Shown here piece by piece: positions 1 to 64,000 of a stretch of 64,000 nt of DNA. The notes under the pieces are model-generated. The model saw only the letters and a list, made by a program, of their open reading frames with translations, ran no database searches and was not told the origin of the DNA. Origin of the DNA: a virus. Position numbers and translations under genes: made by a program. The stretch is from positions 1-64,000 of IMG/VR virus record IMGVR_UViG_3300037088_000361; one strand, written 5' to 3'. Numbering within the stretch: position 1 is the stretch's first letter; every line of letters begins with the position of its first letter.

Positions 1-1071
1 TTTGGTAACCTTTTTTTCACCCCCATTCCCACGGGGTTTTTGGTGCCCCCCCCCCCCCCCCCCCCCCATCTCCTCAATCTCCCAATGTTTGTTGTCTTCA
101 CACATAGGGCAGATGCCCTTCTGCCGCTCGTAGGCTTCCCGTCTTTGGCTATCGGTGAAGTCTCGGATGCTCAGGCTTTTTTCTTCCCCGTCCAAGACAT
201 AGGAATAGATTCCTTTCTTGCTTGTGACATCGTCGTCGCCCATAAGACGGGCGATTTCTTCCTCAAGCTTGGCGGGGTCAATCTCGTCCCCCTTGTGCGC
301 ATTGTACAGCGTTCCCCAAGCCACACTCTTCATCTCCCGACGATACTTGGGGAAGGCAGCTTTGACCCAGTTGATGACGGTCTGAAAGTACAGCCACAGT
401 TCGTTGGCGTTTGGCTTGTCTTGATGTTTGGCCATATATCCTTCGATGTCGCCTTCGCTAAGCCAGTCAATGGCCGCTTCCAAGAAGTTCTGCCGATTAG
501 GTGCGCCTTTGAGGTAGTCGCCACCGGTCCTGTATGCAGGACACCCGGTCTTGCTGAAATGTCGCTTGGCGTCCGAAACCCAAGGACCGGCATAAACGGC
601 GTTGCGAAGCTCCTGCTCCGTCAACCGTTCTCCAGCGATATTGATGGTCCTGAACCACCCCAACTTCTCACTGTCCGTGCCGCTACACTGATAAACCATC
701 AATCGGTAGCCTAGGATTTTCTCCTTCTCGTCTTCCTGCAGATTATGGAAAAACCGCTGTTCTTTGCTGTTGAAAACGGCAAGAGAAAAGTCTCCTTCAA
801 CGAACTGACAGATGGAGATGGTGCGTTGCTGGCCGTCAATGACCTCGAAGTTGCCACTCTCCCGGACGGCCCAATACATGACATTCAGTGGGAAGTCCTT
901 GACGATGGTGATGATGACCGCATCCCGCTGCTTGTCTTTGTAGATGAACTCCCTTTGATAGGGGGGACGGATGTCCAGCTTGTCGCCATAGCCGACCACC
1001 CCGGCTTCCCCGTCGTCCTTGTAGCCATTCGTCAGTTCACGAACTGTGATTTCTTTCAGTTCGATTTTCAT
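1..1071 (-). CDS. DUF262 (GmrSD-type) nuclease with C-terminal HNH, partial and broken
   Basis: Reading from the ATG at 1071, the frame is open for about 334 residues. It shows DUF262 hallmarks: PPYQREF at residues 36-42, DGQQRT at 78-83 and a GERLTEQELRNAVYAGPW segment near 146-163. A CPMC pair at 320-323 then opens an HNH-type zinc site. In GmrSD-like and related enzymes DUF262 is an NTP-binding regulatory domain coupled to a nuclease that cuts modified or foreign DNA. The frame enters a run of 22 G (C on the plus strand, 46-67). Beyond it the bases resemble a corrupted HNH core (a D/E-H-I-T-P-W-N-G-G pattern if homopolymers are shortened), so I infer that the real gene continues past the window. 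It starts 2 nt after the methyltransferase stop, indicating one operon. Confidence 0.85.
   Translation of the reverse strand, partial: MKIELKEITVRELTNGYKDDGEAGVVGYGDKLDIRPPYQREFIYKDKQRDAVIITIVKDFPLNVMYWAVRESGNFEVIDGQQRTISICQFVEGDFSLAVFNSKEQRFFHNLQEDEKEKILGYRLMVYQCSGTDSEKLGWFRTINIAGERLTEQELRNAVYAGPWVSDAKRHFSKTGCPAYRTGGDYLKGAPNRQNFLEAAIDWLSEGDIEGYMAKHQDKPNANELWLYFQTVINWVKAAFPKYRREMKSVAWGTLYNAHKGDEIDPAKLEEEIARLMGDDDVTSKKGIYSYVLDGEEKSLSIRDFTDSQRREAYERQKGICPMCEDNKHWEIEEMGGGGGGGHQKPRGNGGEKKVTK
46..67. repeat. C22 homopolymer run
   Basis: Twenty-two consecutive C on the plus strand interrupt the DUF262/HNH reading frame. The next 45 bases contain further swollen homopolymers (runs of T, A and C). 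This looks like a low-quality contig end rather than real sequence, though a genuine slippage tract cannot be excluded from one sequence. Confidence 0.9.
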
Positions 1072-1073
1072 GA

Positions 1074-2036
1074 TTATTTGTACTTCCTTTCAATCAAAAT
1101 TCTGTTGTAAATCTTTCTTCCCTTGATGATTGTGTAGCACTCCTGCCCAATCCATCTTGCAGAGTTGGCTATGCCTAAAATCCTGAACTGTTCCGGGTTA
1201 AACTTGTCCAAGAAGGTTATCGGCACGCCCATCACGCCGTCATAGTCCATCGGGATGTCACAGGTCTTGCCGACTTCAATAGCATCATAATTATCGTACT
1301 TCGGGTACTCAGCCGGGGTGTAGTTCTTGTAAAGGATGAGGTCTTCGTGGCGCTTTTTGGTATCGAGGTTGGTGAACCAAGAAGCATTCCCCAAACTGCG
1401 CCACTTCTGACCATTGGCATCCTGCCAATATCGGGTCTCCCGTGCCTCATAATGGTCTGGAACCTTGAAGGCCATGTCCCCGTTCTTATACCCCAACCAA
1501 ACTTTGTTGTCTTTGATAAGAGGGAATATCTCCTTGTAGGTGATGGCATTCAGGTTTCCAACTATCAAAAACTTCTTCCCGTGCTCAACAAGTTGGGCAA
1601 CAAACTCCCGGAACAGGGAGAACGGTGGGTTAGTGACCACGATGTCCGCCTGCTTCAACAGTTCTATGCATTCCTCGCTGCGGAAGTCGCCATCACCTTC
1701 AAGGCGTGTAAGAGTCTCTTTTTCACCATCGTATTCGAGACCTACAGCGTGCGGGGAGGAATTTTGGCTTCTCTCGTTCGGATTATCGTTCTTGTAGCAA
1801 GTGGAAATCAGCCTTTTCAGCCCCAACTCCTTGAAGTTAAGGAAGAAATAGCGGTAAAAGTTGCTGACCTTGGGGTCGTCGCAGTTGCAGTATACCACCT
1901 TCCCCCGGAAGTGCTTCTTGTAGTGCTTAAGCTCCTTCTCGATATCGGTCAACTGGGTATAAAACTCATCCTGCTTGGCGTCTTTGGCCTTTGCTAAGTT
2001 CGAGTTCGCTTTCTTTGCGGGGGCGGCAGATGGCAT
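1074..2036 (-). CDS. EcoRI-type adenine-specific DNA methyltransferase
   Basis: The 320-residue product matches the length and layout of M.EcoRI-family N6-adenine methyltransferases. It has an N-terminal DEFYTQLTDIEKELKHY segment (residues 23-39), and catalytic motif IV NPPF at 136-139 within DIVVTNPPFSLFREFV. It would methylate adenine in a specific duplex DNA site using S-adenosylmethionine. I prefer the ATG at 2036 to the upstream GTG at 2051, because GGAAGG lies 7 nt before it and promoter P1 ends just upstream. The DUF262/HNH nuclease follows after 2 nt, so the pair could be modification plus restriction, or the enzyme could protect phage DNA from host restriction. The sequence specificity cannot be read from the sequence. 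Confidence 0.9.
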   Translation of the reverse strand: MPSAAPAKKANSNLAKAKDAKQDEFYTQLTDIEKELKHYKKHFRGKVVYCNCDDPKVSNFYRYFFLNFKELGLKRLISTCYKNDNPNERSQNSSPHAVGLEYDGEKETLTRLEGDGDFRSEECIELLKQADIVVTNPPFSLFREFVAQLVEHGKKFLIVGNLNAITYKEIFPLIKDNKVWLGYKNGDMAFKVPDHYEARETRYWQDANGQKWRSLGNASWFTNLDTKKRHEDLILYKNYTPAEYPKYDNYDAIEVGKTCDIPMDYDGVMGVPITFLDKFNPEQFRILGIANSARWIGQECYTIIKGRKIYNRILIERKYK

Positions 2037-2052
2037 ATTGTTTCCTTCCACT

Positions 2053-2092
2053 TATAGTATACACCGACTGGAGAGGTTTTTATCGAAATTTT
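2053..2092 (-). promoter_or_regulatory. Promoter P1 of the recurrent phage promoter family
   Basis: On the minus strand an AAAATTTC box (2085-2092) is followed by 21 nt and then TGTATACTATA (2053-2063), an extended -10 element (TG, TATACT). It lies immediately before the methyltransferase/DUF262 operon and overlaps the end of the GIY-YIG gene. The same arrangement recurs at P2-P5. Confidence 0.75.
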
Positions 2093-3291
2093 AATATAAG
2101 GTCGTGTTTCCCGCAGACGCACGGCTTGCCACGGTTGATGTTCCAACGCTTGCAAGCAGCGGGGCGGCTCATCTCTGCCATAAGTCCGGGGGTGGCAACT
2201 TTCCTCTTATTCCTCTCCGCCATAGCCTCATCCTTGCAAAGGTGGCATCCTCTGCCTGCCAAGTGCCCGTTCGGGGTCTGTTGGAAGTCCCCGTGAATGG
2301 GACAGATTATGGTAGCCTTAACGAGGTATCCCTTATATATGACCTTGTCGTAACCATACCTGTTCCCATGCATTCTATGGCACCTTTCAAGGAATGATTC
2401 CTTGGTTAAAGGTCTCCCTTTTGGTGCGCTGGAACCGGCCCACAACTTCTTGGCTGCTTGGCTCATGGCTTCCTTGGAGCATTCCGGGCTGCAAATCTTC
2501 TCCCATCCACCTTTCGGCTCAAACGAGGTCTGACAAATCTTGCAAAGGCGGGGAACCACTGGCAGCCCATATTTCCGACACATGGCCGGTAGAATATACC
2601 CGCCCCTATCTTGGCGGGACTTGAGCGTCTTGGCCATCGCCTCCAGGGATTTTGATTTCCCCAGATTAGAGGAAGCTATCTTATCTCTCTGCGCCCGTGG
2701 CATCACATAGCCAAGATGAGCCTTGCTGATGTTCGCTCTAATTTCGTCAGTGTAGACCCGCTCCTTAGCCATTTTGGAGATACGCTTGCGTTCGGACTCA
2801 GACATCGGATTATTCAAGTGGGCTTCCGATATCTTCTGCTTCTGGGCTTCCGACATTGGACCCCGCTTCTTGCCCCTCTGAATGTCCCCGATGAGCTTCT
2901 TGGTTTCCTCGGTATGATAGTAACTACCATGGGCCAGCCGAGTAGCAACCCTCTTTGCTATCTCCTCGGGTGTTTGCTTCCTGCCACGGGTTCCCTGCCC
3001 GACTTTGGGCAAGCTATTATAGCCGTCCTCATAAGATAATAGAGTGTCAATCCAGTGCTGTTCCCTCTCCAGAAGAAGCCGCTTGTCCGGCTGGCACTCC
3101 TCCAAAACCACCCATTCCCAAGTGTTTGGACCATATTTTTGCCAAGCACGGAGTAGTTTAACGCCGGTATGCGTTCCCAGCGTTAGTTCTTTTCTATGAG
3201 TAGCCCACCGACGTTTAATATCAACTGAGCCCCCCACATAGTATTTCCCTGTAATTGTGTTACGGATGCCATACACGCCCACAGTTCTCAT
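2080..3291 (-). CDS. GIY-YIG homing-type endonuclease with NUMOD3-like repeats
   Basis: This 403-residue mobile-type nuclease opens with a GIY-YIG domain: VYGIRNTITGKYYVGGS near residues 6-22, and a conserved Glu in LEREQHWIDTL near 75. Next come NUMOD3-like helical units of 17 residues, such as MSEAQKQKISEAHLNNP. A Cys4 ribbon (CKIC...CSPEC) near 247-268 is followed by a DUF723-like segment ending CPIHG...GCHLC. The tail CKRWNINRGKPCVCGKH is nearly repeated in the GIY-YIG gene at 47.4-48.3 kb. The ATG has AGGAGG upstream. GIY-YIG enzymes make a double-strand break that drives copying of their own gene into a target locus. No intron or disrupted host gene is visible around it, so it appears free-standing. 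Confidence 0.88.
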   Translation of the reverse strand: MRTVGVYGIRNTITGKYYVGGSVDIKRRWATHRKELTLGTHTGVKLLRAWQKYGPNTWEWVVLEECQPDKRLLLEREQHWIDTLLSYEDGYNSLPKVGQGTRGRKQTPEEIAKRVATRLAHGSYYHTEETKKLIGDIQRGKKRGPMSEAQKQKISEAHLNNPMSESERKRISKMAKERVYTDEIRANISKAHLGYVMPRAQRDKIASSNLGKSKSLEAMAKTLKSRQDRGGYILPAMCRKYGLPVVPRLCKICQTSFEPKGGWEKICSPECSKEAMSQAAKKLWAGSSAPKGRPLTKESFLERCHRMHGNRYGYDKVIYKGYLVKATIICPIHGDFQQTPNGHLAGRGCHLCKDEAMAERNKRKVATPGLMAEMSRPAACKRWNINRGKPCVCGKHDLILKFR

Positions 3292-3331
3292 TCTTCTTCT
3301 ACCTCCTATCTAAGAGGTGGGAAGTCAGTAT

Positions 3332-5266
3332 TTACAGGATGCCAATTTCAGAAAGAAAACGTGAGGGACGAACTGATATCGTGTTTGGTCCTCGGGGTTC
3401 AAGATTGTGAACACAAATGTTCAAAATATCCTTTGCCCTCGTGCAAGCCACATATAGCAGCCTTCGCTCTTCTTCCCACTCACCGGGCGTCGTGCAAAAA
3501 CGGTGCGGGTAACTGCCTTCTACACAATTAGTTACATACACACGGAAAAATTCGAGACCCTTGGCACTGTGCGTAGTGCTAATAACTACCACCCCACTCT
3601 CCTCATCCTCCTCGGTCGGGCGCTCCAACGCCAGTTGGAACACCAAGTCTTCGGCGGACAGACCGTCGGCCACCAAGTTGTTTATCAGCAACAGGAAGCG
3701 GTCAATGTTGTCGCACTTGGTCTTAGCCTTGCTTGGCTCCTTGTGGTACTTGGCGTTGATATAGTCCTTGTAGTTGAATGAGGTGATGATTTCCTCCATG
3801 GCGGCCGCAGGTGTAGAGAGTCTGCTGATGATGGTCTTCATCCCATAGACAAACAGTTCAAGCTTCTTGTCGCCCTCGCACGCCGCTACGAGGTCACCCT
3901 CCTCCTCTTGGTCGGCCTTCTTCCGTATCCGCTCCATGGCGACATCCCCGACGCCCCGCTTTGGCACGCCTACCGCTCGGACGAACGCCGTGAAGTCCTT
4001 GTTGTTGACCGCCAGCCGGAAGTAGCTGAGGATGTCTTTTATCTCCTCGGTCTGGAGCAACCCCTTACCACCTCGGACGACATAGGGGATGCGAAACCGC
4101 ACTAAAGCCCCTTCCAAGTCACGAACCTGTATGGCGGAACGGACAAGGATGGCGTTGTCCTTGTAGGGTATATTTCCAGAGCCTTTAAGCTGGCTGTCGT
4201 GCTTTATCTCCTGCGCGATGATGGTGGCCACATCCCCAGGCGTCGAGGAGCGGATGAGCCGGGTGGAACCGGGGGTTGTCTCCTTGCCTGTTTCGTCGAG
4301 GCCACGGAATAGCGTCATTTTTAGAGGGATTGTTTCTGTAAATGTCCCTTGAATCTTGTTGGCGAGGCGGATGATGTTCGGAAGGCTACGATGATTCTTC
4401 GTTATTCGATATAGGTCAGGAATATGCCCTCTCCAGCCCTCTGAAAACTCCTTGAGTAGCCGTGGCTCGGCCCCCTGGAATCCAAAAATCGACTGCCCAA
4501 GGTCCCCCACCGCATATAGATTGAGGTTGTCAGGAGCCAAGAGAAGGTTTATGAATTTCCATTGGACTGGGCTGGTATCGTGGCTCTCGTCTTGCAAGAC
4601 ATGATGAAAACGCCGCTGGAGAGCAGCCCGCCAGCTCTCATCCTGCTCCCCCCGTCGCACGACAAGTATCACCATGTCATCAAAGTCCACCAAATTCATC
4701 TTGACCTTCTCGACCTCAAACTGTGCCCACAGTACCTTTTCCCAGTCTTCGAGGGCGTGGTAGCCAGCGTGGCGCTCCAGTGCGTCCTCGTGGACCTCGT
4801 CAGTATAGTCCACGGCGAACCCTACGCCACGGGCACGATGGTATCCCATCTTCTCCAAGAACCGGTAGGCATTCTTTTCCACGCCGGGCTCCGGGGTGCT
4901 TCTCTCAATAAGCTTCTTGACCATCTGGGTCTGGTCGTAGTCGTCCATCGGCGTCACTTTGCCGAGAAAGCTGAAACCCCCTGGGTCCTTGCGGATAGCA
5001 CCAAGGGCTAAGCTGTGGATGGTCGATACATACGGACGTTCCTCGAAGGATGTGTCTTCTATGGAGAGGCGAGAAAAAATAGTTTCCGAGGCTTTCGTAG
5101 TAAAAGTGATACAGCAGATGCGGAGTGGGGGAACCTTTTCCCGCATCAGCCATCTTACCCGCTCGGTCAAAACTGTAGTTTTTCCAGAACCTGCGCCAGA
5201 TAAAACTAGAGCGGGCTGTCCTATGGGATGGGCTACCGCCCTAAGTTGTTCCTCGTTGAGAGTCAC
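3332..5266 (-). CDS. UvrD/Rep-like superfamily 1 DNA helicase
   Basis: The 644-residue protein has the SF1A helicase motifs in order. These are a Q motif (LNEEQLRAV, residues 3-11), Walker A SGAGSGKT (23-30), motif Ia ITFTTKAS, motif II QDESHDTSPVQ, motif III GDLGQSIFGFQGA and motif VI EEERRLLYVACTRAKD near the end. It would unwind DNA 3' to 5' using ATP in replication or repair. Motif II reads DESHD where the family usually has DExQD. The GTG start overlaps the upstream stop by 4 nt (GTGA) and has GGAGG just before it, so translation is coupled to the 157-aa gene. Length is typical of Rep/PcrA-like enzymes and the gene looks intact. Confidence 0.93.
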   Translation of the reverse strand: MTLNEEQLRAVAHPIGQPALVLSGAGSGKTTVLTERVRWLMREKVPPLRICCITFTTKASETIFSRLSIEDTSFEERPYVSTIHSLALGAIRKDPGGFSFLGKVTPMDDYDQTQMVKKLIERSTPEPGVEKNAYRFLEKMGYHRARGVGFAVDYTDEVHEDALERHAGYHALEDWEKVLWAQFEVEKVKMNLVDFDDMVILVVRRGEQDESWRAALQRRFHHVLQDESHDTSPVQWKFINLLLAPDNLNLYAVGDLGQSIFGFQGAEPRLLKEFSEGWRGHIPDLYRITKNHRSLPNIIRLANKIQGTFTETIPLKMTLFRGLDETGKETTPGSTRLIRSSTPGDVATIIAQEIKHDSQLKGSGNIPYKDNAILVRSAIQVRDLEGALVRFRIPYVVRGGKGLLQTEEIKDILSYFRLAVNNKDFTAFVRAVGVPKRGVGDVAMERIRKKADQEEEGDLVAACEGDKKLELFVYGMKTIISRLSTPAAAMEEIITSFNYKDYINAKYHKEPSKAKTKCDNIDRFLLLINNLVADGLSAEDLVFQLALERPTEEDEESGVVVISTTHSAKGLEFFRVYVTNCVEGSYPHRFCTTPGEWEEERRLLYVACTRAKDILNICVHNLEPRGPNTISVRPSRFLSEIGIL

Positions 5267-5736
5267 TCCACTACCTCCGCATCCGTATAAGCAGGGAGCA
5301 GTCTGTCTATCCGCCCCTCGACAGCGGATTTCAACTGAGGAAGGATGTGGTCCCCGACCGTTCTCCCGTCCTTGGTAACGATAAAGGCAAGCACCAAGCG
5401 GCGGAACTCCACCACCCCTGTGCTGCTTGACTCGTAGATGCTCTTCATCTGGTTGTACAACACCCTCCAGACCCGCCTGCAGTCCTGCTCAAAGGGGTCG
5501 GTGGGAGGCTTGGGTGTGCTGCCGTATCTGCGGCTTCGTCGGCGCTTTACCTCTGCCTTGCATGTCGCTTGGAGGCGGATGCAGTAGGAGGAGCCTTCAA
5601 TCATCACTAAGGCCTCAAACCCTTCAATCGGGGGATGGGAGAAAAAGACTATGCCTGCCCCACCGTTCTGGAGGATAAGCTTGCGGATGGCTTCCTGCGA
5701 ACGGGAGGCTGGGACCGATGTTTGTTCGTAAGCCAT
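5263..5736 (-). CDS. Conserved phage protein of unknown function
   Basis: The 157-residue soluble protein has a basic central patch (KAEVKRRRSRRYG) and a C-terminal segment LAFIVTKDGRTVGDHILPQL near 115-134. I recall that pattern, a short beta-rich N-terminus, a basic middle and a helix ending in DGRTVG...P-L, from uncharacterised proteins of environmental phages, but I cannot name the family. It ends inside the helicase start codon (4-nt overlap), so the two are likely made together and may act together on DNA. The ATG follows a weak AGGATG ribosome site. No catalytic motif is seen. Confidence 0.75.
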   Translation of the reverse strand: MAYEQTSVPASRSQEAIRKLILQNGGAGIVFFSHPPIEGFEALVMIEGSSYCIRLQATCKAEVKRRRSRRYGSTPKPPTDPFEQDCRRVWRVLYNQMKSIYESSSTGVVEFRRLVLAFIVTKDGRTVGDHILPQLKSAVEGRIDRLLPAYTDAEVVE

Positions 5737-5744
5737 TGGTCATC

Positions 5745-5921
5745 CTATATCGCTTGGCAAATGCACTTTATGGAATACGGTTCGGGACTAACTCTCAGCC
5801 CGTTAAAAGTACTTAGTTCTTTCTTGGCGTGCCTGAGATACTTATTGTAGGCCACTACCAAGGAGCCTGCTCTTACCTGTTCTGTGCTCCACTTTGACTG
5901 TACTTCCCATACTAAGACCAT
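5745..5921 (-). CDS. Small hypothetical protein (58 aa)
   Basis: A longer frame extends to 6026, but the internal ATG at 5921 has AGGAGG 4 nt upstream and gives a plausible 58-residue protein beginning MVLVWEVQSKW. It has no recognisable domain, signal peptide or membrane segment. It ends 8 nt before the 157-aa gene, with a tight ribosome site between, so it belongs to the same transcript as the HD hydrolase and helicase. The role is unknown. Confidence 0.6.
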   Translation of the reverse strand: MVLVWEVQSKWSTEQVRAGSLVVAYNKYLRHAKKELSTFNGLRVSPEPYSIKCICQAI

Positions 5922-5929
5922 ATTTCCTC

Positions 5930-6061
5930 CTAGTGCCACTTTGAATGCCACCGCTTCTTGATGGACGGCTTCTTTCCTAGATGCTTGAGGGGCTCCTGTT
6001 CCTTGAGGAACTCCTCCCACAACCACCTCCTAGCCTTCTTGGACAGAGGATAATTCGGCAT
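5930..6061 (-). CDS. Tiny basic protein overlapping the HD gene (43 aa)
   Basis: An ATG at 6061, inside the 3' end of the HD-domain gene but in another frame, opens a 43-residue frame rich in Lys, Arg and Trp (MPNYPLSKKARRWLWEEF...). It ends 8 nt before the next start codon, neatly filling the space between the HD gene and the 58-aa gene. Composition and position look like a real small phage gene. Its ribosome site is weak (AGGCAG), so expression is uncertain. Confidence 0.45.
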   Translation of the reverse strand: MPNYPLSKKARRWLWEEFLKEQEPLKHLGKKPSIKKRWHSKWH

Positions 6062-6644
6062 CCATATTCTGCCTTTCCCAAGAGGTGTAATACCCTTTCA
6101 TAGAACTAGGCTGCTCCATTGTCCGATATACCCAATCCCAACACCTAGCTTGTTGCTCCCTTATCCAAGGCTTGAGGTCCTTGGGAAGCTTGCCTTCCTT
6201 CCCATAAAGCTTTGCATACTCCTTAAGACCCCCTGAAAATTTGGCCAGAGGAATAAACACCCACCATGGGGTAATAACAAATGCCATCTTGTCAGCCAGC
6301 GCCAAGGCGGATACCGGGTGGTCCTCCTTCTTGGCGTAGTACCGAGAATGATACAGGCAGAACTCATACCAGACCCGTATCGGAACGTGGTTCCACAGAC
6401 CCACGAACGGTTGTTCGTCAAACAGGTAGCTTACTATGTTTGCCCCAAGCTCCGGGTGAGTCTTACCGTCCTCCCCGTCGATGTCATCCTTCCCCCAATA
6501 TCCTAAATCATGCAGGAAGAAGCACGCCCACAGGCGCAGGTCCTTGGGAAACCCAAATAGTTTCCACCATGCCCGAGCGACAAACAAAGCATGGATGATT
6601 ATTTGGTGCTCCCCAAATAGCTGGTTTTTAGTTCCCGGCTTCAT
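6030..6644 (-). CDS. HD-domain phosphohydrolase-like protein
   Basis: The 204-residue protein carries an HD-superfamily pattern: a first His in IIIHALFVARAW (residue 18), the HD dipeptide in FFLHDLGYWG (45-46), a further His in KTHPELGANIV (63) and a later Asp in ALALADKMAF. These ligands would bind a divalent metal and hydrolyse a phosphate ester or nucleotide; the substrate cannot be told. The gene starts inside the upstream coding sequence (17-nt overlap). Phage HD proteins often act on nucleotides or on host signalling nucleotides, but here that is inference only. Confidence 0.8.
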   Translation of the reverse strand: MKPGTKNQLFGEHQIIIHALFVARAWWKLFGFPKDLRLWACFFLHDLGYWGKDDIDGEDGKTHPELGANIVSYLFDEQPFVGLWNHVPIRVWYEFCLYHSRYYAKKEDHPVSALALADKMAFVITPWWVFIPLAKFSGGLKEYAKLYGKEGKLPKDLKPWIREQQARCWDWVYRTMEQPSSMKGYYTSWERQNMDAELSSVQEG

Positions 6645-7051
6645 CCTGTTTCGCCTTGCCTGTCCTGAGATAGAGGTCGATGGTCTCGTAGTCGTTCTCC
6701 CTGACCGTTACCGTGCTCCCGTCCCGGTTGGTAACGGTGTATCTCCAAGCACCCCCCGCCATCGTACTCGGCAAGGATGGTCCTTGGAGTCCCTCCGAGG
6801 CCCACGTCCTCACGGTAGAGTACTCTGCAAGCCCATTGAAGGGCCTTCTCCCCTAGGCGCTTGCGAAGGCGCTCCTTGAACTTGACCCACCACCAGCCTA
6901 TCCCCAGCCTGTACATCCAGACTGAGGGAACCTCGCTGTTATAATATACCGGACCCCAGCCGGACTTTTCTATGGCGATGAAGCCCAGCCTGACCATATT
7001 CAAGTCAGTACACTGCGACTCTGTCAACCATTCCCGCTCCTCATCTGCCAT
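6628..7051 (-). CDS. Hypothetical protein split by a homopolymer frameshift
   Basis: From the ATG at 7051 (AAGGG upstream) the frame reads MADEEREWLTESQ and continues to AEYDGGG. It then degenerates into Arg/Gln-rich out-of-frame sequence. The adjacent frame continues naturally from the same point (AWRYTVTNRDGSTVTVREND) and stops at 6628, overlapping the HD start. Removing one base from the six-base run at 6752-6757 joins them into about 140 residues. I therefore annotate one gene with a probable sequencing indel. The product has an N-terminal Trp/Lys-rich part and a C-terminal beta-rich part; no family is recognised. Confidence 0.65.
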
Positions 7052-7085
7052 GATTATGCCCTTCTCGACTTGGTTGGGTCTTATA

Positions 7086-7307
7086 TCAAGCATTGCCAAT
7101 AGGCCAATGCTCATTCTCATGCCTACGAATACTACATTTTTCTTGGGAATTTTCGGGGCGGGGCTTGATTTCGTCATCTGACCAGCATTTAGCGTGGGCA
7201 TACTGAACGCTAACTGGGAAGACATACCAAAACACGGTTCTGACACGGCTTCCCTTGTCAGCATGAGTCAGCGGCTCAGGGCAGTATGGGCAGGAAAGGA
7301 GGTCCAC
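7086..7307 (-). CDS. Small putative zinc-binding protein (73 aa)
   Basis: The start is a GTG located in the TAATGTG junction after the 81-aa gene. The protein opens MDLLSCPYCPEPLTHADKG and has a second ligand pair in HAKCW near residues 38-42, a plausible Cys2-His-Cys zinc site. The C-terminal third is charged and probably disordered. It is tightly packed in the early-type operon downstream of promoter P2. The function is unknown; small zinc fingers of this kind in phages often bind nucleic acid or host proteins. Confidence 0.65.
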   Translation of the reverse strand: MDLLSCPYCPEPLTHADKGSRVRTVFWYVFPVSVQYAHAKCWSDDEIKPRPENSQEKCSIRRHENEHWPIGNA

Positions 7308-7308
7308 A

Positions 7309-7554
7309 TTATGGTTTCAACAGTTCCTTGTTGAGAGTGGTAATTTGCGCCAAGGTAGCCATAGCCTGTGCGGCAGACTTTACCTGCTCATTGGCAAGGC
7401 ACTCCTGCGCTGCGGCAGCATCCCTGATGGCAATCAAGGAAGCTATGGCCTTGTCCAAGAGCTTGTCCAGCTTCTCCGGGGAGATTGCCGGGATGGTGAT
7501 TTCCCCTCTGTATTCCTTCTCTGCTGCCACACTGATTTTGAACTTGATGACCAT
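7309..7554 (-). CDS. Small helical hypothetical protein (81 aa)
   Basis: The protein begins with a short beta strand (MVIKFKISVAAEKEYRG), then forms a long Ala/Leu-rich predicted helix (residues 25-78) with heptad-like spacing, suggesting a coiled-coil oligomer. A GAAAGGA ribosome site precedes the ATG. It sits second in the P2 operon and overlaps the next start region at its stop. No catalytic motif is seen and I cannot assign a role. Confidence 0.65.
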   Translation of the reverse strand: MVIKFKISVAAEKEYRGEITIPAISPEKLDKLLDKAIASLIAIRDAAAAQECLANEQVKSAAQAMATLAQITTLNKELLKP

Positions 7555-7578
7555 CTTATTTTCCTTTCGGTGTCCTCA

Positions 7579-7797
7579 TCACCGATACCCCTGTGCCCTA
7601 CGGATTTCGATATGAGGCGGCTTTGACACCACCCGTGCTTTGAACTCGTCCCCCAAGGCGTGGGGGAGCATACTGGAAAAGTGCTCGTGCGCCTGCTCGG
7701 CGGTCTTAATGTCAAACCCGTCCTCAACCCACGACCGGTCAACCTTAAGCTCCAGCGTCCATGTGAACCATTTCTTTGACCTGCTCTTTCTTGTCAT
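7579..7797 (-). CDS. Small hypothetical protein, first gene after promoter P2 (72 aa)
   Basis: I place the start at the ATG at 7797 (MTRKSRSKKWFTWTLELKV), because GAGGAG lies 7 nt upstream and P2 lies just before that. The longer frame would run through the promoter. The protein has a basic N-terminus, a beta-rich middle and the segment DIKTAEQAHEHFSSMLPHALG. There is no known domain. As the first gene after a strong-looking phage promoter it is probably well expressed. Confidence 0.7.
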   Translation of the reverse strand: MTRKSRSKKWFTWTLELKVDRSWVEDGFDIKTAEQAHEHFSSMLPHALGDEFKARVVSKPPHIEIRRAQGYR

Positions 7798-7812
7798 AGT
7801 TGTCTCCTCAGT

Positions 7813-7853
7813 TATAGTATACACCAAAAGATGCTAGGATTGAGGGGGATTTT
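7813..7853 (-). promoter_or_regulatory. Promoter P2 of the recurrent phage promoter family
   Basis: An AAAATCCC box (7846-7853) is followed by 22 nt and TGTATACTATA (7813-7823) on the minus strand. The first ribosome site of the downstream gene begins a few bases later. It overlaps the 3' end of the 88-aa gene. Confidence 0.75.
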
Positions 7854-8100
7854 CAGGTCCACGGTCTTGGTAACGGTCGCAATGGGGTTCGCCCTCTGGA
7901 CCAAGACCACCTGTTTCGTTAAATCCATGAGCTTCGCACTCTTGCGGTACATAGGATTCTCCGGTTTCATCATAGTAGTCTTGATTAAGAACCACTCCAA
8001 GATGATGCTGCTTCCAGCTATGACCGCAGATGCATATCCCGCTTCTACCGGGACCAGAGTAGCGTGGCTCACGCTTTAGGTCGGATAATTTTTCAATCAT
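7834..8100 (-). CDS. Small cysteine/histidine-rich protein (88 aa)
   Basis: The protein carries CICGHSWKQHHLG at residues 23-35 and a second cluster ECEAHG...EPHC at 54-73, consistent with a bound zinc ion. It begins at an ATG overlapping the previous stop (ATGA), so it is translationally coupled to the 62-aa gene. Small phage proteins with a CxCGHxxxxH start recur in environmental phages, but I know no function. Its C-terminus overlaps promoter P2. Confidence 0.7.
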   Translation of the reverse strand: MIEKLSDLKREPRYSGPGRSGICICGHSWKQHHLGVVLNQDYYDETGESYVPQECEAHGFNETGGLGPEGEPHCDRYQDRGPENPPQS

Positions 8101-8285
8101 ATGGTTCTGTCAACTAGATGGAGGCTGACCTCAATTACCTCGCTCCGGTACTCCACGAAGATGGAGGTCGGGTCGGGGTTCTTTTTTTGCAAAGCGGCCG
8201 CATCTCGGGTATACTGCACCAGACCGAGGTTTCGGTGGTGGAGGATGTCTCCGACGTTAATAAGTGCAATATCCCTTTTCTCCAC
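8097..8285 (-). CDS. Small beta-rich hypothetical protein (62 aa)
   Basis: The GTG at 8285 is the likely start: GGGAGGAAATGGC lies directly upstream, while a longer frame adds only a low-complexity Gly/Ser leader. The product (VGDILHHRNLGLVQYTRD, then IFVEYRSEVIEVSLHLV) has the strand pattern of a small SH3/KOW-like barrel. It overlaps the upstream 100-aa gene by 29 nt and the downstream 88-aa gene by 4 nt. No function can be assigned. Confidence 0.6.
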   Translation of the reverse strand: MEKRDIALINVGDILHHRNLGLVQYTRDAAALQKKNPDPTSIFVEYRSEVIEVSLHLVDRTI

Positions 8286-8559
8286 GCCATTTCCTCCCGA
8301 GGAGCCGGACCCTCTGCTCCCTGACAATCTCGCTCTGCATCCAGTGCCTCTTGAAGAAGCCCTTCATGGTCTTGGAGGTCTCCTTCTTTGTATACTCCAC
8401 CCCCGGAGGGTTAACCACCTGCCAGTTGTCGAACTTGAGACACCAGAGCGACCCGCTATCACTGACCTTACGGCACACGCCGGGTCCATACCAAGCGGCG
8501 GGGATGAAGCTGAACCTGTCGCCCCTGCGGAGGTCACTGACCTTGATTATTGTGGTCAT
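8257..8559 (-). CDS. Small hypothetical protein, possible SH3-like barrel (100 aa)
   Basis: The N-terminal half (IIKVSDLRRGDRFSF, GVCRKVSDSGSLWCLKFD) looks like a short beta barrel of the SH3/KOW type. The C-terminal half is basic (KTMKGFFKRHW, VRLLGRKWRGEKG). The ATG overlaps the upstream TGA (ATGA), giving coupled translation. It lies third in the run of five tiny genes behind promoter P3. Nucleic-acid binding is a guess from charge only. Confidence 0.65.
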   Translation of the reverse strand: MTTIIKVSDLRRGDRFSFIPAAWYGPGVCRKVSDSGSLWCLKFDNWQVVNPPGVEYTKKETSKTMKGFFKRHWMQSEIVREQRVRLLGRKWRGEKGYCTY

Positions 8560-8750
8560 TTATCCCATTTCTTCACAAGTGTAAGCCGCTCTGCGGCTAT
8601 GAACATGACTTGGTCGCAGTACGTCTCCCCGTTCCACATGACCTTGACGCCGTCGTCGTACCACGTGCGTCCCTTGACGGTGCCGACCACCCCGTCGGGG
8701 CGGCTGACCCGGTCGCACTTCTCCAGCGTTTTCATCTCGTCTATGGTCAT
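8556..8750 (-). CDS. Small KOW/SH3-like hypothetical protein (64 aa)
   Basis: After a short helix (MTIDEMKTLEKC) the pattern DRVSRPDGVVGTVKGRTWYDD then GVKVMWNGE resembles the KOW-type turn of small beta barrels. It starts in a TAATG overlap with the previous gene, whose codons supply a GAGGAGG ribosome site. No function is known. Together with its two downstream neighbours it forms a run of three barrel-like miniproteins. Confidence 0.65.
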   Translation of the reverse strand: MTIDEMKTLEKCDRVSRPDGVVGTVKGRTWYDDGVKVMWNGETYCDQVMFIAAERLTLVKKWDK

Positions 8751-8920
8751 TATTCCTCCTCAATGGGTGTTTCCGCCACAAGTTGGGCGACTTCCTTCTT
8801 CCACTCTGTCGGGTTGTGTTTGTCAATGTAACGAGCCAAGTCAGATGATGTAATGAGACCGTTCAGGTGCTTGCTGCTGTCCTCAGCCCACCGGGTGTGC
8901 TTACTGTAGTGCTTATTCAT
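8750..8920 (-). CDS. Small hypothetical protein, first gene after promoter P3 (56 aa)
   Basis: The ATG at 8920 (MNKHYSKHTRWAEDSSKHLN) is chosen because a GGAG lies 9 nt upstream and promoter P3 just beyond. The longer frame would read through the promoter. The protein is soluble, with mostly helical character and an acidic end (PIEEE). It begins the P3 operon of small proteins. No family is recognised. Confidence 0.65.
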   Translation of the reverse strand: MNKHYSKHTRWAEDSSKHLNGLITSSDLARYIDKHNPTEWKKEVAQLVAETPIEEE

Positions 8921-8937
8921 GGTGTTGTTGCTCCATC

Positions 8938-8977
8938 CATAGTATACATCGGAATCAAGAGAAAGTGACGAAATTTT
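8938..8977 (-). promoter_or_regulatory. Promoter P3 of the recurrent phage promoter family
   Basis: The AAAATTTC box (8970-8977) is identical to that of P1 and again stands exactly 21 nt from TGTATACTATG (8938-8948). The box overlaps the stop codon of the upstream 197-aa gene, so this is a new transcription start inside a gene string. Confidence 0.75.
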
Positions 8978-9569
8978 ACACTGCAACAGTGACGGCTGGC
9001 TCCCGGAAGTCCTCCGGGATGGCATTCAAAATCTGTTCAATCTCATGGTTGCCGTCTAGCCGGAACCCCATGCGGATGAGCGTCCAGAACAGGGATATGT
9101 CGTTAACGCAGCCCGGCTTGTAAGGCTTCGCCTCAAAGGCGACTGAGGGGAATTCAAGGTTGCGGTCAAAGTAGAGGGTTCCCTCCACTCCCCACTTTTC
9201 CTCGGGGGCGATGTTGAAGGTGCCCGGCTCAGGGTGGATGGAAATCCCTGTGGTTTCCAAGTACTTGTCTTGGATGTCCTTGATGACCTCCAGCTTGCCC
9301 TCGACGTAGAACTTGGCGTCCAGCAGAATGGCGGCGACAAAGCCAGCGACATCGGGGTCCCAAACGAACCGCTTCTCGCTTGTGGCGGGTTTGTGCTGGT
9401 AGATACGGCGGACAGCTTGGGTGCCATGGAATTTGATTTGGGGGTTCTGGCTCTGCGCCAGCTTGAAGGCTTCTTCCTTGGTAACGCCCTCGGGAGGCTC
9501 AATGGTGGTGTGGCTGAGCTTGCATTTGCCTTGGGGGTCAAACGTGTAATCGAGTTCCCATGAAATCAT
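8976..9569 (-). CDS. Hypothetical protein (197 aa)
   Basis: The start at 9569 (MISWELDYTFDPQGKCKL) has GGGAGG upstream and follows promoter P4; the longer frame is not supported. The protein is a mixed alpha/beta soluble product. It has an ASQN-type helix (KEEAFKLAQSQNPQIKF), a central DPDVAGFVAAILLDAKFYVEG segment and a C-terminal LFWTLIRMGFRLDGNHEIEQ region. I see no known catalytic motif, signal peptide or membrane helix. It is the only gene between P4 and P3, so it seems to have its own transcript start. Confidence 0.65.
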   Translation of the reverse strand: MISWELDYTFDPQGKCKLSHTTIEPPEGVTKEEAFKLAQSQNPQIKFHGTQAVRRIYQHKPATSEKRFVWDPDVAGFVAAILLDAKFYVEGKLEVIKDIQDKYLETTGISIHPEPGTFNIAPEEKWGVEGTLYFDRNLEFPSVAFEAKPYKPGCVNDISLFWTLIRMGFRLDGNHEIEQILNAIPEDFREPAVTVAV

Positions 9570-9585
9570 ACAATGTCCTCCCATT

Positions 9586-9625
9586 TATAGTATACACTGG
9601 ACGGGGGGGAAATCAGGGATATTTT
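9586..9625 (-). promoter_or_regulatory. Promoter P4 of the recurrent phage promoter family
   Basis: A box reading AAAATATC (9618-9625) lies 21 nt before TGTATACTATA (9586-9596) on the minus strand, followed by a GGGAGG ribosome site. The box overlaps the end of the GIY-YIG/membrane gene. Confidence 0.72.
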
Positions 9626-10032
9626 TTAAGGCGGGAGAGCGCCCAAGCAACAGCGACAATAAGCCCGCCTGGGGCAAGCAGCAGGGCGACGATAGTCAGG
9701 GCTTTGCCTATATTTTTCTTCATCTGAAAACCAAACGGGGCGGAGCCGGGTAGCGTTAAATTCATCCCTCCGTCATACCCAAACCAAGTATGATGTTGGA
9801 ACATAGCTTCAATCTCAGCCCAATCAGCGTCCTGCTTACTTAAAAATGGTCCAGAAAATACCTCTGGTTGAGGCAAGGGGATTCCAGGAAACAGCCTCTT
9901 AAACCTAAGTCCAAACCCCTCGTTACGATACCGATGCTCCTTATCCCTGCGCTTTCCTTTTCTTGTTTGCCCAACATAAATCCACTTATCAGAAAGAGTT
10001 GGATGAGAGTAACGATAAAGAATAATGGCCAT
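9613..10032 (-). CDS. GIY-YIG-like protein with C-terminal membrane segment
   Basis: The 139-residue protein begins ILYRYSHPTLSDKWIYVGQTRKGKRRDKEHRYR, a recognisable GIY-YIG fold start in which the second motif reads YVG. An acidic site WAEIEAMFQ near residue 72 could supply the conserved Glu. Residues 109-134 form one hydrophobic segment (ALTIVALLLAPGGLIVAVAWAL) ending in a basic tail, so the enzyme is probably membrane-anchored, which is unusual for this nuclease class. Membrane anchoring could place it at the DNA entry site, but that is speculation. It lies between the tRNA cluster and P4. Confidence 0.7.
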   Translation of the reverse strand: MAIILYRYSHPTLSDKWIYVGQTRKGKRRDKEHRYRNEGFGLRFKRLFPGIPLPQPEVFSGPFLSKQDADWAEIEAMFQHHTWFGYDGGMNLTLPGSAPFGFQMKKNIGKALTIVALLLAPGGLIVAVAWALSRLKKYP

Positions 10033-10049
10033 AAAAGTTAACCAAGCAT

Positions 10050-10106
10050 TAAGGTATCGTATATTGGACGTTAACCGAGATAAGGTATCATAGAATGGAC
10101 GTTAAC
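10050..10106. repeat. Tandem 26-nt imperfect direct repeat beside tRNA-Gln
   Basis: Two copies (10050-10075 and 10081-10106) share 23 of 26 bases, with a period of 31 nt. Each ends in GGACGTTAAC, and a further GTTAAC lies near 10037. On the minus strand each copy contains a TATGAT- or TACGAT-like element. They lie just after the tRNA-Gln 3' end and before the GIY-YIG gene. They could be operator sites, tandem promoters or a recombination scar. Confidence 0.75.
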
Positions 10107-10108
10107 TT

Positions 10109-10184
10109 TGGTTCCCGAGGGAGGACTCGAACCTCTCATCTTCACTTTCAAAGAGTGACGTGGCTACCGTTGCACCACTCGGGA
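10109..10184 (-). tRNA. tRNA-Gln (anticodon TTG)
   Basis: The minus strand folds into a cloverleaf. The acceptor TCCCGAG pairs with CTCGGGA, the anticodon stem is TCACT/AGTGA with loop CTTTGAA (anticodon TTG, U33 and A37 normal), and there is a T-arm TTCGAGT. The 3' CCA is encoded. One mismatch occurs in the T stem. Confidence 0.88.
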
Positions 10185-10191
10185 ACAATAT

Positions 10192-10264
10192 TGGCTCGGG
10201 AGGAAGGATTCAAACCCTCGTACAGGGGTCCAACCCCCCGGTCCTATCACTAGACGACTCCCGA
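10192..10264 (-). tRNA. tRNA, probably Pro (anticodon TGG)
   Basis: The acceptor TCGGGAG/CTCCCGA is perfect and CCA is encoded. The anticodon loop is best read as GTTGGAC, giving TGG with U33 and A37. The anticodon stem fits perfectly (CGGGG/CCCTG) only if one base of the six-base C run at 10234-10239 is removed, so a homopolymer error may be present. Isotype is therefore tentative; the gene itself is clear. Confidence 0.75.
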
Positions 10265-10450
10265 ACAACCTAAATCTTCATTGCTAAATACACTATTTTT
10301 GATGCGTTTTTCAACTATAAAACAAACCCATTACTCGGTTCATTAGGTTAAAACAAAAAATGGTGTCTCACACCTAGTACACTGGGTGAAACGCTTTTAA
10401 CACCTCACTAGCATAAAATAGATATGCAGTTCAATACTAGGAGGCAACTA

Positions 10451-11176
10451 ATGAAGGCATCACCAAAACTTATGGTCGCCATAATGCGTTCTGCTGCGGT
10501 AAACAAACAAAGAGCTATAGATGGCTACTTGTCCAACCCCAACCACTGTGAATTTTGTAGGGCTGTCATACCTCTAAAGCCAAACGCTACAAGGACTGTA
10601 TCGACCGCCCGCAGGCAGAAGTATTGCAATCATTCATGTGCAGCATCCGCCATTAACGCCAAGTATCATAAACGTAAACTAGAGGGTTCCTGCACCAAGT
10701 GCTCCGCACCTTGCCCAACTAACTACCAACACTGCAAAGACTGCATAGATAGGTACACTAAATCTAGCAGCGATATAAAAGGTCATAGTGAAGGCGGCAA
10801 GTCTCGCGGGACAACAGCGGTTATCAGCTATGTGTCCTATATTGAAAGCTGGCTAACCGGTGGTAAGTCGGGCATGAGTGGTACAACTAACATATCACGC
10901 CATATTAAACGCTGGTTACGCACCACACGTGGCAATGCCTGTGAGCATTGCGGTTGGTGCATGGTCAATCCAGTTACTAGAAGAGTTCCAGTAGAAGTCA
11001 ACCACATTGACGGCAACCATCAGAACTGCTGCCCAGAGAACTTAGAACTTATTTGCCCAAATTGCCACTCCCTGACATCAAACTTTCGTGCTTTGAACAA
11101 GGGCAATGGTAGAAAATCACGTCGTATTGGAGCAGGCGGTGAGAATCCAACTCACATACCTATTTTACAAGAATAG
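10451..11176 (+). CDS. HNH endonuclease inserted in the tRNA cluster
   Basis: This 241-residue plus-strand protein is surrounded by minus-strand tRNAs. It has paired-Cys sites (CEFC...CNHSC, CTKC...CKDC) in the first half. A C-terminal HNH domain follows: CEHCGW, then EVNHIDGNHQNCCPENLELICPNCHSL with the catalytic His pair and a closing CPNC. The ATG at 10451 is chosen for its AGGAGG at 8 nt; the upstream ATG at 10424 has none. The last 49 nt run antisense through tRNA-Thr(TGT), so the stop codon lies inside the tRNA gene. This fits a selfish homing nuclease that landed beside the tRNA. About 185 nt of A/T-rich sequence upstream probably holds its own promoter. Confidence 0.88.
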   Translation: MKASPKLMVAIMRSAAVNKQRAIDGYLSNPNHCEFCRAVIPLKPNATRTVSTARRQKYCNHSCAASAINAKYHKRKLEGSCTKCSAPCPTNYQHCKDCIDRYTKSSSDIKGHSEGGKSRGTTAVISYVSYIESWLTGGKSGMSGTTNISRHIKRWLRTTRGNACEHCGWCMVNPVTRRVPVEVNHIDGNHQNCCPENLELICPNCHSLTSNFRALNKGNGRKSRRIGAGGENPTHIPILQE

Positions 11177-11203
11177 GGTAATTGAGCATTATACGACGCC
11201 TGC
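11128..11203 (-). tRNA. tRNA-Thr (anticodon TGT)
   Basis: Acceptor GCAGGCG/CGCCTGC is perfect, the anticodon stem CTATT/AATAG closes loop CTTGTAA (anticodon TGT), the T stem GTGAG/CTCAC is intact and CCA is encoded. The antisense HNH gene ends inside it. Confidence 0.88.
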
Positions 11204-11209
11204 AAAATC

Positions 11210-11284
<75 letters not shown>

Positions 11285-11289
11285 AAAAA

Positions 11290-11365
11290 TGGAGCTGCTG
11301 GGGAGGATTCAACTCCCGACCCTCGCATTACGGGTGCGATGCTCTGGCAACTGAGCTACAGCAGC
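11290..11365 (-). tRNA. tRNA-Thr (anticodon CGT) with C33
   Basis: Every stem is perfect: acceptor GCTGCTG/CAGCAGC, D GCTC/GAGC, anticodon TCGCA/TGCGA and T GGGAG/CTCCC, with CCA encoded. The anticodon loop is CCCGTAA, so the anticodon is CGT but position 33 is C instead of the near-universal U. The HNH frame from 11966 terminates within this gene. Confidence 0.85.
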
Positions 11366-11966
11366 AAACTTGGTACGCCCGGAGGGATTCGGACCCGACC
11401 ATGACACCCCTATCGAGGGTGCATCCTGCCGTTAGATGACGGGCGCATAATCTCAATTCCTCATGAACCTCAAAATGACAGTTAGAACATAAGAGGTCAC
11501 ACTTATCAAGTTCTTTCTTTAGCCTTTCCCATGCCAACGACATCCTACCTGCGAGTGTGAACTCTTTCTTATTCGGGTCTAAATGATGAAACCCCAGAGC
11601 GTCTAAACACTTGCTATACCCACATCGCTGGCATTTACCGCCTCTGTACTCCAAGCACCGCTGTTTATTTTCGGTACGTTTTCTGTTAGCAAAACAAGAG
11701 TTACAGAAAGTCAACCCGTGACCTTTTTTCTTATCATAAATATAAATCCTTGAACAACGAGAGCAACTTATCTTGGGCATCTCCATCGTTCTGGCCACTG
11801 CAACCGTTACTATCTGCCCATCTTTTGTCTGCTTCAACTCCTTTGTGTTATGAGAACCGAAGGGAGAGCATTTAAGACAGTATTTACGATGTTGAAGGTT
11901 CTTTTGTTTACCGTCTACCCACATTTTATATGGTATTCTGGAATTGCATAACTCACAATTTCTCAT
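11328..11966 (-). CDS. HNH endonuclease reading into two tRNA genes
   Basis: The 212-residue frame has several zinc pairs (CELC, CLKC, CSRC, CNSC) and then an HNH domain: CLEYRGGKCQRCGY, ALGFHHLDPNKKEF with the His-His-Leu-Asp core, and closing CDLLCSNCHFEVHEE. Relatives normally end just after HEE. Here the frame has no stop and continues about 40 residues through tRNA-Ile and into tRNA-Thr(CGT) on the same strand. That extra tail is simply translated tRNA sequence. Either the native stop was lost, or a short readthrough tail is tolerated. It is the second HNH gene in this tRNA cluster, on the opposite strand from the first. Confidence 0.85.
   Translation of the reverse strand: MRNCELCNSRIPYKMWVDGKQKNLQHRKYCLKCSPFGSHNTKELKQTKDGQIVTVAVARTMEMPKISCSRCSRIYIYDKKKGHGLTFCNSCFANRKRTENKQRCLEYRGGKCQRCGYSKCLDALGFHHLDPNKKEFTLAGRMSLAWERLKKELDKCDLLCSNCHFEVHEELRLCARHLTAGCTLDRGVMVGSESLRAYQVCCCSSVARASHP
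11371..11446 (-). tRNA. tRNA, probably Ile (anticodon GAT) with C33
   Basis: Acceptor GCGCCCG/CGGGCGT (one G-U), D stem ATC/GAT, anticodon stem CACCC/GGGTG and encoded CCA define the gene. The loop TCGATAG gives anticodon GAT with purine 37 but C at position 33. Because position 33 is abnormal and the T stem is imperfect, the isotype is less certain than the gene. Confidence 0.75.
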
Positions 11967-12019
11967 ACTAGAGGGTTTGGTAGCTTAAAAAAAAATTAAA
12001 AAATTAACCTCCAGATGAG

Positions 12020-12382
12020 CTACCCGCCCACAATCCTCTTAATCTCTTCTTCCGCCTTCACCCGAAACAGGTCAAAGTGCTGCTCAAATCCGCAAGGTGG
12101 GGCAACCCAAGTTGGCATAATCTCTACGCCCTCTGGGACTGTGTCATAGTCCCTCTCCCTCGGTACCGCACCTATGTCCCTCACGATATGGACAACCGCC
12201 GCTTTAGCTCCCTCGGGTCCAAATAACTCCTGTGCCTTCCTTACCCCGTTGGTGTGGTGCCGATAATGCCTGTGGGCGGCTCCCTTCCTCCAGAACAGCC
12301 TGTCCATCCATCGGTTTACCGCTTCGTGCCGGTCACCAAGGATGGTCTTGCAGTCAAGGCAATGTTGTTCAAACTTGGCCAT
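12020..12382 (-). CDS. Conserved phage protein with HH motif, DUF6915-like
   Basis: The 120-residue protein begins with CLDCKTILGDRHEAVNRWMDRL and has a His-rich centre (AAHRHYRHHTNGVRKAQELFG). It ends with AKAAVVHIVRDIGAVPRERDY. This order, a Trp-containing helix, then HRxxxHHxxG and a C-terminal HI-D-G-P segment, resembles small proteins of the DUF6915 kind, whose function is unknown; I hold the family name loosely. AGGGGAG precedes the ATG. The gene is the only one behind the structured leader RNA at 12.4-12.7 kb and its terminator, so its expression is probably controlled by attenuation. Confidence 0.75.
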   Translation of the reverse strand: MAKFEQHCLDCKTILGDRHEAVNRWMDRLFWRKGAAHRHYRHHTNGVRKAQELFGPEGAKAAVVHIVRDIGAVPRERDYDTVPEGVEIMPTWVAPPCGFEQHFDLFRVKAEEEIKRIVGG

Positions 12383-12391
12383 AACTCCCCT

Positions 12392-12423
12392 AAAAAACGA
12401 AAAAGCCGCCTTTCTGGCGGCTG
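12392..12423 (-). terminator. Rho-independent terminator within the leader
   Basis: On the minus strand GCCGCC-AGAAA-GGCGGC (12405-12421) is followed by TTTTT and, two bases later, TTTTTT. It sits only about 20 nt before the 120-aa gene start, the position expected of an attenuator rather than an end-of-operon terminator. Confidence 0.85.
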
Positions 12424-12666
12424 GAGAGTCTCAACTCGGATTTTATTATCCCGAGCAGGCTCCGCCGCCAGCCCAAATTTGGGTCTGCGTTTGTGTGTGC
12501 GGCATGGTGATGTTCATCATATTCAGTCTCTAGCGGGGGCAGTCGCTAAGCGTCCACCCCCGTTGATTTTTGACCCATGTTCTTGCCATCCTTGGGGAGT
12601 TCCCGAGGAGTTTACAGGTCAAGGGCTATAATGGGAGGGCGTCTCGGTGTTCCGTGAATCCCTCCC
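12414..12666 (-). ncRNA. Structured leader RNA with competing antiterminator helix
   Basis: This 320-nt space between genes holds no convincing long ORF but a series of helices on the minus strand. These are an 8-bp stem (12632-12639 with 12660-12667) capped by a CGG/CCG hairpin, a 6-bp CGGGGG/CCCCCG stem (12534-12562) with an inner CGCT/AGCG, the palindrome CCCAAATTTGGG (12472-12483), and a CTCGG/CCGAG hairpin (12435-12455). An 8-bp helix (12464-12471 with 12414-12421) shares bases with the terminator, so both cannot form. Two tiny frames (19 aa at 12530-12589, with two Trp; 24 aa at 12446-12520, QTQTQ) could be leader peptides. It is either a riboswitch-like or a peptide-attenuation device. 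Confidence 0.6.
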
Positions 12667-12669
12667 ACT

Positions 12670-12710
12670 CATATAATACCTCCGATAGTCATATTTTTCG
12701 GAAATATTTT
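12670..12710 (-). promoter_or_regulatory. Promoter of the leader RNA, variant of the recurrent family
   Basis: An AAAATATT box (12703-12710) is followed by 22 nt and GGTATTATATG (12670-12680) on the minus strand, matching the geometry of P1-P5 with TATTAT in place of TATACT. The expected start point falls at the first helix of the leader RNA. Confidence 0.6.
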
Positions 12711-13311
12711 ACACGCCACGCCGGAAAAGCATGTGCGGAATGGTGGCCATAACCAAGAGGGCGTCGTAAGCCAAGCTCCTGTTGCGCCTGTACCACCTGT
12801 GCAGCTTTACCTCGAACCTCCTCCCCAGCCGGTTCACCTTTTCCCGGCCGCAAAGTTGTGAAAGACCCGTCAGCCCCGGCATCATGTCCAAGGACTCCGT
12901 ATATCCAGGAATCCGCATGGCAAGGTGCTGGGCAAGGTTGAATTCCTCGGGGCGGGGACCAACGAGGCTCATGTCGCCTTTGAGGATGTTGAAAAGCTGC
13001 GGAAGCTCGTCCAAGTGGGTCGCCCGGAGGAACCTGCCGACCGAGGTGACTCTCGGGTCATCTCTGGTAACCAAATCAATGCTCTTGTTCGTCCCGACCT
13101 TCATGGTTCGGAACTTGTACATCGTGAACTCCCTTGCCTTCCATCCTATCCGTCTCTGCCGAAAGATGACGGAACCATCGGAGGTCAGCCATACGGCAAT
13201 GGATATGGCGATGAACAGCGGAAAGCTGAGAGCGAGGACGACAAGCGTCAGCGTTACATCAAACACCCGTTTGGTTTTGTAGTATATGGTGCTCATAGTC
13301 TCTTTATGCAT
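12709..13311 (-). CDS. Polyprenyl-phosphate sugar-1-phosphate transferase-like protein
   Basis: The 200-residue protein is the catalytic part of the bacterial sugar transferase family (Pfam PF02397, as in WcaJ or WbaP C-termini). It has one membrane helix near residues 20-45 ([22 protein letters not shown]), then [17 protein letters not shown], a [22 protein letters not shown]-type core and [11 protein letters not shown]. The family moves a sugar phosphate onto undecaprenyl phosphate to start surface glycan synthesis at the inner membrane. The long N-terminal membrane region of WcaJ is absent, as in the short monotopic type. Its ATG overlaps the upstream TAA (ATGCATAA); an ATG at 13296 is an alternative. 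In a phage it may alter the host envelope, for example to block superinfection. Confidence 0.88.
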
Positions 13312-13609
13312 GGCTGCCGATGAGGACGAACCCGCCACCTGGCAGGACGATACGGTCAACGGAACAGCAGCCGAAGGGGGTGCCTTCTTTAGCCCACATT
13401 GGCCAGTAGTCGGTGTTCTCCGAGGGGAACATGGCCAGCCAGTCCTCATCCCCCCCGTTTATGGAAAGATTCTGTAGCTCCTCCGGGGCGTCGTGGAAGC
13501 GCCAGATGAGTATAGGACGATACTTACCCCGCATATCCAAAGGATGGGTCGGGTTCCAACGAGAATAGTCAACCTGCTCTATAACGGGTGTTTGTGTATT
13601 ATTGTTCAT
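13304..13609 (-). CDS. Hypothetical protein coupled to the sugar transferase (101 aa)
   Basis: The protein is soluble and Trp-rich (RYSRWNPTH-like start, IWRFHDAPEELQNLS, WLAMFPSENTDYWPMW), with a C-terminal [21 protein letters not shown]. The pattern suggests a compact mixed fold with no catalytic motif I recognise. Its stop overlaps the sugar transferase start, so the two form a small operon and may act together. The ATG has no strong ribosome site close by, and a promoter-like TGTTATACTAA lies about 125 nt upstream. Confidence 0.65.
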   Translation of the reverse strand: MNNNTQTPVIEQVDYSRWNPTHPLDMRGKYRPILIWRFHDAPEELQNLSINGGDEDWLAMFPSENTDYWPMWAKEGTPFGCCSVDRIVLPGGGFVLIGSHA

Positions 13610-13731
13610 ATCAGGGAATACTAAGATTTACGAGGATTTACGAGACTTGGATGGGGGCTCGGCGAAGAAGAGGACTGCCGAGGAGAAGGCCTTGGTCGTT
13701 TCTCCTCGAAGAGTGAATCGCTTGCACCTGG

Positions 13732-13742
13732 TTAGTATAACA
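13732..13742 (-). promoter_or_regulatory. Possible extended -10 promoter element
   Basis: TGTTATACTAA on the minus strand resembles the TATACT core of P1-P5 and lies in the 233-nt gap before the 101-aa gene. The A/T-rich upstream box seen at P1-P5 is not evident, so this is only suggestive. The rest of the gap holds short direct repeats of TTTACGAG near 13627-13642 and no convincing gene. Confidence 0.35.
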
Positions 13743-13791
13743 CATCCTTGGGGGCAAGACACGCAATCCGTTGAATTTACCGTCAGAACAC

Positions 13792-13821
13792 AAAAGCCCA
13801 TTGTAGTCACCAATGGGCTTT
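13792..13821. terminator. Bidirectional terminator after the 651-aa gene
   Basis: GCCCATT (13796-13802) pairs with AATGGGC (13812-13818), extended by AA/TT, with a 9-nt loop. On the minus strand the stem is followed by TTTTG. It ends the long structural transcript just past the stop at 13843. Confidence 0.8.
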
Positions 13822-13842
13822 GTAATCAACAAATATAGAATC

Positions 13843-15798
13843 TTACTGATGCCAGAACATAGTAGGGTAATCCAACGCTTCATTCAGAGGAGCCGACCCA
13901 TGCAATGGTACTGTTGGGTCTAACCCCCAATCTACGGACCCGCCTCCCCTTAGGAATGTTTGAGTAGCTGCGTATTCTGTATCGTGTTCATCCTGGTACC
14001 CTTGCATTTGGACATTGACAGATGCATCATATGCCGCTTGCGCAGTTGCTTGCGCAGTTGCTTGCGAAGCTGCCTGAGCCGCCAGACTGGCCGTACCAGC
14101 CGCCACCACCGCTGCTTGGTTTAGCGTTGGAGGAGGGAGCGCAGTAGAGTCACTTGTGGTAATAGTGGGATATAGAGATGGGTCGATTTGGCTTGACATA
14201 GGAAGGTCAACAACACCAGCATCGTAAGGTGTACCCCCTGATTGTCCAAGTAATCCAGAACCAGAAGGAGAGTCTTGGTAAGTAGTACTAGGTTGTGTGA
14301 AAGCCCAATCTGATGGAACACCACCATAATTAAACGGTCCGCTATCATCCACAACTGATGCTGTTCCTGACACATTGATGTTCTGAACAGTGTTTGTAGG
14401 CTGCCCACCTTGTGCTACAAAAAGACCAGCATTTATGTATTCTTGTAGTGGTTTAGGGTTATCAGGCTCCCACAATGAGATGTTGGACATCCCAGATGGG
14501 GCTTTCCCTGGATTCCAAAAGATATTGTTGGAATCGGCTGACCCTCCGAAAGCTATAGGGTCTATGCCAGCAGCGGAACCACCCATGAAAGCACCAGTAG
14601 GGGCTAACTGCGGGATTTTGGTTCCAGTCAAAATAGACAATGGAGACCAATCCCATGTCACTGTAGGATTTGATGCAAGAGCCTCACCAGTGGAAACAAT
14701 ACCGAAATCTTGGTTTGAAACAGAGATTCTAGAAGGAGCTGACGCAGATGCCCAAGTTGGTGGTGGGGGCAGACTACCAGTGGTGGCGAAAGTGATTAAA
14801 TCACTTACGCCTTGGTAACCGGGGCTCTGTTGAAGAATACTATCACCCATATATTTCAGAATATTAGTAAAAGAGCCCCAAGTACTCGTTAGTGAGTTTT
14901 GCTGTGATATAACATTCGCCCCACCAACAGCAAACACACCTATGCCCAGAGCACCACCATACAGGGATGCATCTATAGCACTCCACCCATTCCCAGGCAA
15001 AGCTTCGAAGGTAATACCGCTAGCCTCATCCTGTATTCCGGCTGGTGTATAATCCTGAAACGTTTGACTTTCCCAAAATTGGACAACGCTTAGGTCAGTA
15101 GGTGCTAGGGGGCGAAGTTTGGCATACATCCCGGATTCAAAGTCTGGTAAGCTAGGATTACTTAATATACGCGTACCAGTTCCCATATCATCGGGGGCAA
15201 AAGTAAGCGTACCAGTTCCCACATCAGCGCTTGCCAGGTTAAGACTGTAACTATCTTGGGCACCGAGCTGCTCCCAACACCCTGTGAAGGGAGTGACCAT
15301 GTACCCATCTTCTTCGACCCAAAGACGCGTCAATATGTCTAGGAGACCCTCATCCGTGGGGGGCACCCTCGCAAGTAGGCTGCTAGGAGCACCGATGCTT
15401 TCCGATGCATAAATACCGGACCTATTGGGCATAACAGGACCAGTGTAGGGGTTTGCTGCCCCATAATCAGCCGCACTTTGCAAGTTTGCAGCAGAAAGGG
15501 AGTCGAGTGCGGCTGCTTCGGCTTGTGCAACGACGGCAGCATCGGCAGCTTTAGTATTTAAGTCATTTATCCATGCGTCAAAACTTGGCTGTCCGCTGGC
15601 TTGGAGGGCGTGGAATTGGTCTGGAGTTAAATCATATGCCTTCCCACTAAGACTTGTCACCGAATATGTGTGGTTTAGTATATTATAAATCCCCGAAACG
15701 GGCTGAGTAGCGACCTGCGAAGAAACATAGTTCCACGCATTACTAACCCAACCACCAATCACACCAGTACCTTGAAATGGTATTCTCCATCCAGGCAT
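13843..15798 (-). CDS. Large putative virion protein of unknown type (651 aa)
   Basis: The product is rich in Ser, Gly, Ala, Thr and Pro, with repeated low-complexity linkers and two Ala/Gln helices (residues 85-110, AADAAVVAQAEAAALDSL; and 570-600, a run of ATAQATAQAAYDAS-type sequence). Short conserved-looking pieces such as SGIYASESIGAPSSLL suggest an assembled surface protein. There is no signal peptide or known domain. It follows the six-paralogue array on the same strand, has AGGAG before its ATG, and is closed by a terminator, so it appears to be the last gene of that structural transcript. A head or tail decoration role is inference from context. Confidence 0.6.
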   Translation of the reverse strand: MPGWRIPFQGTGVIGGWVSNAWNYVSSQVATQPVSGIYNILNHTYSVTSLSGKAYDLTPDQFHALQASGQPSFDAWINDLNTKAADAAVVAQAEAAALDSLSAANLQSAADYGAANPYTGPVMPNRSGIYASESIGAPSSLLARVPPTDEGLLDILTRLWVEEDGYMVTPFTGCWEQLGAQDSYSLNLASADVGTGTLTFAPDDMGTGTRILSNPSLPDFESGMYAKLRPLAPTDLSVVQFWESQTFQDYTPAGIQDEASGITFEALPGNGWSAIDASLYGGALGIGVFAVGGANVISQQNSLTSTWGSFTNILKYMGDSILQQSPGYQGVSDLITFATTGSLPPPPTWASASAPSRISVSNQDFGIVSTGEALASNPTVTWDWSPLSILTGTKIPQLAPTGAFMGGSAAGIDPIAFGGSADSNNIFWNPGKAPSGMSNISLWEPDNPKPLQEYINAGLFVAQGGQPTNTVQNINVSGTASVVDDSGPFNYGGVPSDWAFTQPSTTYQDSPSGSGLLGQSGGTPYDAGVVDLPMSSQIDPSLYPTITTSDSTALPPPTLNQAAVVAAGTASLAAQAASQATAQATAQAAYDASVNVQMQGYQDEHDTEYAATQTFLRGGGSVDWGLDPTVPLHGSAPLNEALDYPTMFWHQ

Positions 15799-15845
15799 AG
15801 CATTACTCCTCTACTTCCCCCGTTACCCAACAATGCCACTTTGAA

Positions 15846-16355
15846 CTAGTTCTCCGTCACGAACACAGTCATGACAAACGGTCCGCTTATACATCCCCCG
15901 GCCACGTAGATATCCAAGCTGCCCTTGTCGTTGGCAGCCAAGTTCAGGGCGGTGATGTCCCCATCCTCAAACTCCGTTGCACCAACCGGGTTGCTGGCAT
16001 GAAGGAAGACCTCCTTGTCACTGACACCCATAGCTCCTGGGGTCAGCGCTCCAGTCTGGGAATAGCTAGCGGTAAACAAAGGGGTGGGCACGGGGTCGAG
16101 CGTCAGTGGAACCAGCACAGCGGGGGAAGATGCCGTCGTGACCACCGTCCCGCCTGAGGTACTTGTCTCAAAGCGCCTGACAACAAGAATGTATAAACCA
16201 TAAGTGTTGTTTACGTTGTTGTCTAGTTTTATGCCACGAATGCTCAGAGCCCTAGCCCCCGCCTTGATGGAAAAAAACGGAAGGTACAGAAAAGTAGTAA
16301 CACTTGTGGTGCTCCACGGAGTGGCCTGTTGCGAACGAATTGCGTATGTGTACAT
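15846..16355 (-). CDS. Paralogue 1 of six: MYTY-family beta-rich protein (169 aa)
   Basis: The protein is one of six consecutive relatives that share an order of short motifs: MYTYAIR at the start, KAGARALSIRGIKLD, a strand ending LYILVVRR, a TLDPVPTPLFTASYSQTGALT segment, then DKGSLDIYVAGG and a terminal VFVTEN. The spacing is consistent with one beta-sandwich domain. GGAGG lies 8 nt before the ATG. No signal peptide, catalytic residues or named family are seen. Position among virion genes suggests a surface or decoration protein, but this is inferred from context only. It is the last and one of the short members of the array. Confidence 0.75.
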   Translation of the reverse strand: MYTYAIRSQQATPWSTTSVTTFLYLPFFSIKAGARALSIRGIKLDNNVNNTYGLYILVVRRFETSTSGGTVVTTASSPAVLVPLTLDPVPTPLFTASYSQTGALTPGAMGVSDKEVFLHASNPVGATEFEDGDITALNLAANDKGSLDIYVAGGCISGPFVMTVFVTEN

Positions 16356-16381
16356 ATCAACTTCCTCCTTATTTGGTCAGC

Positions 16382-16975
16382 TTACCGCCTACTACGGCCA
16401 CTGCTCTTGTAAGAACTTGTATTTCTCCCAGCAACGTCGAAATTTCTCCTGAAAGGGTTCTCCTCAACAAACAAGGTTAGAACTGTGGCAGTGCTTGCGG
16501 TAGGGGAAGCTATCTGTACGTCTACGCATCCGTGGTCATAGGCAGAAAGAGCCAGACCGTCGGCGCTTCCAAGCTCCCATTCCGTGCTTCCGATGTTTCC
16601 GCTGAGCGATATCAGCGTCTCCATGTCCGTGTGTGCCTTGACTATGGAGCCCCAAGACCCAGGACCATAGATGGTGAACAAAGGGGCTGCGGCGGTATCC
16701 AGCGTAAAGGGCAGCACGCTGGCAGAAGGGAGGGAGGTAACCCCCGGTTGATAAAGGTAGGCATTGCTTGAGGTTATGCTCATGCCACGACGGGTCAACA
16801 AAAGGTAGATTTGAGGTTGCCCGTAGACCCAGTCAACCTTAATGCCTCGTATTCGCACTGCCCTGCCGCCAGGAACCAAAGAAAGGACTGGAGCCCACAT
16901 AGTGGCAGCATTAGGCGGGTTGGCAAGTGCCGTGCCGGGTGAGGTAACCGATGTGCGTACAGCGTAAGTATACAT
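16382..16975 (-). CDS. Paralogue 2 of six, with C-terminal extension (197 aa)
   Basis: Family motifs are MYTYAVRT, VPGGRAVRIRGIKVD, IYLLLTRR, AAPLFTIYGP, GCVDVQIA and LFVEEN. After the shared domain it continues with NPFRRNFDVAGRNTSSYKSS and a basic end, an extension shared only with paralogue 4 (NPFRTRYDLAGSRTDALKSG). The GSLDIYV motif is altered here to GCVDVQI. The ATG at 16975 is preferred, with CGGAGGG just upstream; the longer frame overlaps the previous gene. The basic tail might contact nucleic acid or a virion partner. Function is unknown. Confidence 0.75.
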   Translation of the reverse strand: MYTYAVRTSVTSPGTALANPPNAATMWAPVLSLVPGGRAVRIRGIKVDWVYGQPQIYLLLTRRGMSITSSNAYLYQPGVTSLPSASVLPFTLDTAAAPLFTIYGPGSWGSIVKAHTDMETLISLSGNIGSTEWELGSADGLALSAYDHGCVDVQIASPTASTATVLTLFVEENPFRRNFDVAGRNTSSYKSSGRSRR

Positions 16976-16985
16976 ATTCCCTCCG

Positions 16986-17459
16986 TTAGTTCTCCACGAC
17001 AAATGCGTTAAAATTAAAACCCTGACTGACCTGCGAGGCAGCCACGTAGATATCCAAGCTACCTGGGTCGTTGGCCGGGAGAATCAGATTTCCGCCATCC
17101 ACCCATTCGGTCTGTCCTACACTACCGCCAGCCATCCGTAGCGCTTCAAAATCAGCAAGTGACCGTGTTACTGTAAGGGCACCGGAGGCCGACCAAATAG
17201 CACTGAACTGTGGGTTAGAAGTAGCGTCAGTTGTAAGGAACAAGGGCGGTACAGCAGCCCCGCCTGTGGTATAAGCACCCACCCGACGTACTACGATAAT
17301 ATAGTAGGCTACCGTAGCGTAGACGTAAATTGGAATCTTTAGACCCATTAAAGTAACGTCGTGGTTCCCTGCCTTAACAGAAAGGTGGGGTCCACTAAGC
17401 CAAGCATTTGCCGTGGCTGATGTTGAACCACCAGTGCAATAAAGGTTATATGTGTACAT
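16986..17459 (-). CDS. Paralogue 3 of six (157 aa)
   Basis: Family motifs are MYTYNLYC, KAGNHDVTLMGLKIP, YYIIVVRR, NPQFSAIWSASGALTV, DPGSLDIYVAAS and a terminal AFVVEN. It is a short member without the C-terminal extension and closely follows the layout of paralogue 1. The ATG at 17459 has GAGGAG upstream and lies 1 nt after the stop of paralogue 4, so translation is probably coupled. The sequence between the motifs is strongly diverged from its neighbours, including in the loop before the VVRR strand. No function can be assigned. Confidence 0.75.
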   Translation of the reverse strand: MYTYNLYCTGGSTSATANAWLSGPHLSVKAGNHDVTLMGLKIPIYVYATVAYYIIVVRRVGAYTTGGAAVPPLFLTTDATSNPQFSAIWSASGALTVTRSLADFEALRMAGGSVGQTEWVDGGNLILPANDPGSLDIYVAASQVSQGFNFNAFVVEN

Positions 17460-17460
17460 G

Positions 17461-18024
17461 CTATCTCCTCTGAACAATGCCACTCTTCAGGGCATCGGTC
17501 CTTGAACCAGCCAAGTCGTACCTTGTGCGGAACGGGTTTTCCTCAATTAAGACTTCCAAGTATTGGACTATAGCACCGGCATTCGGCGTTGCCATATAAA
17601 TATCCAGACTCCCCAAGTCGTAGGCGGGCATCGCCAAATTGGTGATGTCACCGTCGTCCCATTCCGTAAGACCGATGGTCCCGCCCGCCTCAAAGTAAAC
17701 CTCTTCGTCGGAAGGTGATGCGGTGACGCTCATGTTAGCACCATCAAGGGAGTAAAGGCTGATGAACTGTGGGCTGGGACCGGGGGCAGCGTTGTCCAAG
17801 GTCATTGCAAAAGGTGTGGCGACACCCCCACCTGTAGAAGCGATAGCTCTGCGCACGACAAGAACAAAAACAGGGTAGGTAGCACCCGTGCCACCCAAGC
17901 TATCAAACTTTACTCCACGCAAGCGGATTGCACGGGAGCCCGGTTTGATGGACCCAATGGGTCCCTTCCACGTGTTTGCCACGAATGTCGTGTTTGCTTG
18001 TAATCCTAGTTTGAATGTATACAT
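17461..18024 (-). CDS. Paralogue 4 of six, with C-terminal extension (187 aa)
   Basis: Family motifs are MYTFKLG, KPGSRAIRLRGVKFD, VFVLVVRR, SPQFISLYSLDGANMSV, DLGSLDIYMAT and VLIEEN. Like paralogue 2 it continues with an NPFR...D-L-AG...KSG...RR tail of about 25 residues. AGGAGACGAGA precedes the ATG. The alternation of short and extended members suggests that a two-gene unit was duplicated. No catalytic motif or membrane segment is seen. Confidence 0.75.
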   Translation of the reverse strand: MYTFKLGLQANTTFVANTWKGPIGSIKPGSRAIRLRGVKFDSLGGTGATYPVFVLVVRRAIASTGGGVATPFAMTLDNAAPGPSPQFISLYSLDGANMSVTASPSDEEVYFEAGGTIGLTEWDDGDITNLAMPAYDLGSLDIYMATPNAGAIVQYLEVLIEENPFRTRYDLAGSRTDALKSGIVQRR

Positions 18025-18067
18025 TCTCGTCTCCTATTGCCCAAAATCCCACTGCTGATTACTGAGC

Positions 18068-18523
18068 TTACTCCACCACGATTACATTCATCTTGAAGCT
18101 TGAGCTAGCTGTGGGGGAAGTCACATACACATCCAAACTTCCTTGGTAATTAGCAGGCAATATTAAGCCTGACATGCTCTCCCTCCACTCCGGCTGTCCG
18201 GTGACGCCACCGGTCGCATGGTAGACTTCCTTGTCGGTATACCCATTGGTCGCTGTCAAAGCCCCCGAAGCTGAGTACACAGCGGCAAATAAGGGAGTGG
18301 GGGCATCCAATGTGAGGGCGACCGGCGAGGTAGTGGTCCCCGTCGTAAAGGCACATCCACGGCGAATCGCCAAGATGTACAATTGCACGTTCGGGTCAAA
18401 GGCGATGTCCACTATGGCAATGGGCTTCGCACCCGGTTTAATGGAGAAGAAGGGGAGAAACCGATTGACCGTAGACGACGTAGTATTGCTGAGAGAGCGG
18501 AAGATATAATTGTACACTGTCAT
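18068..18523 (-). CDS. Paralogue 5 of six (151 aa)
   Basis: The shortest member begins MTVYNYIFRS and contains KPGAKPIAIVDIAFD, LYILAIRR, TPLFAAVYSASGALTA, YQGSLDVYVTS and a final VIVVE. The central segment is close to those of paralogues 1 and 3, supporting common descent. AAAGGAG directly precedes the ATG. No other feature distinguishes its role. Confidence 0.75.
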   Translation of the reverse strand: MTVYNYIFRSLSNTTSSTVNRFLPFFSIKPGAKPIAIVDIAFDPNVQLYILAIRRGCAFTTGTTTSPVALTLDAPTPLFAAVYSASGALTATNGYTDKEVYHATGGVTGQPEWRESMSGLILPANYQGSLDVYVTSPTASSSFKMNVIVVE

Positions 18524-18529
18524 TCTCCT

Positions 18530-19444
18530 TTAGTTGGATTGCTCCGCAACAATAATGTATAACGGGAGAATCAAACCTGATGAACCTGGGGTCATTACTG
18601 AGATGTCAAGGCTTCCTCGGTCGTTACGGTCAAGACTTGCAGAACCTTTAGCGGCCACCCACTGGTCCACACCCAAGCTTCCGCTTGTCATAGTGATTAC
18701 TTCCTGGTCGCTATTCGAGGGATAAGTGGTAAGAAAACCAGTCTGTCCGTTAATGTAGTCAAAGGCACAGGTAAAGCCAGGGGCTGGGGCTTTGGCTGAT
18801 AGTGGAGTGATTGTCGGGTGACCGGCTGGTCCGCTCCAAGCACCCATACCACCTTGCCAGCCCGCCACACCACTACCATTGTAGTAAGTGTAGCACCCCA
18901 TATAAATGTAGCCAGGCTTGCCTATATACTGTGTGTCATTGAGAGAGCATTGGCTGGAAAGAAGAGTACCTTCACCTACTAAGCTGGAGTCAAATATCGT
19001 CACATACCAAGTTGAAGAAACTCCTGCAGCGGGCATGGTAACCGGCCAACTCGTGCGTCCATTGGCTGTTGATTTGTAAGTAAGAGGTCCCCAATTTGGT
19101 CCCGACACCAACACATTTGTTCCCGACTGGGATAATCCAAGGTGAGTGCTATCTACTGCATACACAGCGTTTGGATAGTTAACCCCCCCGATAGAAACAA
19201 CATAGGGGCTGTTAATGTTAGCTCCCCATGATGTGGCTTTTGCTCCTCTTCGGGTAATAAGAGTGTAAATAGGATAATCGCATGCCCCAAACTTCAGGGA
19301 CTTGATGGTTACCGGACGTGCTCCGCCGTGAAGAGTAAAGAGTGTATTCCAAACATTCCCAGTTGGTTGGGTTGGAGGAGTTCCTTTGTTATAAGACAAA
19401 CTAGGTCCTATTCCAGGAAACTGTACTGCATAAGTGTACTCCAT
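18530..19444 (-). CDS. Paralogue 6 of six, with large insertion (304 aa)
   Basis: The first-transcribed member starts MEYTYAVQFPG at 19444, where CGGAGG lies 9 nt upstream; the longer frame is rejected. It keeps GGARPVTIKSLKFG, IYTLITRR, DRGSLDISVM and a terminal IIVAEQSN. Between the RR strand and the C-terminal half it carries about 140 extra residues rich in Gly, Thr, Tyr and Ser (for example TYYNGSGVAGWQGG). This could be an exposed loop or an inserted domain such as a sugar-binding patch. It heads the array behind a leader with a GCAA-tetraloop hairpin at 19462-19479. Confidence 0.72.
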   Translation of the reverse strand: MEYTYAVQFPGIGPSLSYNKGTPPTQPTGNVWNTLFTLHGGARPVTIKSLKFGACDYPIYTLITRRGAKATSWGANINSPYVVSIGGVNYPNAVYAVDSTHLGLSQSGTNVLVSGPNWGPLTYKSTANGRTSWPVTMPAAGVSSTWYVTIFDSSLVGEGTLLSSQCSLNDTQYIGKPGYIYMGCYTYYNGSGVAGWQGGMGAWSGPAGHPTITPLSAKAPAPGFTCAFDYINGQTGFLTTYPSNSDQEVITMTSGSLGVDQWVAAKGSASLDRNDRGSLDISVMTPGSSGLILPLYIIVAEQSN

Positions 19445-19610
19445 GAAAAGCCTCCGTGAGCAGCAACCTTGCGGCTGCTTGCTTGTCTTTGTCCCTTGCC
19501 CGGTCAGTATGGCGCATCCCGAATAGGGGCAGGTCCCGTTGGGATAAAATATCAAATCCCCTCATTCCGCCAGAACCATCAATGACCTGAGGGTTTACTT
19601 CTCCCCTCAT
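19401..19610 (-). CDS. Doubtful small ORF in the leader of the paralogue array (69 aa)
   Basis: An ATG at 19610 opens a frame with a plausible charged middle (MRGFDILSQRDLPLFG, then TDRARDKDKQAAARLLLTEA) that overlaps the start of paralogue 6 by 44 nt. It lacks a clear ribosome site. The 234-nt gap otherwise holds only the hairpin at 19462-19479, so this stretch may be an untranslated leader instead. Confidence 0.3.
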   Translation of the reverse strand: MRGEVNPQVIDGSGGMRGFDILSQRDLPLFGMRHTDRARDKDKQAAARLLLTEAFHGVHLCSTVSWNRT

Positions 19611-19678
19611 ATAGGGAAACCGTAGTTAAAGTTTTGGGTTGGGGAATTATTGTCTAGAAGGAGTGGGAAGTCCTAGCC

Positions 19679-20767
19679 TTAACGCTTCACATATCCAGTA
19701 CATTCGGGGTGGTCCGAGCATTGACCATACATCTTGAAACCGTTATCGTCATAGCCTTTGCGATGGTTTACTTGGTCGCAGCCACACTGGCAACGGTAGC
19801 TCTCGTCAACCTCGGCGATTGCCCGCTTGGCGTCGTCGTCGGCGGGGATGACATCTACGCCTTGGCACATGAACTTACCGATGGGGGTACTGAACGTATC
19901 GCCGTCCTTAAGGTTGTCGTTGGTCTGGAACTCAGCATAGAGTTCCCGATAGAGTTGTTCGGCAAGGTCAAGGTTCTTGGCGTCGTGGTGGACATTGAGC
20001 CATGAGTCGGAAGTCTTTACCGTGGGGGGACCATCTGCGGCCTCTCCCAGTTCCTCGCCTTGAAGACCAACGATATACCAGAATCCGTCTTCTTTCCTTT
20101 GCACGGGATAATCCCTCGGGGCGGCGGAAACGGCCGCAGCCTGCTTAGCGATGGCGGAAGCGGGTTTTTGTATCCGACTATCGTTGGACCTCCCGGTCCG
20201 GGGTTCAACATCAGGGTTTCCTATATAATACGACTCCCTATACTGGCTAGGAATTAGCATGACATCCTCTTGGAACACCTTACGTCCTCGTGGATACTGC
20301 TCGTTCTTGACGGTCACGCAGAACCCCCAAGGTTTGAAGTAATGCAGACCCTCAACCACTACCGCTTCCATATAAATGCCGAGGTCTCGTTCGAGGACGA
20401 TGATTTTCTCCCCAACCTTGGGGACCCATTCATCGGTAGGTAACGCTTTGGGCTCCACATCTGGCTCGGAGCCATAATCACGACGCTTTGAGGAGCCTGC
20501 TATCCCCACATCCTTCATGAACGCTTGGTCCTCGGGGCTGCTGAGGTCGGGGAGGTTGGGACCGTCCCCCGCCTTGGCGGGGTCGATGAGGTAGCCCTCG
20601 TATTTGATGGCCCAGTCCACCGAGCTTGAGACATGGTCGTGGAGCCACTTGAAGCAGTCGTTATGGGACATCGGCTCCGTGAGGGTCTTTCCGTCCTTCT
20701 TGACGACATGCAAGGAAGTCTCGGTGCTATTCAGGAAGGCGGACTTGAACGGACTGGGGCTGGACAT
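19679..20767 (-). CDS. Hypothetical protein with C-terminal zinc cluster (362 aa)
   Basis: The N-terminal 80 residues are helical (SHNDCFKWLHDHVSSSVDWAIKY). A beta-rich middle follows at 110-185 (VGEKIIVLERDLGIYMEAVVV, a barrel-like segment), then a low-complexity linker near 200-225. The C-terminus has CQCGCDQVNHRKG and QCSDHPEC, a probable zinc site resembling those of other small phage proteins in this window. There is no signal peptide. I cannot assign a function; it lies between the paralogue array and the deoxyribosyltransferase-like gene and is separated from both by short gaps. Confidence 0.65.
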   Translation of the reverse strand: MSSPSPFKSAFLNSTETSLHVVKKDGKTLTEPMSHNDCFKWLHDHVSSSVDWAIKYEGYLIDPAKAGDGPNLPDLSSPEDQAFMKDVGIAGSSKRRDYGSEPDVEPKALPTDEWVPKVGEKIIVLERDLGIYMEAVVVEGLHYFKPWGFCVTVKNEQYPRGRKVFQEDVMLIPSQYRESYYIGNPDVEPRTGRSNDSRIQKPASAIAKQAAAVSAAPRDYPVQRKEDGFWYIVGLQGEELGEAADGPPTVKTSDSWLNVHHDAKNLDLAEQLYRELYAEFQTNDNLKDGDTFSTPIGKFMCQGVDVIPADDDAKRAIAEVDESYRCQCGCDQVNHRKGYDDNGFKMYGQCSDHPECTGYVKR

Positions 20768-20803
20768 AAGTGCTCCTCATTTATGTGCCATGAAGTTCTT
20801 TCA

Positions 20804-21412
20804 TCAGTTCAACTTGGCAGAAGGGGGTCGCAAGCATTCCTCTTGGGCGGGGGCGTTGCCGTATGGCATCCCCCTCAATTCATCCCCAATCTCCGATTCA
20901 CGAGACTGTTCAGCCCCTATCCCTTCGAGCATCTGCTGTCGCTCTTCACGAGTGGATGGCACCCTCATGCGGTGCCCTTCCTCGTGCTCGGTATAGCTCC
21001 AGCCCCCCAAGGTTCCTTGGCTGACTCTCGTCAATTCTTCCATAATCCTCTTCCACTCCCGTGCCTTCTTGTCGAGCGACAGGAGAAGGTTGTTGACGGA
21101 CTTGCTGTCAGTGGGCTGGACGGCGTTCGGGTTAACGATAAATAACGGCTTGCCGAGGACGAACGCCATGCCGATGTCGAACAGGCTGCCTTGGCTGGTG
21201 GGTTCATACCAGACGTGGACCTCGTCCGAGTGCTCCATGGCAAAGCGGTTGTCTTCGCAAATCTTGAGGGAGTCCTGGTCCTGCATCGTGTCCCGTGCGG
21301 GCCAATGAACAGTATTTCCCTCCACATTCTCCTGCTGGCGAACCCAATCGGCGATGGCTCGGGTTTGCTCCTCGCTGGCGTACCTTACCGGGCAAATCAG
21401 GAATATGCGCAT
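20804..21412 (-). CDS. Nucleoside 2-deoxyribosyltransferase-like protein
   Basis: The first 110 residues read MRIFLICPVRYAS, then a helix, then EVHVWYEPTSQGSLFDIGMA and FVLGKPLFIVN. This is the Rossmann-like pattern of the deoxyribosyltransferase family, whose active site usually has an acidic residue in a GxxxE/D turn; here the sequence is SQGSLFD. Such enzymes swap bases on deoxynucleosides, or in relatives cleave nucleotide glycosidic bonds. The C-terminal 90 residues are charged and probably disordered. AGGAG precedes the ATG. It may salvage nucleotides or modify host signalling molecules; the substrate is unknown. Confidence 0.65.
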   Translation of the reverse strand: MRIFLICPVRYASEEQTRAIADWVRQQENVEGNTVHWPARDTMQDQDSLKICEDNRFAMEHSDEVHVWYEPTSQGSLFDIGMAFVLGKPLFIVNPNAVQPTDSKSVNNLLLSLDKKAREWKRIMEELTRVSQGTLGGWSYTEHEEGHRMRVPSTREERQQMLEGIGAEQSRESEIGDELRGMPYGNAPAQEECLRPPSAKLN

Positions 21413-21603
21413 GGTTTCTCCTCTATAACAAGCGAGTATGGGTGGACGGAAGGTCTCGGAAGGTGCTTCGCTTCCTCCACCATCAGAGCCACGATAAGCC
21501 CCGACACCATGAGAACGAGAAGCAGGATGATGATGTATGCGGCGATTGCCGCTTTCGCTTGCCCGAACAGCCGGTTAAACTGTGGTCTGAGCTTTTTGCC
21601 CAC
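21397..21603 (-). CDS. Small single-pass membrane protein (68 aa)
   Basis: A GTG at 21603 with AAGGAAAAG upstream opens a 68-residue frame overlapping the end of the frameshifted gene before it. Residues 17-41 form one strong membrane helix (AAIAAYIIILLLVLMVSGLIVALMV), with a basic N-terminus and an acidic C-terminal tail. The charge pattern suggests that the N-terminus stays in the cytoplasm. A holin-like or regulatory membrane role is possible, but the lysis gene in this window lies far away. The start is inferred. Confidence 0.55.
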   Translation of the reverse strand: MGKKLRPQFNRLFGQAKAAIAAYIIILLLVLMVSGLIVALMVEEAKHLPRPSVHPYSLVIEEKPCAYS

Positions 21604-21867
21604 GGGTCTTTTCCTTTTGGAGCTTAGTCTGGAAATCGCAAAAGTCGGCGATGTCCCGCAGGCAGCTTGCGGCATAGGTGGTGAAGCTGTAGGGGAAGAA
21701 GTTATACTGACGCCACGTGGGGAACCACTCAATGGTCCCGAAGACCAAGTTGTCCGTGGTAGCTTGACCCCGAACACCCTGGTCTTGCCGCTCTTGCTTG
21801 GTCCGACGTACTTTATGATGAGGTGCTTCCCCGTCGCTCCGTCCTCGCTACACAGGTTTAAGGCCAT
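21575..21867 (-). CDS. Conserved phage protein broken by a frameshift
   Basis: The ATG at 21867 starts MALNLCSEDGATGKHLIIKYVG and continues through SKSGKTRVFG. The natural continuation then lies in another frame (QATTDNLVFGTIEWFPTWRQ, FTTYAASCLRDIADFCDFQ) to a stop at 21575. Adding one base to the four-base run at 21768-21771 restores a single protein of about 97 residues. The pattern GTIEWFPTWRQYNFFP followed by CLRDIADF is one I recall from a widespread small phage family of unknown function. The frame break is most likely a sequencing error. Confidence 0.65.
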
Positions 21868-21896
21868 GGTTACTCCTATAGCGATAATACCAGATT

Positions 21897-22403
21897 TTAT
21901 GGGGATTTTATCTTGATGCCGTAGTCCGGGGTCAGATTCTCAATGCTGGGGAAGTTTTGGAAGATGGGAATGGCAATGCGGAAGTTGCCCTTGAACTTTA
22001 CCCACCACCCCTTCAAGGCGTCATAACTGGCGCTATCTAGGACCATGTTTCCCGTGGACTCAGGAGGCTCCGGGGGAGGAGGGATGAGATTGTAGGTACG
22101 CCCGAGGAAATAGGAAGCATTGTAGGGAGGGTCCACGAACTGCGCCCATTCAAGGCACTTATCTTTATATGGAGCGAGGAAGTTCATGAAGAGGCTGGTA
22201 GAGCTAAGCGAGCCGACATCCACCATCCCGGCTCCCCATGGGGAGTAGGTCATCTGGAATAAGTTCTGACCGAAGAAGGTGGTGGTCTGAACCTCCATGC
22301 GGATGAAGCTCACGGACAGGATTACACGGTAGCCGGTGCTAACGATGCCCCCGGCGAACTCCTGCCATGGACCGAGCTTGAGTGCCAAGACTTTGCCGGG
22401 CAT
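21897..22403 (-). CDS. Hypothetical protein, possibly virion-associated (168 aa)
   Basis: The mainly beta protein has strands such as STGYRVILSVSFIRMEVQTTTF, a Pro-rich linker (LIPPPPEPPES near residues 105-115) and a C-terminal WWVKFKGNFRIAIPIFQNF. It starts in a TAATG overlap with the 84-aa gene and has GAGGAG upstream. There is no signal peptide or known domain. A promoter-like TATTAT lies just after its stop, where the next gene begins. Placement at the end of the tail-gene string makes a structural or chaperone role possible, but not demonstrated. Confidence 0.6.
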   Translation of the reverse strand: MPGKVLALKLGPWQEFAGGIVSTGYRVILSVSFIRMEVQTTTFFGQNLFQMTYSPWGAGMVDVGSLSSTSLFMNFLAPYKDKCLEWAQFVDPPYNASYFLGRTYNLIPPPPEPPESTGNMVLDSASYDALKGWWVKFKGNFRIAIPIFQNFPSIENLTPDYGIKIKSP

Positions 22404-22657
22404 TACATCTCCTCGGGAAGCCTACTGCCGAGCAGGGATTCTCTAACAATTTGAAAAGCATCAACCTTGGCTTCCCACTCTATCTTATTGCCAGCGATTG
22501 CTACTGGAGTAGTGAGATGAAAACGGAAGTTCTCAATGATATGGTCAAGAAATTCCGCACAGCGGGTTCGGTCGGATGGGTCTTTGAGCAACGTCTCGTT
22601 AGGAAACGGATGCTTTCTGTTTTTCTTGAATTCGTCCCACGAGGTATTCAGATTCAT
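22403..22657 (-). CDS. Small hypothetical protein (84 aa)
   Basis: The protein is soluble and helical (MNLNTSWDEFKKNRKHPFPNE, then TRCAEFLDHIIENFRFHL, ending ESLLGSRLPEEM). The start at 22657 is chosen over a GTG 6 nt further upstream because of its ATG; its ribosome site is weak. It is coupled to the 168-aa gene by a TAATG overlap. No domain is recognised. Confidence 0.55.
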   Translation of the reverse strand: MNLNTSWDEFKKNRKHPFPNETLLKDPSDRTRCAEFLDHIIENFRFHLTTPVAIAGNKIEWEAKVDAFQIVRESLLGSRLPEEM

Positions 22658-22672
22658 AAGCACCTATGTTAA

Positions 22673-23374
22673 CTAAAATTGTAATATCCAACTGAATATA
22701 ATATCTATTCCAGGAGGTAATAAAAGTGGGGGTAGGGTCTTGTAGTTGCAAAGCACTACCGTCTGCTGGCTTGCTTTCACTGTGGCATAACTTGACGGGT
22801 TTCCGTTGAAATAGGGTGCCGTCAGCATCGTGTAAGGTCCCATATCAGCAATTCCCCCGCCGATGAGCCCCATCTCCCTGACCGCCTGCGTGATGTTGTT
22901 GGTGGTGCTGTTAACCGTGGTCTGGAACTCCACGTTCTGGGAGAGGACGGCGACGGCATTCCAGTTGCCACTATTATCCTGCGTGACGAAGTTGACCCTC
23001 GAAAGCTGGACACGGACGAGGGGTTGTATAAGCTCCACCTGCGCTGCCGTCTCGACCGGCTGGGTGGTCGGTGCCCATGTAGGGCTTCCCGCCCCTAGAG
23101 CAAGCCCCCAGATGCCCCAGGCAGGCTCCGTAGCGGGGATGCTGACGGACTGGACCTGCGGCGGGGAGAGGCTAAGCGGGCTGGCACACGCCAAGAACTG
23201 TGCAAAAAGCCATGAAGATACACTCGTGATGATATTGTGGTCCTCGTAGAGGGCTTCTCCAGTGTCCTTCCGATAGATACGGATTGCCCCGTGCCGGATG
23301 GGGTTGGGAATCTTCTCCGACCCGTTCACCTTAAACAGCGTTGGCTGTGACATTACCTGAATCCTGTTTTCCAT
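22673..23374 (-). CDS. Putative virion structural protein (233 aa)
   Basis: The N-terminus (KIPNPIRHGAIRIYRKDTGEALYEDHNIITSVSSWLFAQF) resembles the opening of phage fibre or capsid-associated proteins, in which a short strand and a D-H-N-I/V turn precede a helix. The rest is beta-rich with an Asn/Thr-rich segment (TTVNSTTNNITQAVREMGLIGG), also typical of tail fibre proteins. GAGAGGAAAAGG precedes the ATG. It overlaps the end of the Nudix-fusion gene by 44 nt, so the two are coupled. A tail or neck role is inferred. Confidence 0.6.
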   Translation of the reverse strand: MENRIQVMSQPTLFKVNGSEKIPNPIRHGAIRIYRKDTGEALYEDHNIITSVSSWLFAQFLACASPLSLSPPQVQSVSIPATEPAWGIWGLALGAGSPTWAPTTQPVETAAQVELIQPLVRVQLSRVNFVTQDNSGNWNAVAVLSQNVEFQTTVNSTTNNITQAVREMGLIGGGIADMGPYTMLTAPYFNGNPSSYATVKASQQTVVLCNYKTLPPLLLPPGIDIIFSWILQF

Positions 23375-25775
23375 TGCCTTTTCCTCTCCCTGCTCGATTG
23401 CAAATCTGCTGGATAATCTTTCCTGACTTCTGAAACAGAAGGATAACCCCTCGGTGGAAGTCGTGTGGGCTATCCTTTATTTGCTGTTGCACTTCCTCAA
23501 AGGTCATCCACTCAATAGCCTCGGTCTCCCAAGCATGGTCTTCCTGTGGATTAAAACCAAACTCCGTGGGTACTTCCCCCAAGAAATTAAAATATTTGAA
23601 TCGCCCTCTATCATTGAACACATAGGCAGGATGCAAGGAAATACCCCCAGTGTATCCCGTCTCTTCCTGCAACTCTTCTTGCGCACTTTCCTTTGGTTGC
23701 ATCCCCCTTTTTACGGCTCCGCCGATTGTACCGAAACAGCTTCCCTCATTCACATGGGGACTTCTCCAAGCAAGGCAAACTCTTCCAGTAGTCATGCATA
23801 TGGGAAGTATGCCGCTGGCAGCATTGCCCTCTCCCACCCAGTATCCCTCGGCGTTGGTGTAGTCTGCCCTTACCGCCTTCTCCAAGGGCACAGGAGTGGA
23901 GCCGGGTTCCCTGACCATAAGCCTTCCATGTCCTCCTAGCTCAGGGTGGTTGGCGTAGTAGTCGTCCTGCGCCCCGTGCGCCCATGCTATCATCTCGTCC
24001 TCCCGAAGGAAGCGTCCCACCTTCTCGATTCCCCACAGGCTGGCCACCTTGGACTCGTCCCCCTCCAGTATGGCCATCTCCTTCTCAAGCTCCTTCTTTC
24101 GCCCCATGGGGTCCTTCCAGAGCTTGTACCCGCTGTCGGTCTTCCCTCCGGGGTTGCCGCCCTCCGTGTCGCCGTGAAGCTCGTGGGCGATGCCGAGGGC
24201 ACACTGGCGGAGGTCGTCGGGGATGTCGGAGCCGTGGGTCATGAGGAATATGACCACGGCGAGGTAATCCTGCTTGGCGTCCGGGGTGCCGAGGTCCATG
24301 GAGTTAAGCTCGGCTACGAGGTCAGGAAGCTGGTCTTCCGGCACCGGCTCGTCGAACCCGAGTTGTGACTCGTCGCCCTTTGGTCGATAGCGGTCTAGGA
24401 TGTCATGGGCGCTGTCGTCGTCGTAGGAGCGCAGCCCCCACTGACCGGCACGCTTGTCCCGGCGCATGACCGCCGCAGCATAGGCGTCCACGCTCCACTG
24501 GATTTTTGCCTTCACGACCTCGGGGGTGACCTCATCGATGCCGAGGACGAGCGTGGAGGGGTTGTGGGGGGTGTTGAAATACACGAGGTCCATGTCCCCC
24601 ACGCCTATGAACTTTCCTCCCCCCGCCGTGACGGCGTCGATGACCCTCTGCACGTCTTCCGGCATCACGCTTCCCTTCTTTTTGTACTGCATCTTAAGAA
24701 GCTCATTGTGGAATCCAGGTCCCAACGACAAGGTGCCCTTGGGCCTGCCCATGTTGTCGTAGACCACCAGGTAGAGCGGGAAGGGCTGGCTCTTGATGCT
24801 CTGGAAGCGGTACCGCTTGATTGCCTTGAGGACATCGTTCTTGGAGGGGGAGAGCGGGCGCTCCGGGACGAACTCCATCCGGCGCTGCTTTGGCATCCGC
24901 CTTATCTGCTTCGCCGAGGCAGTCTTGTCAGCCAAAGAAGCCAAGCCCCTTTGCAAGTCTCCTAAAGTTCCCTCGCCATGTCCCAGATGGCGTCCAGTAA
25001 TTGAGCGTACATCCCACCAGATACGGGGTTCATTCTTGCAGAACCTAGCGACCTCCGTCATCTGCTCACTGGTGGGGAGATTGATAAAATCAACCTCTCT
25101 CGGGCTAACCACTCGTACAACCGGACCATAGCTAAACAACTCCTGTTCCCCACCCACGGCTTGTGCTACCATAGGATGTCCGGTCGCAGACTCTTCGACA
25201 TCATACATCACGTCTAAGTCGTGTTTTGCCATAATCCAAGTCCCATCGGACATTATCATCTTGCCGTCAAAGGAATCATTGACAGGATGACCACGGGGAA
25301 CTACCAGCATCCCTAGTATCTTGGAGACAGACTTCAAGAACGCTTTTAGACTTGAGTCTGCCGCCGTCACGACGCACTTCTGGGTCTCGTTGATGAACTC
25401 GGGGGGCAGCGGGAACTCCCCACGGACGGAGCCGACAGTGGGGTCCTTCTCTCGGTCTTCCGGGCGGTCGTTGGCGGTCATCCCCTTGTAGCAGTCGAGG
25501 GCGAGGGCGTAGACCTTGGCGATGACTTCCTTCTTGTACCCGGTGCTTACCATGAACGCCGCCATCTCGTCCAGCATGACCCCCAGAGCCTCGCTGGTCA
25601 CCTGCCGGAACTCCAAGGGGTCGTTGGAGGAAATGGGAAATTTTATGGAAAATACGGTAAACTTGGGTATTCCGAGGTCAAGGACGATGGAGGCAGTGGG
25701 CTGCAAGGACCGGACCGCTGTTATCTCCAGTGTCCCAGTCGAAGGAGACAAGTATGCCTGCTTTACAGTGCTCAT
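23331..25775 (-). CDS. 814-aa protein with C-terminal Nudix-like domain
   Basis: About 580 N-terminal residues match nothing I recognise. They include a region with conserved-looking DGKMIMSDGTWIMAKHDLDVMYDVEE and a long charged helix (DPMGRKKELEKEMAILEG). The last 180 residues are Nudix-like: LPICMTTGRVCLAWRSP, then GGAVKRGMQPKESAQEELQEETGYTG, and a closing segment ending in WMTFEEVQQQ. The Nudix box has the GxxxxxE-like start and EEtG end, but the usual REL arginine is Glu (QEELQEE). Nudix enzymes hydrolyse nucleoside diphosphates linked to another group. Such a large N-terminal fusion is unusual and suggests a virion-borne or DNA-associated enzyme. Confidence 0.75.
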   Translation of the reverse strand: MSTVKQAYLSPSTGTLEITAVRSLQPTASIVLDLGIPKFTVFSIKFPISSNDPLEFRQVTSEALGVMLDEMAAFMVSTGYKKEVIAKVYALALDCYKGMTANDRPEDREKDPTVGSVRGEFPLPPEFINETQKCVVTAADSSLKAFLKSVSKILGMLVVPRGHPVNDSFDGKMIMSDGTWIMAKHDLDVMYDVEESATGHPMVAQAVGGEQELFSYGPVVRVVSPREVDFINLPTSEQMTEVARFCKNEPRIWWDVRSITGRHLGHGEGTLGDLQRGLASLADKTASAKQIRRMPKQRRMEFVPERPLSPSKNDVLKAIKRYRFQSIKSQPFPLYLVVYDNMGRPKGTLSLGPGFHNELLKMQYKKKGSVMPEDVQRVIDAVTAGGGKFIGVGDMDLVYFNTPHNPSTLVLGIDEVTPEVVKAKIQWSVDAYAAAVMRRDKRAGQWGLRSYDDDSAHDILDRYRPKGDESQLGFDEPVPEDQLPDLVAELNSMDLGTPDAKQDYLAVVIFLMTHGSDIPDDLRQCALGIAHELHGDTEGGNPGGKTDSGYKLWKDPMGRKKELEKEMAILEGDESKVASLWGIEKVGRFLREDEMIAWAHGAQDDYYANHPELGGHGRLMVREPGSTPVPLEKAVRADYTNAEGYWVGEGNAASGILPICMTTGRVCLAWRSPHVNEGSCFGTIGGAVKRGMQPKESAQEELQEETGYTGGISLHPAYVFNDRGRFKYFNFLGEVPTEFGFNPQEDHAWETEAIEWMTFEEVQQQIKDSPHDFHRGVILLFQKSGKIIQQICNRAGRGKGNGKQDSGNVTANAV

Positions 25776-25779
25776 CTAA

Positions 25780-25950
25780 TTAGCGTCCTAAAATCAATAC
25801 AAGCGGCCACAGTATCACGACCAAGACCTTATGGTACCACTCGACATTCGGCTTGAACCTGATCGGGGAGAAGGTTCCGTCTATGGAGGCTAGCGTAAGC
25901 ACCCCGCATACCAGCCATGCCACCGATACATCCAATACCAGCCTGAGCAT
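25780..25950 (-). CDS. Small two-helix membrane protein (56 aa)
   Basis: This gene begins MLRLVLDVSVAWLVCGVLTL at 25950 and ends LVVILWPLVLILGR at 25780. It has two hydrophobic segments separated by a short polar loop (SIDGTFSPIRFKPNVEWYHK), so it is probably an integral membrane hairpin. AGGAG lies about 11 nt upstream. Its stop lies 4 nt before the 814-aa gene. Two-helix phage membrane miniproteins often serve as holins or spanin partners, but this one is far from the endolysin. Confidence 0.7.
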   Translation of the reverse strand: MLRLVLDVSVAWLVCGVLTLASIDGTFSPIRFKPNVEWYHKVLVVILWPLVLILGR

Positions 25951-25963
25951 ATAACACACGCTC

Positions 25964-27436
25964 CTAATTCGTGTTGATGATGCTGAATATGTCGTTCTTT
26001 ATCTCCCAAGCCGTGCTTTCCCTCGGGGCGACAAGACCCATCGGGTTGTTGACATTCCAGTTGGCCACCTCGCCGGTCGGGATGCCGGTAGAGTTGACAA
26101 CCTGAATCCATAGACTTGGATTGACAAGGTAGTTCGCCCCGAGGTTGAGCCAGACAACGCTTCCGTCATCCGTGATGCCACTCACGTCAGAGTTGAAAGA
26201 TACGGTAGCCCCAGACTCCCCACCCTGCGTGGCAATCTCAAGGTTGCTGTTCGGGTCGATGATGAACTGCCCTGTGTAGAAGTCGGTCAAAGCTGTCCAT
26301 GGAGCCACCCCTACGGTATACATCCCGGATGCTATTGGATAGTATGCCTGCCAAACGGCGGGGGACGGTAGGAGCTTCCAGTAGGCACTGTTCACCACCG
26401 GAGGACTTCCGCTTTCCGGCGGCTGCCCATTGTTCTTCTTGACTGCCCGGTACATCTGATAACTGCCCGTGGAAGGGGAAACCAGAACACCACGGGGATA
26501 GATGGTGGTTGCATTCCATACCGAAGGCAAGGCGGTCGGTGGTATGGGAACAGGCGGAGAGTTGGACGGGGCGACTGGTTGCAAGTCATACCACGTCTCG
26601 TAAGAGATGGTTGGTACCAGCTTCCTACCATAGGCTGCCAGCGTGGTCTTGGGGTGCTTCACATTGAAGATAGGGGCGACCCAGAGCATCGGGTCTAACG
26701 GCGATGCTTCCACCTGTCGGATGATAATGCGCAGAGTGTCCTTGATGCTGAGGCTGACATGCTCCGTCTCGGTAAAGACCGTCGTGAACTCAAGACCCAC
26801 ATGGGCAGGCTTCGCCAGGTCGATGGCCCCATAGAGGTTCTGGACAATCTCCTGGAGCTGGGTAAGGCTTTGGATGTTCGTAAGGGCGTTGTTGCCACCG
26901 ACATTGACATTGACCTGTATGGCATTGCGGTCCGACTGGTCATAAACCCCTTGCCCAATGAGCTTGTAAAGCTCCACTACCGTTATGCTCTTTCCCGTGT
27001 AGGCATAAATGACATCGGAGATGGACTTGGGGACCGACCCCTCCCCATAGGCATCAATGAGGTCCACCAGCATATCCCTATAGCCTACCGGATTATCTGA
27101 GGAGTTATAGGGACCGGTCAAGTCCCCCTTGTCAAACTGAGCGGCATAGGGGTAAGCACTTTTTATGGAGAGCGGTACAGCGAATCGTCGCTTGATGTCA
27201 GGAGGGGTAAGGTATTGAGGCTGGGACCCTACGATGTCATACTGATAACCATACTCCAGCTTGGCAAGCTCCTGTGCTATGGCACGGAGCAAAAATCCCC
27301 ATTGCGGCTGGTCGTTGCGAGGGGTGTAGTAATTGCACACGGCTTGAAGAAGCCCCAGCAGGCGGGAGTCCTCGAACATGAGCAAAGATTCCCTCGGGAG
27401 CAGGTAGAGGAGGTCCGGGTTGTTGGTAATTGTCAT
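25964..27436 (-). CDS. Baseplate/tail protein with carbohydrate-binding-like region (490 aa)
   Basis: It starts directly after the 1498-aa J-like gene. The first half is helical, with MFEDSRLLGLLQAVCNYYTPRN and ISDVIYAYTGKSITVVELYKL, typical of myovirus baseplate proteins. The middle (WNATTIYPRGVLVSPSTGSYQMYRAVKKNNGQPP) resembles the short carbohydrate-binding modules that recognise a W-x(n)-Y-x(n)-G-x-x-V-x-Y pattern (CBM5/12 type); it may occur twice (also FYTGQFIID). The end reads EIKNDIFSIINTN. It probably lies on the tail baseplate and may touch host glycans. Confidence 0.65.
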   Translation of the reverse strand: MTITNNPDLLYLLPRESLLMFEDSRLLGLLQAVCNYYTPRNDQPQWGFLLRAIAQELAKLEYGYQYDIVGSQPQYLTPPDIKRRFAVPLSIKSAYPYAAQFDKGDLTGPYNSSDNPVGYRDMLVDLIDAYGEGSVPKSISDVIYAYTGKSITVVELYKLIGQGVYDQSDRNAIQVNVNVGGNNALTNIQSLTQLQEIVQNLYGAIDLAKPAHVGLEFTTVFTETEHVSLSIKDTLRIIIRQVEASPLDPMLWVAPIFNVKHPKTTLAAYGRKLVPTISYETWYDLQPVAPSNSPPVPIPPTALPSVWNATTIYPRGVLVSPSTGSYQMYRAVKKNNGQPPESGSPPVVNSAYWKLLPSPAVWQAYYPIASGMYTVGVAPWTALTDFYTGQFIIDPNSNLEIATQGGESGATVSFNSDVSGITDDGSVVWLNLGANYLVNPSLWIQVVNSTGIPTGEVANWNVNNPMGLVAPRESTAWEIKNDIFSIINTN

Positions 27437-30400
27437 CTAGCTCCCCGAAGTCAGATAATTCACAGTGATACGACCAGCGGAGAAATACTCCGTAGAACTT
27501 AATGTTATATCTTTGGCACTACTCTCACCTTCCACGATATAAGTAACAAAATAACTTTTGAGCGACGGAGATGTCACATCCAGCGGAACAGTGATGATGA
27601 CCTTCTGGGCATCGTTGATAAGAGACACTGTATAATCCTGACCAGTGCTGTTGTAATTAGGAACAACAAGCTGGTCGCCTGAGCCGATGATGTAGAACGA
27701 GCCGTTTCCCGAGGAGGTCTGGGGGGTTGTGGCGTTGGTCAGGAAACCATAGGCGGAGTTGGTCCTTCCATATGCCTGTCCTTGGTACAGCAGTCCGATG
27801 AAGTCATTGAAGGGTCCCCCTGAGGGAATGGTGGAGTCCGGCAGGACGGCGTTAGCCGTGATGAAGCTGTTCTTGGGGATGTAATTGATAGTTCCTGTGC
27901 TGGTGACAACTCCTGCTAGCGGGGCAAACGCCGGGTCCGAGCTGAGCGGAATCCACGCCGTTCCCGTGGGGATGACGAAAGCGATATCATAGCTTCCGTC
28001 ACTCTTGGCGCATTTGACGAGTGGTATCGCTACCGATTGCACCCCTTGCACCGCCTGTACTTGGCTGACAATTGAGGACTGATATAGGGTGCCGGAGGCA
28101 TTGTCCAAGACTTGGTCGATGGCCGTGCGGATGTCCGGGTCAAGGGTGGAGGCGGAGATGCCGGGCTTGAGGGTGACAGTCAGGGTGATGTCAATGGGAT
28201 TGGCCACCATCGCCTTGACGACCACATCGGCAGCGGCGTGCTTGGTGGCGTTTATCTCCTTTAGAAGAACTGGGACGAACGATGGATACTCTGTGGCGAC
28301 ATCAAACGCCTCGTTGTAAAAATAGCTGACAAGCACCTGCCCGCCGTCCGGTATGCGGCTGGTGGCGTTGGTCGTGAGGTTGCGGGCGATGGTTGCTGCT
28401 CCCGAGATAGGATTTACACTGAGGATATAGTCAACATTCTCAAGCATAACCTCATAGGTAGATGGGCTGGAGCCAGTCTGATATAGGACCTTGATGTAGC
28501 GGCTGTCGTGCGTTACGCTCGCACTAACCAAGGCAGGGTCTAAGGTGAGGGCAAACCCGTTAAGCAGGTTTGATCCATAAGAAGTACCGTAGCTTTCGGG
28601 AAGCCAGGTGTTGTAGACGAACCCATTGTTGTCCAAGGTGTTGGCAATCCCGCCGTTGAGCGTTTGCGTCTCGTTGGAGGCAAAGCTGAGGCGCTCGTAG
28701 AGGGTGAACTGGTTGTAAGATACCACCACCTGCTGACCGTCTTGGATGGAATACCCTGTGACCGTGCCGGTATCGGTCGCCGAGGAGTAGTCGGCATGGG
28801 CATAGTAGGCGGTTAAGGCGCTTCCTATGGAGGTAATCACGGCGATTTGCTGGCCATTCAGGAATGTGGCATTAGTGAGACCGTTCAGGGTTACCTTAGC
28901 ATTGTTTATGGACGCTCCGAATCGGTTATTGCAGGTGATTGTCAAAATTCCTCCCGAGAGGGAGACATTGGTGATGACAGCGGGTGTCTGCTGCAGGGCA
29001 ATCCCATAGCTCCGGTAAGGTCCCGTGGCGACAATAGCATAGTCCCCGCCCACCCCGAAGGTGTAGAGGGTGGACAGGTCGGACGAGCGGACAGAAAGGA
29101 TGTTTCCAATATTGCCATTCTGGTCTACAGCGACATCCATCGCGGTGTCAATGGGAACAATGGAAGAGATGCTGGCGGTTATGGTGTTGGTGATGGGAGA
29201 ACTTACCGTGGAGGCTACCTGCACCTCGTCCCCCGCTTGGTTAGAACCACCGTAGAGGAGGAAGTCGGAATTGTGGACAAGATTGAGCATCTCTTGGGGA
29301 ATAGTTCCCGTCTGGCTCGCCTGCCCGATGGCATCGTTGACCTGCGTAACTGGCTGGTTCGTTGGTATGTCGGACAAGGGAGACTGAAGCCTCGCAAGCA
29401 AGGTGTAAGAGACATTGTTTCCCGCCCCCTGCACGGCAACCAGATTGGTGAGATACGGCACTCGTTGCTGATTGACGCCGGGGTTAGGAATCTGGTACGA
29501 AAGAGCGGTTGGGTCAAGGGTGATGTAGCCGTTCTCCGTGTTGAACTGGGCGGTGAGGATATTAAGGTAGAATGACCCCGTGTATCCCATGACGAGAAGT
29601 TCCACGCCTTGGTATAGCGGCCATTGCAACGCCCGGAAGGCTGCGCTGTTGACCTGGAACTTAAGAAGCGAGCTTGTGGCTGACACCACGGTCAAGGGCA
29701 GGTAGCTAGTATAGAGACCAATGGTTCCGTTGTTCTCGTACTGGAACGCCACGATGTCGTCCTCCTGCGAGGAGGAGGTTCCTTGGCAATAGATGTCCAC
29801 GCACCCGAATACATGCTTCTGACGGATGGGGTCCCAGTCACGCACCATCTCCAGGTCGCCCGCTGCCACGACTTCGGCAGCTACGATTCCAGGAGTTCCA
29901 AGCGCCGTGTTTAGGTACCCCCCACGAGTTCCCGTATCAACCCCTGTGATGAGGCGGTTCTGTATCCGTGAGGCAAAGTGGGAATTCAGTTCGTCGTCAA
30001 CCCCGAATGTGGCGGCCACTTGGTTGGTTACGCTCCACCCGGACGGGGCATTTGAGTTCACGGAATTGACCGTCCCTGCGCCCACATTCGTACTGCTTCC
30101 GGTGCTCTGGCAGGAGGCCGGAACATTTACCGACCACCATCCATTGGCGGGGTCGTAGAAGGAAGCGGCAGAGTTGGGAGTGATGGCCGCCGACCCGGTG
30201 GTCTGGAAGCTCACCGAGGGAGTGGAGGAGGTGGCGGAGGTAGAGCAGATTATTCCCGTGGGGAAGACGACCGTGACAGTCGGCTTAGTGTAGCTGTAGA
30301 AGGTCAGGGTATCCACCGACGCTGTGGCACCCCCCCTAGTCAACCCGCAAGATTGGGCGAGGTGGTCAAACTGCTGGTCAATGAGGGTCTGTGTGTCCGC

Positions 30401-31933
30401 CGCATTAAGACCATAGGCCCGTGCAATCTGCTGCTTGATGGAAGAACTGTTAAATGGGTCGCTCTGCCCATTGCCGCTGGCATTGTCTATCAGGCTCATG
30501 GCAGACACGGACAGGGCGCACCGAGAGAACCATTCCCGAACGCTCATGTTGGAAAGCTCAATAGAGACAGGGTCAACGAGCAGGTCCCGTATCTCCGAAC
30601 GGGGCGTTAGGTCGAGGTTCGGGTACAACTGGGTCATCTGCGTGATGAGCCGCCCGGCGATGTCCTCCTTCCGCTGTAAGGCAAGGAAGTCTATGGGGCT
30701 GGCGAGGGAAAGGTTGACGAACCCGCAGGTAATCGGTCCATTCCACTGGCTCTCATAGACCGTGTTGCTGTCGGGACTCTGTACGAGGGTGGAGAGCATG
30801 GCATAGAACTTCTGTGCCCCGTTGACCGCCGCAGGCGGGATGTCCACATAGTTGTAGGTGATTGCTTGTGTCTCGTTGTCCGTGGTGATGATTTGCTTAC
30901 CAGTAGTGGGGTCGTAGCTCGTCGTTGACGAAGTGCTGATGACCTGCGTCTCCACACGGCTTACCTGGCTGGTCGGGATGACATCCCCATACTGGACATA
31001 GGGAGGATTGACTCCGGCCGAGTCGGTTGACAGCATGACCTTGGTACCAATGGTGCCTGCAAAGGCGGGCATGACCCACTCCACACGGCAGGCGACCTGC
31101 GACTTGTAGGAGTTTATGCCAGAAGGTGGTCCGATGACCGGGGAGAGGGTGCTCTCCACCGGTAGTAGGGTGAACTGGGTCGTTGGGCTTATTTGATAGA
31201 AGCCCGTGTTGAGCCATGTTATGCCACCGTCCGCCGTGACAACTCCTGCTTGCCCCGATTCTTGCAAGAGTGGGTCTTGGGTATAGTTCGGGTAAGCGAG
31301 CACGGCGGTAAACTGCGTTGGGGTGGCGGTAGCGACGACAACGCTGGTGTTATTTAGGAAAGCTGCCAATTGCAGGTTGGTAAAATAGGTCGTCTGACCT
31401 GCGGATAGCTCATTGAGTGCCGTAACCGTAAGGATACCATTGTTAACAGATATATTGGTGATGGAGGCGACGATGTCGTTTAGGACGCCAGCAGGGGTGA
31501 ATGCAATAGGCTCGGACAACCCGGAGCTTCCGGTTGCGGAAAGTACCACCTGCACATATCCATTGGAATCCACCATCCTGTAGCCTACAGGGTATGCTGT
31601 GTTAGCGGACCATGACATCTGGGTGGGATTGTAGTTACGGGCGAGTGCCCGGAACGACACGCTCCCCAGCGTCACATCGATACCCGCTGTCCCAGTGAAC
31701 TTCACCCCGGTCGTAGGCGGTGAGCCAAAGGTACCGGCGACTGGGTTATAATTTATGGCAGGCTGGTCGGAGACAGGGTATCCGTAAAGAGTAACCTCAA
31801 GCTGCGTATAGAGTGGGTCTCCCACGATGTCATAAGGGAGGGAGGTGGTGTCCACGGAGACAGTTGTGACCCCCACCGGGAGGACCGGTGTGACCATCAC
31901 GAGAGCATTATTTCCTACAAACGGAGGTAACAT
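27437..31933 (-). CDS. Baseplate J-like protein (1498 aa)
   Basis: About 250 residues before its C-terminus the sequence reads AADVVVKAMVANPIDITLTV, followed by DPDIRTAIDQVLDNASG. This is the pattern of the baseplate J/gp47-like family of contractile tails, which forms part of the wedge linking tail tube and fibres. Earlier segments such as HFASRIQNRLITGVDTGTRG and GTPGIVAAEVVAAGD are also typical. The long N-terminal region is beta-rich and low in Cys, unlike the compact P2 gpJ (about 300 aa), so extra domains have been added. It shares one base with its upstream neighbour and adjoins the 490-aa gene directly. It shows no sign of frame damage. Confidence 0.85.
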   Translation of the reverse strand: MLPPFVGNNALVMVTPVLPVGVTTVSVDTTSLPYDIVGDPLYTQLEVTLYGYPVSDQPAINYNPVAGTFGSPPTTGVKFTGTAGIDVTLGSVSFRALARNYNPTQMSWSANTAYPVGYRMVDSNGYVQVVLSATGSSGLSEPIAFTPAGVLNDIVASITNISVNNGILTVTALNELSAGQTTYFTNLQLAAFLNNTSVVVATATPTQFTAVLAYPNYTQDPLLQESGQAGVVTADGGITWLNTGFYQISPTTQFTLLPVESTLSPVIGPPSGINSYKSQVACRVEWVMPAFAGTIGTKVMLSTDSAGVNPPYVQYGDVIPTSQVSRVETQVISTSSTTSYDPTTGKQIITTDNETQAITYNYVDIPPAAVNGAQKFYAMLSTLVQSPDSNTVYESQWNGPITCGFVNLSLASPIDFLALQRKEDIAGRLITQMTQLYPNLDLTPRSEIRDLLVDPVSIELSNMSVREWFSRCALSVSAMSLIDNASGNGQSDPFNSSSIKQQIARAYGLNAADTQTLIDQQFDHLAQSCGLTRGGATASVDTLTFYSYTKPTVTVVFPTGIICSTSATSSTPSVSFQTTGSAAITPNSAASFYDPANGWWSVNVPASCQSTGSSTNVGAGTVNSVNSNAPSGWSVTNQVAATFGVDDELNSHFASRIQNRLITGVDTGTRGGYLNTALGTPGIVAAEVVAAGDLEMVRDWDPIRQKHVFGCVDIYCQGTSSSQEDDIVAFQYENNGTIGLYTSYLPLTVVSATSSLLKFQVNSAAFRALQWPLYQGVELLVMGYTGSFYLNILTAQFNTENGYITLDPTALSYQIPNPGVNQQRVPYLTNLVAVQGAGNNVSYTLLARLQSPLSDIPTNQPVTQVNDAIGQASQTGTIPQEMLNLVHNSDFLLYGGSNQAGDEVQVASTVSSPITNTITASISSIVPIDTAMDVAVDQNGNIGNILSVRSSDLSTLYTFGVGGDYAIVATGPYRSYGIALQQTPAVITNVSLSGGILTITCNNRFGASINNAKVTLNGLTNATFLNGQQIAVITSIGSALTAYYAHADYSSATDTGTVTGYSIQDGQQVVVSYNQFTLYERLSFASNETQTLNGGIANTLDNNGFVYNTWLPESYGTSYGSNLLNGFALTLDPALVSASVTHDSRYIKVLYQTGSSPSTYEVMLENVDYILSVNPISGAATIARNLTTNATSRIPDGGQVLVSYFYNEAFDVATEYPSFVPVLLKEINATKHAAADVVVKAMVANPIDITLTVTLKPGISASTLDPDIRTAIDQVLDNASGTLYQSSIVSQVQAVQGVQSVAIPLVKCAKSDGSYDIAFVIPTGTAWIPLSSDPAFAPLAGVVTSTGTINYIPKNSFITANAVLPDSTIPSGGPFNDFIGLLYQGQAYGRTNSAYGFLTNATTPQTSSGNGSFYIIGSGDQLVVPNYNSTGQDYTVSLINDAQKVIITVPLDVTSPSLKSYFVTYIVEGESSAKDITLSSTEYFSAGRITVNYLTSGS

Positions 31934-32706
31934 TATTCACCTACAAGCTGCCTTGACGAAGTTATAGAAAACGAAACCGTTGACGGGGTGGCTATGCTCC
32001 CGTAGGAAGTGATTGCGCACTCCGCCGCAACCGATGTCGGGTCGGGCATCGTTACTGTGATTCCCCCTATGTCCTTAAGCATCTCCAGCAGGCTCAAGGA
32101 CTGTATCGTCCTCTGAGAGGACTGTATCTGCTTGAGATTCTGGAAGGAGTCCATTATCTGGGAGGAAACATCTGCCTCGGTAATGGTAGCCCCAAACTTC
32201 TTTCCGATATAATTCCTGATTGCACAGGTGAACTGAGGGTAAAACGAGCACTTGGATGTCAGGACGAATTTGAGCACCTTTTGGACCAGCTTGTTTGTGT
32301 CATATACTCTTTGAAGAGTTCCACTGGATGAAGTTACAAAATCATTAAGACTACCCTGGTTCCAACATCTAAGACAGAAATCCTGAAAGGTAATATAGCT
32401 CACTTCAATCAGAGGGACGAACCACTTCACCTGCCTCTTGAACACAATCTTGTAGAACTGCTCTGGACCTTGGAGGTAGTTGGTGTCCGACACGAAGGAG
32501 TATCCGTAAGTGGGGTCGTTAGGTTGGATTTCCCTCCCGCTGATAAAAACTTGAACGACGGCTTGCCCGTTGAGGGGCGCACGCATGTTGATACTAGGAT
32601 TTCCTGCATAGTGAAGTGTCCTGAAATCAACAGTATCCACCACCATTCGCTCATTTCCTATGAAATGACTACAAGGGGCTAAACCGGTATTGAAATCGTA
32701 GCTCAT
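31933..32706 (-). CDS. Putative baseplate protein (257 aa)
   Basis: It opens SYDFNTGLAPCSHFIGNERMVVDTVDFRTLHYAGN and has a central helical stretch (FVTSSSGTLQRVYDTNKLVQKVLKFVLTS) followed by NYIGKKFGATITEADVSSQ, the kind of mixed fold seen in baseplate wedge or tail-tube-terminator proteins. It abuts the J-like gene (shared base at 31933) and its partner at 32706, so the three are translated together. There is no known catalytic motif. The gp25-like signature is not visible. A role in the wedge is inferred from position. Confidence 0.6.
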   Translation of the reverse strand: MSYDFNTGLAPCSHFIGNERMVVDTVDFRTLHYAGNPSINMRAPLNGQAVVQVFISGREIQPNDPTYGYSFVSDTNYLQGPEQFYKIVFKRQVKWFVPLIEVSYITFQDFCLRCWNQGSLNDFVTSSSGTLQRVYDTNKLVQKVLKFVLTSKCSFYPQFTCAIRNYIGKKFGATITEADVSSQIMDSFQNLKQIQSSQRTIQSLSLLEMLKDIGGITVTMPDPTSVAAECAITSYGSIATPSTVSFSITSSRQLVGE

Positions 32707-33422
32707 TATGTAGACGCGCTTATGTGTCCCGTATCCTTATTGCGATTGGCAACGCCAGGTGAACTGTGGCTCATCGCCTTAAGCTCGGCTGGCGTTGGTG
32801 CAGTCATCTGGTTAGTCCGCCCCCGAGGTTGCCCATTGTCCATATTGGCGGCATTGACATCGTCCACTAGAACCAGTTGATATTCCGGTTTCCCGAAGTA
32901 ACCGCTAATCTTGGTGAGAAGCTCCGGGAGCGTCTGCGGGTCGGTCTGAGTACTCCCGGCCGAGGGACCTTGGGTGAAGTCGTTCGCAGACTGGGCTAAG
33001 TCCTCCTGCTTTTCGATGAGACAGCGGACTTGGTTCATATAATAGACCGCATCATCATCCCTTTGGAAAATCTCCTGCATCCCCTTCTTTATCCTTCCTG
33101 TCATAACCATGGGGAGATGGTCGTCGCCGATAGGATAGTTGAAGTGCCCTTGTTCTCCAGGCTGCCAGACGGGCTTCTGAAAGGTGGGAGCAAGCGGCTG
33201 ACCGTAGGAGTCCGCCTCCTTCGGGTATACAGAAGAGTAATACTGCTCCAAGACCCCAGCCGTCTTGCGAAGCTGCTCCGCCCGGATACGATGAAAGGTC
33301 GATATTTTAGCTATGTCCCCTTGGCGGAGCCCAATCCACTTCTGGAGCGATTGCCACTGGGACAGGCTGAAGTGTCCCAAGAAGGGGAACGGCGGTCCGG
33401 GATAGGAGTAGTTCACTGCCAT
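32706..33422 (-). CDS. Hypothetical tail-region protein (238 aa)
   Basis: It begins with hydrophobic/aromatic YSYPGPPFPFLGHFSLSQWQSLQKWIGLRQ and is helical through residues 40-165. A Ser/Thr/Gly-rich tail follows (MTAPTPAELKAMSHSSPGVAN). Its start and stop overlap both neighbours by one base, a sign of a tightly packed tail operon. I do not recognise a family. A structural or assembly role is likely from context only. Confidence 0.6.
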   Translation of the reverse strand: MAVNYSYPGPPFPFLGHFSLSQWQSLQKWIGLRQGDIAKISTFHRIRAEQLRKTAGVLEQYYSSVYPKEADSYGQPLAPTFQKPVWQPGEQGHFNYPIGDDHLPMVMTGRIKKGMQEIFQRDDDAVYYMNQVRCLIEKQEDLAQSANDFTQGPSAGSTQTDPQTLPELLTKISGYFGKPEYQLVLVDDVNAANMDNGQPRGRTNQMTAPTPAELKAMSHSSPGVANRNKDTGHISAST

Positions 33423-36400
33423 TATGCCACCGTCAGCGTCAGGCTCTTGGTCACCGTCTGTATCGGGATGCTGGAATCACTCACCGAGAATTGCAGGTTG
33501 TAGGTGCTAGCAATGTGGGCAAACCCTGCCAGCAGTCCTGAACTGTCAAAGGTCAAACCCGGCACGCTCCCTATCATTGACCAAGCATAGCCCGGAGTCC
33601 CACCAGATGCTATCATCTGGCATGTGTAGGCTTCTGCGACGAAGGTCGTGGGCAGCGACGAGGTGTTCATGACCAAGGTAGAACCCCCGCCACCTCCGCC
33701 TCCGCCAGAGTAGGTGCCCACAATCGTGGCGACTGCCCCGTTGACGTACACATGGTTCTGGGTCACGATGCTCGTCCCGCTGAGGTATGTCAGGGTTCCC
33801 TGCACCGTCATGGTGAGATGCGTGGTGATGGTGCCTGCGCCGCTCGGGAAGTCCACCTGCAACACCCATCCGGTGAGCCATCCGGCCGTGGCACCGCTGC
33901 CGTAGGTTGGGGTGATGCTCACAAGGGTTACCCCGGCGTCCAAGGAGGCTGTGGCTGAGATGCTGTTGCCCGTACTGCTTGCCGTGCCTTGTTGCTGAGG
34001 GCTGAGCGGCTCGCTCAAAGTCACTGTGATGGCGTTGTAGTTCGGCACCGAATAGGTAACCTGCAAGGTTACGGTGGTCAACTGGATGATGGCCCCGGTT
34101 CCGGGGGAGTTCGTGCAGTTGGCGAAGAAGCCCACGCCGAACCCGGCAGCGTTAAGCTGTGCCGCCATCCAAGTCCCGTTGAAGGAGAAGCTGTTCCCAC
34201 CCCGTATTTGGGTTTGGGTGGTTGTCCCAGATACCCCCAGCAGGTTCACGTTGAGATAGGTTGCACTCGTCCCGGCGCTCTGGTTCAAGTTCAGGTTGAC
34301 CCTGACCTGCGTGACCGTGGCATTGCTGGGTAAACCGAGGAGGAAATTGGTCAGGTCAAGAATCTGGGACGTGTCCACGGTGTTGTTGGACCCGTACAGG
34401 GTTATCGTATCCTGCCCGCCGTTCTTGAGGTTGCCGTATGATATCCACGCCTCGTAGCTGCTGGGGACCTCCGTCTCGGTTTGGGGCTGCCCGGAGCTTA
34501 CCGTCACGGTAGTGGTATTGGTGGACGGTATGGTGAGGGCGAGGGGAGCTACCCCGCTTGACGGGATGGTCGGGTTGGTCATGTAGAGGAACGCCTCGAC
34601 CGATGCCTGGCCGGTGCTGAACAAGTCGTAGCCACTGGGGGTGCTGTACCAGGCGATGTCCTGCTCCTTCAGGGTGACGTTGGTTAAAGCCACGCCGACA
34701 GGCAGAGAGCCGCCCGCATAGGAATACTTAAAGTTGGTTCCATCCCACCCGAAGCTCACCAAGCCTTGGTAGCTGTTGTTGTCGCCGCTCAGAGCAAAGA
34801 TGCTTGTGGCCGCCGACGCCGGGGGGGCGCTTGTCCCGCCGAAGGGTCCGGGGAGGACGAACGACGACCCGTTGTTGACGATGGGGAGGCTACCCGCCGT
34901 GCCCTCCAGCAAGGGTATACCATAGGCCGGGATGCTTCCGCTGGACGGCTGGGCGGTCACAGGACCAAGGCTTGTGTACACCGTCCAAGTGAAGGTGGCG
35001 GAGGCGTTCACACCGCCCACATCCGTGACGGTGATGGAAAAGCTGTTGGAACCAGTTGACCCGGAACCGAACGGTCCACTGAGCTTAATGTACGCTGTGC
35101 CGCTCGACGCCGACTGCACCACGTAGCTGAACCCCGAGGGTACCGTAGCGCTAAGCTGGGAAGGAGAAGTGGCGATAACTCCCGTGGCGACAACGTAGAA
35201 TGACCTGTTGCTTCCGCTAATGGTGGCCACATTGTCAAGCGAGGTCACCTCGCCGAGGGAGTTGGTGGATGTGGAGTTGACATAGTCTACCCCTGTATGG
35301 AGGGTCATGCCGGTGATGACCGTAAGGGCAAATGCCTTCTGCGATATTGAGCTGATGTTGTCAGTGACTTGTACGGTGAAATTGAAGGTTCCGACGCTTG
35401 ATGTCGTGCCGCTGATGGTTCCGTTAGAGGTGAGGTTCAGCCCGCTCGGAAGCGCCCCGGCGACAAACTGCCAAGTGTATGGAGAGGTTCCCCCACTCGC
35501 TACCAAGGTGACGCTGTATGCCACGCCCGCCGTCCCTTGTGAGAGGGGTGAGGAAGTAGTGATGGCAAGGGTACTGGCAGAGATGAGAAGTTGCAGGTTC
35601 TTATTGGCCGAGTCCATAGGACTCATACCGTCTGTAACCACGGCATTGAAGGTGGTATTGATTGCCGTGGCGGAGGTTCCTGTAAGCAATCCGCTGCTGC
35701 TTAGGCTGAAGCCTCCGGGAAGACCGGTGGCCGACCATGTGTAGACCGGAGCACCACCCGTGGGCGAGCCTCCGCCCGAGGCGGTAAGCTGTTGGCTGTA
35801 GACTATGTTGATAAGCCCCTGAGGAAGCGGGGAGGATGAAGTGACTGCTAAGTTAGAAGATGCAGTAAGACTCAAGGTAGCAGTCGCAAGGTGACCCGCA
35901 TTATCCACCGCCTGCACCTTGACCAAATACCCCGTAAAGACAGCCCCAATGTAGAGACCGGTTATCTTGGCTGTAGCACCGCTGTCCGACACGCTGGCAG
36001 CAAGGCTAAGACCGGTAGGGAGCAGATTAGGAGAGTCCCCGGCGACCGACCAAGAGACAGGGGTGGTATAGGTACCATTGACGGCAAGAGTTCCAAGATA
36101 GGAAGACCCACGGTTGATAGTGCTGACCCCGCTAGTGTTAATGACCATCCCCGCAACCACTCCTACCGTCACGGGGAGAGCCCTGACCGCAGAGACGAAT
36201 GTGGAGTCAGTAACTTGGAATGTGATAGACTGGGTTCCGTATCCTACTTGTGTCGGAGTTCCCGAAAGGATTCCTGTAGCGGTATTGATGGTAACCCCTG
36301 GAGAACCGGTAGGCAATGTTCCGGCAGTCACCGTCCAAGTATAGGGAGGAATGCCCCCTACAGCCTGCATCGCAAACGTGTAGGCTTGGCTGAGGGTCAT

Positions 36401-39400
36401 CGGGGCTACGGATGACGTAGTGATGGACAGGGCATTATTCACGCTCATCGTGATGCCCTTCGTGATGGTGTTCCCATCGCTGTCTGTGAGGGTGAAGGTC
36501 ACAGTCTGGCTCTGCCCGTCCAGCCCGGAAGCGGAAGGAACGGTTCCCGTAAGAGCACCCGTTGATAGATTGAGGGTGATATAGGCTGCTAGCCCGGCGA
36601 AGCTTGTAGCCATGTCACTTGTCCATGTGTAAGGCGATACTCCACCGTATCCCTGCAAGGTCTGACTGTATGCCACGCTCTCCACGGCGGCGGGAAGGGC
36701 TGCCGTCAGGATGGTCAGCGGGGTAGTGTATTTAACAGCAAACCGCTGGTAGGTGTAAGAGGACTGCCCCCCGATGTTGGTCGCCTTAATCCAAAGGTCA
36801 AAATACCCCGTCTCAGAAGGTTTACCGGTCAGCGTTACGTTGGTTCCCGATACCCCAAGGGTTAAACCGGCAGGCAGGTGTCCACGATAGACCGTGGCGC
36901 TAGCAAGGCTGGACGGGGAATTGCTCGTGATGTCCGACGTACTACTGTAGGTCGTCTGGAGGGTTCCTGCAGGCAATGTTCCGTTGAGCGAGAATGGGGC
37001 AGTTGTCTGCGTGTCCCAGTAGATGGTAATAGTGCCATGGACAACGCTATTGGAATCCAAGTATTGCAAGACCGTGATATTGCTTCCGCCCGTAAGTGAG
37101 CCAAAAGTGACCAGCAACTTCCCATAGACTAGACCGGTAACTTGGTCAAGGGATAGCCCCATGGGGAGCACGCTTCCCGTTTTAAGGCTGACGACGAGAG
37201 TCTCCGGATTGATGACCTTCGGGGAGTTAAAATAGGGACGCTGGGGGTTTAGTCCTACTAGGTCATTGACCAAGTAGGGACGGGTATAGGAAAATGATAC
37301 CCCCACATCTCCTACCGTGAAGCTAGTATCGTCATGGGAGAGAAGGGAAAAAGCACGGATAAGAGTAGCCACTGTAGCAGTCCCGTTAGTGAGCGGGATG
37401 GGAACATGCACTTCAGTATTGCCAAAAGTCGTAGGCGGTCCGACGACCTCTACAACAGAGTCGCCAGTGAGCGGCGGAGACTGGGGAGGGGATAGGGAAG
37501 CCTGCAAGTCTGGATTGACGGTGACCACCAAGCCGTTAGGGTTGTAAAAATCCCCCACGGGAACGGTCAACAGGTTGCCCCGATTGATGAGGAACCCCTG
37601 TAGCTGCCCGACTATCTGATGGGCTAGAGAACTGGTGTCACTGTTCTCCCAGTCATAGTCAAATGCCGCCTCCACCACGAGGATATTATTGACCTCGGTG
37701 GCTACCGTGTAGTAGAACGTCTTAGTTATCGGAGTGTTAAGGGTGTCGTGAACCTGTACGGTGAAACTGTGAACCCCGAGGGCATTGTTAGGCACGCTGA
37801 CCTCAAACTCAAACAGCCCGTTCTGCAAGGCGCTGTTGACAACATAAGAGGTGTCAGCCGTGGGGACGGAGACACTGACTAATGTGTAGGGAGAAACCCC
37901 TCCGAACAACGGAGCCTCAATCCTGAAGTTTTGCCCGGCGAAGATGGTAGGCTGGTCAAGTACCCCGAACTGAAGGACGGCTGGGGACAGGACGACGGTA
38001 AGGGTCTGAGAGGCAAGCGCCCCCACGGCATCCTGCACCTGCACGGTGACGGAGAACGGCGTGGCGAAGTCGGCAGAGGCATAGGTGCAGGGCACCCCGG
38101 AGATGACCCCGGTGGCCGGGTTGAGGGTCAATCCCACGGGCAGTGAGCCGCCTTGGATGGACCATGTGAACGGCAGAAGCCCCCCATTGTTTTGTAGCGT
38201 AAAAGAATAGGGGGTCAAAACCGTTGCACCCGGCAGCGAGGTCGTGGTAATTGCCAGGTTGGTCGGAATGGTGTAGATGAAGGTGCTCTCGGCGATAAAT
38301 GCCGGAGTTGTGCTGTCCATGACCGCCACGTTGACAGTGAAGTTGCCAAGCTGGGTCGGGGTGCCGCTGATGGTGCCGTCGATGCTCATATTGAGTCCGG
38401 GCGACAGCCCGTTGGAGAACCAGCTATAGGGGGCATTGCCCCCCGTGGCGACCATGAACTTGAAATACTCTTGCGGTAGCCCCACATAGGAGTTGGTGGG
38501 CATGGCCGTGGTGGAAATCTTTACCGGGGAGAGGTTTCCGGTTCCGGGGGCTACCTCAAAAAGAGGCTCAAGGAGTTCCTTTGCCTGCGGGCGTCCCGAG
38601 AATGGGAACACGTCCAGTGCCATGGTGCCAAGGAGCGAGCTTGCATTGCTGTACCGACTGGTGGCCACAAGGAGTTTAAGCTCGTTAGTCTGGGTGTCCC
38701 GGACAAGGTTGCGAGCGATGACCTCATAGGGTTGGGGGGTCGCCGTGGCAGAAGAATTGTCAACAAGCTCAAACCCCGCTTCGCCGCCGACACCGAGCGT
38801 CCCAGTAATGCTGGTTTCCGGGGCAGCCGAATACTGCTGGTTGACCACGAAAACGGAAGAGGAAAAGGTACGAGACAGGCTGACGGGGGGGACGTTCGCG
38901 CCGAAGTTGCTGAGTGTCTGCACCGTAATGACCCAAGAGCCGGAAGTAGTAAAGATAGTAGTAAAGGTCCGGCTGGTTATGGGCAGGGGACCGGAGGACA
39001 TGGTAACTTGGGAGTTGGTGCTCAGGACGGCTGTGACCTGCCAGCCGCTTATGCCCGTGCTCCCATAAAGGCTGCTGAGGGTAATAGTCAACGCTTGCCC
39101 AAGCTCCAAGGTGGGAGCGCTGAGCGTGACCATCCCCGAGAGGTCGGACGGGAAAGTGAGGGGGCTTGCCCACTCCGGGCAGTTCTGGAATTGCCCGAGG
39201 TCCGCTGAGACTGCATCCATGTTGATAGAGTAGTCTCCGACCCCAAGAGTCTGCTGGAAAGCTCGGCTGCTCACCGTCCCCCCTGAGCTAAGACCGTCAG
39301 TAAAGTAGGATACGGCGGTGTTTCCGGGAGGGTTAGCAAGGAGGATATTCCATCCCTCGTAGGCAGAGTAGGGAAGGTCACCTGATAGAACCTCGTTAAC

Positions 39401-39481
39401 CGGCACCCAATTGACCGTCAAAAGATAGTCGTGGTCAAGGTTCGCAACGGTCGGCGAAAATGGAAGAACGGGTAAGCTCAT
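33422..39481 (-). CDS. Giant Ig-repeat tail adhesin (2019 aa)
   Basis: At least seven copies of a roughly 90-residue Ig-like unit of the He_PIG type are visible. Each has a pattern like GATVLTPYSFTLQNNGGLLPFTWSIQ then a SLPVGLTLN..GVISGVP turn. Copies occur from about residue 330 to the C-terminus, the last ending STYNLQFSVSD. An N-terminal part (about 1-330) is different and may attach to the tail, while residues 1500-1850 are beta-rich without clear repeats. A Gly-rich hinge near 1935 (GGGGGGGS) precedes the last repeat. Such repeat chains make long fibres that bind host surfaces. It lies between the baseplate genes and the beta-helix protein. Confidence 0.8.
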   Translation of the reverse strand: MSLPVLPFSPTVANLDHDYLLTVNWVPVNEVLSGDLPYSAYEGWNILLANPPGNTAVSYFTDGLSSGGTVSSRAFQQTLGVGDYSINMDAVSADLGQFQNCPEWASPLTFPSDLSGMVTLSAPTLELGQALTITLSSLYGSTGISGWQVTAVLSTNSQVTMSSGPLPITSRTFTTIFTTSGSWVITVQTLSNFGANVPPVSLSRTFSSSVFVVNQQYSAAPETSITGTLGVGGEAGFELVDNSSATATPQPYEVIARNLVRDTQTNELKLLVATSRYSNASSLLGTMALDVFPFSGRPQAKELLEPLFEVAPGTGNLSPVKISTTAMPTNSYVGLPQEYFKFMVATGGNAPYSWFSNGLSPGLNMSIDGTISGTPTQLGNFTVNVAVMDSTTPAFIAESTFIYTIPTNLAITTTSLPGATVLTPYSFTLQNNGGLLPFTWSIQGGSLPVGLTLNPATGVISGVPCTYASADFATPFSVTVQVQDAVGALASQTLTVVLSPAVLQFGVLDQPTIFAGQNFRIEAPLFGGVSPYTLVSVSVPTADTSYVVNSALQNGLFEFEVSVPNNALGVHSFTVQVHDTLNTPITKTFYYTVATEVNNILVVEAAFDYDWENSDTSSLAHQIVGQLQGFLINRGNLLTVPVGDFYNPNGLVVTVNPDLQASLSPPQSPPLTGDSVVEVVGPPTTFGNTEVHVPIPLTNGTATVATLIRAFSLLSHDDTSFTVGDVGVSFSYTRPYLVNDLVGLNPQRPYFNSPKVINPETLVVSLKTGSVLPMGLSLDQVTGLVYGKLLVTFGSLTGGSNITVLQYLDSNSVVHGTITIYWDTQTTAPFSLNGTLPAGTLQTTYSSTSDITSNSPSSLASATVYRGHLPAGLTLGVSGTNVTLTGKPSETGYFDLWIKATNIGGQSSYTYQRFAVKYTTPLTILTAALPAAVESVAYSQTLQGYGGVSPYTWTSDMATSFAGLAAYITLNLSTGALTGTVPSASGLDGQSQTVTFTLTDSDGNTITKGITMSVNNALSITTSSVAPMTLSQAYTFAMQAVGGIPPYTWTVTAGTLPTGSPGVTINTATGILSGTPTQVGYGTQSITFQVTDSTFVSAVRALPVTVGVVAGMVINTSGVSTINRGSSYLGTLAVNGTYTTPVSWSVAGDSPNLLPTGLSLAASVSDSGATAKITGLYIGAVFTGYLVKVQAVDNAGHLATATLSLTASSNLAVTSSSPLPQGLINIVYSQQLTASGGGSPTGGAPVYTWSATGLPGGFSLSSSGLLTGTSATAINTTFNAVVTDGMSPMDSANKNLQLLISASTLAITTSSPLSQGTAGVAYSVTLVASGGTSPYTWQFVAGALPSGLNLTSNGTISGTTSSVGTFNFTVQVTDNISSISQKAFALTVITGMTLHTGVDYVNSTSTNSLGEVTSLDNVATISGSNRSFYVVATGVIATSPSQLSATVPSGFSYVVQSASSGTAYIKLSGPFGSGSTGSNSFSITVTDVGGVNASATFTWTVYTSLGPVTAQPSSGSIPAYGIPLLEGTAGSLPIVNNGSSFVLPGPFGGTSAPPASAATSIFALSGDNNSYQGLVSFGWDGTNFKYSYAGGSLPVGVALTNVTLKEQDIAWYSTPSGYDLFSTGQASVEAFLYMTNPTIPSSGVAPLALTIPSTNTTTVTVSSGQPQTETEVPSSYEAWISYGNLKNGGQDTITLYGSNNTVDTSQILDLTNFLLGLPSNATVTQVRVNLNLNQSAGTSATYLNVNLLGVSGTTTQTQIRGGNSFSFNGTWMAAQLNAAGFGVGFFANCTNSPGTGAIIQLTTVTLQVTYSVPNYNAITVTLSEPLSPQQQGTASSTGNSISATASLDAGVTLVSITPTYGSGATAGWLTGWVLQVDFPSGAGTITTHLTMTVQGTLTYLSGTSIVTQNHVYVNGAVATIVGTYSGGGGGGGGSTLVMNTSSLPTTFVAEAYTCQMIASGGTPGYAWSMIGSVPGLTFDSSGLLAGFAHIASTYNLQFSVSDSSIPIQTVTKSLTLTVA

Positions 39482-39485
39482 ATTT

Positions 39486-42400
39486 TTATCCTATATATGC
39501 CACCACCGCTGAGGTAGAATCCTTTGTTATGCCTCCAAGAAACGAGTCAATAGTCGCCGAGCGGGACAATATCGAGTTTGCCGTGAGGACCACCGAACCC
39601 TTGGTCTGGAAGCTCCCGTCCGTCACGACGCTGGAGTTAAGCTGGGCATAGGCTACCACCGTAGAGGCAGCGACATCAGTTTCCTGCCCAGTTGCCGTGG
39701 AGTGGAGGGAAAGGTTGACGCAGGAGGCACGCTCCGCCGTGAAGAACGCTCCGGGCGTCCCCCCGGCTGGGATAATAAGAGCAACCCCAGACACGGTAAG
39801 CTCGGATTGAGCAAGGACAAAGCCAGTACCATAATTAGGGAGGGACATTGTTCCCCCTGTCATAATGACACCGGAACCCTGCTCAAACCCCCCCGCCTGT
39901 GCATTGCCCACAAAGACACAGTTGACGAACTCTACGTCGGAATCAATACCGTAGACAGCGGGGTTGACGAATCCTTGGAATTGGATGTTGTTGAATAATA
40001 CCCGACTGTTGTCCATGAAGAATGCCGAGGTCGGTCCGTCGCCGAACCCTCCCCACCCAGTTGCGTCAATGATGATGGGGCTGGTCGCCGTAGCTGTACT
40101 GGTGATGACAACACGCCCCTCCTCCTGTATGCTAAAGGCAAAGTTCGCCAGCGCATACCACTTGGCGGTGCGGATGGAGCCGTCGCCGAGGGCAATAACC
40201 TGCAAGGTGTTGGAAATGTTGGCAATCGTGTAGGGCACCCCAGTGGTGATAAGCTGGATGGAGCACGGATGACGGAGCACTGGAGGCAAAGTCGCCACGG
40301 CTGCCGTGATGGTAAGCTTTGGGGCTGTGGTGCTTAGTCCATCGTTGGAATCATTGCCGCTGACATTGTTCACGTAGAGGATGATGGGGGCGATAGTGGA
40401 CTGGAGGTTCTGTCCCAAGACCGTACGAGGCGTCGGGGCGGTGATAGCGAACCCGACATGCGGGTTGGACTGGGCAAAGCCCCGTCCCCCCGTCCCGCCT
40501 TGGAGGAGTGTTATGACCTTCCTGATGTCCTTGTTCATCGGCAGAATGAAGTCGTTGACATGTAGCGGGGTCTCAAGGGTGGTCTCTACGTTGTTCTGCC
40601 GCATCGCCACATAGTTGTTGTCAAACAGGGTGGAAAGCGGCATGTTCGTGAGGGAGGAGTCCGTCCAGTTTACTTGCGTTGGCAGGCTGTTGGAGATGGG
40701 AAGCTCACGATTGTAGGGGTACACGTCGGAAAGCCCGACTTGTGGTGCCGCCCCGGAGCCATTAGTGGTTATCAGGGCATTGTCAACCGTGTAAAGAATC
40801 TCGTAGTTGTGCCCAGTCATCCCTTCTCCCTGATAAGGGACATATCTCTCCTCCACGGTCATGATGCTGCTTGGGGCGAGGGAAGGAAGGATGGAGCCTA
40901 CGAAGAAGAAGTAGCTCCCGCCGTTGCTGATGTCAAGGTTGACCCCCGGAACCACCACGGTGGCAATCCCGTTATTGAAGTCAGCGACGGATACCTGCAC
41001 GGCGTTTAGGTTGTTTGACTGCCCGAGAACCCACACGAACTTGTTGGTGTCATCCCCGGCGATGCCCTTAATGGTGCATCCGTTGGATGCCAAAACGATG
41101 GTGCTGGCGTTCGCCGTGTTACTGTAAGACACAGACTCCACGATGACACGGGGGTCCATCCTGAATGGTCCAAGCGAGGGAATATAGTTCCCGAACAGGA
41201 CCGTCTCCTCAATTTGAGTAACTCCCTTTACCGGGGCATTGTAGGCTACTTGTGCGGTGTTGGATGCCATGAAGGACATCACGACGGTACTGGTCGAAAC
41301 CACGCCCCCCTGTATAGTCACAATGCAAGTATTCCCGTTAATGGTGCGAGAAATGACGCTGTAGGGCGAGGACGAACCGGAGTTCAGGTCCCAAGCATTT
41401 ATAATATATAACCCATTGCCGTTTCCATTGATTCCCGCCCCGGAGACTACAAAGGTGGTGACGGGGTTGCCTGCCACGGTCTGCTGGACGCCGGAAGAGC
41501 CAAGAACCTTGACATATACCCTCGTGCCAAACTGGACGCTGGAGTACTCAGGGTTCTCCGTCCATAGTTGGTAAGTCTGCGGGTCGGCTGCAAGCTGTTG
41601 AGTCTGTATGGCGTACTCGGACACCCCATAGACAGGCATCGTGGCTCCCGTGGTTGCGTCATAGAGGCTCCCACCGTCTATGGCAATCGGGGTCTTGATG
41701 AGGTTAGCGCTCCCCCCTGCCGGATAGGTCACCCCGATGGTCACATAAAGGTCGTTCACTCCGGGGTCAAAGGGTGAAACATAGCTTCCCGAACTGAAGA
41801 CCGGAGCATTGGGGAACGACACGGTGATGGTCTTGGAGTTTACCCCGGAGATGAGAATCTGGCTGCCGAGGAGATTGATGGGAATGGACACCCCGGAGGA
41901 GCCGGTGTTGAACCCCTGCACGAAGACCGAGGTTATCGTGGCGCTAGTCGTGGTGGGGAGAGAGAGGGAAAAGGCATCGTTAAGCTCCCATGACGCTCCC
42001 GGAATGCCTACGGTTTTGCCAATGGTTCCCGATGTCCCAAAGGGATTAGCGGGAGTGCTGGGGGTACCACTGATGCTGGCCTGGACCGTCGTGTAATAGG
42101 TACGCAGGTCAGAACTGAACCCGTTGAAAAAGCCGTCAAACTGTCCCACCGTGTTGATGACCCCGGCATTGGCGGGAGCCACCGAGACGTAATAGTCGAG
42201 AGCGGACCCTAAGGCGGCGGTGCTACTGCCGGGGGACTTCCCCCTGCCAATAGCAGCCCGCAGCTTTCCCGTGATGAGGTCCACGAAACCGTTGTCGGTG
42301 AGCGTGTCGTACTCCCATCCGTCGAGGCTTACCGTCTGCCTAGTATCCACAGCGTCGTCGGGGTATATCTGGTCCGCTAGCCGGGCATCAAAGCGCCCGG

Positions 42401-43373
42401 AGACATCCCAGTAGATAGTCCCGGAGGTGTTCAGGTTGTTGGGGTCGGCGCACCCGAAAATGTTGTAGGCAGTAGAGAAGCCCCCGGAGTTGCGCTGGAA
42501 GCAGACGGCCACTGGCATGGCATAGCTGTAGCCGTCCATCGTGCCGAGGAGGTTCGTAGTGTTGCCGTCCCCCGCCCGCCACAGACCCGTGTCCCCGGTG
42601 ATGGTGCCCATGTTGGTGAACTGGTAGACAGACCCGGAGGAGTTGACCGGGGAGACCTGCCCTGCCTGCGCATAGACCGCTTGGTTGACGCCCAGTCCCA
42701 TCGGGTCAAGACCATAACGGTACCTCGTGAAGTCGTAAGTAAGGCTTACACGCTGGACGTTCAGCCTCCACTGGATTTGCGCCCGCTGGGTAGTGCTGAG
42801 ACCATTGTTGAAGATGTCCACGGAGTCGTCCGGCATGGACTCAAGGAAGGCAAAGGAGGGGGTGACGCACCCGTAGGGGTAGAAGTAGTTCTGCCCGGTG
42901 ACAGGGTCAACGTAGTAACCCGTGACCGACCCGGCAGCAGGGCTGAGCGACTGGTACCAAAGCTCAAGGAACACCACGTAGATGTGAGCAGGCTCATCAG
43001 ATGACGCTGTGTTCCAGAATTCCGGGGCGGGCAGGACCACGCTGTTGAGGGATTGGTTGTTCAGGATTGAGCGGGGGTCGGAGCCGGTGATGGCCACGAC
43101 CTCCCCGTTGAACAGGACATCAAATCCGGGAATGGTAAGGGCGTTGGGGACAGTCGTGTCGAAAGCCATCGGCTGCCAGGTCAGGCAGCCGGAGGTCGCC
43201 GGACCGTCTGTAAGTAACTGGGAACGCTGGTACCGTTGGTTGTCCTGAGCAAGGTTGAAGTCGCTATCAGAAAGCATGTGGTCGTGTAGACCTACAACAG
43301 TCAAAAGGCTCCGCCCGGTTGGGTCAAGAGTCCTAGAGACGACTGAAGGATATTGGAATGTGCTATCTGCCAT
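39486..43373 (-). CDS. Tail protein with C-terminal beta-helix, possible tail spike (1295 aa)
   Basis: The N-terminal 150 residues (HDHMLSDSDFNLAQDNQ, then LTIPGFDVLFNGEVVAI) look like a baseplate-binding region. The C-terminal quarter begins ILYVNNVSGNDSNDGLSTTAP, the typical start of right-handed beta-helix tail spikes and pectate-lyase-like depolymerases. It continues with stacked short strands such as FVNPAVYGIDSDVEFVNCVFVG. Beta-helix spikes bind and often cut host surface polysaccharide, but no catalytic residues can be confirmed here. It is the first gene of the leftward tail string; a divergent plus-strand gene starts 59 nt away. Confidence 0.75.
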   Translation of the reverse strand: MADSTFQYPSVVSRTLDPTGRSLLTVVGLHDHMLSDSDFNLAQDNQRYQRSQLLTDGPATSGCLTWQPMAFDTTVPNALTIPGFDVLFNGEVVAITGSDPRSILNNQSLNSVVLPAPEFWNTASSDEPAHIYVVFLELWYQSLSPAAGSVTGYYVDPVTGQNYFYPYGCVTPSFAFLESMPDDSVDIFNNGLSTTQRAQIQWRLNVQRVSLTYDFTRYRYGLDPMGLGVNQAVYAQAGQVSPVNSSGSVYQFTNMGTITGDTGLWRAGDGNTTNLLGTMDGYSYAMPVAVCFQRNSGGFSTAYNIFGCADPNNLNTSGTIYWDVSGRFDARLADQIYPDDAVDTRQTVSLDGWEYDTLTDNGFVDLITGKLRAAIGRGKSPGSSTAALGSALDYYVSVAPANAGVINTVGQFDGFFNGFSSDLRTYYTTVQASISGTPSTPANPFGTSGTIGKTVGIPGASWELNDAFSLSLPTTTSATITSVFVQGFNTGSSGVSIPINLLGSQILISGVNSKTITVSFPNAPVFSSGSYVSPFDPGVNDLYVTIGVTYPAGGSANLIKTPIAIDGGSLYDATTGATMPVYGVSEYAIQTQQLAADPQTYQLWTENPEYSSVQFGTRVYVKVLGSSGVQQTVAGNPVTTFVVSGAGINGNGNGLYIINAWDLNSGSSSPYSVISRTINGNTCIVTIQGGVVSTSTVVMSFMASNTAQVAYNAPVKGVTQIEETVLFGNYIPSLGPFRMDPRVIVESVSYSNTANASTIVLASNGCTIKGIAGDDTNKFVWVLGQSNNLNAVQVSVADFNNGIATVVVPGVNLDISNGGSYFFFVGSILPSLAPSSIMTVEERYVPYQGEGMTGHNYEILYTVDNALITTNGSGAAPQVGLSDVYPYNRELPISNSLPTQVNWTDSSLTNMPLSTLFDNNYVAMRQNNVETTLETPLHVNDFILPMNKDIRKVITLLQGGTGGRGFAQSNPHVGFAITAPTPRTVLGQNLQSTIAPIILYVNNVSGNDSNDGLSTTAPKLTITAAVATLPPVLRHPCSIQLITTGVPYTIANISNTLQVIALGDGSIRTAKWYALANFAFSIQEEGRVVITSTATATSPIIIDATGWGGFGDGPTSAFFMDNSRVLFNNIQFQGFVNPAVYGIDSDVEFVNCVFVGNAQAGGFEQGSGVIMTGGTMSLPNYGTGFVLAQSELTVSGVALIIPAGGTPGAFFTAERASCVNLSLHSTATGQETDVAASTVVAYAQLNSSVVTDGSFQTKGSVVLTANSILSRSATIDSFLGGITKDSTSAVVAYIG

Positions 43374-43387
43374 TATTCACCTGTGCC

Positions 43388-43421
43388 CTGACTTCTCATC
43401 TACTTAGTAGAGGAAAGTCAG
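43388..43421. repeat. Inverted repeat in the divergent intergenic space
   Basis: CTGACTT and AAGTCAG bracket an inner, imperfect TCTACT/AGTAGA pair, forming one long hairpin between the divergent 1295-aa and 183-aa genes. The ribosome site of the plus-strand gene (AGAGG) overlaps its right arm, so it could act as an operator or control translation. Confidence 0.6.
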
Positions 43422-43431
43422 AGGATTTGAG

Positions 43432-43983
43432 ATGGCTGTTGTACTTTACAATTTCATGAACCAGCCAATTCTGGCCAGTGCGCTCGTGCAGGTCTCGGAT
43501 AGCGACAGTTTTTATTTTCCCGAGGACAATGGCCATTATGGCTATGCTTTTAACGGCTCCCACTACACGAACGGAATACAAGGTTCCCCCCCGCTCGTGG
43601 CCTCTTGGTATTCCGAGGGTGTGGGTCCATACCGGGGGTCTTCCGCCCCCTTCCCGTCCTATGGACTCATCCTTCTCGGGAGAGCGAACCTTACCATCCT
43701 TGACGAGAGCACCTCGGCGCTGAAGCTGTGGATGACCTTCCTCCTCAGTGACTTACTACTGCTCACCGACAATTTTGCCTTGGGCAACCAGAACTACTCC
43801 CCACCTGCGCTAGTGGGATACATCCCCTCGGGACTTTCCTACGCCAACGGGGTCATATCAGTAGTGTATAGCCCCGATGCAGGGGCGGAAAGCTTGGTTT
43901 ATCCCCCTCAGCCAGCAACGAGCAGTTTGATTGTAAATATTGATTTTGCTACTGACTCTGCTTGGTTGGATACTTCTCTATAA
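43432..43983 (+). CDS. Putative virion protein on the plus strand (183 aa)
   Basis: A beta-rich protein with motifs such as SDSFYFPEDNGHYGYAFNGS and a hydrophobic central segment (ALKLWMTFLLSDLLLLTDNF). It starts the three-gene plus-strand island, with AGAGG 7 nt before its ATG. Ser, Gly, Tyr and Pro are common, as in exposed phage proteins. No signal peptide is clear and I do not recognise a family. The neighbouring endolysin suggests that the island has been moved or inverted as a unit. Confidence 0.65.
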   Translation: MAVVLYNFMNQPILASALVQVSDSDSFYFPEDNGHYGYAFNGSHYTNGIQGSPPLVASWYSEGVGPYRGSSAPFPSYGLILLGRANLTILDESTSALKLWMTFLLSDLLLLTDNFALGNQNYSPPALVGYIPSGLSYANGVISVVYSPDAGAESLVYPPQPATSSLIVNIDFATDSAWLDTSL

Positions 43984-44027
43984 AACGAAAAAATGAACTT
44001 TCTAAAGCCTTTATGGGGGGAAGGTTT

Positions 44028-44993
44028 ATGTTCATATATCTTATCGTCAACCATAAGACTGGCAAATATTATGTCGGGCAACATAAAGGTAACAACCTAA
44101 AGCAGTACCTTCAGAGGAAATTTTGGGATGCTAAACACCAACGCAGTGGAAGTTCCCATCTATACAATTCCATGAGAAAGTACCCTCAGTCCACGTTGTG
44201 GTCCATCCACGCTCTCCGTTCCGACATTCAGACCAAGGAGGAACTTGACCAGACCGAGCGAGATTTCATTAAGTTCCTGAAATCCCAAGACTCAGAATAC
44301 GGCTACAACATTTGTCGGGGTGGGGAAGGGCACACTGGTCCACTCTCTCTTGAAACCAGAAAAAAAATAGGTATAGCCAGCAAAAAATCATGGTTGAATC
44401 CAATTTATCGTGCTCAACTAACGAATGAAACTAAAAGACGATGGGCTAACCCTGAATTTCATACTAGAGAAACAGAGGCCCTCAGGCAAAGAAATTCCCA
44501 GCCTGAAAGATGTGCCAAGATATCCACATCTAGTAGAAAGGCTTGGGCAACTCCTGAATTCCGCATCAAGATATCTAAGGCTATAAAAGAAGCGCAAACC
44601 ACTCCTGAATTCCATACTTGGCGGTCAGAAACCAGCAAACGGATGTGGGCTGACCCAAGCTATCGTGCCAAACACTCGGAAGCGATGAATAAACTTCGGT
44701 CCGACCCTGAATACCGTATAAAGGTAGCCGAAGCTGTTAGGAAAACAAGCACTAACCCTGAGAGATGTGCCAAAATCGGCAACGCTACAAAACAAAAATG
44801 GAATGACCCAGAATACAGAGCCAAACAATCCGAAGCTAAGAAACGGATGTGGGCTGACCCAAGCTATCGTGCCAAGATATCTGAATCTAGGAAAAGGATG
44901 TGGGCTAATCCTGAATTTCATACCAAGACTTCCGCAGCCATTAGGAGAGGAAAATCAAAAATAGGAGAATCAAATGTTGCAGAAAACCGTTGA
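44028..44993 (+). CDS. GIY-YIG homing-type endonuclease with eleven 17-residue repeats
   Basis: The ATG at 44028 is preferred for its GGGGGGAAGG upstream. The N-terminus reads FIYLIVNHKTGKYYVGQHKG, a clear GIY-YIG motif pair, with the conserved Glu in ELDQTERDFIKFL and a GYNICRGGEG close. From about residue 115 a run of 17-residue units follows, with core W-x-D/N-P-E/S-F/Y-R-x-K, for example WADPSYRAKHSEAMNKL and WNDPEYRAKQSEAKKRM; I count eleven. They resemble NUMOD3 DNA-binding helices strung into an array. The gene overlaps the endolysin start by 20 nt, so this selfish element sits inside the lysis island without breaking either neighbour. Confidence 0.88.
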   Translation: MFIYLIVNHKTGKYYVGQHKGNNLKQYLQRKFWDAKHQRSGSSHLYNSMRKYPQSTLWSIHALRSDIQTKEELDQTERDFIKFLKSQDSEYGYNICRGGEGHTGPLSLETRKKIGIASKKSWLNPIYRAQLTNETKRRWANPEFHTRETEALRQRNSQPERCAKISTSSRKAWATPEFRIKISKAIKEAQTTPEFHTWRSETSKRMWADPSYRAKHSEAMNKLRSDPEYRIKVAEAVRKTSTNPERCAKIGNATKQKWNDPEYRAKQSEAKKRMWADPSYRAKISESRKRMWANPEFHTKTSAAIRRGKSKIGESNVAENR

Positions 44994-45510
44994 CCAAATT
45001 GTCGCTGCATATCCGTGGCCACCACTGGGGCACGAGGCAAACCTCCGCCAACTCCTCGGCTTCATCGCCTCCGACGAAGCTATGCAGGACCAACGGTGGG
45101 TTGCATACCTTTTAGCCACAACAAGGCATGAAACATGGTTTACCTTCGCTCCGGTTGAAGAGAAGGGCAACGGGGCAGGGCATCCTTATGGCAATCCCGA
45201 CCCAATTACTGGTAAGGTATATGCAGGCGCTGGTTACATCCAATTAACATGGAAGGGAAATTATGAGAAATTCTCAAAGATTCTGGGGGTTGACCTAGTG
45301 AACCACCCTGAGTATGCCTTGAACCCGACCATCGCCTACAAGATAGCCTCATACGGAATGGTTCACGGGAGCTTCACGGGAGTTGGACTTGGGAAGTATA
45401 TAAACTCCGAAGAGTGCGATTATTTTAACGCTCGTCGGGTGATAAATGGTATTGACTCCGCCGACTCAATAGCTGGGTTTGCCCAAGCGTTTGAGCGCAG
45501 CCTGAGTTAA
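44974..45510 (+). CDS. GH19 chitinase/lysozyme-type endolysin
   Basis: The 178-residue protein matches the glycoside hydrolase 19 lysozyme family used by many phages as endolysin. It has a Glu in LLATTRHETWFTF (residues 46-58, the catalytic HET pattern), then GKVYAGAGYIQLTWKGNYEKF and GVDLVNHPEYAL. It would cleave the glycan backbone of peptidoglycan to release progeny. No N-terminal signal or membrane segment is present, so a separate holin is expected. AGGAG precedes its ATG inside the end of the GIY-YIG gene, and its stop overlaps by 4 nt the end of the convergent 94-aa gene. Confidence 0.92.
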   Translation: MLQKTVDQIVAAYPWPPLGHEANLRQLLGFIASDEAMQDQRWVAYLLATTRHETWFTFAPVEEKGNGAGHPYGNPDPITGKVYAGAGYIQLTWKGNYEKFSKILGVDLVNHPEYALNPTIAYKIASYGMVHGSFTGVGLGKYINSEECDYFNARRVINGIDSADSIAGFAQAFERSLS

Positions 45511-45791
45511 CCCCCCTCCATAACACTAATAGAAGGCAAAGGGTGCTCAACCTCTTGGAGCGGTCCCAAGGGGTCTCCTGTCCTCGGTTCCACGGACAGC
45601 TTGGCATTGCCAGAAGCATCCGTGGCAAGCTTGGCTACCTCTGAGTCGTCAACCGCCCGTGCGGAGCCGACTGCCTTGTCCAACTGATATAAGGCGAGCC
45701 CCTCCTGCGGGTCGATTCCCCCTCGGGCGTAGGTCTTTACGACGTACTGAAGATACCCGTACAGGTCGTCCTGCAACATTAAGATTCTCAC
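45507..45791 (-). CDS. Small hypothetical protein (94 aa)
   Basis: A GTG at 45791 with GGAGG 6 nt upstream starts a protein whose middle reads DLYGYLQYVVKTYARGGIDPQEGLALYQLDKAVGSARAVDD. It is helical, then disordered with many Pro, Gly and Ser residues. It lies inside the 3' part of the RlpA-like gene in another frame (142-nt overlap) and ends tail-to-tail with the endolysin. The strong start region and sensible codons make it more credible than the RlpA tail over the same bases. Function unknown. Confidence 0.6.
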   Translation of the reverse strand: MRILMLQDDLYGYLQYVVKTYARGGIDPQEGLALYQLDKAVGSARAVDDSEVAKLATDASGNAKLSVEPRTGDPLGPLQEVEHPLPSISVMEGG

Positions 45792-46290
45792 GCATTTCCT
45801 CCGTAACTATAGGGTCTTTTCCAGTGTCCCATGAAAAGTAAGACCTACAAGCGTCCCACGGCTTCCTCACAGCCTTGCAGCTAAGGGCAAGGTATGAGTA
45901 GTCGGGCTTGACTTCCCCGTAATAGAGAACCTCAATCCTGACATCCGTAACCCCGTCGAACCCGAGCCGCTGCATCGCCGCCGTGGAAACGTCGATAATC
46001 CTGTCAGGGATTCCGGGTCCACGGTCATTAATACGCACTTTCACAGACTTGTTATTGTGCAGGTTGATGACGAGGACGATGCTCCCGAACGGGAGGGTCC
46101 TATGGGCGGCTGTAAGCTTGTGATAATCAAATACTTCCCCACTGGAAGTGTGTTTTCCTTGGCGTTCCTTCCCATATGCGGAAGCCTTCCCGACTGAGTC
46201 CCACTTGACCTCGACGGGTCTCGGCATTGCTGGCAAGGCATTTCCGAGAAACACCAAGAGAGCACAAAGAACAGTCTTTAATATGCTCAA
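45649..46290 (-). CDS. RlpA-like exported double-psi barrel protein
   Basis: A TTG at 46290 with GGAGG 4 nt upstream starts a typical signal peptide (ILKTVLCALLVFLGNALPAMP) followed by an RlpA-like double-psi barrel. It reads GKASAYGKERQGKHTSSGEVFD, then LTAAHRTLPFGSIVLVIN and VKVRINDRGPGIPDRIIDVS. RlpA proteins are periplasmic or outer-membrane peptidoglycan-acting proteins; this one keeps the NDRGP pattern containing the catalytic Asp region. After about residue 155 the sequence becomes Arg/Gly-rich (SVRRKDLRPRGNRPAGG), and this overlaps the 94-aa gene. The tail may therefore be readthrough. An exported cell-wall protein in a phage may aid lysis or wall entry. Confidence 0.75.
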   Translation of the reverse strand: MSILKTVLCALLVFLGNALPAMPRPVEVKWDSVGKASAYGKERQGKHTSSGEVFDYHKLTAAHRTLPFGSIVLVINLHNNKSVKVRINDRGPGIPDRIIDVSTAAMQRLGFDGVTDVRIEVLYYGEVKPDYSYLALSCKAVRKPWDACRSYFSWDTGKDPIVTEEMRENLNVAGRPVRVSSVRRKDLRPRGNRPAGGARLISVGQGSRLRTGG

Positions 46291-46412
46291 ATTTCCTCCT
46301 TTTAATGCAAATTTTACGCCTATTACTCTAACCCTTTCCGCCCGGATACACAAGGCCATAGTCACATGTTTAAGGTCTGGTAGTTGTTCAATACTGGATT
46401 TAAGGGTAAAAT

Positions 46413-46589
46413 TTATGGTTCAAAGGGGGCCTTTGCTGTTGAAGACTCATGCCATATTAACTTCGTTGTACAATCTGGGCAATATCTGTCAACTTCAAAA
46501 GCCACTTCTCCCACCTTATTTCCTTCTTTGTCTGTTGGGTTCTTGGTGTACTTGCAACTAAGACAATACCATGTGCCTACCAGTGTCAT
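46413..46589 (-). CDS. Small zinc-ribbon protein (58 aa)
   Basis: An ATG at 46589 behind CGGAGGAG opens a 58-residue protein: MTLVGTWYCLSCKYTKNPTD, then EVDRYCPDCTTKLIWHESS. The two CxxC knuckles (residues 9-12 and 37-40) form a rubredoxin-like zinc ribbon. No transmembrane segment is seen. About 120 nt with no gene separate it from the RlpA-like start. Zinc ribbons like this may bind nucleic acid or a host polymerase, but no function can be named. Confidence 0.7.
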   Translation of the reverse strand: MTLVGTWYCLSCKYTKNPTDKEGNKVGEVAFEVDRYCPDCTTKLIWHESSTAKAPFEP

Positions 46590-46617
46590 AACTCCTCCGA
46601 CTTACTGAGATTTACTT

Positions 46618-47385
46618 TTATTCAAGAGACAATGGGACTGGAGTAGCCTTGAGCCTTTCTATCTCTGCTTTGAGGCGCTCAATCTCGTAAACATAGTCAG
46701 CAGCGACCCTTCGGTTGTTGGCCTGTTCTTTATCAGTTGTCCAGCGGATGTTCCCAGGCTCGTAGTTGCCGTTCTTGTTAGGGTAGCGGTCAAGGCTTAG
46801 CCCCTTAGCCCCCTCCCCTACATCCCTGAGGAAGTTATGGAAGCCGTCCTCGTTATTGTTCCATTGGGCACATACCCTGATTCCCCGTCCTCCATAGTGC
46901 TTCCACTCCTTGTGGTTGGGGTTCCTGCACCTGTCCCTCATGTTCATCCAAGCCCGCCAGGTCTTGGTGTTGCTCATCCCGTGCTTCTTCCTCTGGAAGC
47001 AGCAGCTTTTCAAGCCTTTTTTTCCTGTGACCTGATGGGTGGGAAGGCAGCACATACGGTTGCAGGCAAGGCATAGGCAGATGGACTGACGCCTGCCTTC
47101 CCTGTCTAGCTCATCCACATCCCAACCTATTATGATGTCTCCGAATCTTTGACCTGAGTAGTCCTGCCGATTTTCAATGTTTCTCCTAACCGTGGTTTCA
47201 CTCTTGAGACAGCCGCAGCTTTTAGTGTTCCCGTTGTTAAACTCGCAGGCTCCTACCGCAACCAGTTCAGGGTTTCCGCAGGAGCAGGAGCACATCCAGA
47301 TGGTCCTTGGTCCCCTGTTTTCGCCACGGTGCCTCACGGTGAGCTTTCCAGAGGTCTTGCCGGTCAAATCTATGAGCTTTGCCAT
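46618..47385 (-). CDS. HNH/AP2-like homing-type endonuclease (255 aa)
   Basis: The start at 47385 (MAKLIDLTGKTSGKLTV) has AGGAG upstream; the longer frame is a shadow. An N-terminal zinc domain (MCSCSCGNPELVAVG, NTKSCGCLKSE) matches the pattern found in phage AP2-like nucleases. The second half reads HGMSNTKTWRAWMNMRDRCR, HYGGRGIRVCAQW and GLSLDRYPNKNGNYEPGNIR then TTDKEQANNRR. That is the common HNH-like endonuclease family of phages. A C-terminal helix follows (RLKAEIERLK). It probably homes into target DNA, and it sits next to another nuclease gene in the same island. Confidence 0.85.
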   Translation of the reverse strand: MAKLIDLTGKTSGKLTVRHRGENRGPRTIWMCSCSCGNPELVAVGACEFNNGNTKSCGCLKSETTVRRNIENRQDYSGQRFGDIIIGWDVDELDREGRRQSICLCLACNRMCCLPTHQVTGKKGLKSCCFQRKKHGMSNTKTWRAWMNMRDRCRNPNHKEWKHYGGRGIRVCAQWNNNEDGFHNFLRDVGEGAKGLSLDRYPNKNGNYEPGNIRWTTDKEQANNRRVAADYVYEIERLKAEIERLKATPVPLSLE

Positions 47386-47408
47386 AGTATCTCCTGTGAG
47401 TTTAGGAT

Positions 47409-48308
47409 TTAGGCTGCAACAGCCTCCTGAGACGGGACTGGAGTAGTGTGGCGGCCGCAAGTGCAGGGCTTGTTGCGGTTGATGTTCCAACGCTGGCAGT
47501 TGGTTATCGCTGTGGCTTTGGCGTGGGAAGCCTGCCATTTAGGGTCGGCGTGCATCTTAGCCAAGCCTGCGATGTGAGCAGCCCGCCATTCAGGGTCAGC
47601 GTGCGTCTTAGCCAAGGATGCTGCTTGAGAAGCCTTATATTCAGGGTCAGCGTGCATCTTAGCCATAGCTGCCGCGTGATTCTTCTGCCATTCAGGGTCA
47701 GCAGCATTCCTAGCTATGCCTGCGGCGTGTGCAGCTTTCCATTCAGGGGCGGCGTGCGTCTTGACCAAGGCTATGGCGTGATTCTTCTGCCATTCAGGGT
47801 CAGCATGCATCTTAGCCAAACGTGCGGCGTGCGCAGCCTTCCATTCAGGTCTAGAAGCACCCCTAGCTGCACCTGCGGCGTGTGCAGCTTTCCATTCAGG
47901 GTCAGCAGCATTCCTAGCTGCGCCTGCGGCTTGGGCATCCTTCCATCCCTGATATGCCGCTTCGTCGTCAAATACAACGAACGCCCGCATAAAGTTATAT
48001 CCCCTTCCACTCTCAGGCTGGAAGGTCTGCAGTTTGTCCATCCATTGGTTCTCAAGCTGGACCGCCAAGGTTAGTACTTCTGACTTCGTGTTTGCGGTGA
48101 CTGAATCGACTGTCTCAAGGCGGAAGCTATCCCTGCCCCGTGAGGCTATCTCACGGTCAAAAGGAATTTCGTTATCACGGCAATGGCGCTTGTCTCGGAA
48201 CTCAACATCCCAAGCGGAGCCGGTATACTCAGGCAAGCCCGTGATTATGCAGAAATAGCAGTAGATGAAGCGTGTTAAGGATTTGATGGTATCTGTAGTG
48301 GTTGTCAT
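47409..48308 (-). CDS. GIY-YIG-like endonuclease with eight 17-residue repeats
   Basis: The N-terminus (IYCYFCIITGLPEYTGSAWD) is a degenerate GIY-YIG pair in which the second motif reads YTG; an acidic helix VQLENQWMDKL supplies the conserved Glu. From about residue 140 there are eight 17-residue units with core ADPEW, such as ADPEWQKNHAAAMAKMH. The tail NCQRWNINRNKPCTCGRH nearly repeats that of the 403-aa nuclease at 2.1-3.3 kb. Promoter P5 ends so close to the ATG at 48308 that the mRNA may have almost no leader and no ribosome site. It is probably a mobile nuclease; activity is uncertain because the GIY motif is altered. Confidence 0.75.
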   Translation of the reverse strand: MTTTTDTIKSLTRFIYCYFCIITGLPEYTGSAWDVEFRDKRHCRDNEIPFDREIASRGRDSFRLETVDSVTANTKSEVLTLAVQLENQWMDKLQTFQPESGRGYNFMRAFVVFDDEAAYQGWKDAQAAGAARNAADPEWKAAHAAGAARGASRPEWKAAHAARLAKMHADPEWQKNHAIALVKTHAAPEWKAAHAAGIARNAADPEWQKNHAAAMAKMHADPEYKASQAASLAKTHADPEWRAAHIAGLAKMHADPKWQASHAKATAITNCQRWNINRNKPCTCGRHTTPVPSQEAVAA

Positions 48309-48312
48309 CACC

Positions 48313-48352
48313 TATAGTATACATCAGAATATGAGAATTTACCAAGAATTCT
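48313..48352 (-). promoter_or_regulatory. Promoter P5 of the recurrent phage promoter family
   Basis: An AGAATTCT box (48345-48352) stands 21 nt before TGTATACTATA (48313-48323) on the minus strand. It is the only member far from the left-end early region, and it drives a GIY-YIG gene whose ATG follows after 4 nt. Confidence 0.72.
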
Positions 48353-48360
48353 TATGGTGG

Positions 48361-51300
48361 CTAAAAAGAAAGCATAACACGATTCGGAATGTGGGGCTCA
48401 TAAGCGAAGGTATCGGAATCAAGAGCTTTGCCCACAACTACCACCCATTGACAGTCTTGGAGCACACTCCCCTCAAAATTTTGGGTAATCACACCTCCGA
48501 CGCCGACATATAAAAGACCACCAGGGGTCCAACCTGCGGCGGGGACTGAGAAGACTGACCCATATCCCGTCGCTATGGTCACGGGCTGTCCCGCCGTGAC
48601 GCTGGATAGGGTCACCCCGTCCACGAACGGATAGACATCATAGGGGAACGGGGGGGACAAGCTTGACGGATTAAAATTAACGGTCGTGGGGTCAATCGGT
48701 TCCACCTCCCCGTACTGGTCTACGAAGACCGCCGTGAGGGCTGGCATACTCACCTTGGCTGTCAGGGTCAGAGTTCCCCCGGAGGTGGGGGATGGTGGAA
48801 CAGGAGGTGTAACATCGGGTGATGACTGATATAGGACGGTGCTGAACATCGAGCCTGCGATGACGAACTGGTCATCTGACAGGTTGTGAGTCGCTATCAC
48901 AGTGAGGATATCCCCTTCGTTGAGGTTTACGGTGTCCCCGAACGGCAGGTTGACGGGTCCTGCTTGTAGTGGGGTGGACGCCGTGATGATGGCAACAGGG
49001 GATGGTGGGGAGCCGGAAATCGGGGTAAGGTAAACAGTGACAGTGCGGACCCCCGCTTCACCCCCGCCAATCGGTGGACTGCCGGGACCGCTAAAATTGA
49101 TTTGTCCACTGACCGCATACGCCCCGGTCGCCTGTATGGTAAAGGTGCTCGTGGTGGTGACGTAATTAGTTTGGTCAAAATCGATTTTGTCAAAGCTCAC
49201 TACCGCTCCTCCTCCCGGAGGGCTTACGGTATTGGGCAGGACATCAGTGATATCATTTACAGATTCCACTTGGAACCCGAAGTTGGATGCTGACTGCGCC
49301 TGCTGTTGAGCCAAAGATATAGCATTGTCAAACTCACCCTGGATAACGGTCGAGTACACCATCAAACTAGCGGCCGACATATTGCACTGTAGCATCGCCG
49401 CCTGCACAGGGATGGGTAACACCTGTATGTCAGGGCGGGACAAAAATGCGACCGGGTCAAAGCTCGTTCCTGTCCATCCGCTGGCCGCAGGTGTCGTCGT
49501 GGTGTTGGAAGTATAGACCACGACAGGGACGGTCGAGAACGGGAGCAGGGGGAATCCCGGTACCCATGTGCGGTTACGGCTGGCGGTGTCCACCTGTATG
49601 GCGCTGAAAATGGTCAGGTCGCCGAGCGGGTCGATGGCGGAGTCCAAGGACAGGGGGTAGGCGGACACAATGCCGACAAGATAGGGGTCCTGCACGAGGA
49701 GCGCCTGCAGGTTGCCGTTGAACTCCCTCCAGAACTGGCTGAACCTGTCCACTACCGTGGCTATAGCAAACTGGTCATAGGTGTAGCGGTATTGTGGCTG
49801 CGGACTTTGGTATGTGGTGTCAAGCAAAATCCTAGCCGCTGCTGTAGTGATGACCTGCTGGAGATTATTGGTGAGGGCGGACGGGAATGTGCAGGACACT
49901 GGATAAGTCGCCAACCCTTCCCCGAGGACGATAGTCGTCGTCTCGGTCTTGACGATGTTTAGCATCGCATAGTCGAGGTCCGTTCCCGTGAATGTGCCCA
50001 CATAGTTGTTGTCGGCATATCCGTCCCATGTGGTATTACGGATGTAGCCCAGCATTGCCGCCTCGACATACGATAGCTTCCACAGGGCATTCCCCTGCTC
50101 CTCGGTGGGAACAGGAGGAGAACTGGGTGGAGATAGCGTGATGATGAACGGCAGCCCAGTTGGACCAGCAGTAAGTGTATCCCCCGGCAAAACACGATTC
50201 CATGGCACGGGGGTGGTGCTGAGGTAGTCCACGGACGGCTGCACGAAGGTTTGATATGCATCATCAAAACTTGGCAACCATTGTCCCTGCCTGCCGGTGC
50301 CACTTGGATTGTTGCGTGCCCCGCTGACATAGTAGAGCCACGCCGCCGTCAGGTTGGGCTCGAAGTTGCTGGAGACCACCTGACCGAGGGTGACATACCT
50401 TGCAAGGTCCTTGCGGAGGGTTGCCGGGACTTGGGTGGTGACATCAGGGAGAAGACCGGGGATGGTGCTTAGGATGTTCGCCGCATAGGTCTGCGGGGGC
50501 ATCTGGTAATCGCTGATGATGGTATTGGGGTCGGGCAAACTACCCTGCATCGAGGTAAACGGGTTGAAGGTGCCAGATACCTGCTCGGTAACCGGGGGAG
50601 ACCCACTGGTCACGGGATAAGTATAGGACGGGTCCACGGTATAATAGGGGACATCCGTTGTGGTCTGCATCTTCTGGAAGAAGGGACCGCTGCTGAGGTT
50701 AACCCCAGTATTGGGGATGATGCCGCCAAGCGGTGGGACGATAGGCGGTGCCCCATAGGTCAGCCCGTTGTAGGAGTTCACGGTCGAGGGGTAGTTTTGA
50801 AGCACATTCACATTAGGCAGGTGGATGTTGCACTGCTTGAAGGCGAAGTTAAAATCGAAGTTCGGGTGTGGGATGAAGGACGCCAGCGGGAAGAAGTTGA
50901 ACCCGTTCCAGTTCCAGATGTTGTCTGAGAAGAGATTGGGGATGGCCGGGAGGTCCGGGATGCCCCAATTGCATATGTCGTGGAGCAAGGAGGCAATGGC
51001 GTTGAGGTTCTCCTGAATCATCGCCAAGATGTTCGCCTCCATAGACTGGAGGATACCGATGTTCTTGGTGAGTGCTGAGATAAGTTGGATGATGTTCCGC
51101 TGGAATGCGGAGACCTGCTGCATAAAGCTTATGATGTCGTAGCCAAACTTAAGGCTGCGGATAGGGTTGTCAAACTTTCCGTCCGTCCCTAGCTTCACAT
51201 GGTTGAAAAGTGACTGTATATGGTCGAGGGCGTGCTTCTTCTCCTCCATCAACCAGTTGTTGGCGTCAGTGATGGACTTCTGCATCTCCCTGCCGTCCTC

Positions 51301-51420
51301 AAGGGCAGAGTGATAGAAGGTTTCCACCCGCTGGTCCCCGAGGGGATGCCAGTTGGTGACTGCCTTCTTCGCCCGAATTGGCCAAGTCAAACTAGCTTGT
51401 AGATTAGGAGGTAGTCCCAT
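48361..51420 (-). CDS. Large virion protein with C1q/TNF-like C-terminus (1019 aa)
   Basis: The N-terminal 170 residues are helical (DREMQKSITDANNWLMEEK-like, then NIIQLISALTKNIGILQSMEANILAMIQENLNAIASLL), suggesting a trimeric stalk. The middle is Pro/Thr/Ser-rich and beta. Near residue 760-890 the pattern VSFDKIDFDQTNYVTTTSTF, IQATGAYAVSGQINFSG and VNLNEGDILTVIATHN fits the C1q/TNF-like jelly-roll domain that ends many receptor-binding proteins. About 130 further residues follow. It is probably a tail fibre or receptor-binding protein. It shares 17 nt with the 114-aa gene upstream. Confidence 0.65.
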   Translation of the reverse strand: MGLPPNLQASLTWPIRAKKAVTNWHPLGDQRVETFYHSALEDGREMQKSITDANNWLMEEKKHALDHIQSLFNHVKLGTDGKFDNPIRSLKFGYDIISFMQQVSAFQRNIIQLISALTKNIGILQSMEANILAMIQENLNAIASLLHDICNWGIPDLPAIPNLFSDNIWNWNGFNFFPLASFIPHPNFDFNFAFKQCNIHLPNVNVLQNYPSTVNSYNGLTYGAPPIVPPLGGIIPNTGVNLSSGPFFQKMQTTTDVPYYTVDPSYTYPVTSGSPPVTEQVSGTFNPFTSMQGSLPDPNTIISDYQMPPQTYAANILSTIPGLLPDVTTQVPATLRKDLARYVTLGQVVSSNFEPNLTAAWLYYVSGARNNPSGTGRQGQWLPSFDDAYQTFVQPSVDYLSTTPVPWNRVLPGDTLTAGPTGLPFIITLSPPSSPPVPTEEQGNALWKLSYVEAAMLGYIRNTTWDGYADNNYVGTFTGTDLDYAMLNIVKTETTTIVLGEGLATYPVSCTFPSALTNNLQQVITTAAARILLDTTYQSPQPQYRYTYDQFAIATVVDRFSQFWREFNGNLQALLVQDPYLVGIVSAYPLSLDSAIDPLGDLTIFSAIQVDTASRNRTWVPGFPLLPFSTVPVVVYTSNTTTTPAASGWTGTSFDPVAFLSRPDIQVLPIPVQAAMLQCNMSAASLMVYSTVIQGEFDNAISLAQQQAQSASNFGFQVESVNDITDVLPNTVSPPGGGAVVSFDKIDFDQTNYVTTTSTFTIQATGAYAVSGQINFSGPGSPPIGGGEAGVRTVTVYLTPISGSPPSPVAIITASTPLQAGPVNLPFGDTVNLNEGDILTVIATHNLSDDQFVIAGSMFSTVLYQSSPDVTPPVPPSPTSGGTLTLTAKVSMPALTAVFVDQYGEVEPIDPTTVNFNPSSLSPPFPYDVYPFVDGVTLSSVTAGQPVTIATGYGSVFSVPAAGWTPGGLLYVGVGGVITQNFEGSVLQDCQWVVVVGKALDSDTFAYEPHIPNRVMLSF

Positions 51421-51748
51421 AAGTTGTTTTTCCTACAACCACCACGGGTCCGACATTGGGTGCCTCATCCGTTTTCTTGTCAATCTCAAGGAATTCCCTG
51501 AGCTTGTCAAAAACTTGTTTTTTCCCGGCATTCCTGCCTGTTTCCCATATGTTTTCATACCCCTCCTTGCCAGGAGAATACCAATACACGGCGCTTCTCA
51601 CCGCCTCATCCATCTGATAGCAGGCTAGACAATCATCCACAGAACAGGCTGGGTGTACTTTAACCTGCCTAAGACAAGCATAAGGATGCGGAGGAACAGC
51701 ATGACAGATGCTTGGCGGGAGCGGTTTTAACAACTTTGAGTCGCTCAT
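51404..51748 (-). CDS. Small Cys-containing hypothetical protein (114 aa)
   Basis: It begins MSDSKLLKPLPPSICHAVPP and has a cysteine group in YACLRQVKVHPACSVDDCLACYQMDEA near residues 23-49, possibly a zinc site. A charged helix follows (AGKKQVFDKLREFLEIDKK). AAAGGATT lies before its ATG. It overlaps the 1019-aa gene start by 17 nt. No family is recognised. A faint similarity of its YQMDEAVRSA to YQLDKAVGSA of the 94-aa protein is noted but may be chance. Confidence 0.6.
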   Translation of the reverse strand: MSDSKLLKPLPPSICHAVPPHPYACLRQVKVHPACSVDDCLACYQMDEAVRSAVYWYSPGKEGYENIWETGRNAGKKQVFDKLREFLEIDKKTDEAPNVGPVVVVGKTTYGTTS

Positions 51749-51788
51749 TGCTTAAATCCTTTCACACAGCTAAACATTTATTTATCTA

Positions 51789-52062
51789 TCATTCTAATAG
51801 TCCATCCATCATCCTCCAACCTAAAGTGGGTGAGCCTGAGAAATAAAACCTCTCAGTGTGTGGGACGACCTTCCTATTTTTCAGCATATGGGCTTCCACG
51901 TATGCTCTCTCTTTTTTCCCCCATAGAAAAATACCAACATTCAAATGGCTTTTTGTATAAGGGTCAAACGTGAGTAAGTATATTGGTTGATTATCCCGTT
52001 TAGGCGGTTTACCGGCATTCCACCACCTGCCCAAACATTTGAATACGGTAGTTTTTATCATA
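51789..52062 (-). CDS. Small basic hypothetical protein (90 aa)
   Basis: The ATG at 52062 (MIKTTVFKCLGRWWNAGKPP) is preferred to a TTG further upstream, although its ribosome site is weak. The protein is basic and aromatic (YLLTFDPYTKSHLNVGIFLWGKKERAYVEAHML). There is no membrane segment or known domain. It lies in an A/T-rich island of tiny genes between structural genes, like an early-gene insertion. Function unknown. Confidence 0.5.
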
Positions 52063-52138
52063 AGTTTACTTGTTGTCAACTAGCGATATTTGGTAGATTC
52101 CTTGCAATTTTTGACTCCTCTACACTAATACCCATTAC

Positions 52139-52267
52139 CTAAGTAGCATTAATATAGTCAACGATGTAGACTCCACTGCGTGCTAGTTTGATAAATGCTA
52201 TCGCTAGCTTTAATACTTTACGGTCGTTGATATGACTTTTTACCCTTTGTTTGATTTTTTTTCTCAC
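52139..52267 (-). CDS. Tiny basic protein (42 aa)
   Basis: A GTG at 52267 preceded by AAGGAGG (6 nt spacing) starts a 42-residue protein, MRKKIKQRVKSHINDRKVLK then LAIAFIKLARSGVYIVDYIN. It overlaps the end of the 70-aa gene in another frame. A longer frame to 52339 lacks such a start signal. The protein has a basic N-terminal helix and a short hydrophobic C-terminus. No function can be assigned. Confidence 0.55.
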   Translation of the reverse strand: MRKKIKQRVKSHINDRKVLKLAIAFIKLARSGVYIVDYINAT

Positions 52268-52430
52268 AATAATCCTCCTTAAACACAGAAGCAAGGGCAG
52301 TGCTGACAGATAAGTCGTGAACTTTAGAGTTTTTCTCAAAAATCTCTAAATCAGAACCTAGACGGGCTTCAGCTTGCTTTATCTGTCCTGTCAACATCCG
52401 AATTTTCCTTTTCAAGTTTTTTATAGCCAT
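52218..52430 (-). CDS. Small helical protein, likely coiled coil (70 aa)
   Basis: The N-terminal 45 residues (MAIKNLKRKIRMLTGQIKQA, EARLGSDLEIFEKNSK) have heptad-like spacing of hydrophobic residues and many charges, fitting a coiled coil. AAGGAGGG lies 6 nt before its ATG. It overlaps the next gene by 50 nt. The function is unknown. Confidence 0.6.
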   Translation of the reverse strand: MAIKNLKRKIRMLTGQIKQAEARLGSDLEIFEKNSKVHDLSVSTALASVFKEDYCEKKNQTKGKKSYQRP

Positions 52431-52441
52431 AAATACCCTCC

Positions 52442-52705
52442 TTACAACCGATTATCAATCGCCAGCAACAGGTCCGCCTCTTTGGACCTGTCTTGGTGAA
52501 TTTCCAAATACATCGAGCACATGCAGGATTTTTTGGTTCCCAACTTTACGACGGTAACTGAAGGCTTTCCACATACCGTTGACGTACTTTCAAACCCTCC
52601 TACCGACCCGGTGTAGTCTATAAAGGCACCAAATTGGTTGCTACCCTCCCTTACTTGGCATGTTTTAGTCACCTTACTTGCCTCCTTCTTGATTTCACTT
52701 CCCAT
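52442..52705 (-). CDS. Small Cys-containing hypothetical protein (87 aa)
   Basis: Starts MGSEIKKEASKVTKTCQVREG behind AAGGGGGGAAG. Cysteines occur at three places (TCQV, VCGK, SCMCS), and the end is acidic and Leu-rich (RSKEADLLLAIDN). No domain or membrane helix is recognised. It lies in the tiny-gene island and probably shares a transcript with its neighbours. Confidence 0.6.
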   Translation of the reverse strand: MGSEIKKEASKVTKTCQVREGSNQFGAFIDYTGSVGGFESTSTVCGKPSVTVVKLGTKKSCMCSMYLEIHQDRSKEADLLLAIDNRL

Positions 52706-52745
52706 AGAAACTTCCCCCCTTCAAAAAAGTCTATGTTTACCACAA

Positions 52746-52991
52746 TCACCTCTCTTTGCAATAATTCATAGGTTTTATCTTCAAACCCGTTTCGGGAAGG
52801 AGAGATAGTAAATCCCTCACATAAGAGAAGTTGCTAACCGTATGCACCGCACCCAAACGACCAACAACAGTGCCGCCTTCCTTGTGAAGCCATTTGCCAG
52901 CAACAGACTCCTTTCGTCTACTCAAAAGTCGTCCATAAACTTCATGTCTGCAACGGACACAAGTCCCTAGTACATAGGGTACCATCTTCAT
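52746..52991 (-). CDS. Small zinc-knuckle-like protein (81 aa)
   Basis: It has an N-terminal CVRCRHEV at residues 11-18, only one CxxC knuckle, then a basic stretch (GRLLSRRKESVAGKWLHKEG) and a helical end (SYVRDLLSLLPETGLKI). GAGGAGG lies 7 nt before its ATG. It is the second gene of the tiny-gene island. Whether it binds zinc is uncertain; function unknown. Confidence 0.6.
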   Translation of the reverse strand: MKMVPYVLGTCVRCRHEVYGRLLSRRKESVAGKWLHKEGGTVVGRLGAVHTVSNFSYVRDLLSLLPETGLKIKPMNYCKER

Positions 52992-53018
52992 TTTTGTACC
53001 TCCTCGTAAGTGCGGAGC

Positions 53019-53222
53019 TTATTTATCTTTCGGCCAATCCTCATATGCATTGAGAAAGGCAAATTTGCGCTCTTCCCGTATGCCTGTTTCTGGATGAGGA
53101 AACTCAAGAACAGCACTCACTGGGTTTCCCTCTTTGTCTGTTTCTATATTGATGATTTTCTGTTCATAGGTACCGTGCTTAACCCCATTTTCATCTGCTA
53201 CTAAGTCTTTTAATTTGTCCAT
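53019..53222 (-). CDS. Small acidic hypothetical protein (67 aa)
   Basis: It reads MDKLKDLVADENGVKHGTYE and then EGNPVSAVLEFPHPETG and AFLNAYEDWPKDK. It is a soluble acidic miniprotein with one likely beta hairpin. AGGAGG lies 4 nt before the ATG. It is the first gene of the tiny-gene island after the spike gene; a TATTAT element lies about 20 nt upstream. No known family. Confidence 0.6.
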   Translation of the reverse strand: MDKLKDLVADENGVKHGTYEQKIINIETDKEGNPVSAVLEFPHPETGIREERKFAFLNAYEDWPKDK

Positions 53223-53260
53223 GTCCCCTCCTATTCGGAATAATACTACCTTAGGCAGAT

Positions 53261-55597
53261 TTAATACCCTGTTTTCTGCATAACCGTAGTTCCCGAGTTA
53301 TTGAGAATCTGCGGCGAGTTTACAACATGCGCCGACAGAGCCGTGTGGTTGATATTTTGCGCCGTGACCACATGGTCCAACTTAGTGATGTGCCTGAAGT
53401 TCTTGCATTCTAATATAAAATCTCCGGTCACATGTTGGTGGAGATTTCCGTGGACCATCCAGTCAACATCTCCAGTGATTTCAAGGCGCAGTCCCTTCTT
53501 GGCACTGCTCTGCCCGACCGTAAGCTCAATTCCCCCTTCAAGAGAGCCGGTCAACGACCTTCCTTGCTTATCCTTCCCTGCCGCCAGCACGATTCCCCCG
53601 TCCAAGTCAAGCAGGAGTGATTGCCCCGAGGATGGGTTCTTCCCGATGCGCAAGAGGACATCCCGCACAGCGTGGAGGTCCAAGGACATACCGTGGGCGT
53701 CCATACTAGGGAGCACAGGGTTGCCCATCCAAGAGTTGTACGGCACCATATTCAATGTTGGTTGACCCGCTGTTGTGAGGTCGTGAAACTGATAGGAAGC
53801 GTCCCCGGCCGCATACGCCTGCCGTCCGGGGCTGTGGGAGTTCGGTGTGCTCAGATCAAACTGGATTCCCTGCGGGTCGGAGTATCCGTTCTTCAGATGA
53901 CGGCGGCGGACTGGGACGCTAAGGGTGGAATTGTCCGCCCTTGCTCCCAAGCGGGCTACAACTGCCCCATCCGTGGCCATCCTTATGCTGACCCGCTCCA
54001 TCCCTGTCTTGTTGGCCAGATTACCGGGGTCACCCAGTCCGAACTTGGGGGATGCCCAATATTGCAGCGTCCGCTGCTGGGAAGCATCCTTGCTGCCCCG
54101 TATCTGGGTCTTCACAGACCTCCCTGCATCTGGCAGGCTAGTATCGTCACACCCGAACCGCAATACAGACTGCCCGAGTGCCTGCAGGTCAATGGCGTCC
54201 TCTTCGTCTCGGTTCTTCCCCACAACCAGCTTGAGGCTTCCCACGAGGTGTCCCTCGACGCTCCTGCCCGCTCCATGGGGATGCTCGTAGGCATTCACCG
54301 GGAGGAACTGGATGTTCTCCTTGGGCATCGTGCTGCCAACCTCGAAGGTAAGCATACCCTCCTTGGAGACATCCCAGCGGGTGGTGTTGTACTCGCTCGG
54401 AAAACGGACAGAGTGGCAGGAAGCAGCCAACCTAGCTTCGATATGGTCGGGCTCGGTGTCGGTGACGGGCATATAGCCGCTTGTGAAGTCCGCCCCGAAG
54501 CGCCCGCTGGTAGGCGTCGCCAGCCCGGTCAAGGGCGAGAGCACGGGCTTAAGGACCTGCCCATAGGTAAGCTTGTCAAAGCGGTTGAATCCAACAAGAG
54601 TGCCTTCGCTGCGCTCAAGGATGAACCCCTTGCGCAGAGGCGTTGGTCCCTCGTTAAGCGTGGGACCAAGCGCATGTTTCGCTGGGTCGGTGGGGTGGTC
54701 AAACTCCTGGGTTGCAAAATAGGTCGTGTTATCGACCTTGAAGTTTCCCTGTGTGGTTATAGTCGTCCGGGTCCACGGATTCTGCGTGGTGCCAAGGATG
54801 CTGTCGAGCAAGTCGGTCTGCAATACTTCCGAGGGAAGGGGATAATCTAGGGCGAACTCCTGCACACGGGTGGTGTTCTCAGAGAACGGGAGGACATCGG
54901 GCTTACCACTGACATAGCGGTCGGTCAAGACTGCCTTTGGCTGGAGATAGAGAGTCCATTCACGGGAGGCGTCAGGAAGAACAGACGGGGTGATGTTGGG
55001 GGCGTCAGGGCGGACGACCGGTCCCTTGAAGGTCATCCCGGCGTCGGAATACCCGACTTGTCGGGAGGTGATGGTGCTCCAGGTGCGGCTGTCTGGGTCT
55101 ACATTCTCACGGTCGAACGCCGACGAAGCCTTGTCCCATCCGGGATTAACCCGCTCTGTGTATCCCTGTGAGTAGGAGGCGGTATGCTGGCCAGGGTAGG
55201 CCTTGCGGTAGTTTCCACGCTTTCGTTCATTAAGTCCCGAGACACCTGGCAGCTCCCGCATGGCAACGCTGTCCCTTGCCCTGACAATGTGTGACATCGC
55301 CCAGCCAATTATGGCCACCTGGGAGTGTCCACCATAGTAGAAAAGTGGAACGCACAGGCAGGTGCCTCCCCGTTCCGGCATATAAACATCCGTGGATTCA
55401 AAGGAACTGGAGACACAGGGAATGACCGCTACCTCAGTGTGGATGACCTTGCTGCGGGTGTCCATCACCGTGCATACCTGCCGCTCGTAGTCCACAGTCT
55501 GGACCGTGCCGAGGAACACTTGGAACTGCTCCGACTCCCTCGTCGGGACCAAGGGGGGTTCTTTGTAGAGATGCGTGGTGCCGCCAGGAAATGACAT
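53261..55597 (-). CDS. Baseplate spike protein (gp5/VgrG-like, 778 aa)
   Basis: The N-terminal region (FQVFLGTVQTVDYERQVCTV, then RGGTCLCVPLFYYGGHSQVAIIGWA) fits the OB-fold of spike and hub proteins such as gp5 and gpV. The C-terminal quarter (LDLDGGIVLAAGKDKQGRS, LRLEITGDVDWMVHGNLHQH, KNFRHITKLDHVVTA) repeats short strands like the intertwined beta-prism of gp5/VgrG spikes. No lysozyme domain is evident in the middle, unlike T4 gp5. The protein would form the trimeric tail tip that punctures the outer layer of the host cell. It lies directly downstream of the hub gene, as expected. Confidence 0.72.
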   Translation of the reverse strand: MSFPGGTTHLYKEPPLVPTRESEQFQVFLGTVQTVDYERQVCTVMDTRSKVIHTEVAVIPCVSSSFESTDVYMPERGGTCLCVPLFYYGGHSQVAIIGWAMSHIVRARDSVAMRELPGVSGLNERKRGNYRKAYPGQHTASYSQGYTERVNPGWDKASSAFDRENVDPDSRTWSTITSRQVGYSDAGMTFKGPVVRPDAPNITPSVLPDASREWTLYLQPKAVLTDRYVSGKPDVLPFSENTTRVQEFALDYPLPSEVLQTDLLDSILGTTQNPWTRTTITTQGNFKVDNTTYFATQEFDHPTDPAKHALGPTLNEGPTPLRKGFILERSEGTLVGFNRFDKLTYGQVLKPVLSPLTGLATPTSGRFGADFTSGYMPVTDTEPDHIEARLAASCHSVRFPSEYNTTRWDVSKEGMLTFEVGSTMPKENIQFLPVNAYEHPHGAGRSVEGHLVGSLKLVVGKNRDEEDAIDLQALGQSVLRFGCDDTSLPDAGRSVKTQIRGSKDASQQRTLQYWASPKFGLGDPGNLANKTGMERVSIRMATDGAVVARLGARADNSTLSVPVRRRHLKNGYSDPQGIQFDLSTPNSHSPGRQAYAAGDASYQFHDLTTAGQPTLNMVPYNSWMGNPVLPSMDAHGMSLDLHAVRDVLLRIGKNPSSGQSLLLDLDGGIVLAAGKDKQGRSLTGSLEGGIELTVGQSSAKKGLRLEITGDVDWMVHGNLHQHVTGDFILECKNFRHITKLDHVVTAQNINHTALSAHVVNSPQILNNSGTTVMQKTGY

Positions 55598-55599
55598 AT

Positions 55600-58425
55600 C
55601 TAGCTATTACCCCCTGGAAGCAAGTTTTTTATAAATGGCGGAAGTGAGGGCACGGGAACATTGGGGTTTATCTTGGCATTGGCCACCTGCTTGATGACCT
55701 GTGTGTCTGTGGATGACACGCCACCAGTCAGGAAGACCTGGACGCTGTTCTTGATGTCCGTGAGGCTGCTGTCCAACATCTTTCCTGCCGCCAACATATC
55801 CGGCTGGGGATTGCTAGTGAGGTTGCTGGCGTCCCCCGGCTGTCCCTCTTGCGGGGTGACAAGCTCAATGACGGAGTCAAGTTCTACCGAGTCATATATC
55901 ACACTCATAGTCTGGGCGACATCGGAACTGGATAACCTCTTGTACATATCAGAAGTTGAAAGCTGCCCTGTGATGCTGGGGTCGTTGGGGGTTGCCATCC
56001 CGGCGAATAAAAATACATTGACGTTGTCTAGGGTGCCTTGAGACAGTGAATTAGCGGAGTCTGGCGTCAGTATACCAAGGCGCGTCTCCCTGATGGCGTC
56101 GGTGAGCGTCATCCAGCGCCCCCACGGGAAGGGGGTGGCGACCTCATATCCCTTATCGTCCGTATAGGGCTGGGTCTCAAGGATTTTTTCGAGATATTGG
56201 ATGTCAATGCCTTTGGAAAGCCAATTCTTGCCCGAAAAAAATGGCTCACCGGCCTGCATCGTCGGTCCTCCATCATTCCCATAGGGGTTGACACCGGTTT
56301 GCAGGTTGTTGGTTTCATTAGCAAGGCGGCGGGTATTGAAGGTATCAGCATCCACCTGGTCAGCCTTGTCATTCTGGAGACGGTAGCACTTGTCCTTCGT
56401 ATCCCAGCGGGAGGACCACACATTCCCGATGGTCTCCTTCTGGTGCATGATGTATGCCCATTCATCTGAGGAGAAGGGAGCGTCCTTCGGGGGACGGGCG
56501 GTGACTGTGGTCCCCGACGACACGCTTGTGGACTGAGATACCCAAGTGGGGGGGTTAACAGCAGGCTGATTGGCTGTCGGGGGCTTTGTCCATTGATATA
56601 CGAGGTTAGGCTGGCTGGTGTAAGAAGTAAGGGTCTTCCCGTTCGTCGTACTCGTGGAGGAGATAAGCGGGCGCTTGCGGATGGTATCAAGGGTGATGCT
56701 CATCGTCGCCGACTGCCCCTGCTGGTAGTTAATGCTGACGAGCCTGATGTACCCATACATATCCTTGTGCGGGAAGTACATCGGGAACCCGAGCCTTAGC
56801 TCTGGGCGAAGCGGGATGGTGACGGTATAGGAACGGTAGCCTCGATTTGCCCGTGTCGTCTCGGAGGCAGCATAGGCATACATCAGTTTGGGGTCGTTCA
56901 TACGTAGGAAACCCAGAGTCCGGGCAGGCTCTTCACGCAGCCCGAACTTGGACATCTTGGCGATGTCCATATAGTCAGCAGCAGGGGTTAGGGTCTGAGC
57001 CATCTCGGAATTAAATTGGAAGTCAGTTAACCAGCCTCCTTGTATGGTCGTGCGAGTGGCCTTAATAGCGTGCTCGTCCTCGGTCTCGCTCTCGCTCTCT
57101 ATCTCACTGAGGTGGACTACGAACGGATTGGTGGCCTCGGTGATATAGTTGGCGGAGCTTGTTGTGCTGGTGTTGGAAGCATTCTGCCCAACATTGGTGA
57201 CATCAAGATTGTATAACGGTGGCTTGAAGATGATGGCCCCGTCAATGTCCTGATACCCCTCGTAAAGGAGTAGGTGGACCAGATTCCTGACGCGCTCGAT
57301 GCGGGAGGTTATCTTGCCGTTGAGAAGTTGGATGTTCCCCACACCGAAATCCGGTAAGTATTTATTTATGGTGTTGATGAACAAGTTGGGGTCAAGACGG
57401 GTAAGTCCGGGAGCATCCTTGGCGAGAAGAGCAAGCCGAGCGGCACGGAGTTCGGGAGAAAGCTTACCCTCAGCATCGCTGGGGTGGGCGCTAAGGACAT
57501 TGAGAATAAGATAAGGGTCGTCTTCAAGTGTGACCGGAGAATTCTTCATATCGTAACCGAGGATACGGACATCTCGGATAAGGTTTATTAGCCTAGCCTG
57601 CCACCTCATGATGTAGCCCCCTTGGACGACATCATACCAGTCAGAAGGGTTAATGCTTTTATTACTCAACTGTGCTTGCGCCAAGGAGTTCAACTGGAAC
57701 CCTGCGGGGGTGACGGACCGCAGGAACATATCGGCAAGCTGCTTATAAGGGTCCATTTGTGCAGCGTTGCTACTATAAGGGGTCAAGTATTCTACCGGGG
57801 CGTTACTTAGCAGAGCGGCGGCAAGGTCAACCTGCATAAGCTCAAGGAACCTAAGCGTCCCGGAGCACCCGATGGATATCTGGAGGCTGGTTCCCGTATC
57901 GCTATAGCCTATGGTCGATATCATCCCCTTGAAGACCCGATAGTAGAGGGTGTTCCCTCGTGGGGACGGGAAGTACCCCTTGGCGAACACCTGCACTTCC
58001 ATCATCGTCTCAAGGACATTCTCTCCCCCCGCAGGGGCTTGGAACAGGCGCTTGAGGTTGTTGGGGACGGACAGGGTAATAGTGGCTGCTGGGATGAGGT
58101 TGTCGATGTCGTAGGAGGTGGAGAATGAGTCCACGAAGTCATTGAAGTTCACGACAGTGTACTGCCCGTTGGATTGGTTTTTTATGTCTTGGTCGTTTAT
58201 GAATTTATTAATTAAATATGGGCGTCCTTCGACGTAACAAATTACGTCTGGCGCAGTCTTTATTATTTCACGCTCACCCACCGATTGCATCACATTGCGA
58301 ATAGTATTCGTCGTCACGGGAGGAACTAGAGTATTGAGGCTAAGATTGTTCTGCCCCGGAGGGAGGTTAGCGTTATTCTGCCCCAAGGGAAGTTCTTGAA
58401 TTAAACGACTAGGTGTATTTCCCAT
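55600..58425 (-). CDS. Tail hub/baseplate protein (941 aa)
   Basis: The protein opens with RLIQELPLGQNNANLPPGQNN, a repeated LGQNN/PGQNN element, then a hub-like region in which strands alternate with NFNDFVDSFSTSYDIDNLIPAATITLSVPN. The middle includes SRIERVRNLVHLLLYEGY and FGLREEPARTLGFLRMNDP, and the region SYTVTIPLRPELRLGFPMYF looks like the second barrel of gp27-type hubs. The last 300 residues are Ser/Thr-rich with helical segments. It lies between the tail proteins and the spike, the usual place of the hub. The exact fold is inferred from order and pattern. Confidence 0.65.
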   Translation of the reverse strand: MGNTPSRLIQELPLGQNNANLPPGQNNLSLNTLVPPVTTNTIRNVMQSVGEREIIKTAPDVICYVEGRPYLINKFINDQDIKNQSNGQYTVVNFNDFVDSFSTSYDIDNLIPAATITLSVPNNLKRLFQAPAGGENVLETMMEVQVFAKGYFPSPRGNTLYYRVFKGMISTIGYSDTGTSLQISIGCSGTLRFLELMQVDLAAALLSNAPVEYLTPYSSNAAQMDPYKQLADMFLRSVTPAGFQLNSLAQAQLSNKSINPSDWYDVVQGGYIMRWQARLINLIRDVRILGYDMKNSPVTLEDDPYLILNVLSAHPSDAEGKLSPELRAARLALLAKDAPGLTRLDPNLFINTINKYLPDFGVGNIQLLNGKITSRIERVRNLVHLLLYEGYQDIDGAIIFKPPLYNLDVTNVGQNASNTSTTSSANYITEATNPFVVHLSEIESESETEDEHAIKATRTTIQGGWLTDFQFNSEMAQTLTPAADYMDIAKMSKFGLREEPARTLGFLRMNDPKLMYAYAASETTRANRGYRSYTVTIPLRPELRLGFPMYFPHKDMYGYIRLVSINYQQGQSATMSITLDTIRKRPLISSTSTTNGKTLTSYTSQPNLVYQWTKPPTANQPAVNPPTWVSQSTSVSSGTTVTARPPKDAPFSSDEWAYIMHQKETIGNVWSSRWDTKDKCYRLQNDKADQVDADTFNTRRLANETNNLQTGVNPYGNDGGPTMQAGEPFFSGKNWLSKGIDIQYLEKILETQPYTDDKGYEVATPFPWGRWMTLTDAIRETRLGILTPDSANSLSQGTLDNVNVFLFAGMATPNDPSITGQLSTSDMYKRLSSSDVAQTMSVIYDSVELDSVIELVTPQEGQPGDASNLTSNPQPDMLAAGKMLDSSLTDIKNSVQVFLTGGVSSTDTQVIKQVANAKINPNVPVPSLPPFIKNLLPGGNS

Positions 58426-58440
58426 ATCTTTGCTTAACTC

Positions 58441-59574
58441 CTAACCTGTTCCAGTTGAGGCATGGAAACTGGCATACGCCGCGCTGGTTCCCACCAAAGT
58501 GGGGGTAATTGATGATGTCTGTGCCGGAAACGATGAGTTTGCCATCGTGGTAAACATATTTGTCGTCGTGGCAGGGGGGAAGTTAGTTGGGGGCACCCAG
58601 TCCAAGGATTGGGAAGTCGCTGCTTCTGCCGGGGCAGTTGAAGAATCGGTAGCCATATATGCTTGATAGGAGTGCCCCCTCTGGATGACGCTGGGCAGGC
58701 TGTTGATGTACGGCGAGCTTGCCCTGAACCTCTCTTTCCAGGCAAGGAAGGATATCCTAAACTCTGCCCGATGCGGATGGTCGGCGTCCAACGTGTAGCT
58801 GAAGTCCTCAAACATCCCGTTCCACACAAAGTTCCCGACGATGAGCTGAACATCCTGGTGCTTCTTGATGCGGCGGCGGGTGTACCCAGGAGCCATGGGA
58901 CCTTCATTACTCTCCTCTCCTTCAAACCAGTATCCATTGTTCTCGAAGAACATCCCGAGTTGCTGGAGGTTGCGCCACGACTCGGAAAAATAAGCATACC
59001 CATCCGTCAACCCATAGCTCCAGTATTGTCCTGGGGAGTGCCCGGTCAAAGAGATGTTGACAAGGCTTTCCCCCCATACCCCGAACTGCCAGCCCCCACG
59101 GGCAAATGTCTGCGAATCCTCGGTAGAGCGGGACACAGAGGCAGTTTGGGGGTTAATAAGGAACCGATACTCAGCCGTCAGGTTGGGGTCAAACTTGCCG
59201 TTGGAGTCTCTGCCCCGATGGGGGATGCGGACGATGACATAATCCACGAAGGTCTTCTTGGCGGCGTGGATATAGAAATCTTTGGCTTCGCCACGATGAG
59301 GAGCGGTGGTAGGAATCCCACTGATTATCGTATTGACTATCGCCGTGGCGTTCTCCGGTATGAACCGCTTTTCCGCCCGGATGGGGAGGAGCATAGCAGG
59401 CGTCGGGACGTGGTTTGGTGAGGCGGCGTGAATGTCGCTCATGTCGTTGATGTCACCCTTCGCCACCTCGGGGGCGGGGGCGTGGTTCGACACTGTGGGT
59501 GCCAAGGCTGTAAGGTTCAGATTGGGCTGCCCAAGAGGGAGTTCATCGGTAGTCAATGTAAAAGGTATTGCCAT
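58441..59574 (-). CDS. Tail/baseplate structural protein (377 aa)
   Basis: The N-terminus reads TTDELPLGQPNLNLTALAPT, nearly repeating the start of the hub protein. A middle with FYIHAAKKTFVDYVIVRIPH and NPQTASVSRSTEDSQTFARGGWQ, then GEESNEGPMAPGYTRRRIKK, is typical of myovirus tail proteins that bind the tube end near the hub. The last 80 residues are Ser/Thr/Ala/Pro-rich. It probably contacts the hub, and the shared N-terminal motif may be a docking tag. No catalytic motif is seen. Confidence 0.65.
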   Translation of the reverse strand: MAIPFTLTTDELPLGQPNLNLTALAPTVSNHAPAPEVAKGDINDMSDIHAASPNHVPTPAMLLPIRAEKRFIPENATAIVNTIISGIPTTAPHRGEAKDFYIHAAKKTFVDYVIVRIPHRGRDSNGKFDPNLTAEYRFLINPQTASVSRSTEDSQTFARGGWQFGVWGESLVNISLTGHSPGQYWSYGLTDGYAYFSESWRNLQQLGMFFENNGYWFEGEESNEGPMAPGYTRRRIKKHQDVQLIVGNFVWNGMFEDFSYTLDADHPHRAEFRISFLAWKERFRASSPYINSLPSVIQRGHSYQAYMATDSSTAPAEAATSQSLDWVPPTNFPPATTTNMFTTMANSSFPAQTSSITPTLVGTSAAYASFHASTGTG

Positions 59575-59577
59575 ATT

Positions 59578-61146
59578 TTATCCTGCTGGATTGAATATAA
59601 AGCCCAGCGTCTTCTCAACTTGGAACACAAAGTTGAACTCCCACTTAAACGGGGTGGCCGCATCTTGGGCCCAGCTTAAACTCTTGAAATAACCCAGATA
59701 ATTTACCCCTTTGAACTTCATTAAAATTGCACCACGGCTCATCACGTCATTTGTCCGGCCGTTCATCTGCGTGGCGGATATACCAAGCTCCGGGCTCCAA
59801 GCGTCAATACCCACCTGCTCCGAGACTTGACCCGACCCCGCTTCCTGTTCAGCCTTCTCATAAAACCACCGTATGCCATTCATCTTGAACAGGGATAGAA
59901 ACTCCACGAAGGCGTCCTGTGCCGCCACCCGAAACATATCTTGTGGCTTGGGAGACTGCGTCAGCTTACTGAGATAGGATTGGGCACTCAGTGATTCCCC
60001 CCCGTAAACCTCGCTTATCATATCAGGTGATGCACCCTGCTCGGCGTTGGTCGCCGTTTCCTGCCCAAAGGCAAGTGGGGAGAAAGACTGGTTGGAGGCT
60101 AATGTCTGGAATCCCGCCGTCACCGCCGAGATAATGTCCTGGGATATGGTCGCCGTGCTGAAAAAATCGGTCAACCCCAACTGGTTCATAAACACACCGG
60201 TCGTGCAGCTTCCCTCTATCGTGTCTGCCTGCATCCCCCACATCGTGACATGCCATCCGACACGGGTCCTCTGCGGGTGGCACACATGCTTGGAGCTTAC
60301 GCTGAAGGTCTTCATCGAGGCATTGAGTTGTACCTGTAGAGGAGGAGCACCTTGGATGCTGGTAGCCCCCGGTGATACCTGCGGAAGATACACATCCTGC
60401 CTGTCGTGCAGGATGACCTCGAATACCACCGGGGTCACCACTCCTCTGACCTTGGGGTTGCCTGTAACTAAGCCAGTATCCTTGTACCACGGTGTATTGT
60501 TCAAGCCTACATTGATGATGGCATCTGGGAACAGGGAGCCGTAATCCACGGTAGAGGGAAGAAGGGACACGGGGGTGTAATTAACCACATCGTGTGTAAG
60601 GGGGGAGTTGGTGGTTGTAGAGCCTGCAACATCACCCGTCCCCTGATTGTTGATTACTCCTCCAGGGGGGTTGCTAGTCACTAATTTGATTCCTGGGTTT
60701 GTAGCCGTGACATTACCATTGACAAGGTCCTTCATCTTCGTGGTGGGGAGAATCCCCATCCTTTGACAAGTACCGGTAACATAGTTAGGGTTGATGTTGT
60801 CAGCCCAAGGACTCCCTGCTTGAAAGGTTTCCAAATACTGGGCGACGGTCAGGTCACCCGTGCTGGCTAGACCCAGTTTATTGGCAACATAAGTGTACTG
60901 GGAACCAGAGCCTGCGGTGCCGTCGGCCACCCCTTGAATCTTGTTCTGGAGAGAAGCATATCCTGCCTCGGCTGTGGGGTAAACTATCTGCCTCTCTGAG
61001 CCGATGACCTGACCCGTATAACCAGCCCCAGCCCGCTCGTCTCCAGGATTGTTAGCCCTTGATGCTACAGTGCCAGGCTGCCCAAAGCCTTCACTGATGG
61101 CTTGGGAGTTGGCAAGGGCAGCATTGTTTGTCCCATAAGTAGGCAT
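59578..61146 (-). CDS. Virion protein with possible cell-wall-active N-terminus (522 aa)
   Basis: The ATG at 61146 lies in a TAATG overlap with the tape-measure stop. Residues 28-120 (SRANNPGDERAGAGYTGQV, ERQIVYPTAEAGYASLQNKI, LTVAQYLETFQAGSPWADNIN) resemble the RxNNPG...F-x-x-x-x-G domains found in some phage lysozyme- or transglycosylase-like virion proteins. The C-terminal half (VCHPQRTRVGWHVTMWGMQA, FKMNGIRWFYEKAEQEAGSG, YFKSLSWAQDAATPFKWEF) fits a tail-tube-binding protein. It may link tape measure and hub and help cross the wall during entry. The wall-active reading is tentative. Confidence 0.6.
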   Translation of the reverse strand: MPTYGTNNAALANSQAISEGFGQPGTVASRANNPGDERAGAGYTGQVIGSERQIVYPTAEAGYASLQNKIQGVADGTAGSGSQYTYVANKLGLASTGDLTVAQYLETFQAGSPWADNINPNYVTGTCQRMGILPTTKMKDLVNGNVTATNPGIKLVTSNPPGGVINNQGTGDVAGSTTTNSPLTHDVVNYTPVSLLPSTVDYGSLFPDAIINVGLNNTPWYKDTGLVTGNPKVRGVVTPVVFEVILHDRQDVYLPQVSPGATSIQGAPPLQVQLNASMKTFSVSSKHVCHPQRTRVGWHVTMWGMQADTIEGSCTTGVFMNQLGLTDFFSTATISQDIISAVTAGFQTLASNQSFSPLAFGQETATNAEQGASPDMISEVYGGESLSAQSYLSKLTQSPKPQDMFRVAAQDAFVEFLSLFKMNGIRWFYEKAEQEAGSGQVSEQVGIDAWSPELGISATQMNGRTNDVMSRGAILMKFKGVNYLGYFKSLSWAQDAATPFKWEFNFVFQVEKTLGFIFNPAG

Positions 61147-64000
61147 TACCCACCCCCGCTCCGCAGCCAATTTTGGACGCCCTTGAACCCATCCGTAATG
61201 GTCTTGGCAGCCTGGGCGACAGCCGCCTGCGTGTCGAATACAGAGAACTCACTGCTTTCTCTGGGCGTTGGGGGACCGCTTCCCGCGTGAGTGCTAACGC
61301 CGGTGTTGGTGTGGATGTTAGTGACTTGGACGACAGGGGCGGCGGGGGATGAAGTCTTGTCGGCCGCTTTTCCTATACCTTGTTCGGCTGCGATGGTGGC
61401 GGCACCACCTGGCTTTAGCACATTTAACCCAAGGGGGTTTGCTAAAGAGGGATCCAGCTTTCCGCTCCGAGCCAAGTCGGAAAGACCGCTGCCTAGGGTG
61501 TCCGCATCCAGAAATCCTCCTCCTGACCCCGCCTTCTGTTTAAGCGTTGCTAACTCCATGTTAAACGCATTCACCCTCTCTCCTGTGGAGGCGCTCCCCT
61601 TTGCCAACTCCAGTTCCGTCTTACCCTTCTTTATCGTCTCTGTCAAATCATCCCTTCGGGCTGTTAACGAGGCAAGCATCGTGGGGTTATCCTTTGCCCT
61701 CTTCATTGCATCAGTGAGGTCCTTCTCCTGTTGTTCCAAGGTCTCTAGGCTCCCTCGATAACTGTCGGGTCCCGTTTTCGCTATTTCCTTGGCTACCTCG
61801 GCTTGGTCCTCTGCGCTGGCTCGGTGACTGATATGGAAGACGACTAGCAAATCATCGATGGCGTTTCCTATGGAGGTCAGTATACCGTACACCTTCATCT
61901 CTAGGATATCCTTAATTTGGCTTAAGTAGTCATCGCTCGTGGTCATTGCCTTCCCCAAGCTATCAGCCATCGTCTCCTTGAGCCTTTCCCCCTCGGTCTT
62001 GTTACTTTCTTCTAGCTCTTTCCACAGCTTTCCGCCCGGCAACATAGCATCCGCCATGTTGCCCAAGAAGTCGGTTTTCCAGCCTTCCTCTGCCTTCGCT
62101 TGCAAGCCCATATCGGTGGGAAGTCCTCGCTTGAGGTCCTCCACAGACACCCCGGTATACCGTGCTGCTTTTTTATATTGTTCGTCCCCAAGCTTACCGG
62201 ACTTCAAATCGTTGACCCAAGTAGCCGCCAAGTCCCCCATGGTACTGCGTACATCGTTAAGAAACTCAGGAGGCAACTGCATTTCCTCAGAAAACTTCCT
62301 CTGTTGTAATTCATAGTTTCCCATAAGCCCAGGATTCGTCATGAAGGTGTGTGCAACATCTGCATCAGTTTTTCCTAGTTTTCCTCCTGCACTCCGATTA
62401 ACCATTGCTAATACAGCGGAAACCTTGCCTAGATTAAGTGATGCCGCTACTGCTGGAGGCATGTTAATCATATGGGAAAGCTGTATGGCATTTTGTATGT
62501 TAGCGTCCTGACCAAAATTCCCCACTGTTGTACGAGACTCTAACCCTGCGGTCAACTGTCCGATAGCAGTCCCTACCAGTCCGGTCCTCTCGGTCCCTAC
62601 GTTTGCTATCTCTTGGTTGGCAAGTTGGCGTGCCCTTTGTCTAGCTGCCTCACTTTCAATCAAATCTTGGGCACTGCCGATGCCCTGTTCCTTCATATAC
62701 TTTTCTGCATCTTCTCTCCCCAGCCCCTTTGCTGTATAAACATCCCGCAAACTATCGTATGCGGATTGGGCGCTTCTGTCTACACCCTCCTTCGCCGACG
62801 CTGTCATGACATCCTTTACACCCTGTGGCATCTGTGATAGGATATAGGCTCCCATCTCTGGCGTAGTCTTGGTGGCAAAGAGCCCCTTCATCGTATCCTC
62901 CAACTGCTCCACTGTAAGGAGTCCAGTGTGGCCAAGCCCCCTGAGTGCTCCCGTAACAGTATCAACCCCACGTGCCATATGGGTAAACTGCCCGGATATC
63001 TCATCGAGAATCTGGATGTACTTTATTGATGTTAGCCCCGCCGCCTTGATGTCTATGTTGAGCTTGTTGAAGAAGCTGTCGGTCTGCTCCAAAGACAAGT
63101 GGTATTGCTGAAGAAGCTTCATTATGGTCTCGACGGCTTGAGGCGTATCCAGCCCTGCTAGCCTTGCTCCCCCGAATACAGTGGAGGCTATCCCCCCGCC
63201 TACCGGTCCACCAGCCCTTCCTATGATGTTGTGGGTAAGGTCGTTGTTGGCATCCGAGAGGTCGGAAACCCCGACCCCAAACTTGTTTATGGCGGCGACC
63301 ATCTCATAGTTTATTTTCTGGGTCTGGCCATACATATTAACGCCGGGGGTTAGGTTAGTACGCACGTTCTGGAAGGCTTGGGCTGCTCCCGTCTGCCCTC
63401 CGGCAAACAGACCACTTGTTCCCATTTTACTGTAGATGTCTTGATTACTCTTAATCATCCCGTCAAACAGTTCTTTCATGGCCGTCACTACCCCTACGAC
63501 TACCCCAATTGGTCCAGCCAACTCCGTTGCTGTTCCTGCAAGTGCCTCACCACCACCCCTGATAGTAGCTCCGACCGCCTCTAGGCCAGCGCCCCCCACC
63601 TCTGCCCCCTCTGCTGCCCCAGCAAACTCAGTCGCAAATGATTTCACCCCCTTTGCTGCACGCCCCGCCCTCCATCTTCCAATTCTCCCTGTATGCCCGC
63701 TGTACTTCATCATCTCTGTTACTAGGTCGTCATGGCTCATACTTGCGATTTCCTGGGCACGCCGCCTGTTTTCTGGTTCACTTCTGAGTTGTTTTACAAC
63801 ATCCTTGTCTATCCTGCCCTTTTCATTCAATTTTAGCTCACCCAGAAGGGTTCCGATAGGACCACCATGTAATGCTGCCTTCTTTTGAAATAGCTCAGCC
63901 CCTGCCTGCCGTTGTTCCACCGCTCCTCGGCGCATATAACCCACCTGCCTGCCCAAGCTGGAAAGGCGTTCAAAGGGAGCCATCAATGGGCCCAAGGTTC
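61146..64000 (-). CDS. Tail tape measure protein, 5' end outside the window
   Basis: The 949 visible residues are mainly helical with hydrophobic Gly/Ala stretches near 130-175 (ELAGPIGVVVGVVTAMKELF), then long amphipathic helices and coiled-coil segments (SLETLEQQEKDLTDAMKRAK, TARRDDLTETIKKGKTELEL). That is the signature of a tape measure protein. The apparent TTG start at 63995 has no ribosome site and the frame is open to the window edge, so the true start is probably further right. The C-terminus ends QNWLRSGGG in a TAATG overlap with the 522-aa gene. It sets tail length and is ejected with DNA. Confidence 0.8.
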   Translation of the reverse strand, partial: TLGPLMAPFERLSSLGRQVGYMRRGAVEQRQAGAELFQKKAALHGGPIGTLLGELKLNEKGRIDKDVVKQLRSEPENRRRAQEIASMSHDDLVTEMMKYSGHTGRIGRWRAGRAAKGVKSFATEFAGAAEGAEVGGAGLEAVGATIRGGGEALAGTATELAGPIGVVVGVVTAMKELFDGMIKSNQDIYSKMGTSGLFAGGQTGAAQAFQNVRTNLTPGVNMYGQTQKINYEMVAAINKFGVGVSDLSDANNDLTHNIIGRAGGPVGGGIASTVFGGARLAGLDTPQAVETIMKLLQQYHLSLEQTDSFFNKLNIDIKAAGLTSIKYIQILDEISGQFTHMARGVDTVTGALRGLGHTGLLTVEQLEDTMKGLFATKTTPEMGAYILSQMPQGVKDVMTASAKEGVDRSAQSAYDSLRDVYTAKGLGREDAEKYMKEQGIGSAQDLIESEAARQRARQLANQEIANVGTERTGLVGTAIGQLTAGLESRTTVGNFGQDANIQNAIQLSHMINMPPAVAASLNLGKVSAVLAMVNRSAGGKLGKTDADVAHTFMTNPGLMGNYELQQRKFSEEMQLPPEFLNDVRSTMGDLAATWVNDLKSGKLGDEQYKKAARYTGVSVEDLKRGLPTDMGLQAKAEEGWKTDFLGNMADAMLPGGKLWKELEESNKTEGERLKETMADSLGKAMTTSDDYLSQIKDILEMKVYGILTSIGNAIDDLLVVFHISHRASAEDQAEVAKEIAKTGPDSYRGSLETLEQQEKDLTDAMKRAKDNPTMLASLTARRDDLTETIKKGKTELELAKGSASTGERVNAFNMELATLKQKAGSGGGFLDADTLGSGLSDLARSGKLDPSLANPLGLNVLKPGGAATIAAEQGIGKAADKTSSPAAPVVQVTNIHTNTGVSTHAGSGPPTPRESSEFSVFDTQAAVAQAAKTITDGFKGVQNWLRSGGG

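Follow-up and report, generated by a model that had tools for sequence, protein, structure and literature searches.

The stretch of DNA analysed here (the window) comprises the first 64,000 nt, or half, of an IMG/VR record of 127,843 bases (IMGVR_UViG_3300037088_000361). Its minus strand carries an array of six adjacent genes, named g6 to g1 from the first gene of the operon onwards. All six are open over the coordinates given in the first-pass annotation, and each is preceded by a good ribosome-binding site (Table 1). For g1 to g4 and g6, the upper coordinates in the table are refined starts (16355, 16975, 17459, 18024 and 19444, respectively). For g5, a GTG codon at 18517 is the more likely start, because it stands 7 nt after an AGGAG sequence, to which the possible alternative ATG at 18523 is too near. 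The start of g3 lies 1 nt past the stop codon of g4 and its ribosome-binding site falls within the end of g4, suggesting that the two genes are probably translationally coupled.

Table 1. Array genes, signals and neighbouring features, listed from upstream to downstream with respect to the array (positions in the window)
Feature	Coordinates	Strand	Description
Weak tape-measure match	61146	same as array	upstream of array
He_PIG protein	33422–39481	same as array	upstream of array; 2019 aa, six Ig-like He_PIG domains
Baseplate J	27437–31933	same as array	upstream of array
Weak BW3TFN match	22673–23374	same as array	upstream of array; PF25691, E 7e-4, below cut-off
Upstream anchor gene	19679–20767	−	outside module; 46–79% identity in L010, L013, L021–L023
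Leader before g6	19445–19678	−	234 nt
g6	18530–19444	−	304 aa, operon's first gene; GGAGG 6 nt before ATG; leave-one-out HMM 63.6 bits, E 5e-17
g5	18068–18517	−	149 aa, most compact member; leave-one-out 124 bits
g4	17461–18024	−	187 aa, family domain and 24-aa basic C-terminal tail; leave-one-out 117 bits
g3	16986–17459	−	157 aa; leave-one-out 123 bits
g2	16382–16975	−	197 aa, C-terminal tail as in g4; leave-one-out 105 bits
g1	15846–16355	−	169 aa; leave-one-out 143 bits
Seventh gene	13843–15798	−	651 aa, Ala/Ser/Thr/Gln-rich; 47 nt after g1
Intrinsic terminator	13793–13821	−	11-bp stem; RNA folding energy −22.3 kcal/mol, z −4.75; all shuffles less stable
Downstream anchor gene	12020–12382	−	outside module; 64–82% identity; DUF6915 (PF21866) match below cut-off

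The operon most likely extends from 19444 to 13843 and comprises the six paralogues and the gene for the 651-aa protein, because this seventh gene follows g1 after a short gap and is itself followed by a strong terminator. All seven genes lie on the same strand, with spacings of 1–47 nt and a ribosome-binding site before each, and the only strong terminator stands past the seventh. The leader upstream of g6 is the probable site of the operon promoter; no convincing promoter was found within it, and no late-promoter motif is shared upstream of the minus-strand genes. The 651-aa protein has no homologue in Pfam, PHROGs, NCBIfam, PADLOC, the phage records or the IMG/VR pattern scans.

The six proteins are clearly related to one another. 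Leave-one-out profiles recovered every member (64–143 bits, E 1e-17 to 1e-41), and pairwise BLASTP among g1 to g5 gave E values of 1e-8 to 1e-27 at 29–44% identity. The largest member, g6, is weak in pairwise BLASTP (E 6e-4 to 0.04) but clear by the leave-one-out profile. Its loop joining predicted strands 4 and 5 spans 159 aa, compared with 25–38 in the other five, an excess of about 125 residues. Among the short members, g2 is the most divergent. A basic tail of 24 residues (NPFR..[FY]D[VL]AG...RR) is common to the C-termini of g2 and g4 and occurs nowhere else on the contig. All six proteins start directly with the first strand, with no leader, signal peptide or anchor.

The first-pass annotation had described a common order of short motifs, and the A3 alignment indeed places invariant residues near them (Y2, G29, R52-R53, T58, P65, P75, F77, D95, E97, G107, G126 and D129 in g5 numbering). 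The wording of the motifs holds less generally: GSLDIYV is replaced by GCVDVQI in g2, GSLDVYV in g5 and GSLDISV in g6, and g2 has only a degraded form of the TPLF..SGALT segment. Synonymous sites are saturated in all 15 pairs, with codon identity at identical amino acids equal to the codon-usage expectation (z −1.3 to 1.8). The same pairs show no general signal of gene conversion, the sole hint being six identical codons shared by g1 and g3 (SLDIYV). The copies are therefore ancient, and selection at the protein level has maintained them, as the annotation had proposed and as the retained protein identity also indicates. The order of duplication cannot be read from the six-row tree, which has no supported branch; a series of pair duplications is one conceivable origin of the alternating tailed and untailed genes.

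None of the six proteins matched an entry above cut-off in Pfam, PHROGs, NCBIfam or PADLOC. The best PHROG scores were E 0.083 (phrog_31965, with one of the six proteins as query) and E 0.021 (phrog_3398, against a made-up consensus). No match was found among PDB sequences, and tblastn with five members, together with a DNA search, revealed no accepted relative in 50,697 phage records. One candidate from tblastn with g5, the annotated virion protein gp577 of Atu_ph07 (E 0.4), reached only 1.3 bits on the family profile and was rejected as a chance match. Pattern scans of IMG/VR and GTDB genomes, using two alignments and one member, also yielded no relative, although these scans rest on few short degenerate peptides, would miss distant kin and do not prove absence. 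A profile search detected none in 392 genomes of one bacterial phylum, reached via a locus titled Planctomycetota. The profile likewise found no further member elsewhere on the 127.8-kb contig or on relatives of 104 kb and 127 kb, and among all the databases and relatives searched no second phage carries the family. The earlier impression that no named family shows this pattern thus stood up to the curated collections, where the profile matched no characterised family, and at the level of sequence the six-protein family is a new orphan.

AlphaFold2 models built from the six sequences gave eight strands for both g1 (pLDDT 64.6, pTM 0.69) and g5 (pLDDT 72.2, pTM 0.71). These two models, of moderate confidence and not of unrelated folds, agree with the proposal of a single beta-rich domain with variable loops. 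A structure search of BFVD with the g1 model returned ten matches at E ≤ 1e-3, mostly unnamed tailed-phage proteins (probability 0.99–1.00, TM about 0.4–0.5). The list of matches includes proteins of Citrobacter phage CVT22, HRTV-4 and Streptomyces phage Coruscant. Foldseek matches in the PDB were weak, the best at E 2e-3 and 1e-2. They are mainly viral single jelly-roll capsid and TNF/C1q-like proteins, which share the eight strands and the two-sheet sandwich; with TM ≤ 0.36, 6–15% identity and no E value below 1e-3, these matches are not evidence of kinship. The six proteins are probably jelly-roll-like eight-stranded beta-sandwiches, an assignment moderately supported by the models.

In the canonical jelly roll, the BC, DE and HI loops lie at one end of the sandwich. 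With the strands lettered from B to I, identity among the predicted loops is lowest in BC, DE and HI (14–22%) and highest in CD and GH (40–43%). Each domain would therefore have one variable and one conserved face, insofar as the moderate models assign the strands correctly. Strand 8, too, is poorly conserved (18%), and this simple picture of a variable face does not account for the conserved start of EF.

The closest instructive comparison is phrog_5335, a small phage protein or domain of unknown function with relatives in 188 phage records. The CVT22 protein AJT60729 (gene 22386–22910), to which the structure match was tied by its length of 174 aa, matches the g1 model with a BFVD probability of 1.00, TM 0.51 and E 7e-3 (query pLDDT 64.6). 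The two groups also share a G-rich turn past a similar strand (TYTGG/STSGG). In Vibrio phage 1.087.A, phrog_5335 forms the C-terminal domain of a protein of about 280 aa encoded two genes past Baseplate J, and in PS15B.3 it occupies the same part of a similarly long protein at the homologous position. In Escherichia phage C1, it is the second gene past the coat gene, from which a single small gene separates it. Phages carrying phrog_5335 usually have one copy, in contrast to the six found here, and it lacks the RR and GSLDIYV signatures. A single hhalign comparison gave no sequence or profile link to the family (probability ≤ 0.15%, E 0.39). The comparison shows that domains of similar predicted fold serve at virion gene positions, and does not imply kinship with phrog_5335.

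The source virus, as judged from its genes, is a myophage of jumbo type and a relative of Tunturiibacter phage Tunturi_5. The Baseplate J protein shares 43% identity over 82% of its length with the Tunturi_5 baseplate wedge protein, and 60–70% with its counterparts on five IMG/VR contigs. Three of these contigs (L021–L023) are near-identical, so that the five count as about three independent lineages. Tunturi_5, a jumbo myophage of Acidobacteriota with a 309-kb (308.7-kb) genome (PMC11924767), infects soil Acidobacteria and is the sole isolated relative identified. Although it is the closest isolated relative of the array-bearing phage by the baseplate wedge protein, a profile search revealed that the family is absent from its whole genome.

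The array borders the downstream end of a tail and baseplate block and shares its strand. This same-strand position beside tail and baseplate genes is the one looked for in receptor-binding or tail fibre proteins. Between the last baseplate-like gene and the array stand the upstream anchor gene and three genes that have no structural match. The PF25691 match (BW3TFN, baseplate wedge 3/tail fibre network component) belongs to the nearby gene 22673–23374 and not to the six proteins. In the same block, the large He_PIG protein is 73–74% identical in the relatives and is likely to be a conserved tail or fibre protein. The baseplate block also encodes, at 23331–25775, a protein of 814 aa whose C-terminal domain is of the NUDIX type (PF00293); in Tunturi_5, a large NUDIX protein adjoins the portal gene.

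The interval 12020–20767 proved to be a variable cargo site bounded by two anchor genes, and its contents differ across the five related contigs. All five retain the upstream anchor; four also have the DUF6915 anchor, and the fifth contig (L021) ends before its position. In the array-bearing phage, the anchors enclose the seven-gene operon, a gene for a 101-aa protein and a sugar transferase gene. One relative (G002) has a 123-aa gene, a homologue of the 101-aa gene and a transferase gene, starting only 30 nt past the upstream anchor; a second (G001) has about 0.5 kb between the anchors, and a third (G003) a different ORF of about 303 aa. The seven-gene operon is thus absent from the corresponding site in all five relatives, although the flanking genes are present. 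GC3 of the module is 0.38–0.64, compared with 0.65–0.73 for most surrounding core genes, with a few exceptions; the value of 0.38, the lowest among the genes measured, belongs to the seventh gene. The simplest reading is that the operon was recently acquired as a unit, with loss in the relatives as the alternative. Because the relatives fill this site differently, the operon is an accessory module rather than a core virion component of the lineage. The earlier placement of the array among virion genes therefore needs qualification: it does lie near tail and baseplate genes, but at their downstream edge and within a variable site.

The sugar transferase encoded at 12709–13296 is of the bacterial type (PF02397, E 2.5e-56), has a 75% identical homologue in G002 and might act on sugars of the host surface. 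The best matches of the protein come mainly from Lachnospiraceae, at 36–46% identity, and are uninformative as a clue to the host.

Our preferred explanation, which we regard as evenly balanced between right and wrong, is that the six proteins are accessory virion-surface proteins, serving in adhesion or decoration, with variable loops and carried on an acquired seven-gene operon. We infer the location on the virion, the adhesion role and the partnership with the 651-aa protein. The operon would have been gained at the variable site just downstream of the tail and baseplate genes, and all seven products would be late virion-surface accessories. The six domains might mount on the tail and baseplate or on the head surface, with the conserved face, the 651-aa protein or, in g2 and g4, the basic tail as the point of attachment. 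The predicted BC, DE and HI loops, together with the insertion in g6, would bind cell-surface or environmental polysaccharides, and the conserved face (CD, GH, RR and the D/E residues) would make a common contact.

Another possibility, somewhat unlikely in our judgement, would be an accessory operon that acts inside the cell rather than in the virion, in host takeover, superinfection exclusion, counter-defence or a sugar-related function. Cargo-site operons near late genes can be non-virion, and the operon has its own leader and terminator, an unusual GC3 and a site adjoining the sugar transferase gene and other non-structural genes. However, six small beta-sandwiches would be unusual for such a system, and their fold neighbours are mainly phage proteins. 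The absence of a signal peptide-like start, of an enzyme-like motif conserved across all six and of any PADLOC match also argues against an intracellular role.

Rather unlikely, too, is the view that the six are inert decoration or cement subunits of the head or tail, each with its own lattice position or joined in a hetero-oligomer, so that the paralogy would reflect stoichiometry and not diversity of binding. Compact domains of 149–197 aa without a separate anchor domain would suit such a role, and all copies have been kept with a conserved core. Viral capsid jelly rolls are among the fold neighbours, and phrog_5335 in Escherichia phage C1 is one gene away from the coat gene. Against this view, the operon is dispensable in the lineage, as its absence from the relatives indicates, and a binding role is suggested by the large g6 insertion and by the three variable loops.

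Variation of one receptor-binding gene by a diversity-generating or cassette-shuffling system would explain tandem variants with variable loops, but is highly improbable: the 127.8-kb contig, itself a fragment, contains no reverse transcriptase (RVT_1), no long repeats occur within 13.2–20.0 kb, there is no gene-conversion signal beyond the one 6-codon run of g1 and g3, and each copy has its own start, ribosome-binding site and stop. Chance or low-complexity similarity of unrelated ORFs, for which nothing speaks beyond a Ser/Thr content of 16–21%, is refuted by the leave-one-out values, the ordered invariant residues and the ribosome-binding site at each gene.

A bolder form of the preferred virion-surface explanation, which we consider quite unlikely, is a self-contained, transferable and previously undescribed organelle of the virion surface, made up of the 651-aa protein and the six paralogues. 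It would be a hetero-oligomer in which six non-identical jelly-roll subunits sit on one scaffold, and jumbo phages would swap it as a unit via the variable site. We found no precedent in the literature for tandem paralogous jelly-roll virion genes. The tail whiskers of phage CBB are extra jumbo-phage surface structures with a proposed host-contact role, whose genes have not been identified (PMC5259590). Accessory structures of this type resemble the proposed module in being extra, lineage-specific surface parts for which host contact has been suggested. If the operon is a virion-surface module, a jumbo phage could gain a whole binding or decoration set in one step, leaving its core fibres unaltered. 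Through the variable site of the relatives, phages that have the module can be compared directly with phages that lack it, and the link of accessory surface proteins to the host range of soil phages can thus be tested.

Elsewhere on the contig, the motif GTGTATACTATAA occurs at 2052–2064, 7812–7824 and 9585–9597 on the minus strand and at contig position 65589 on the plus strand, three times exactly and once with one mismatch. Allowing up to two mismatches, the window contains five matches against 0.6 expected. The motif was not seen at structural genes or at the array; in three of the four places, it ends directly at a start codon (genes 1074–2051, 8976–9584 and the gene at contig position 65602), and it may be a phage promoter whose transcripts are nearly leaderless. 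Homing endonuclease-like genes of the HNH and GIY-YIG types are scattered through the window (46618–47538, 11328–11966 and 2080–3291). Five tRNA genes cluster at 10109–11365, including three Thr genes that differ in anticodon.
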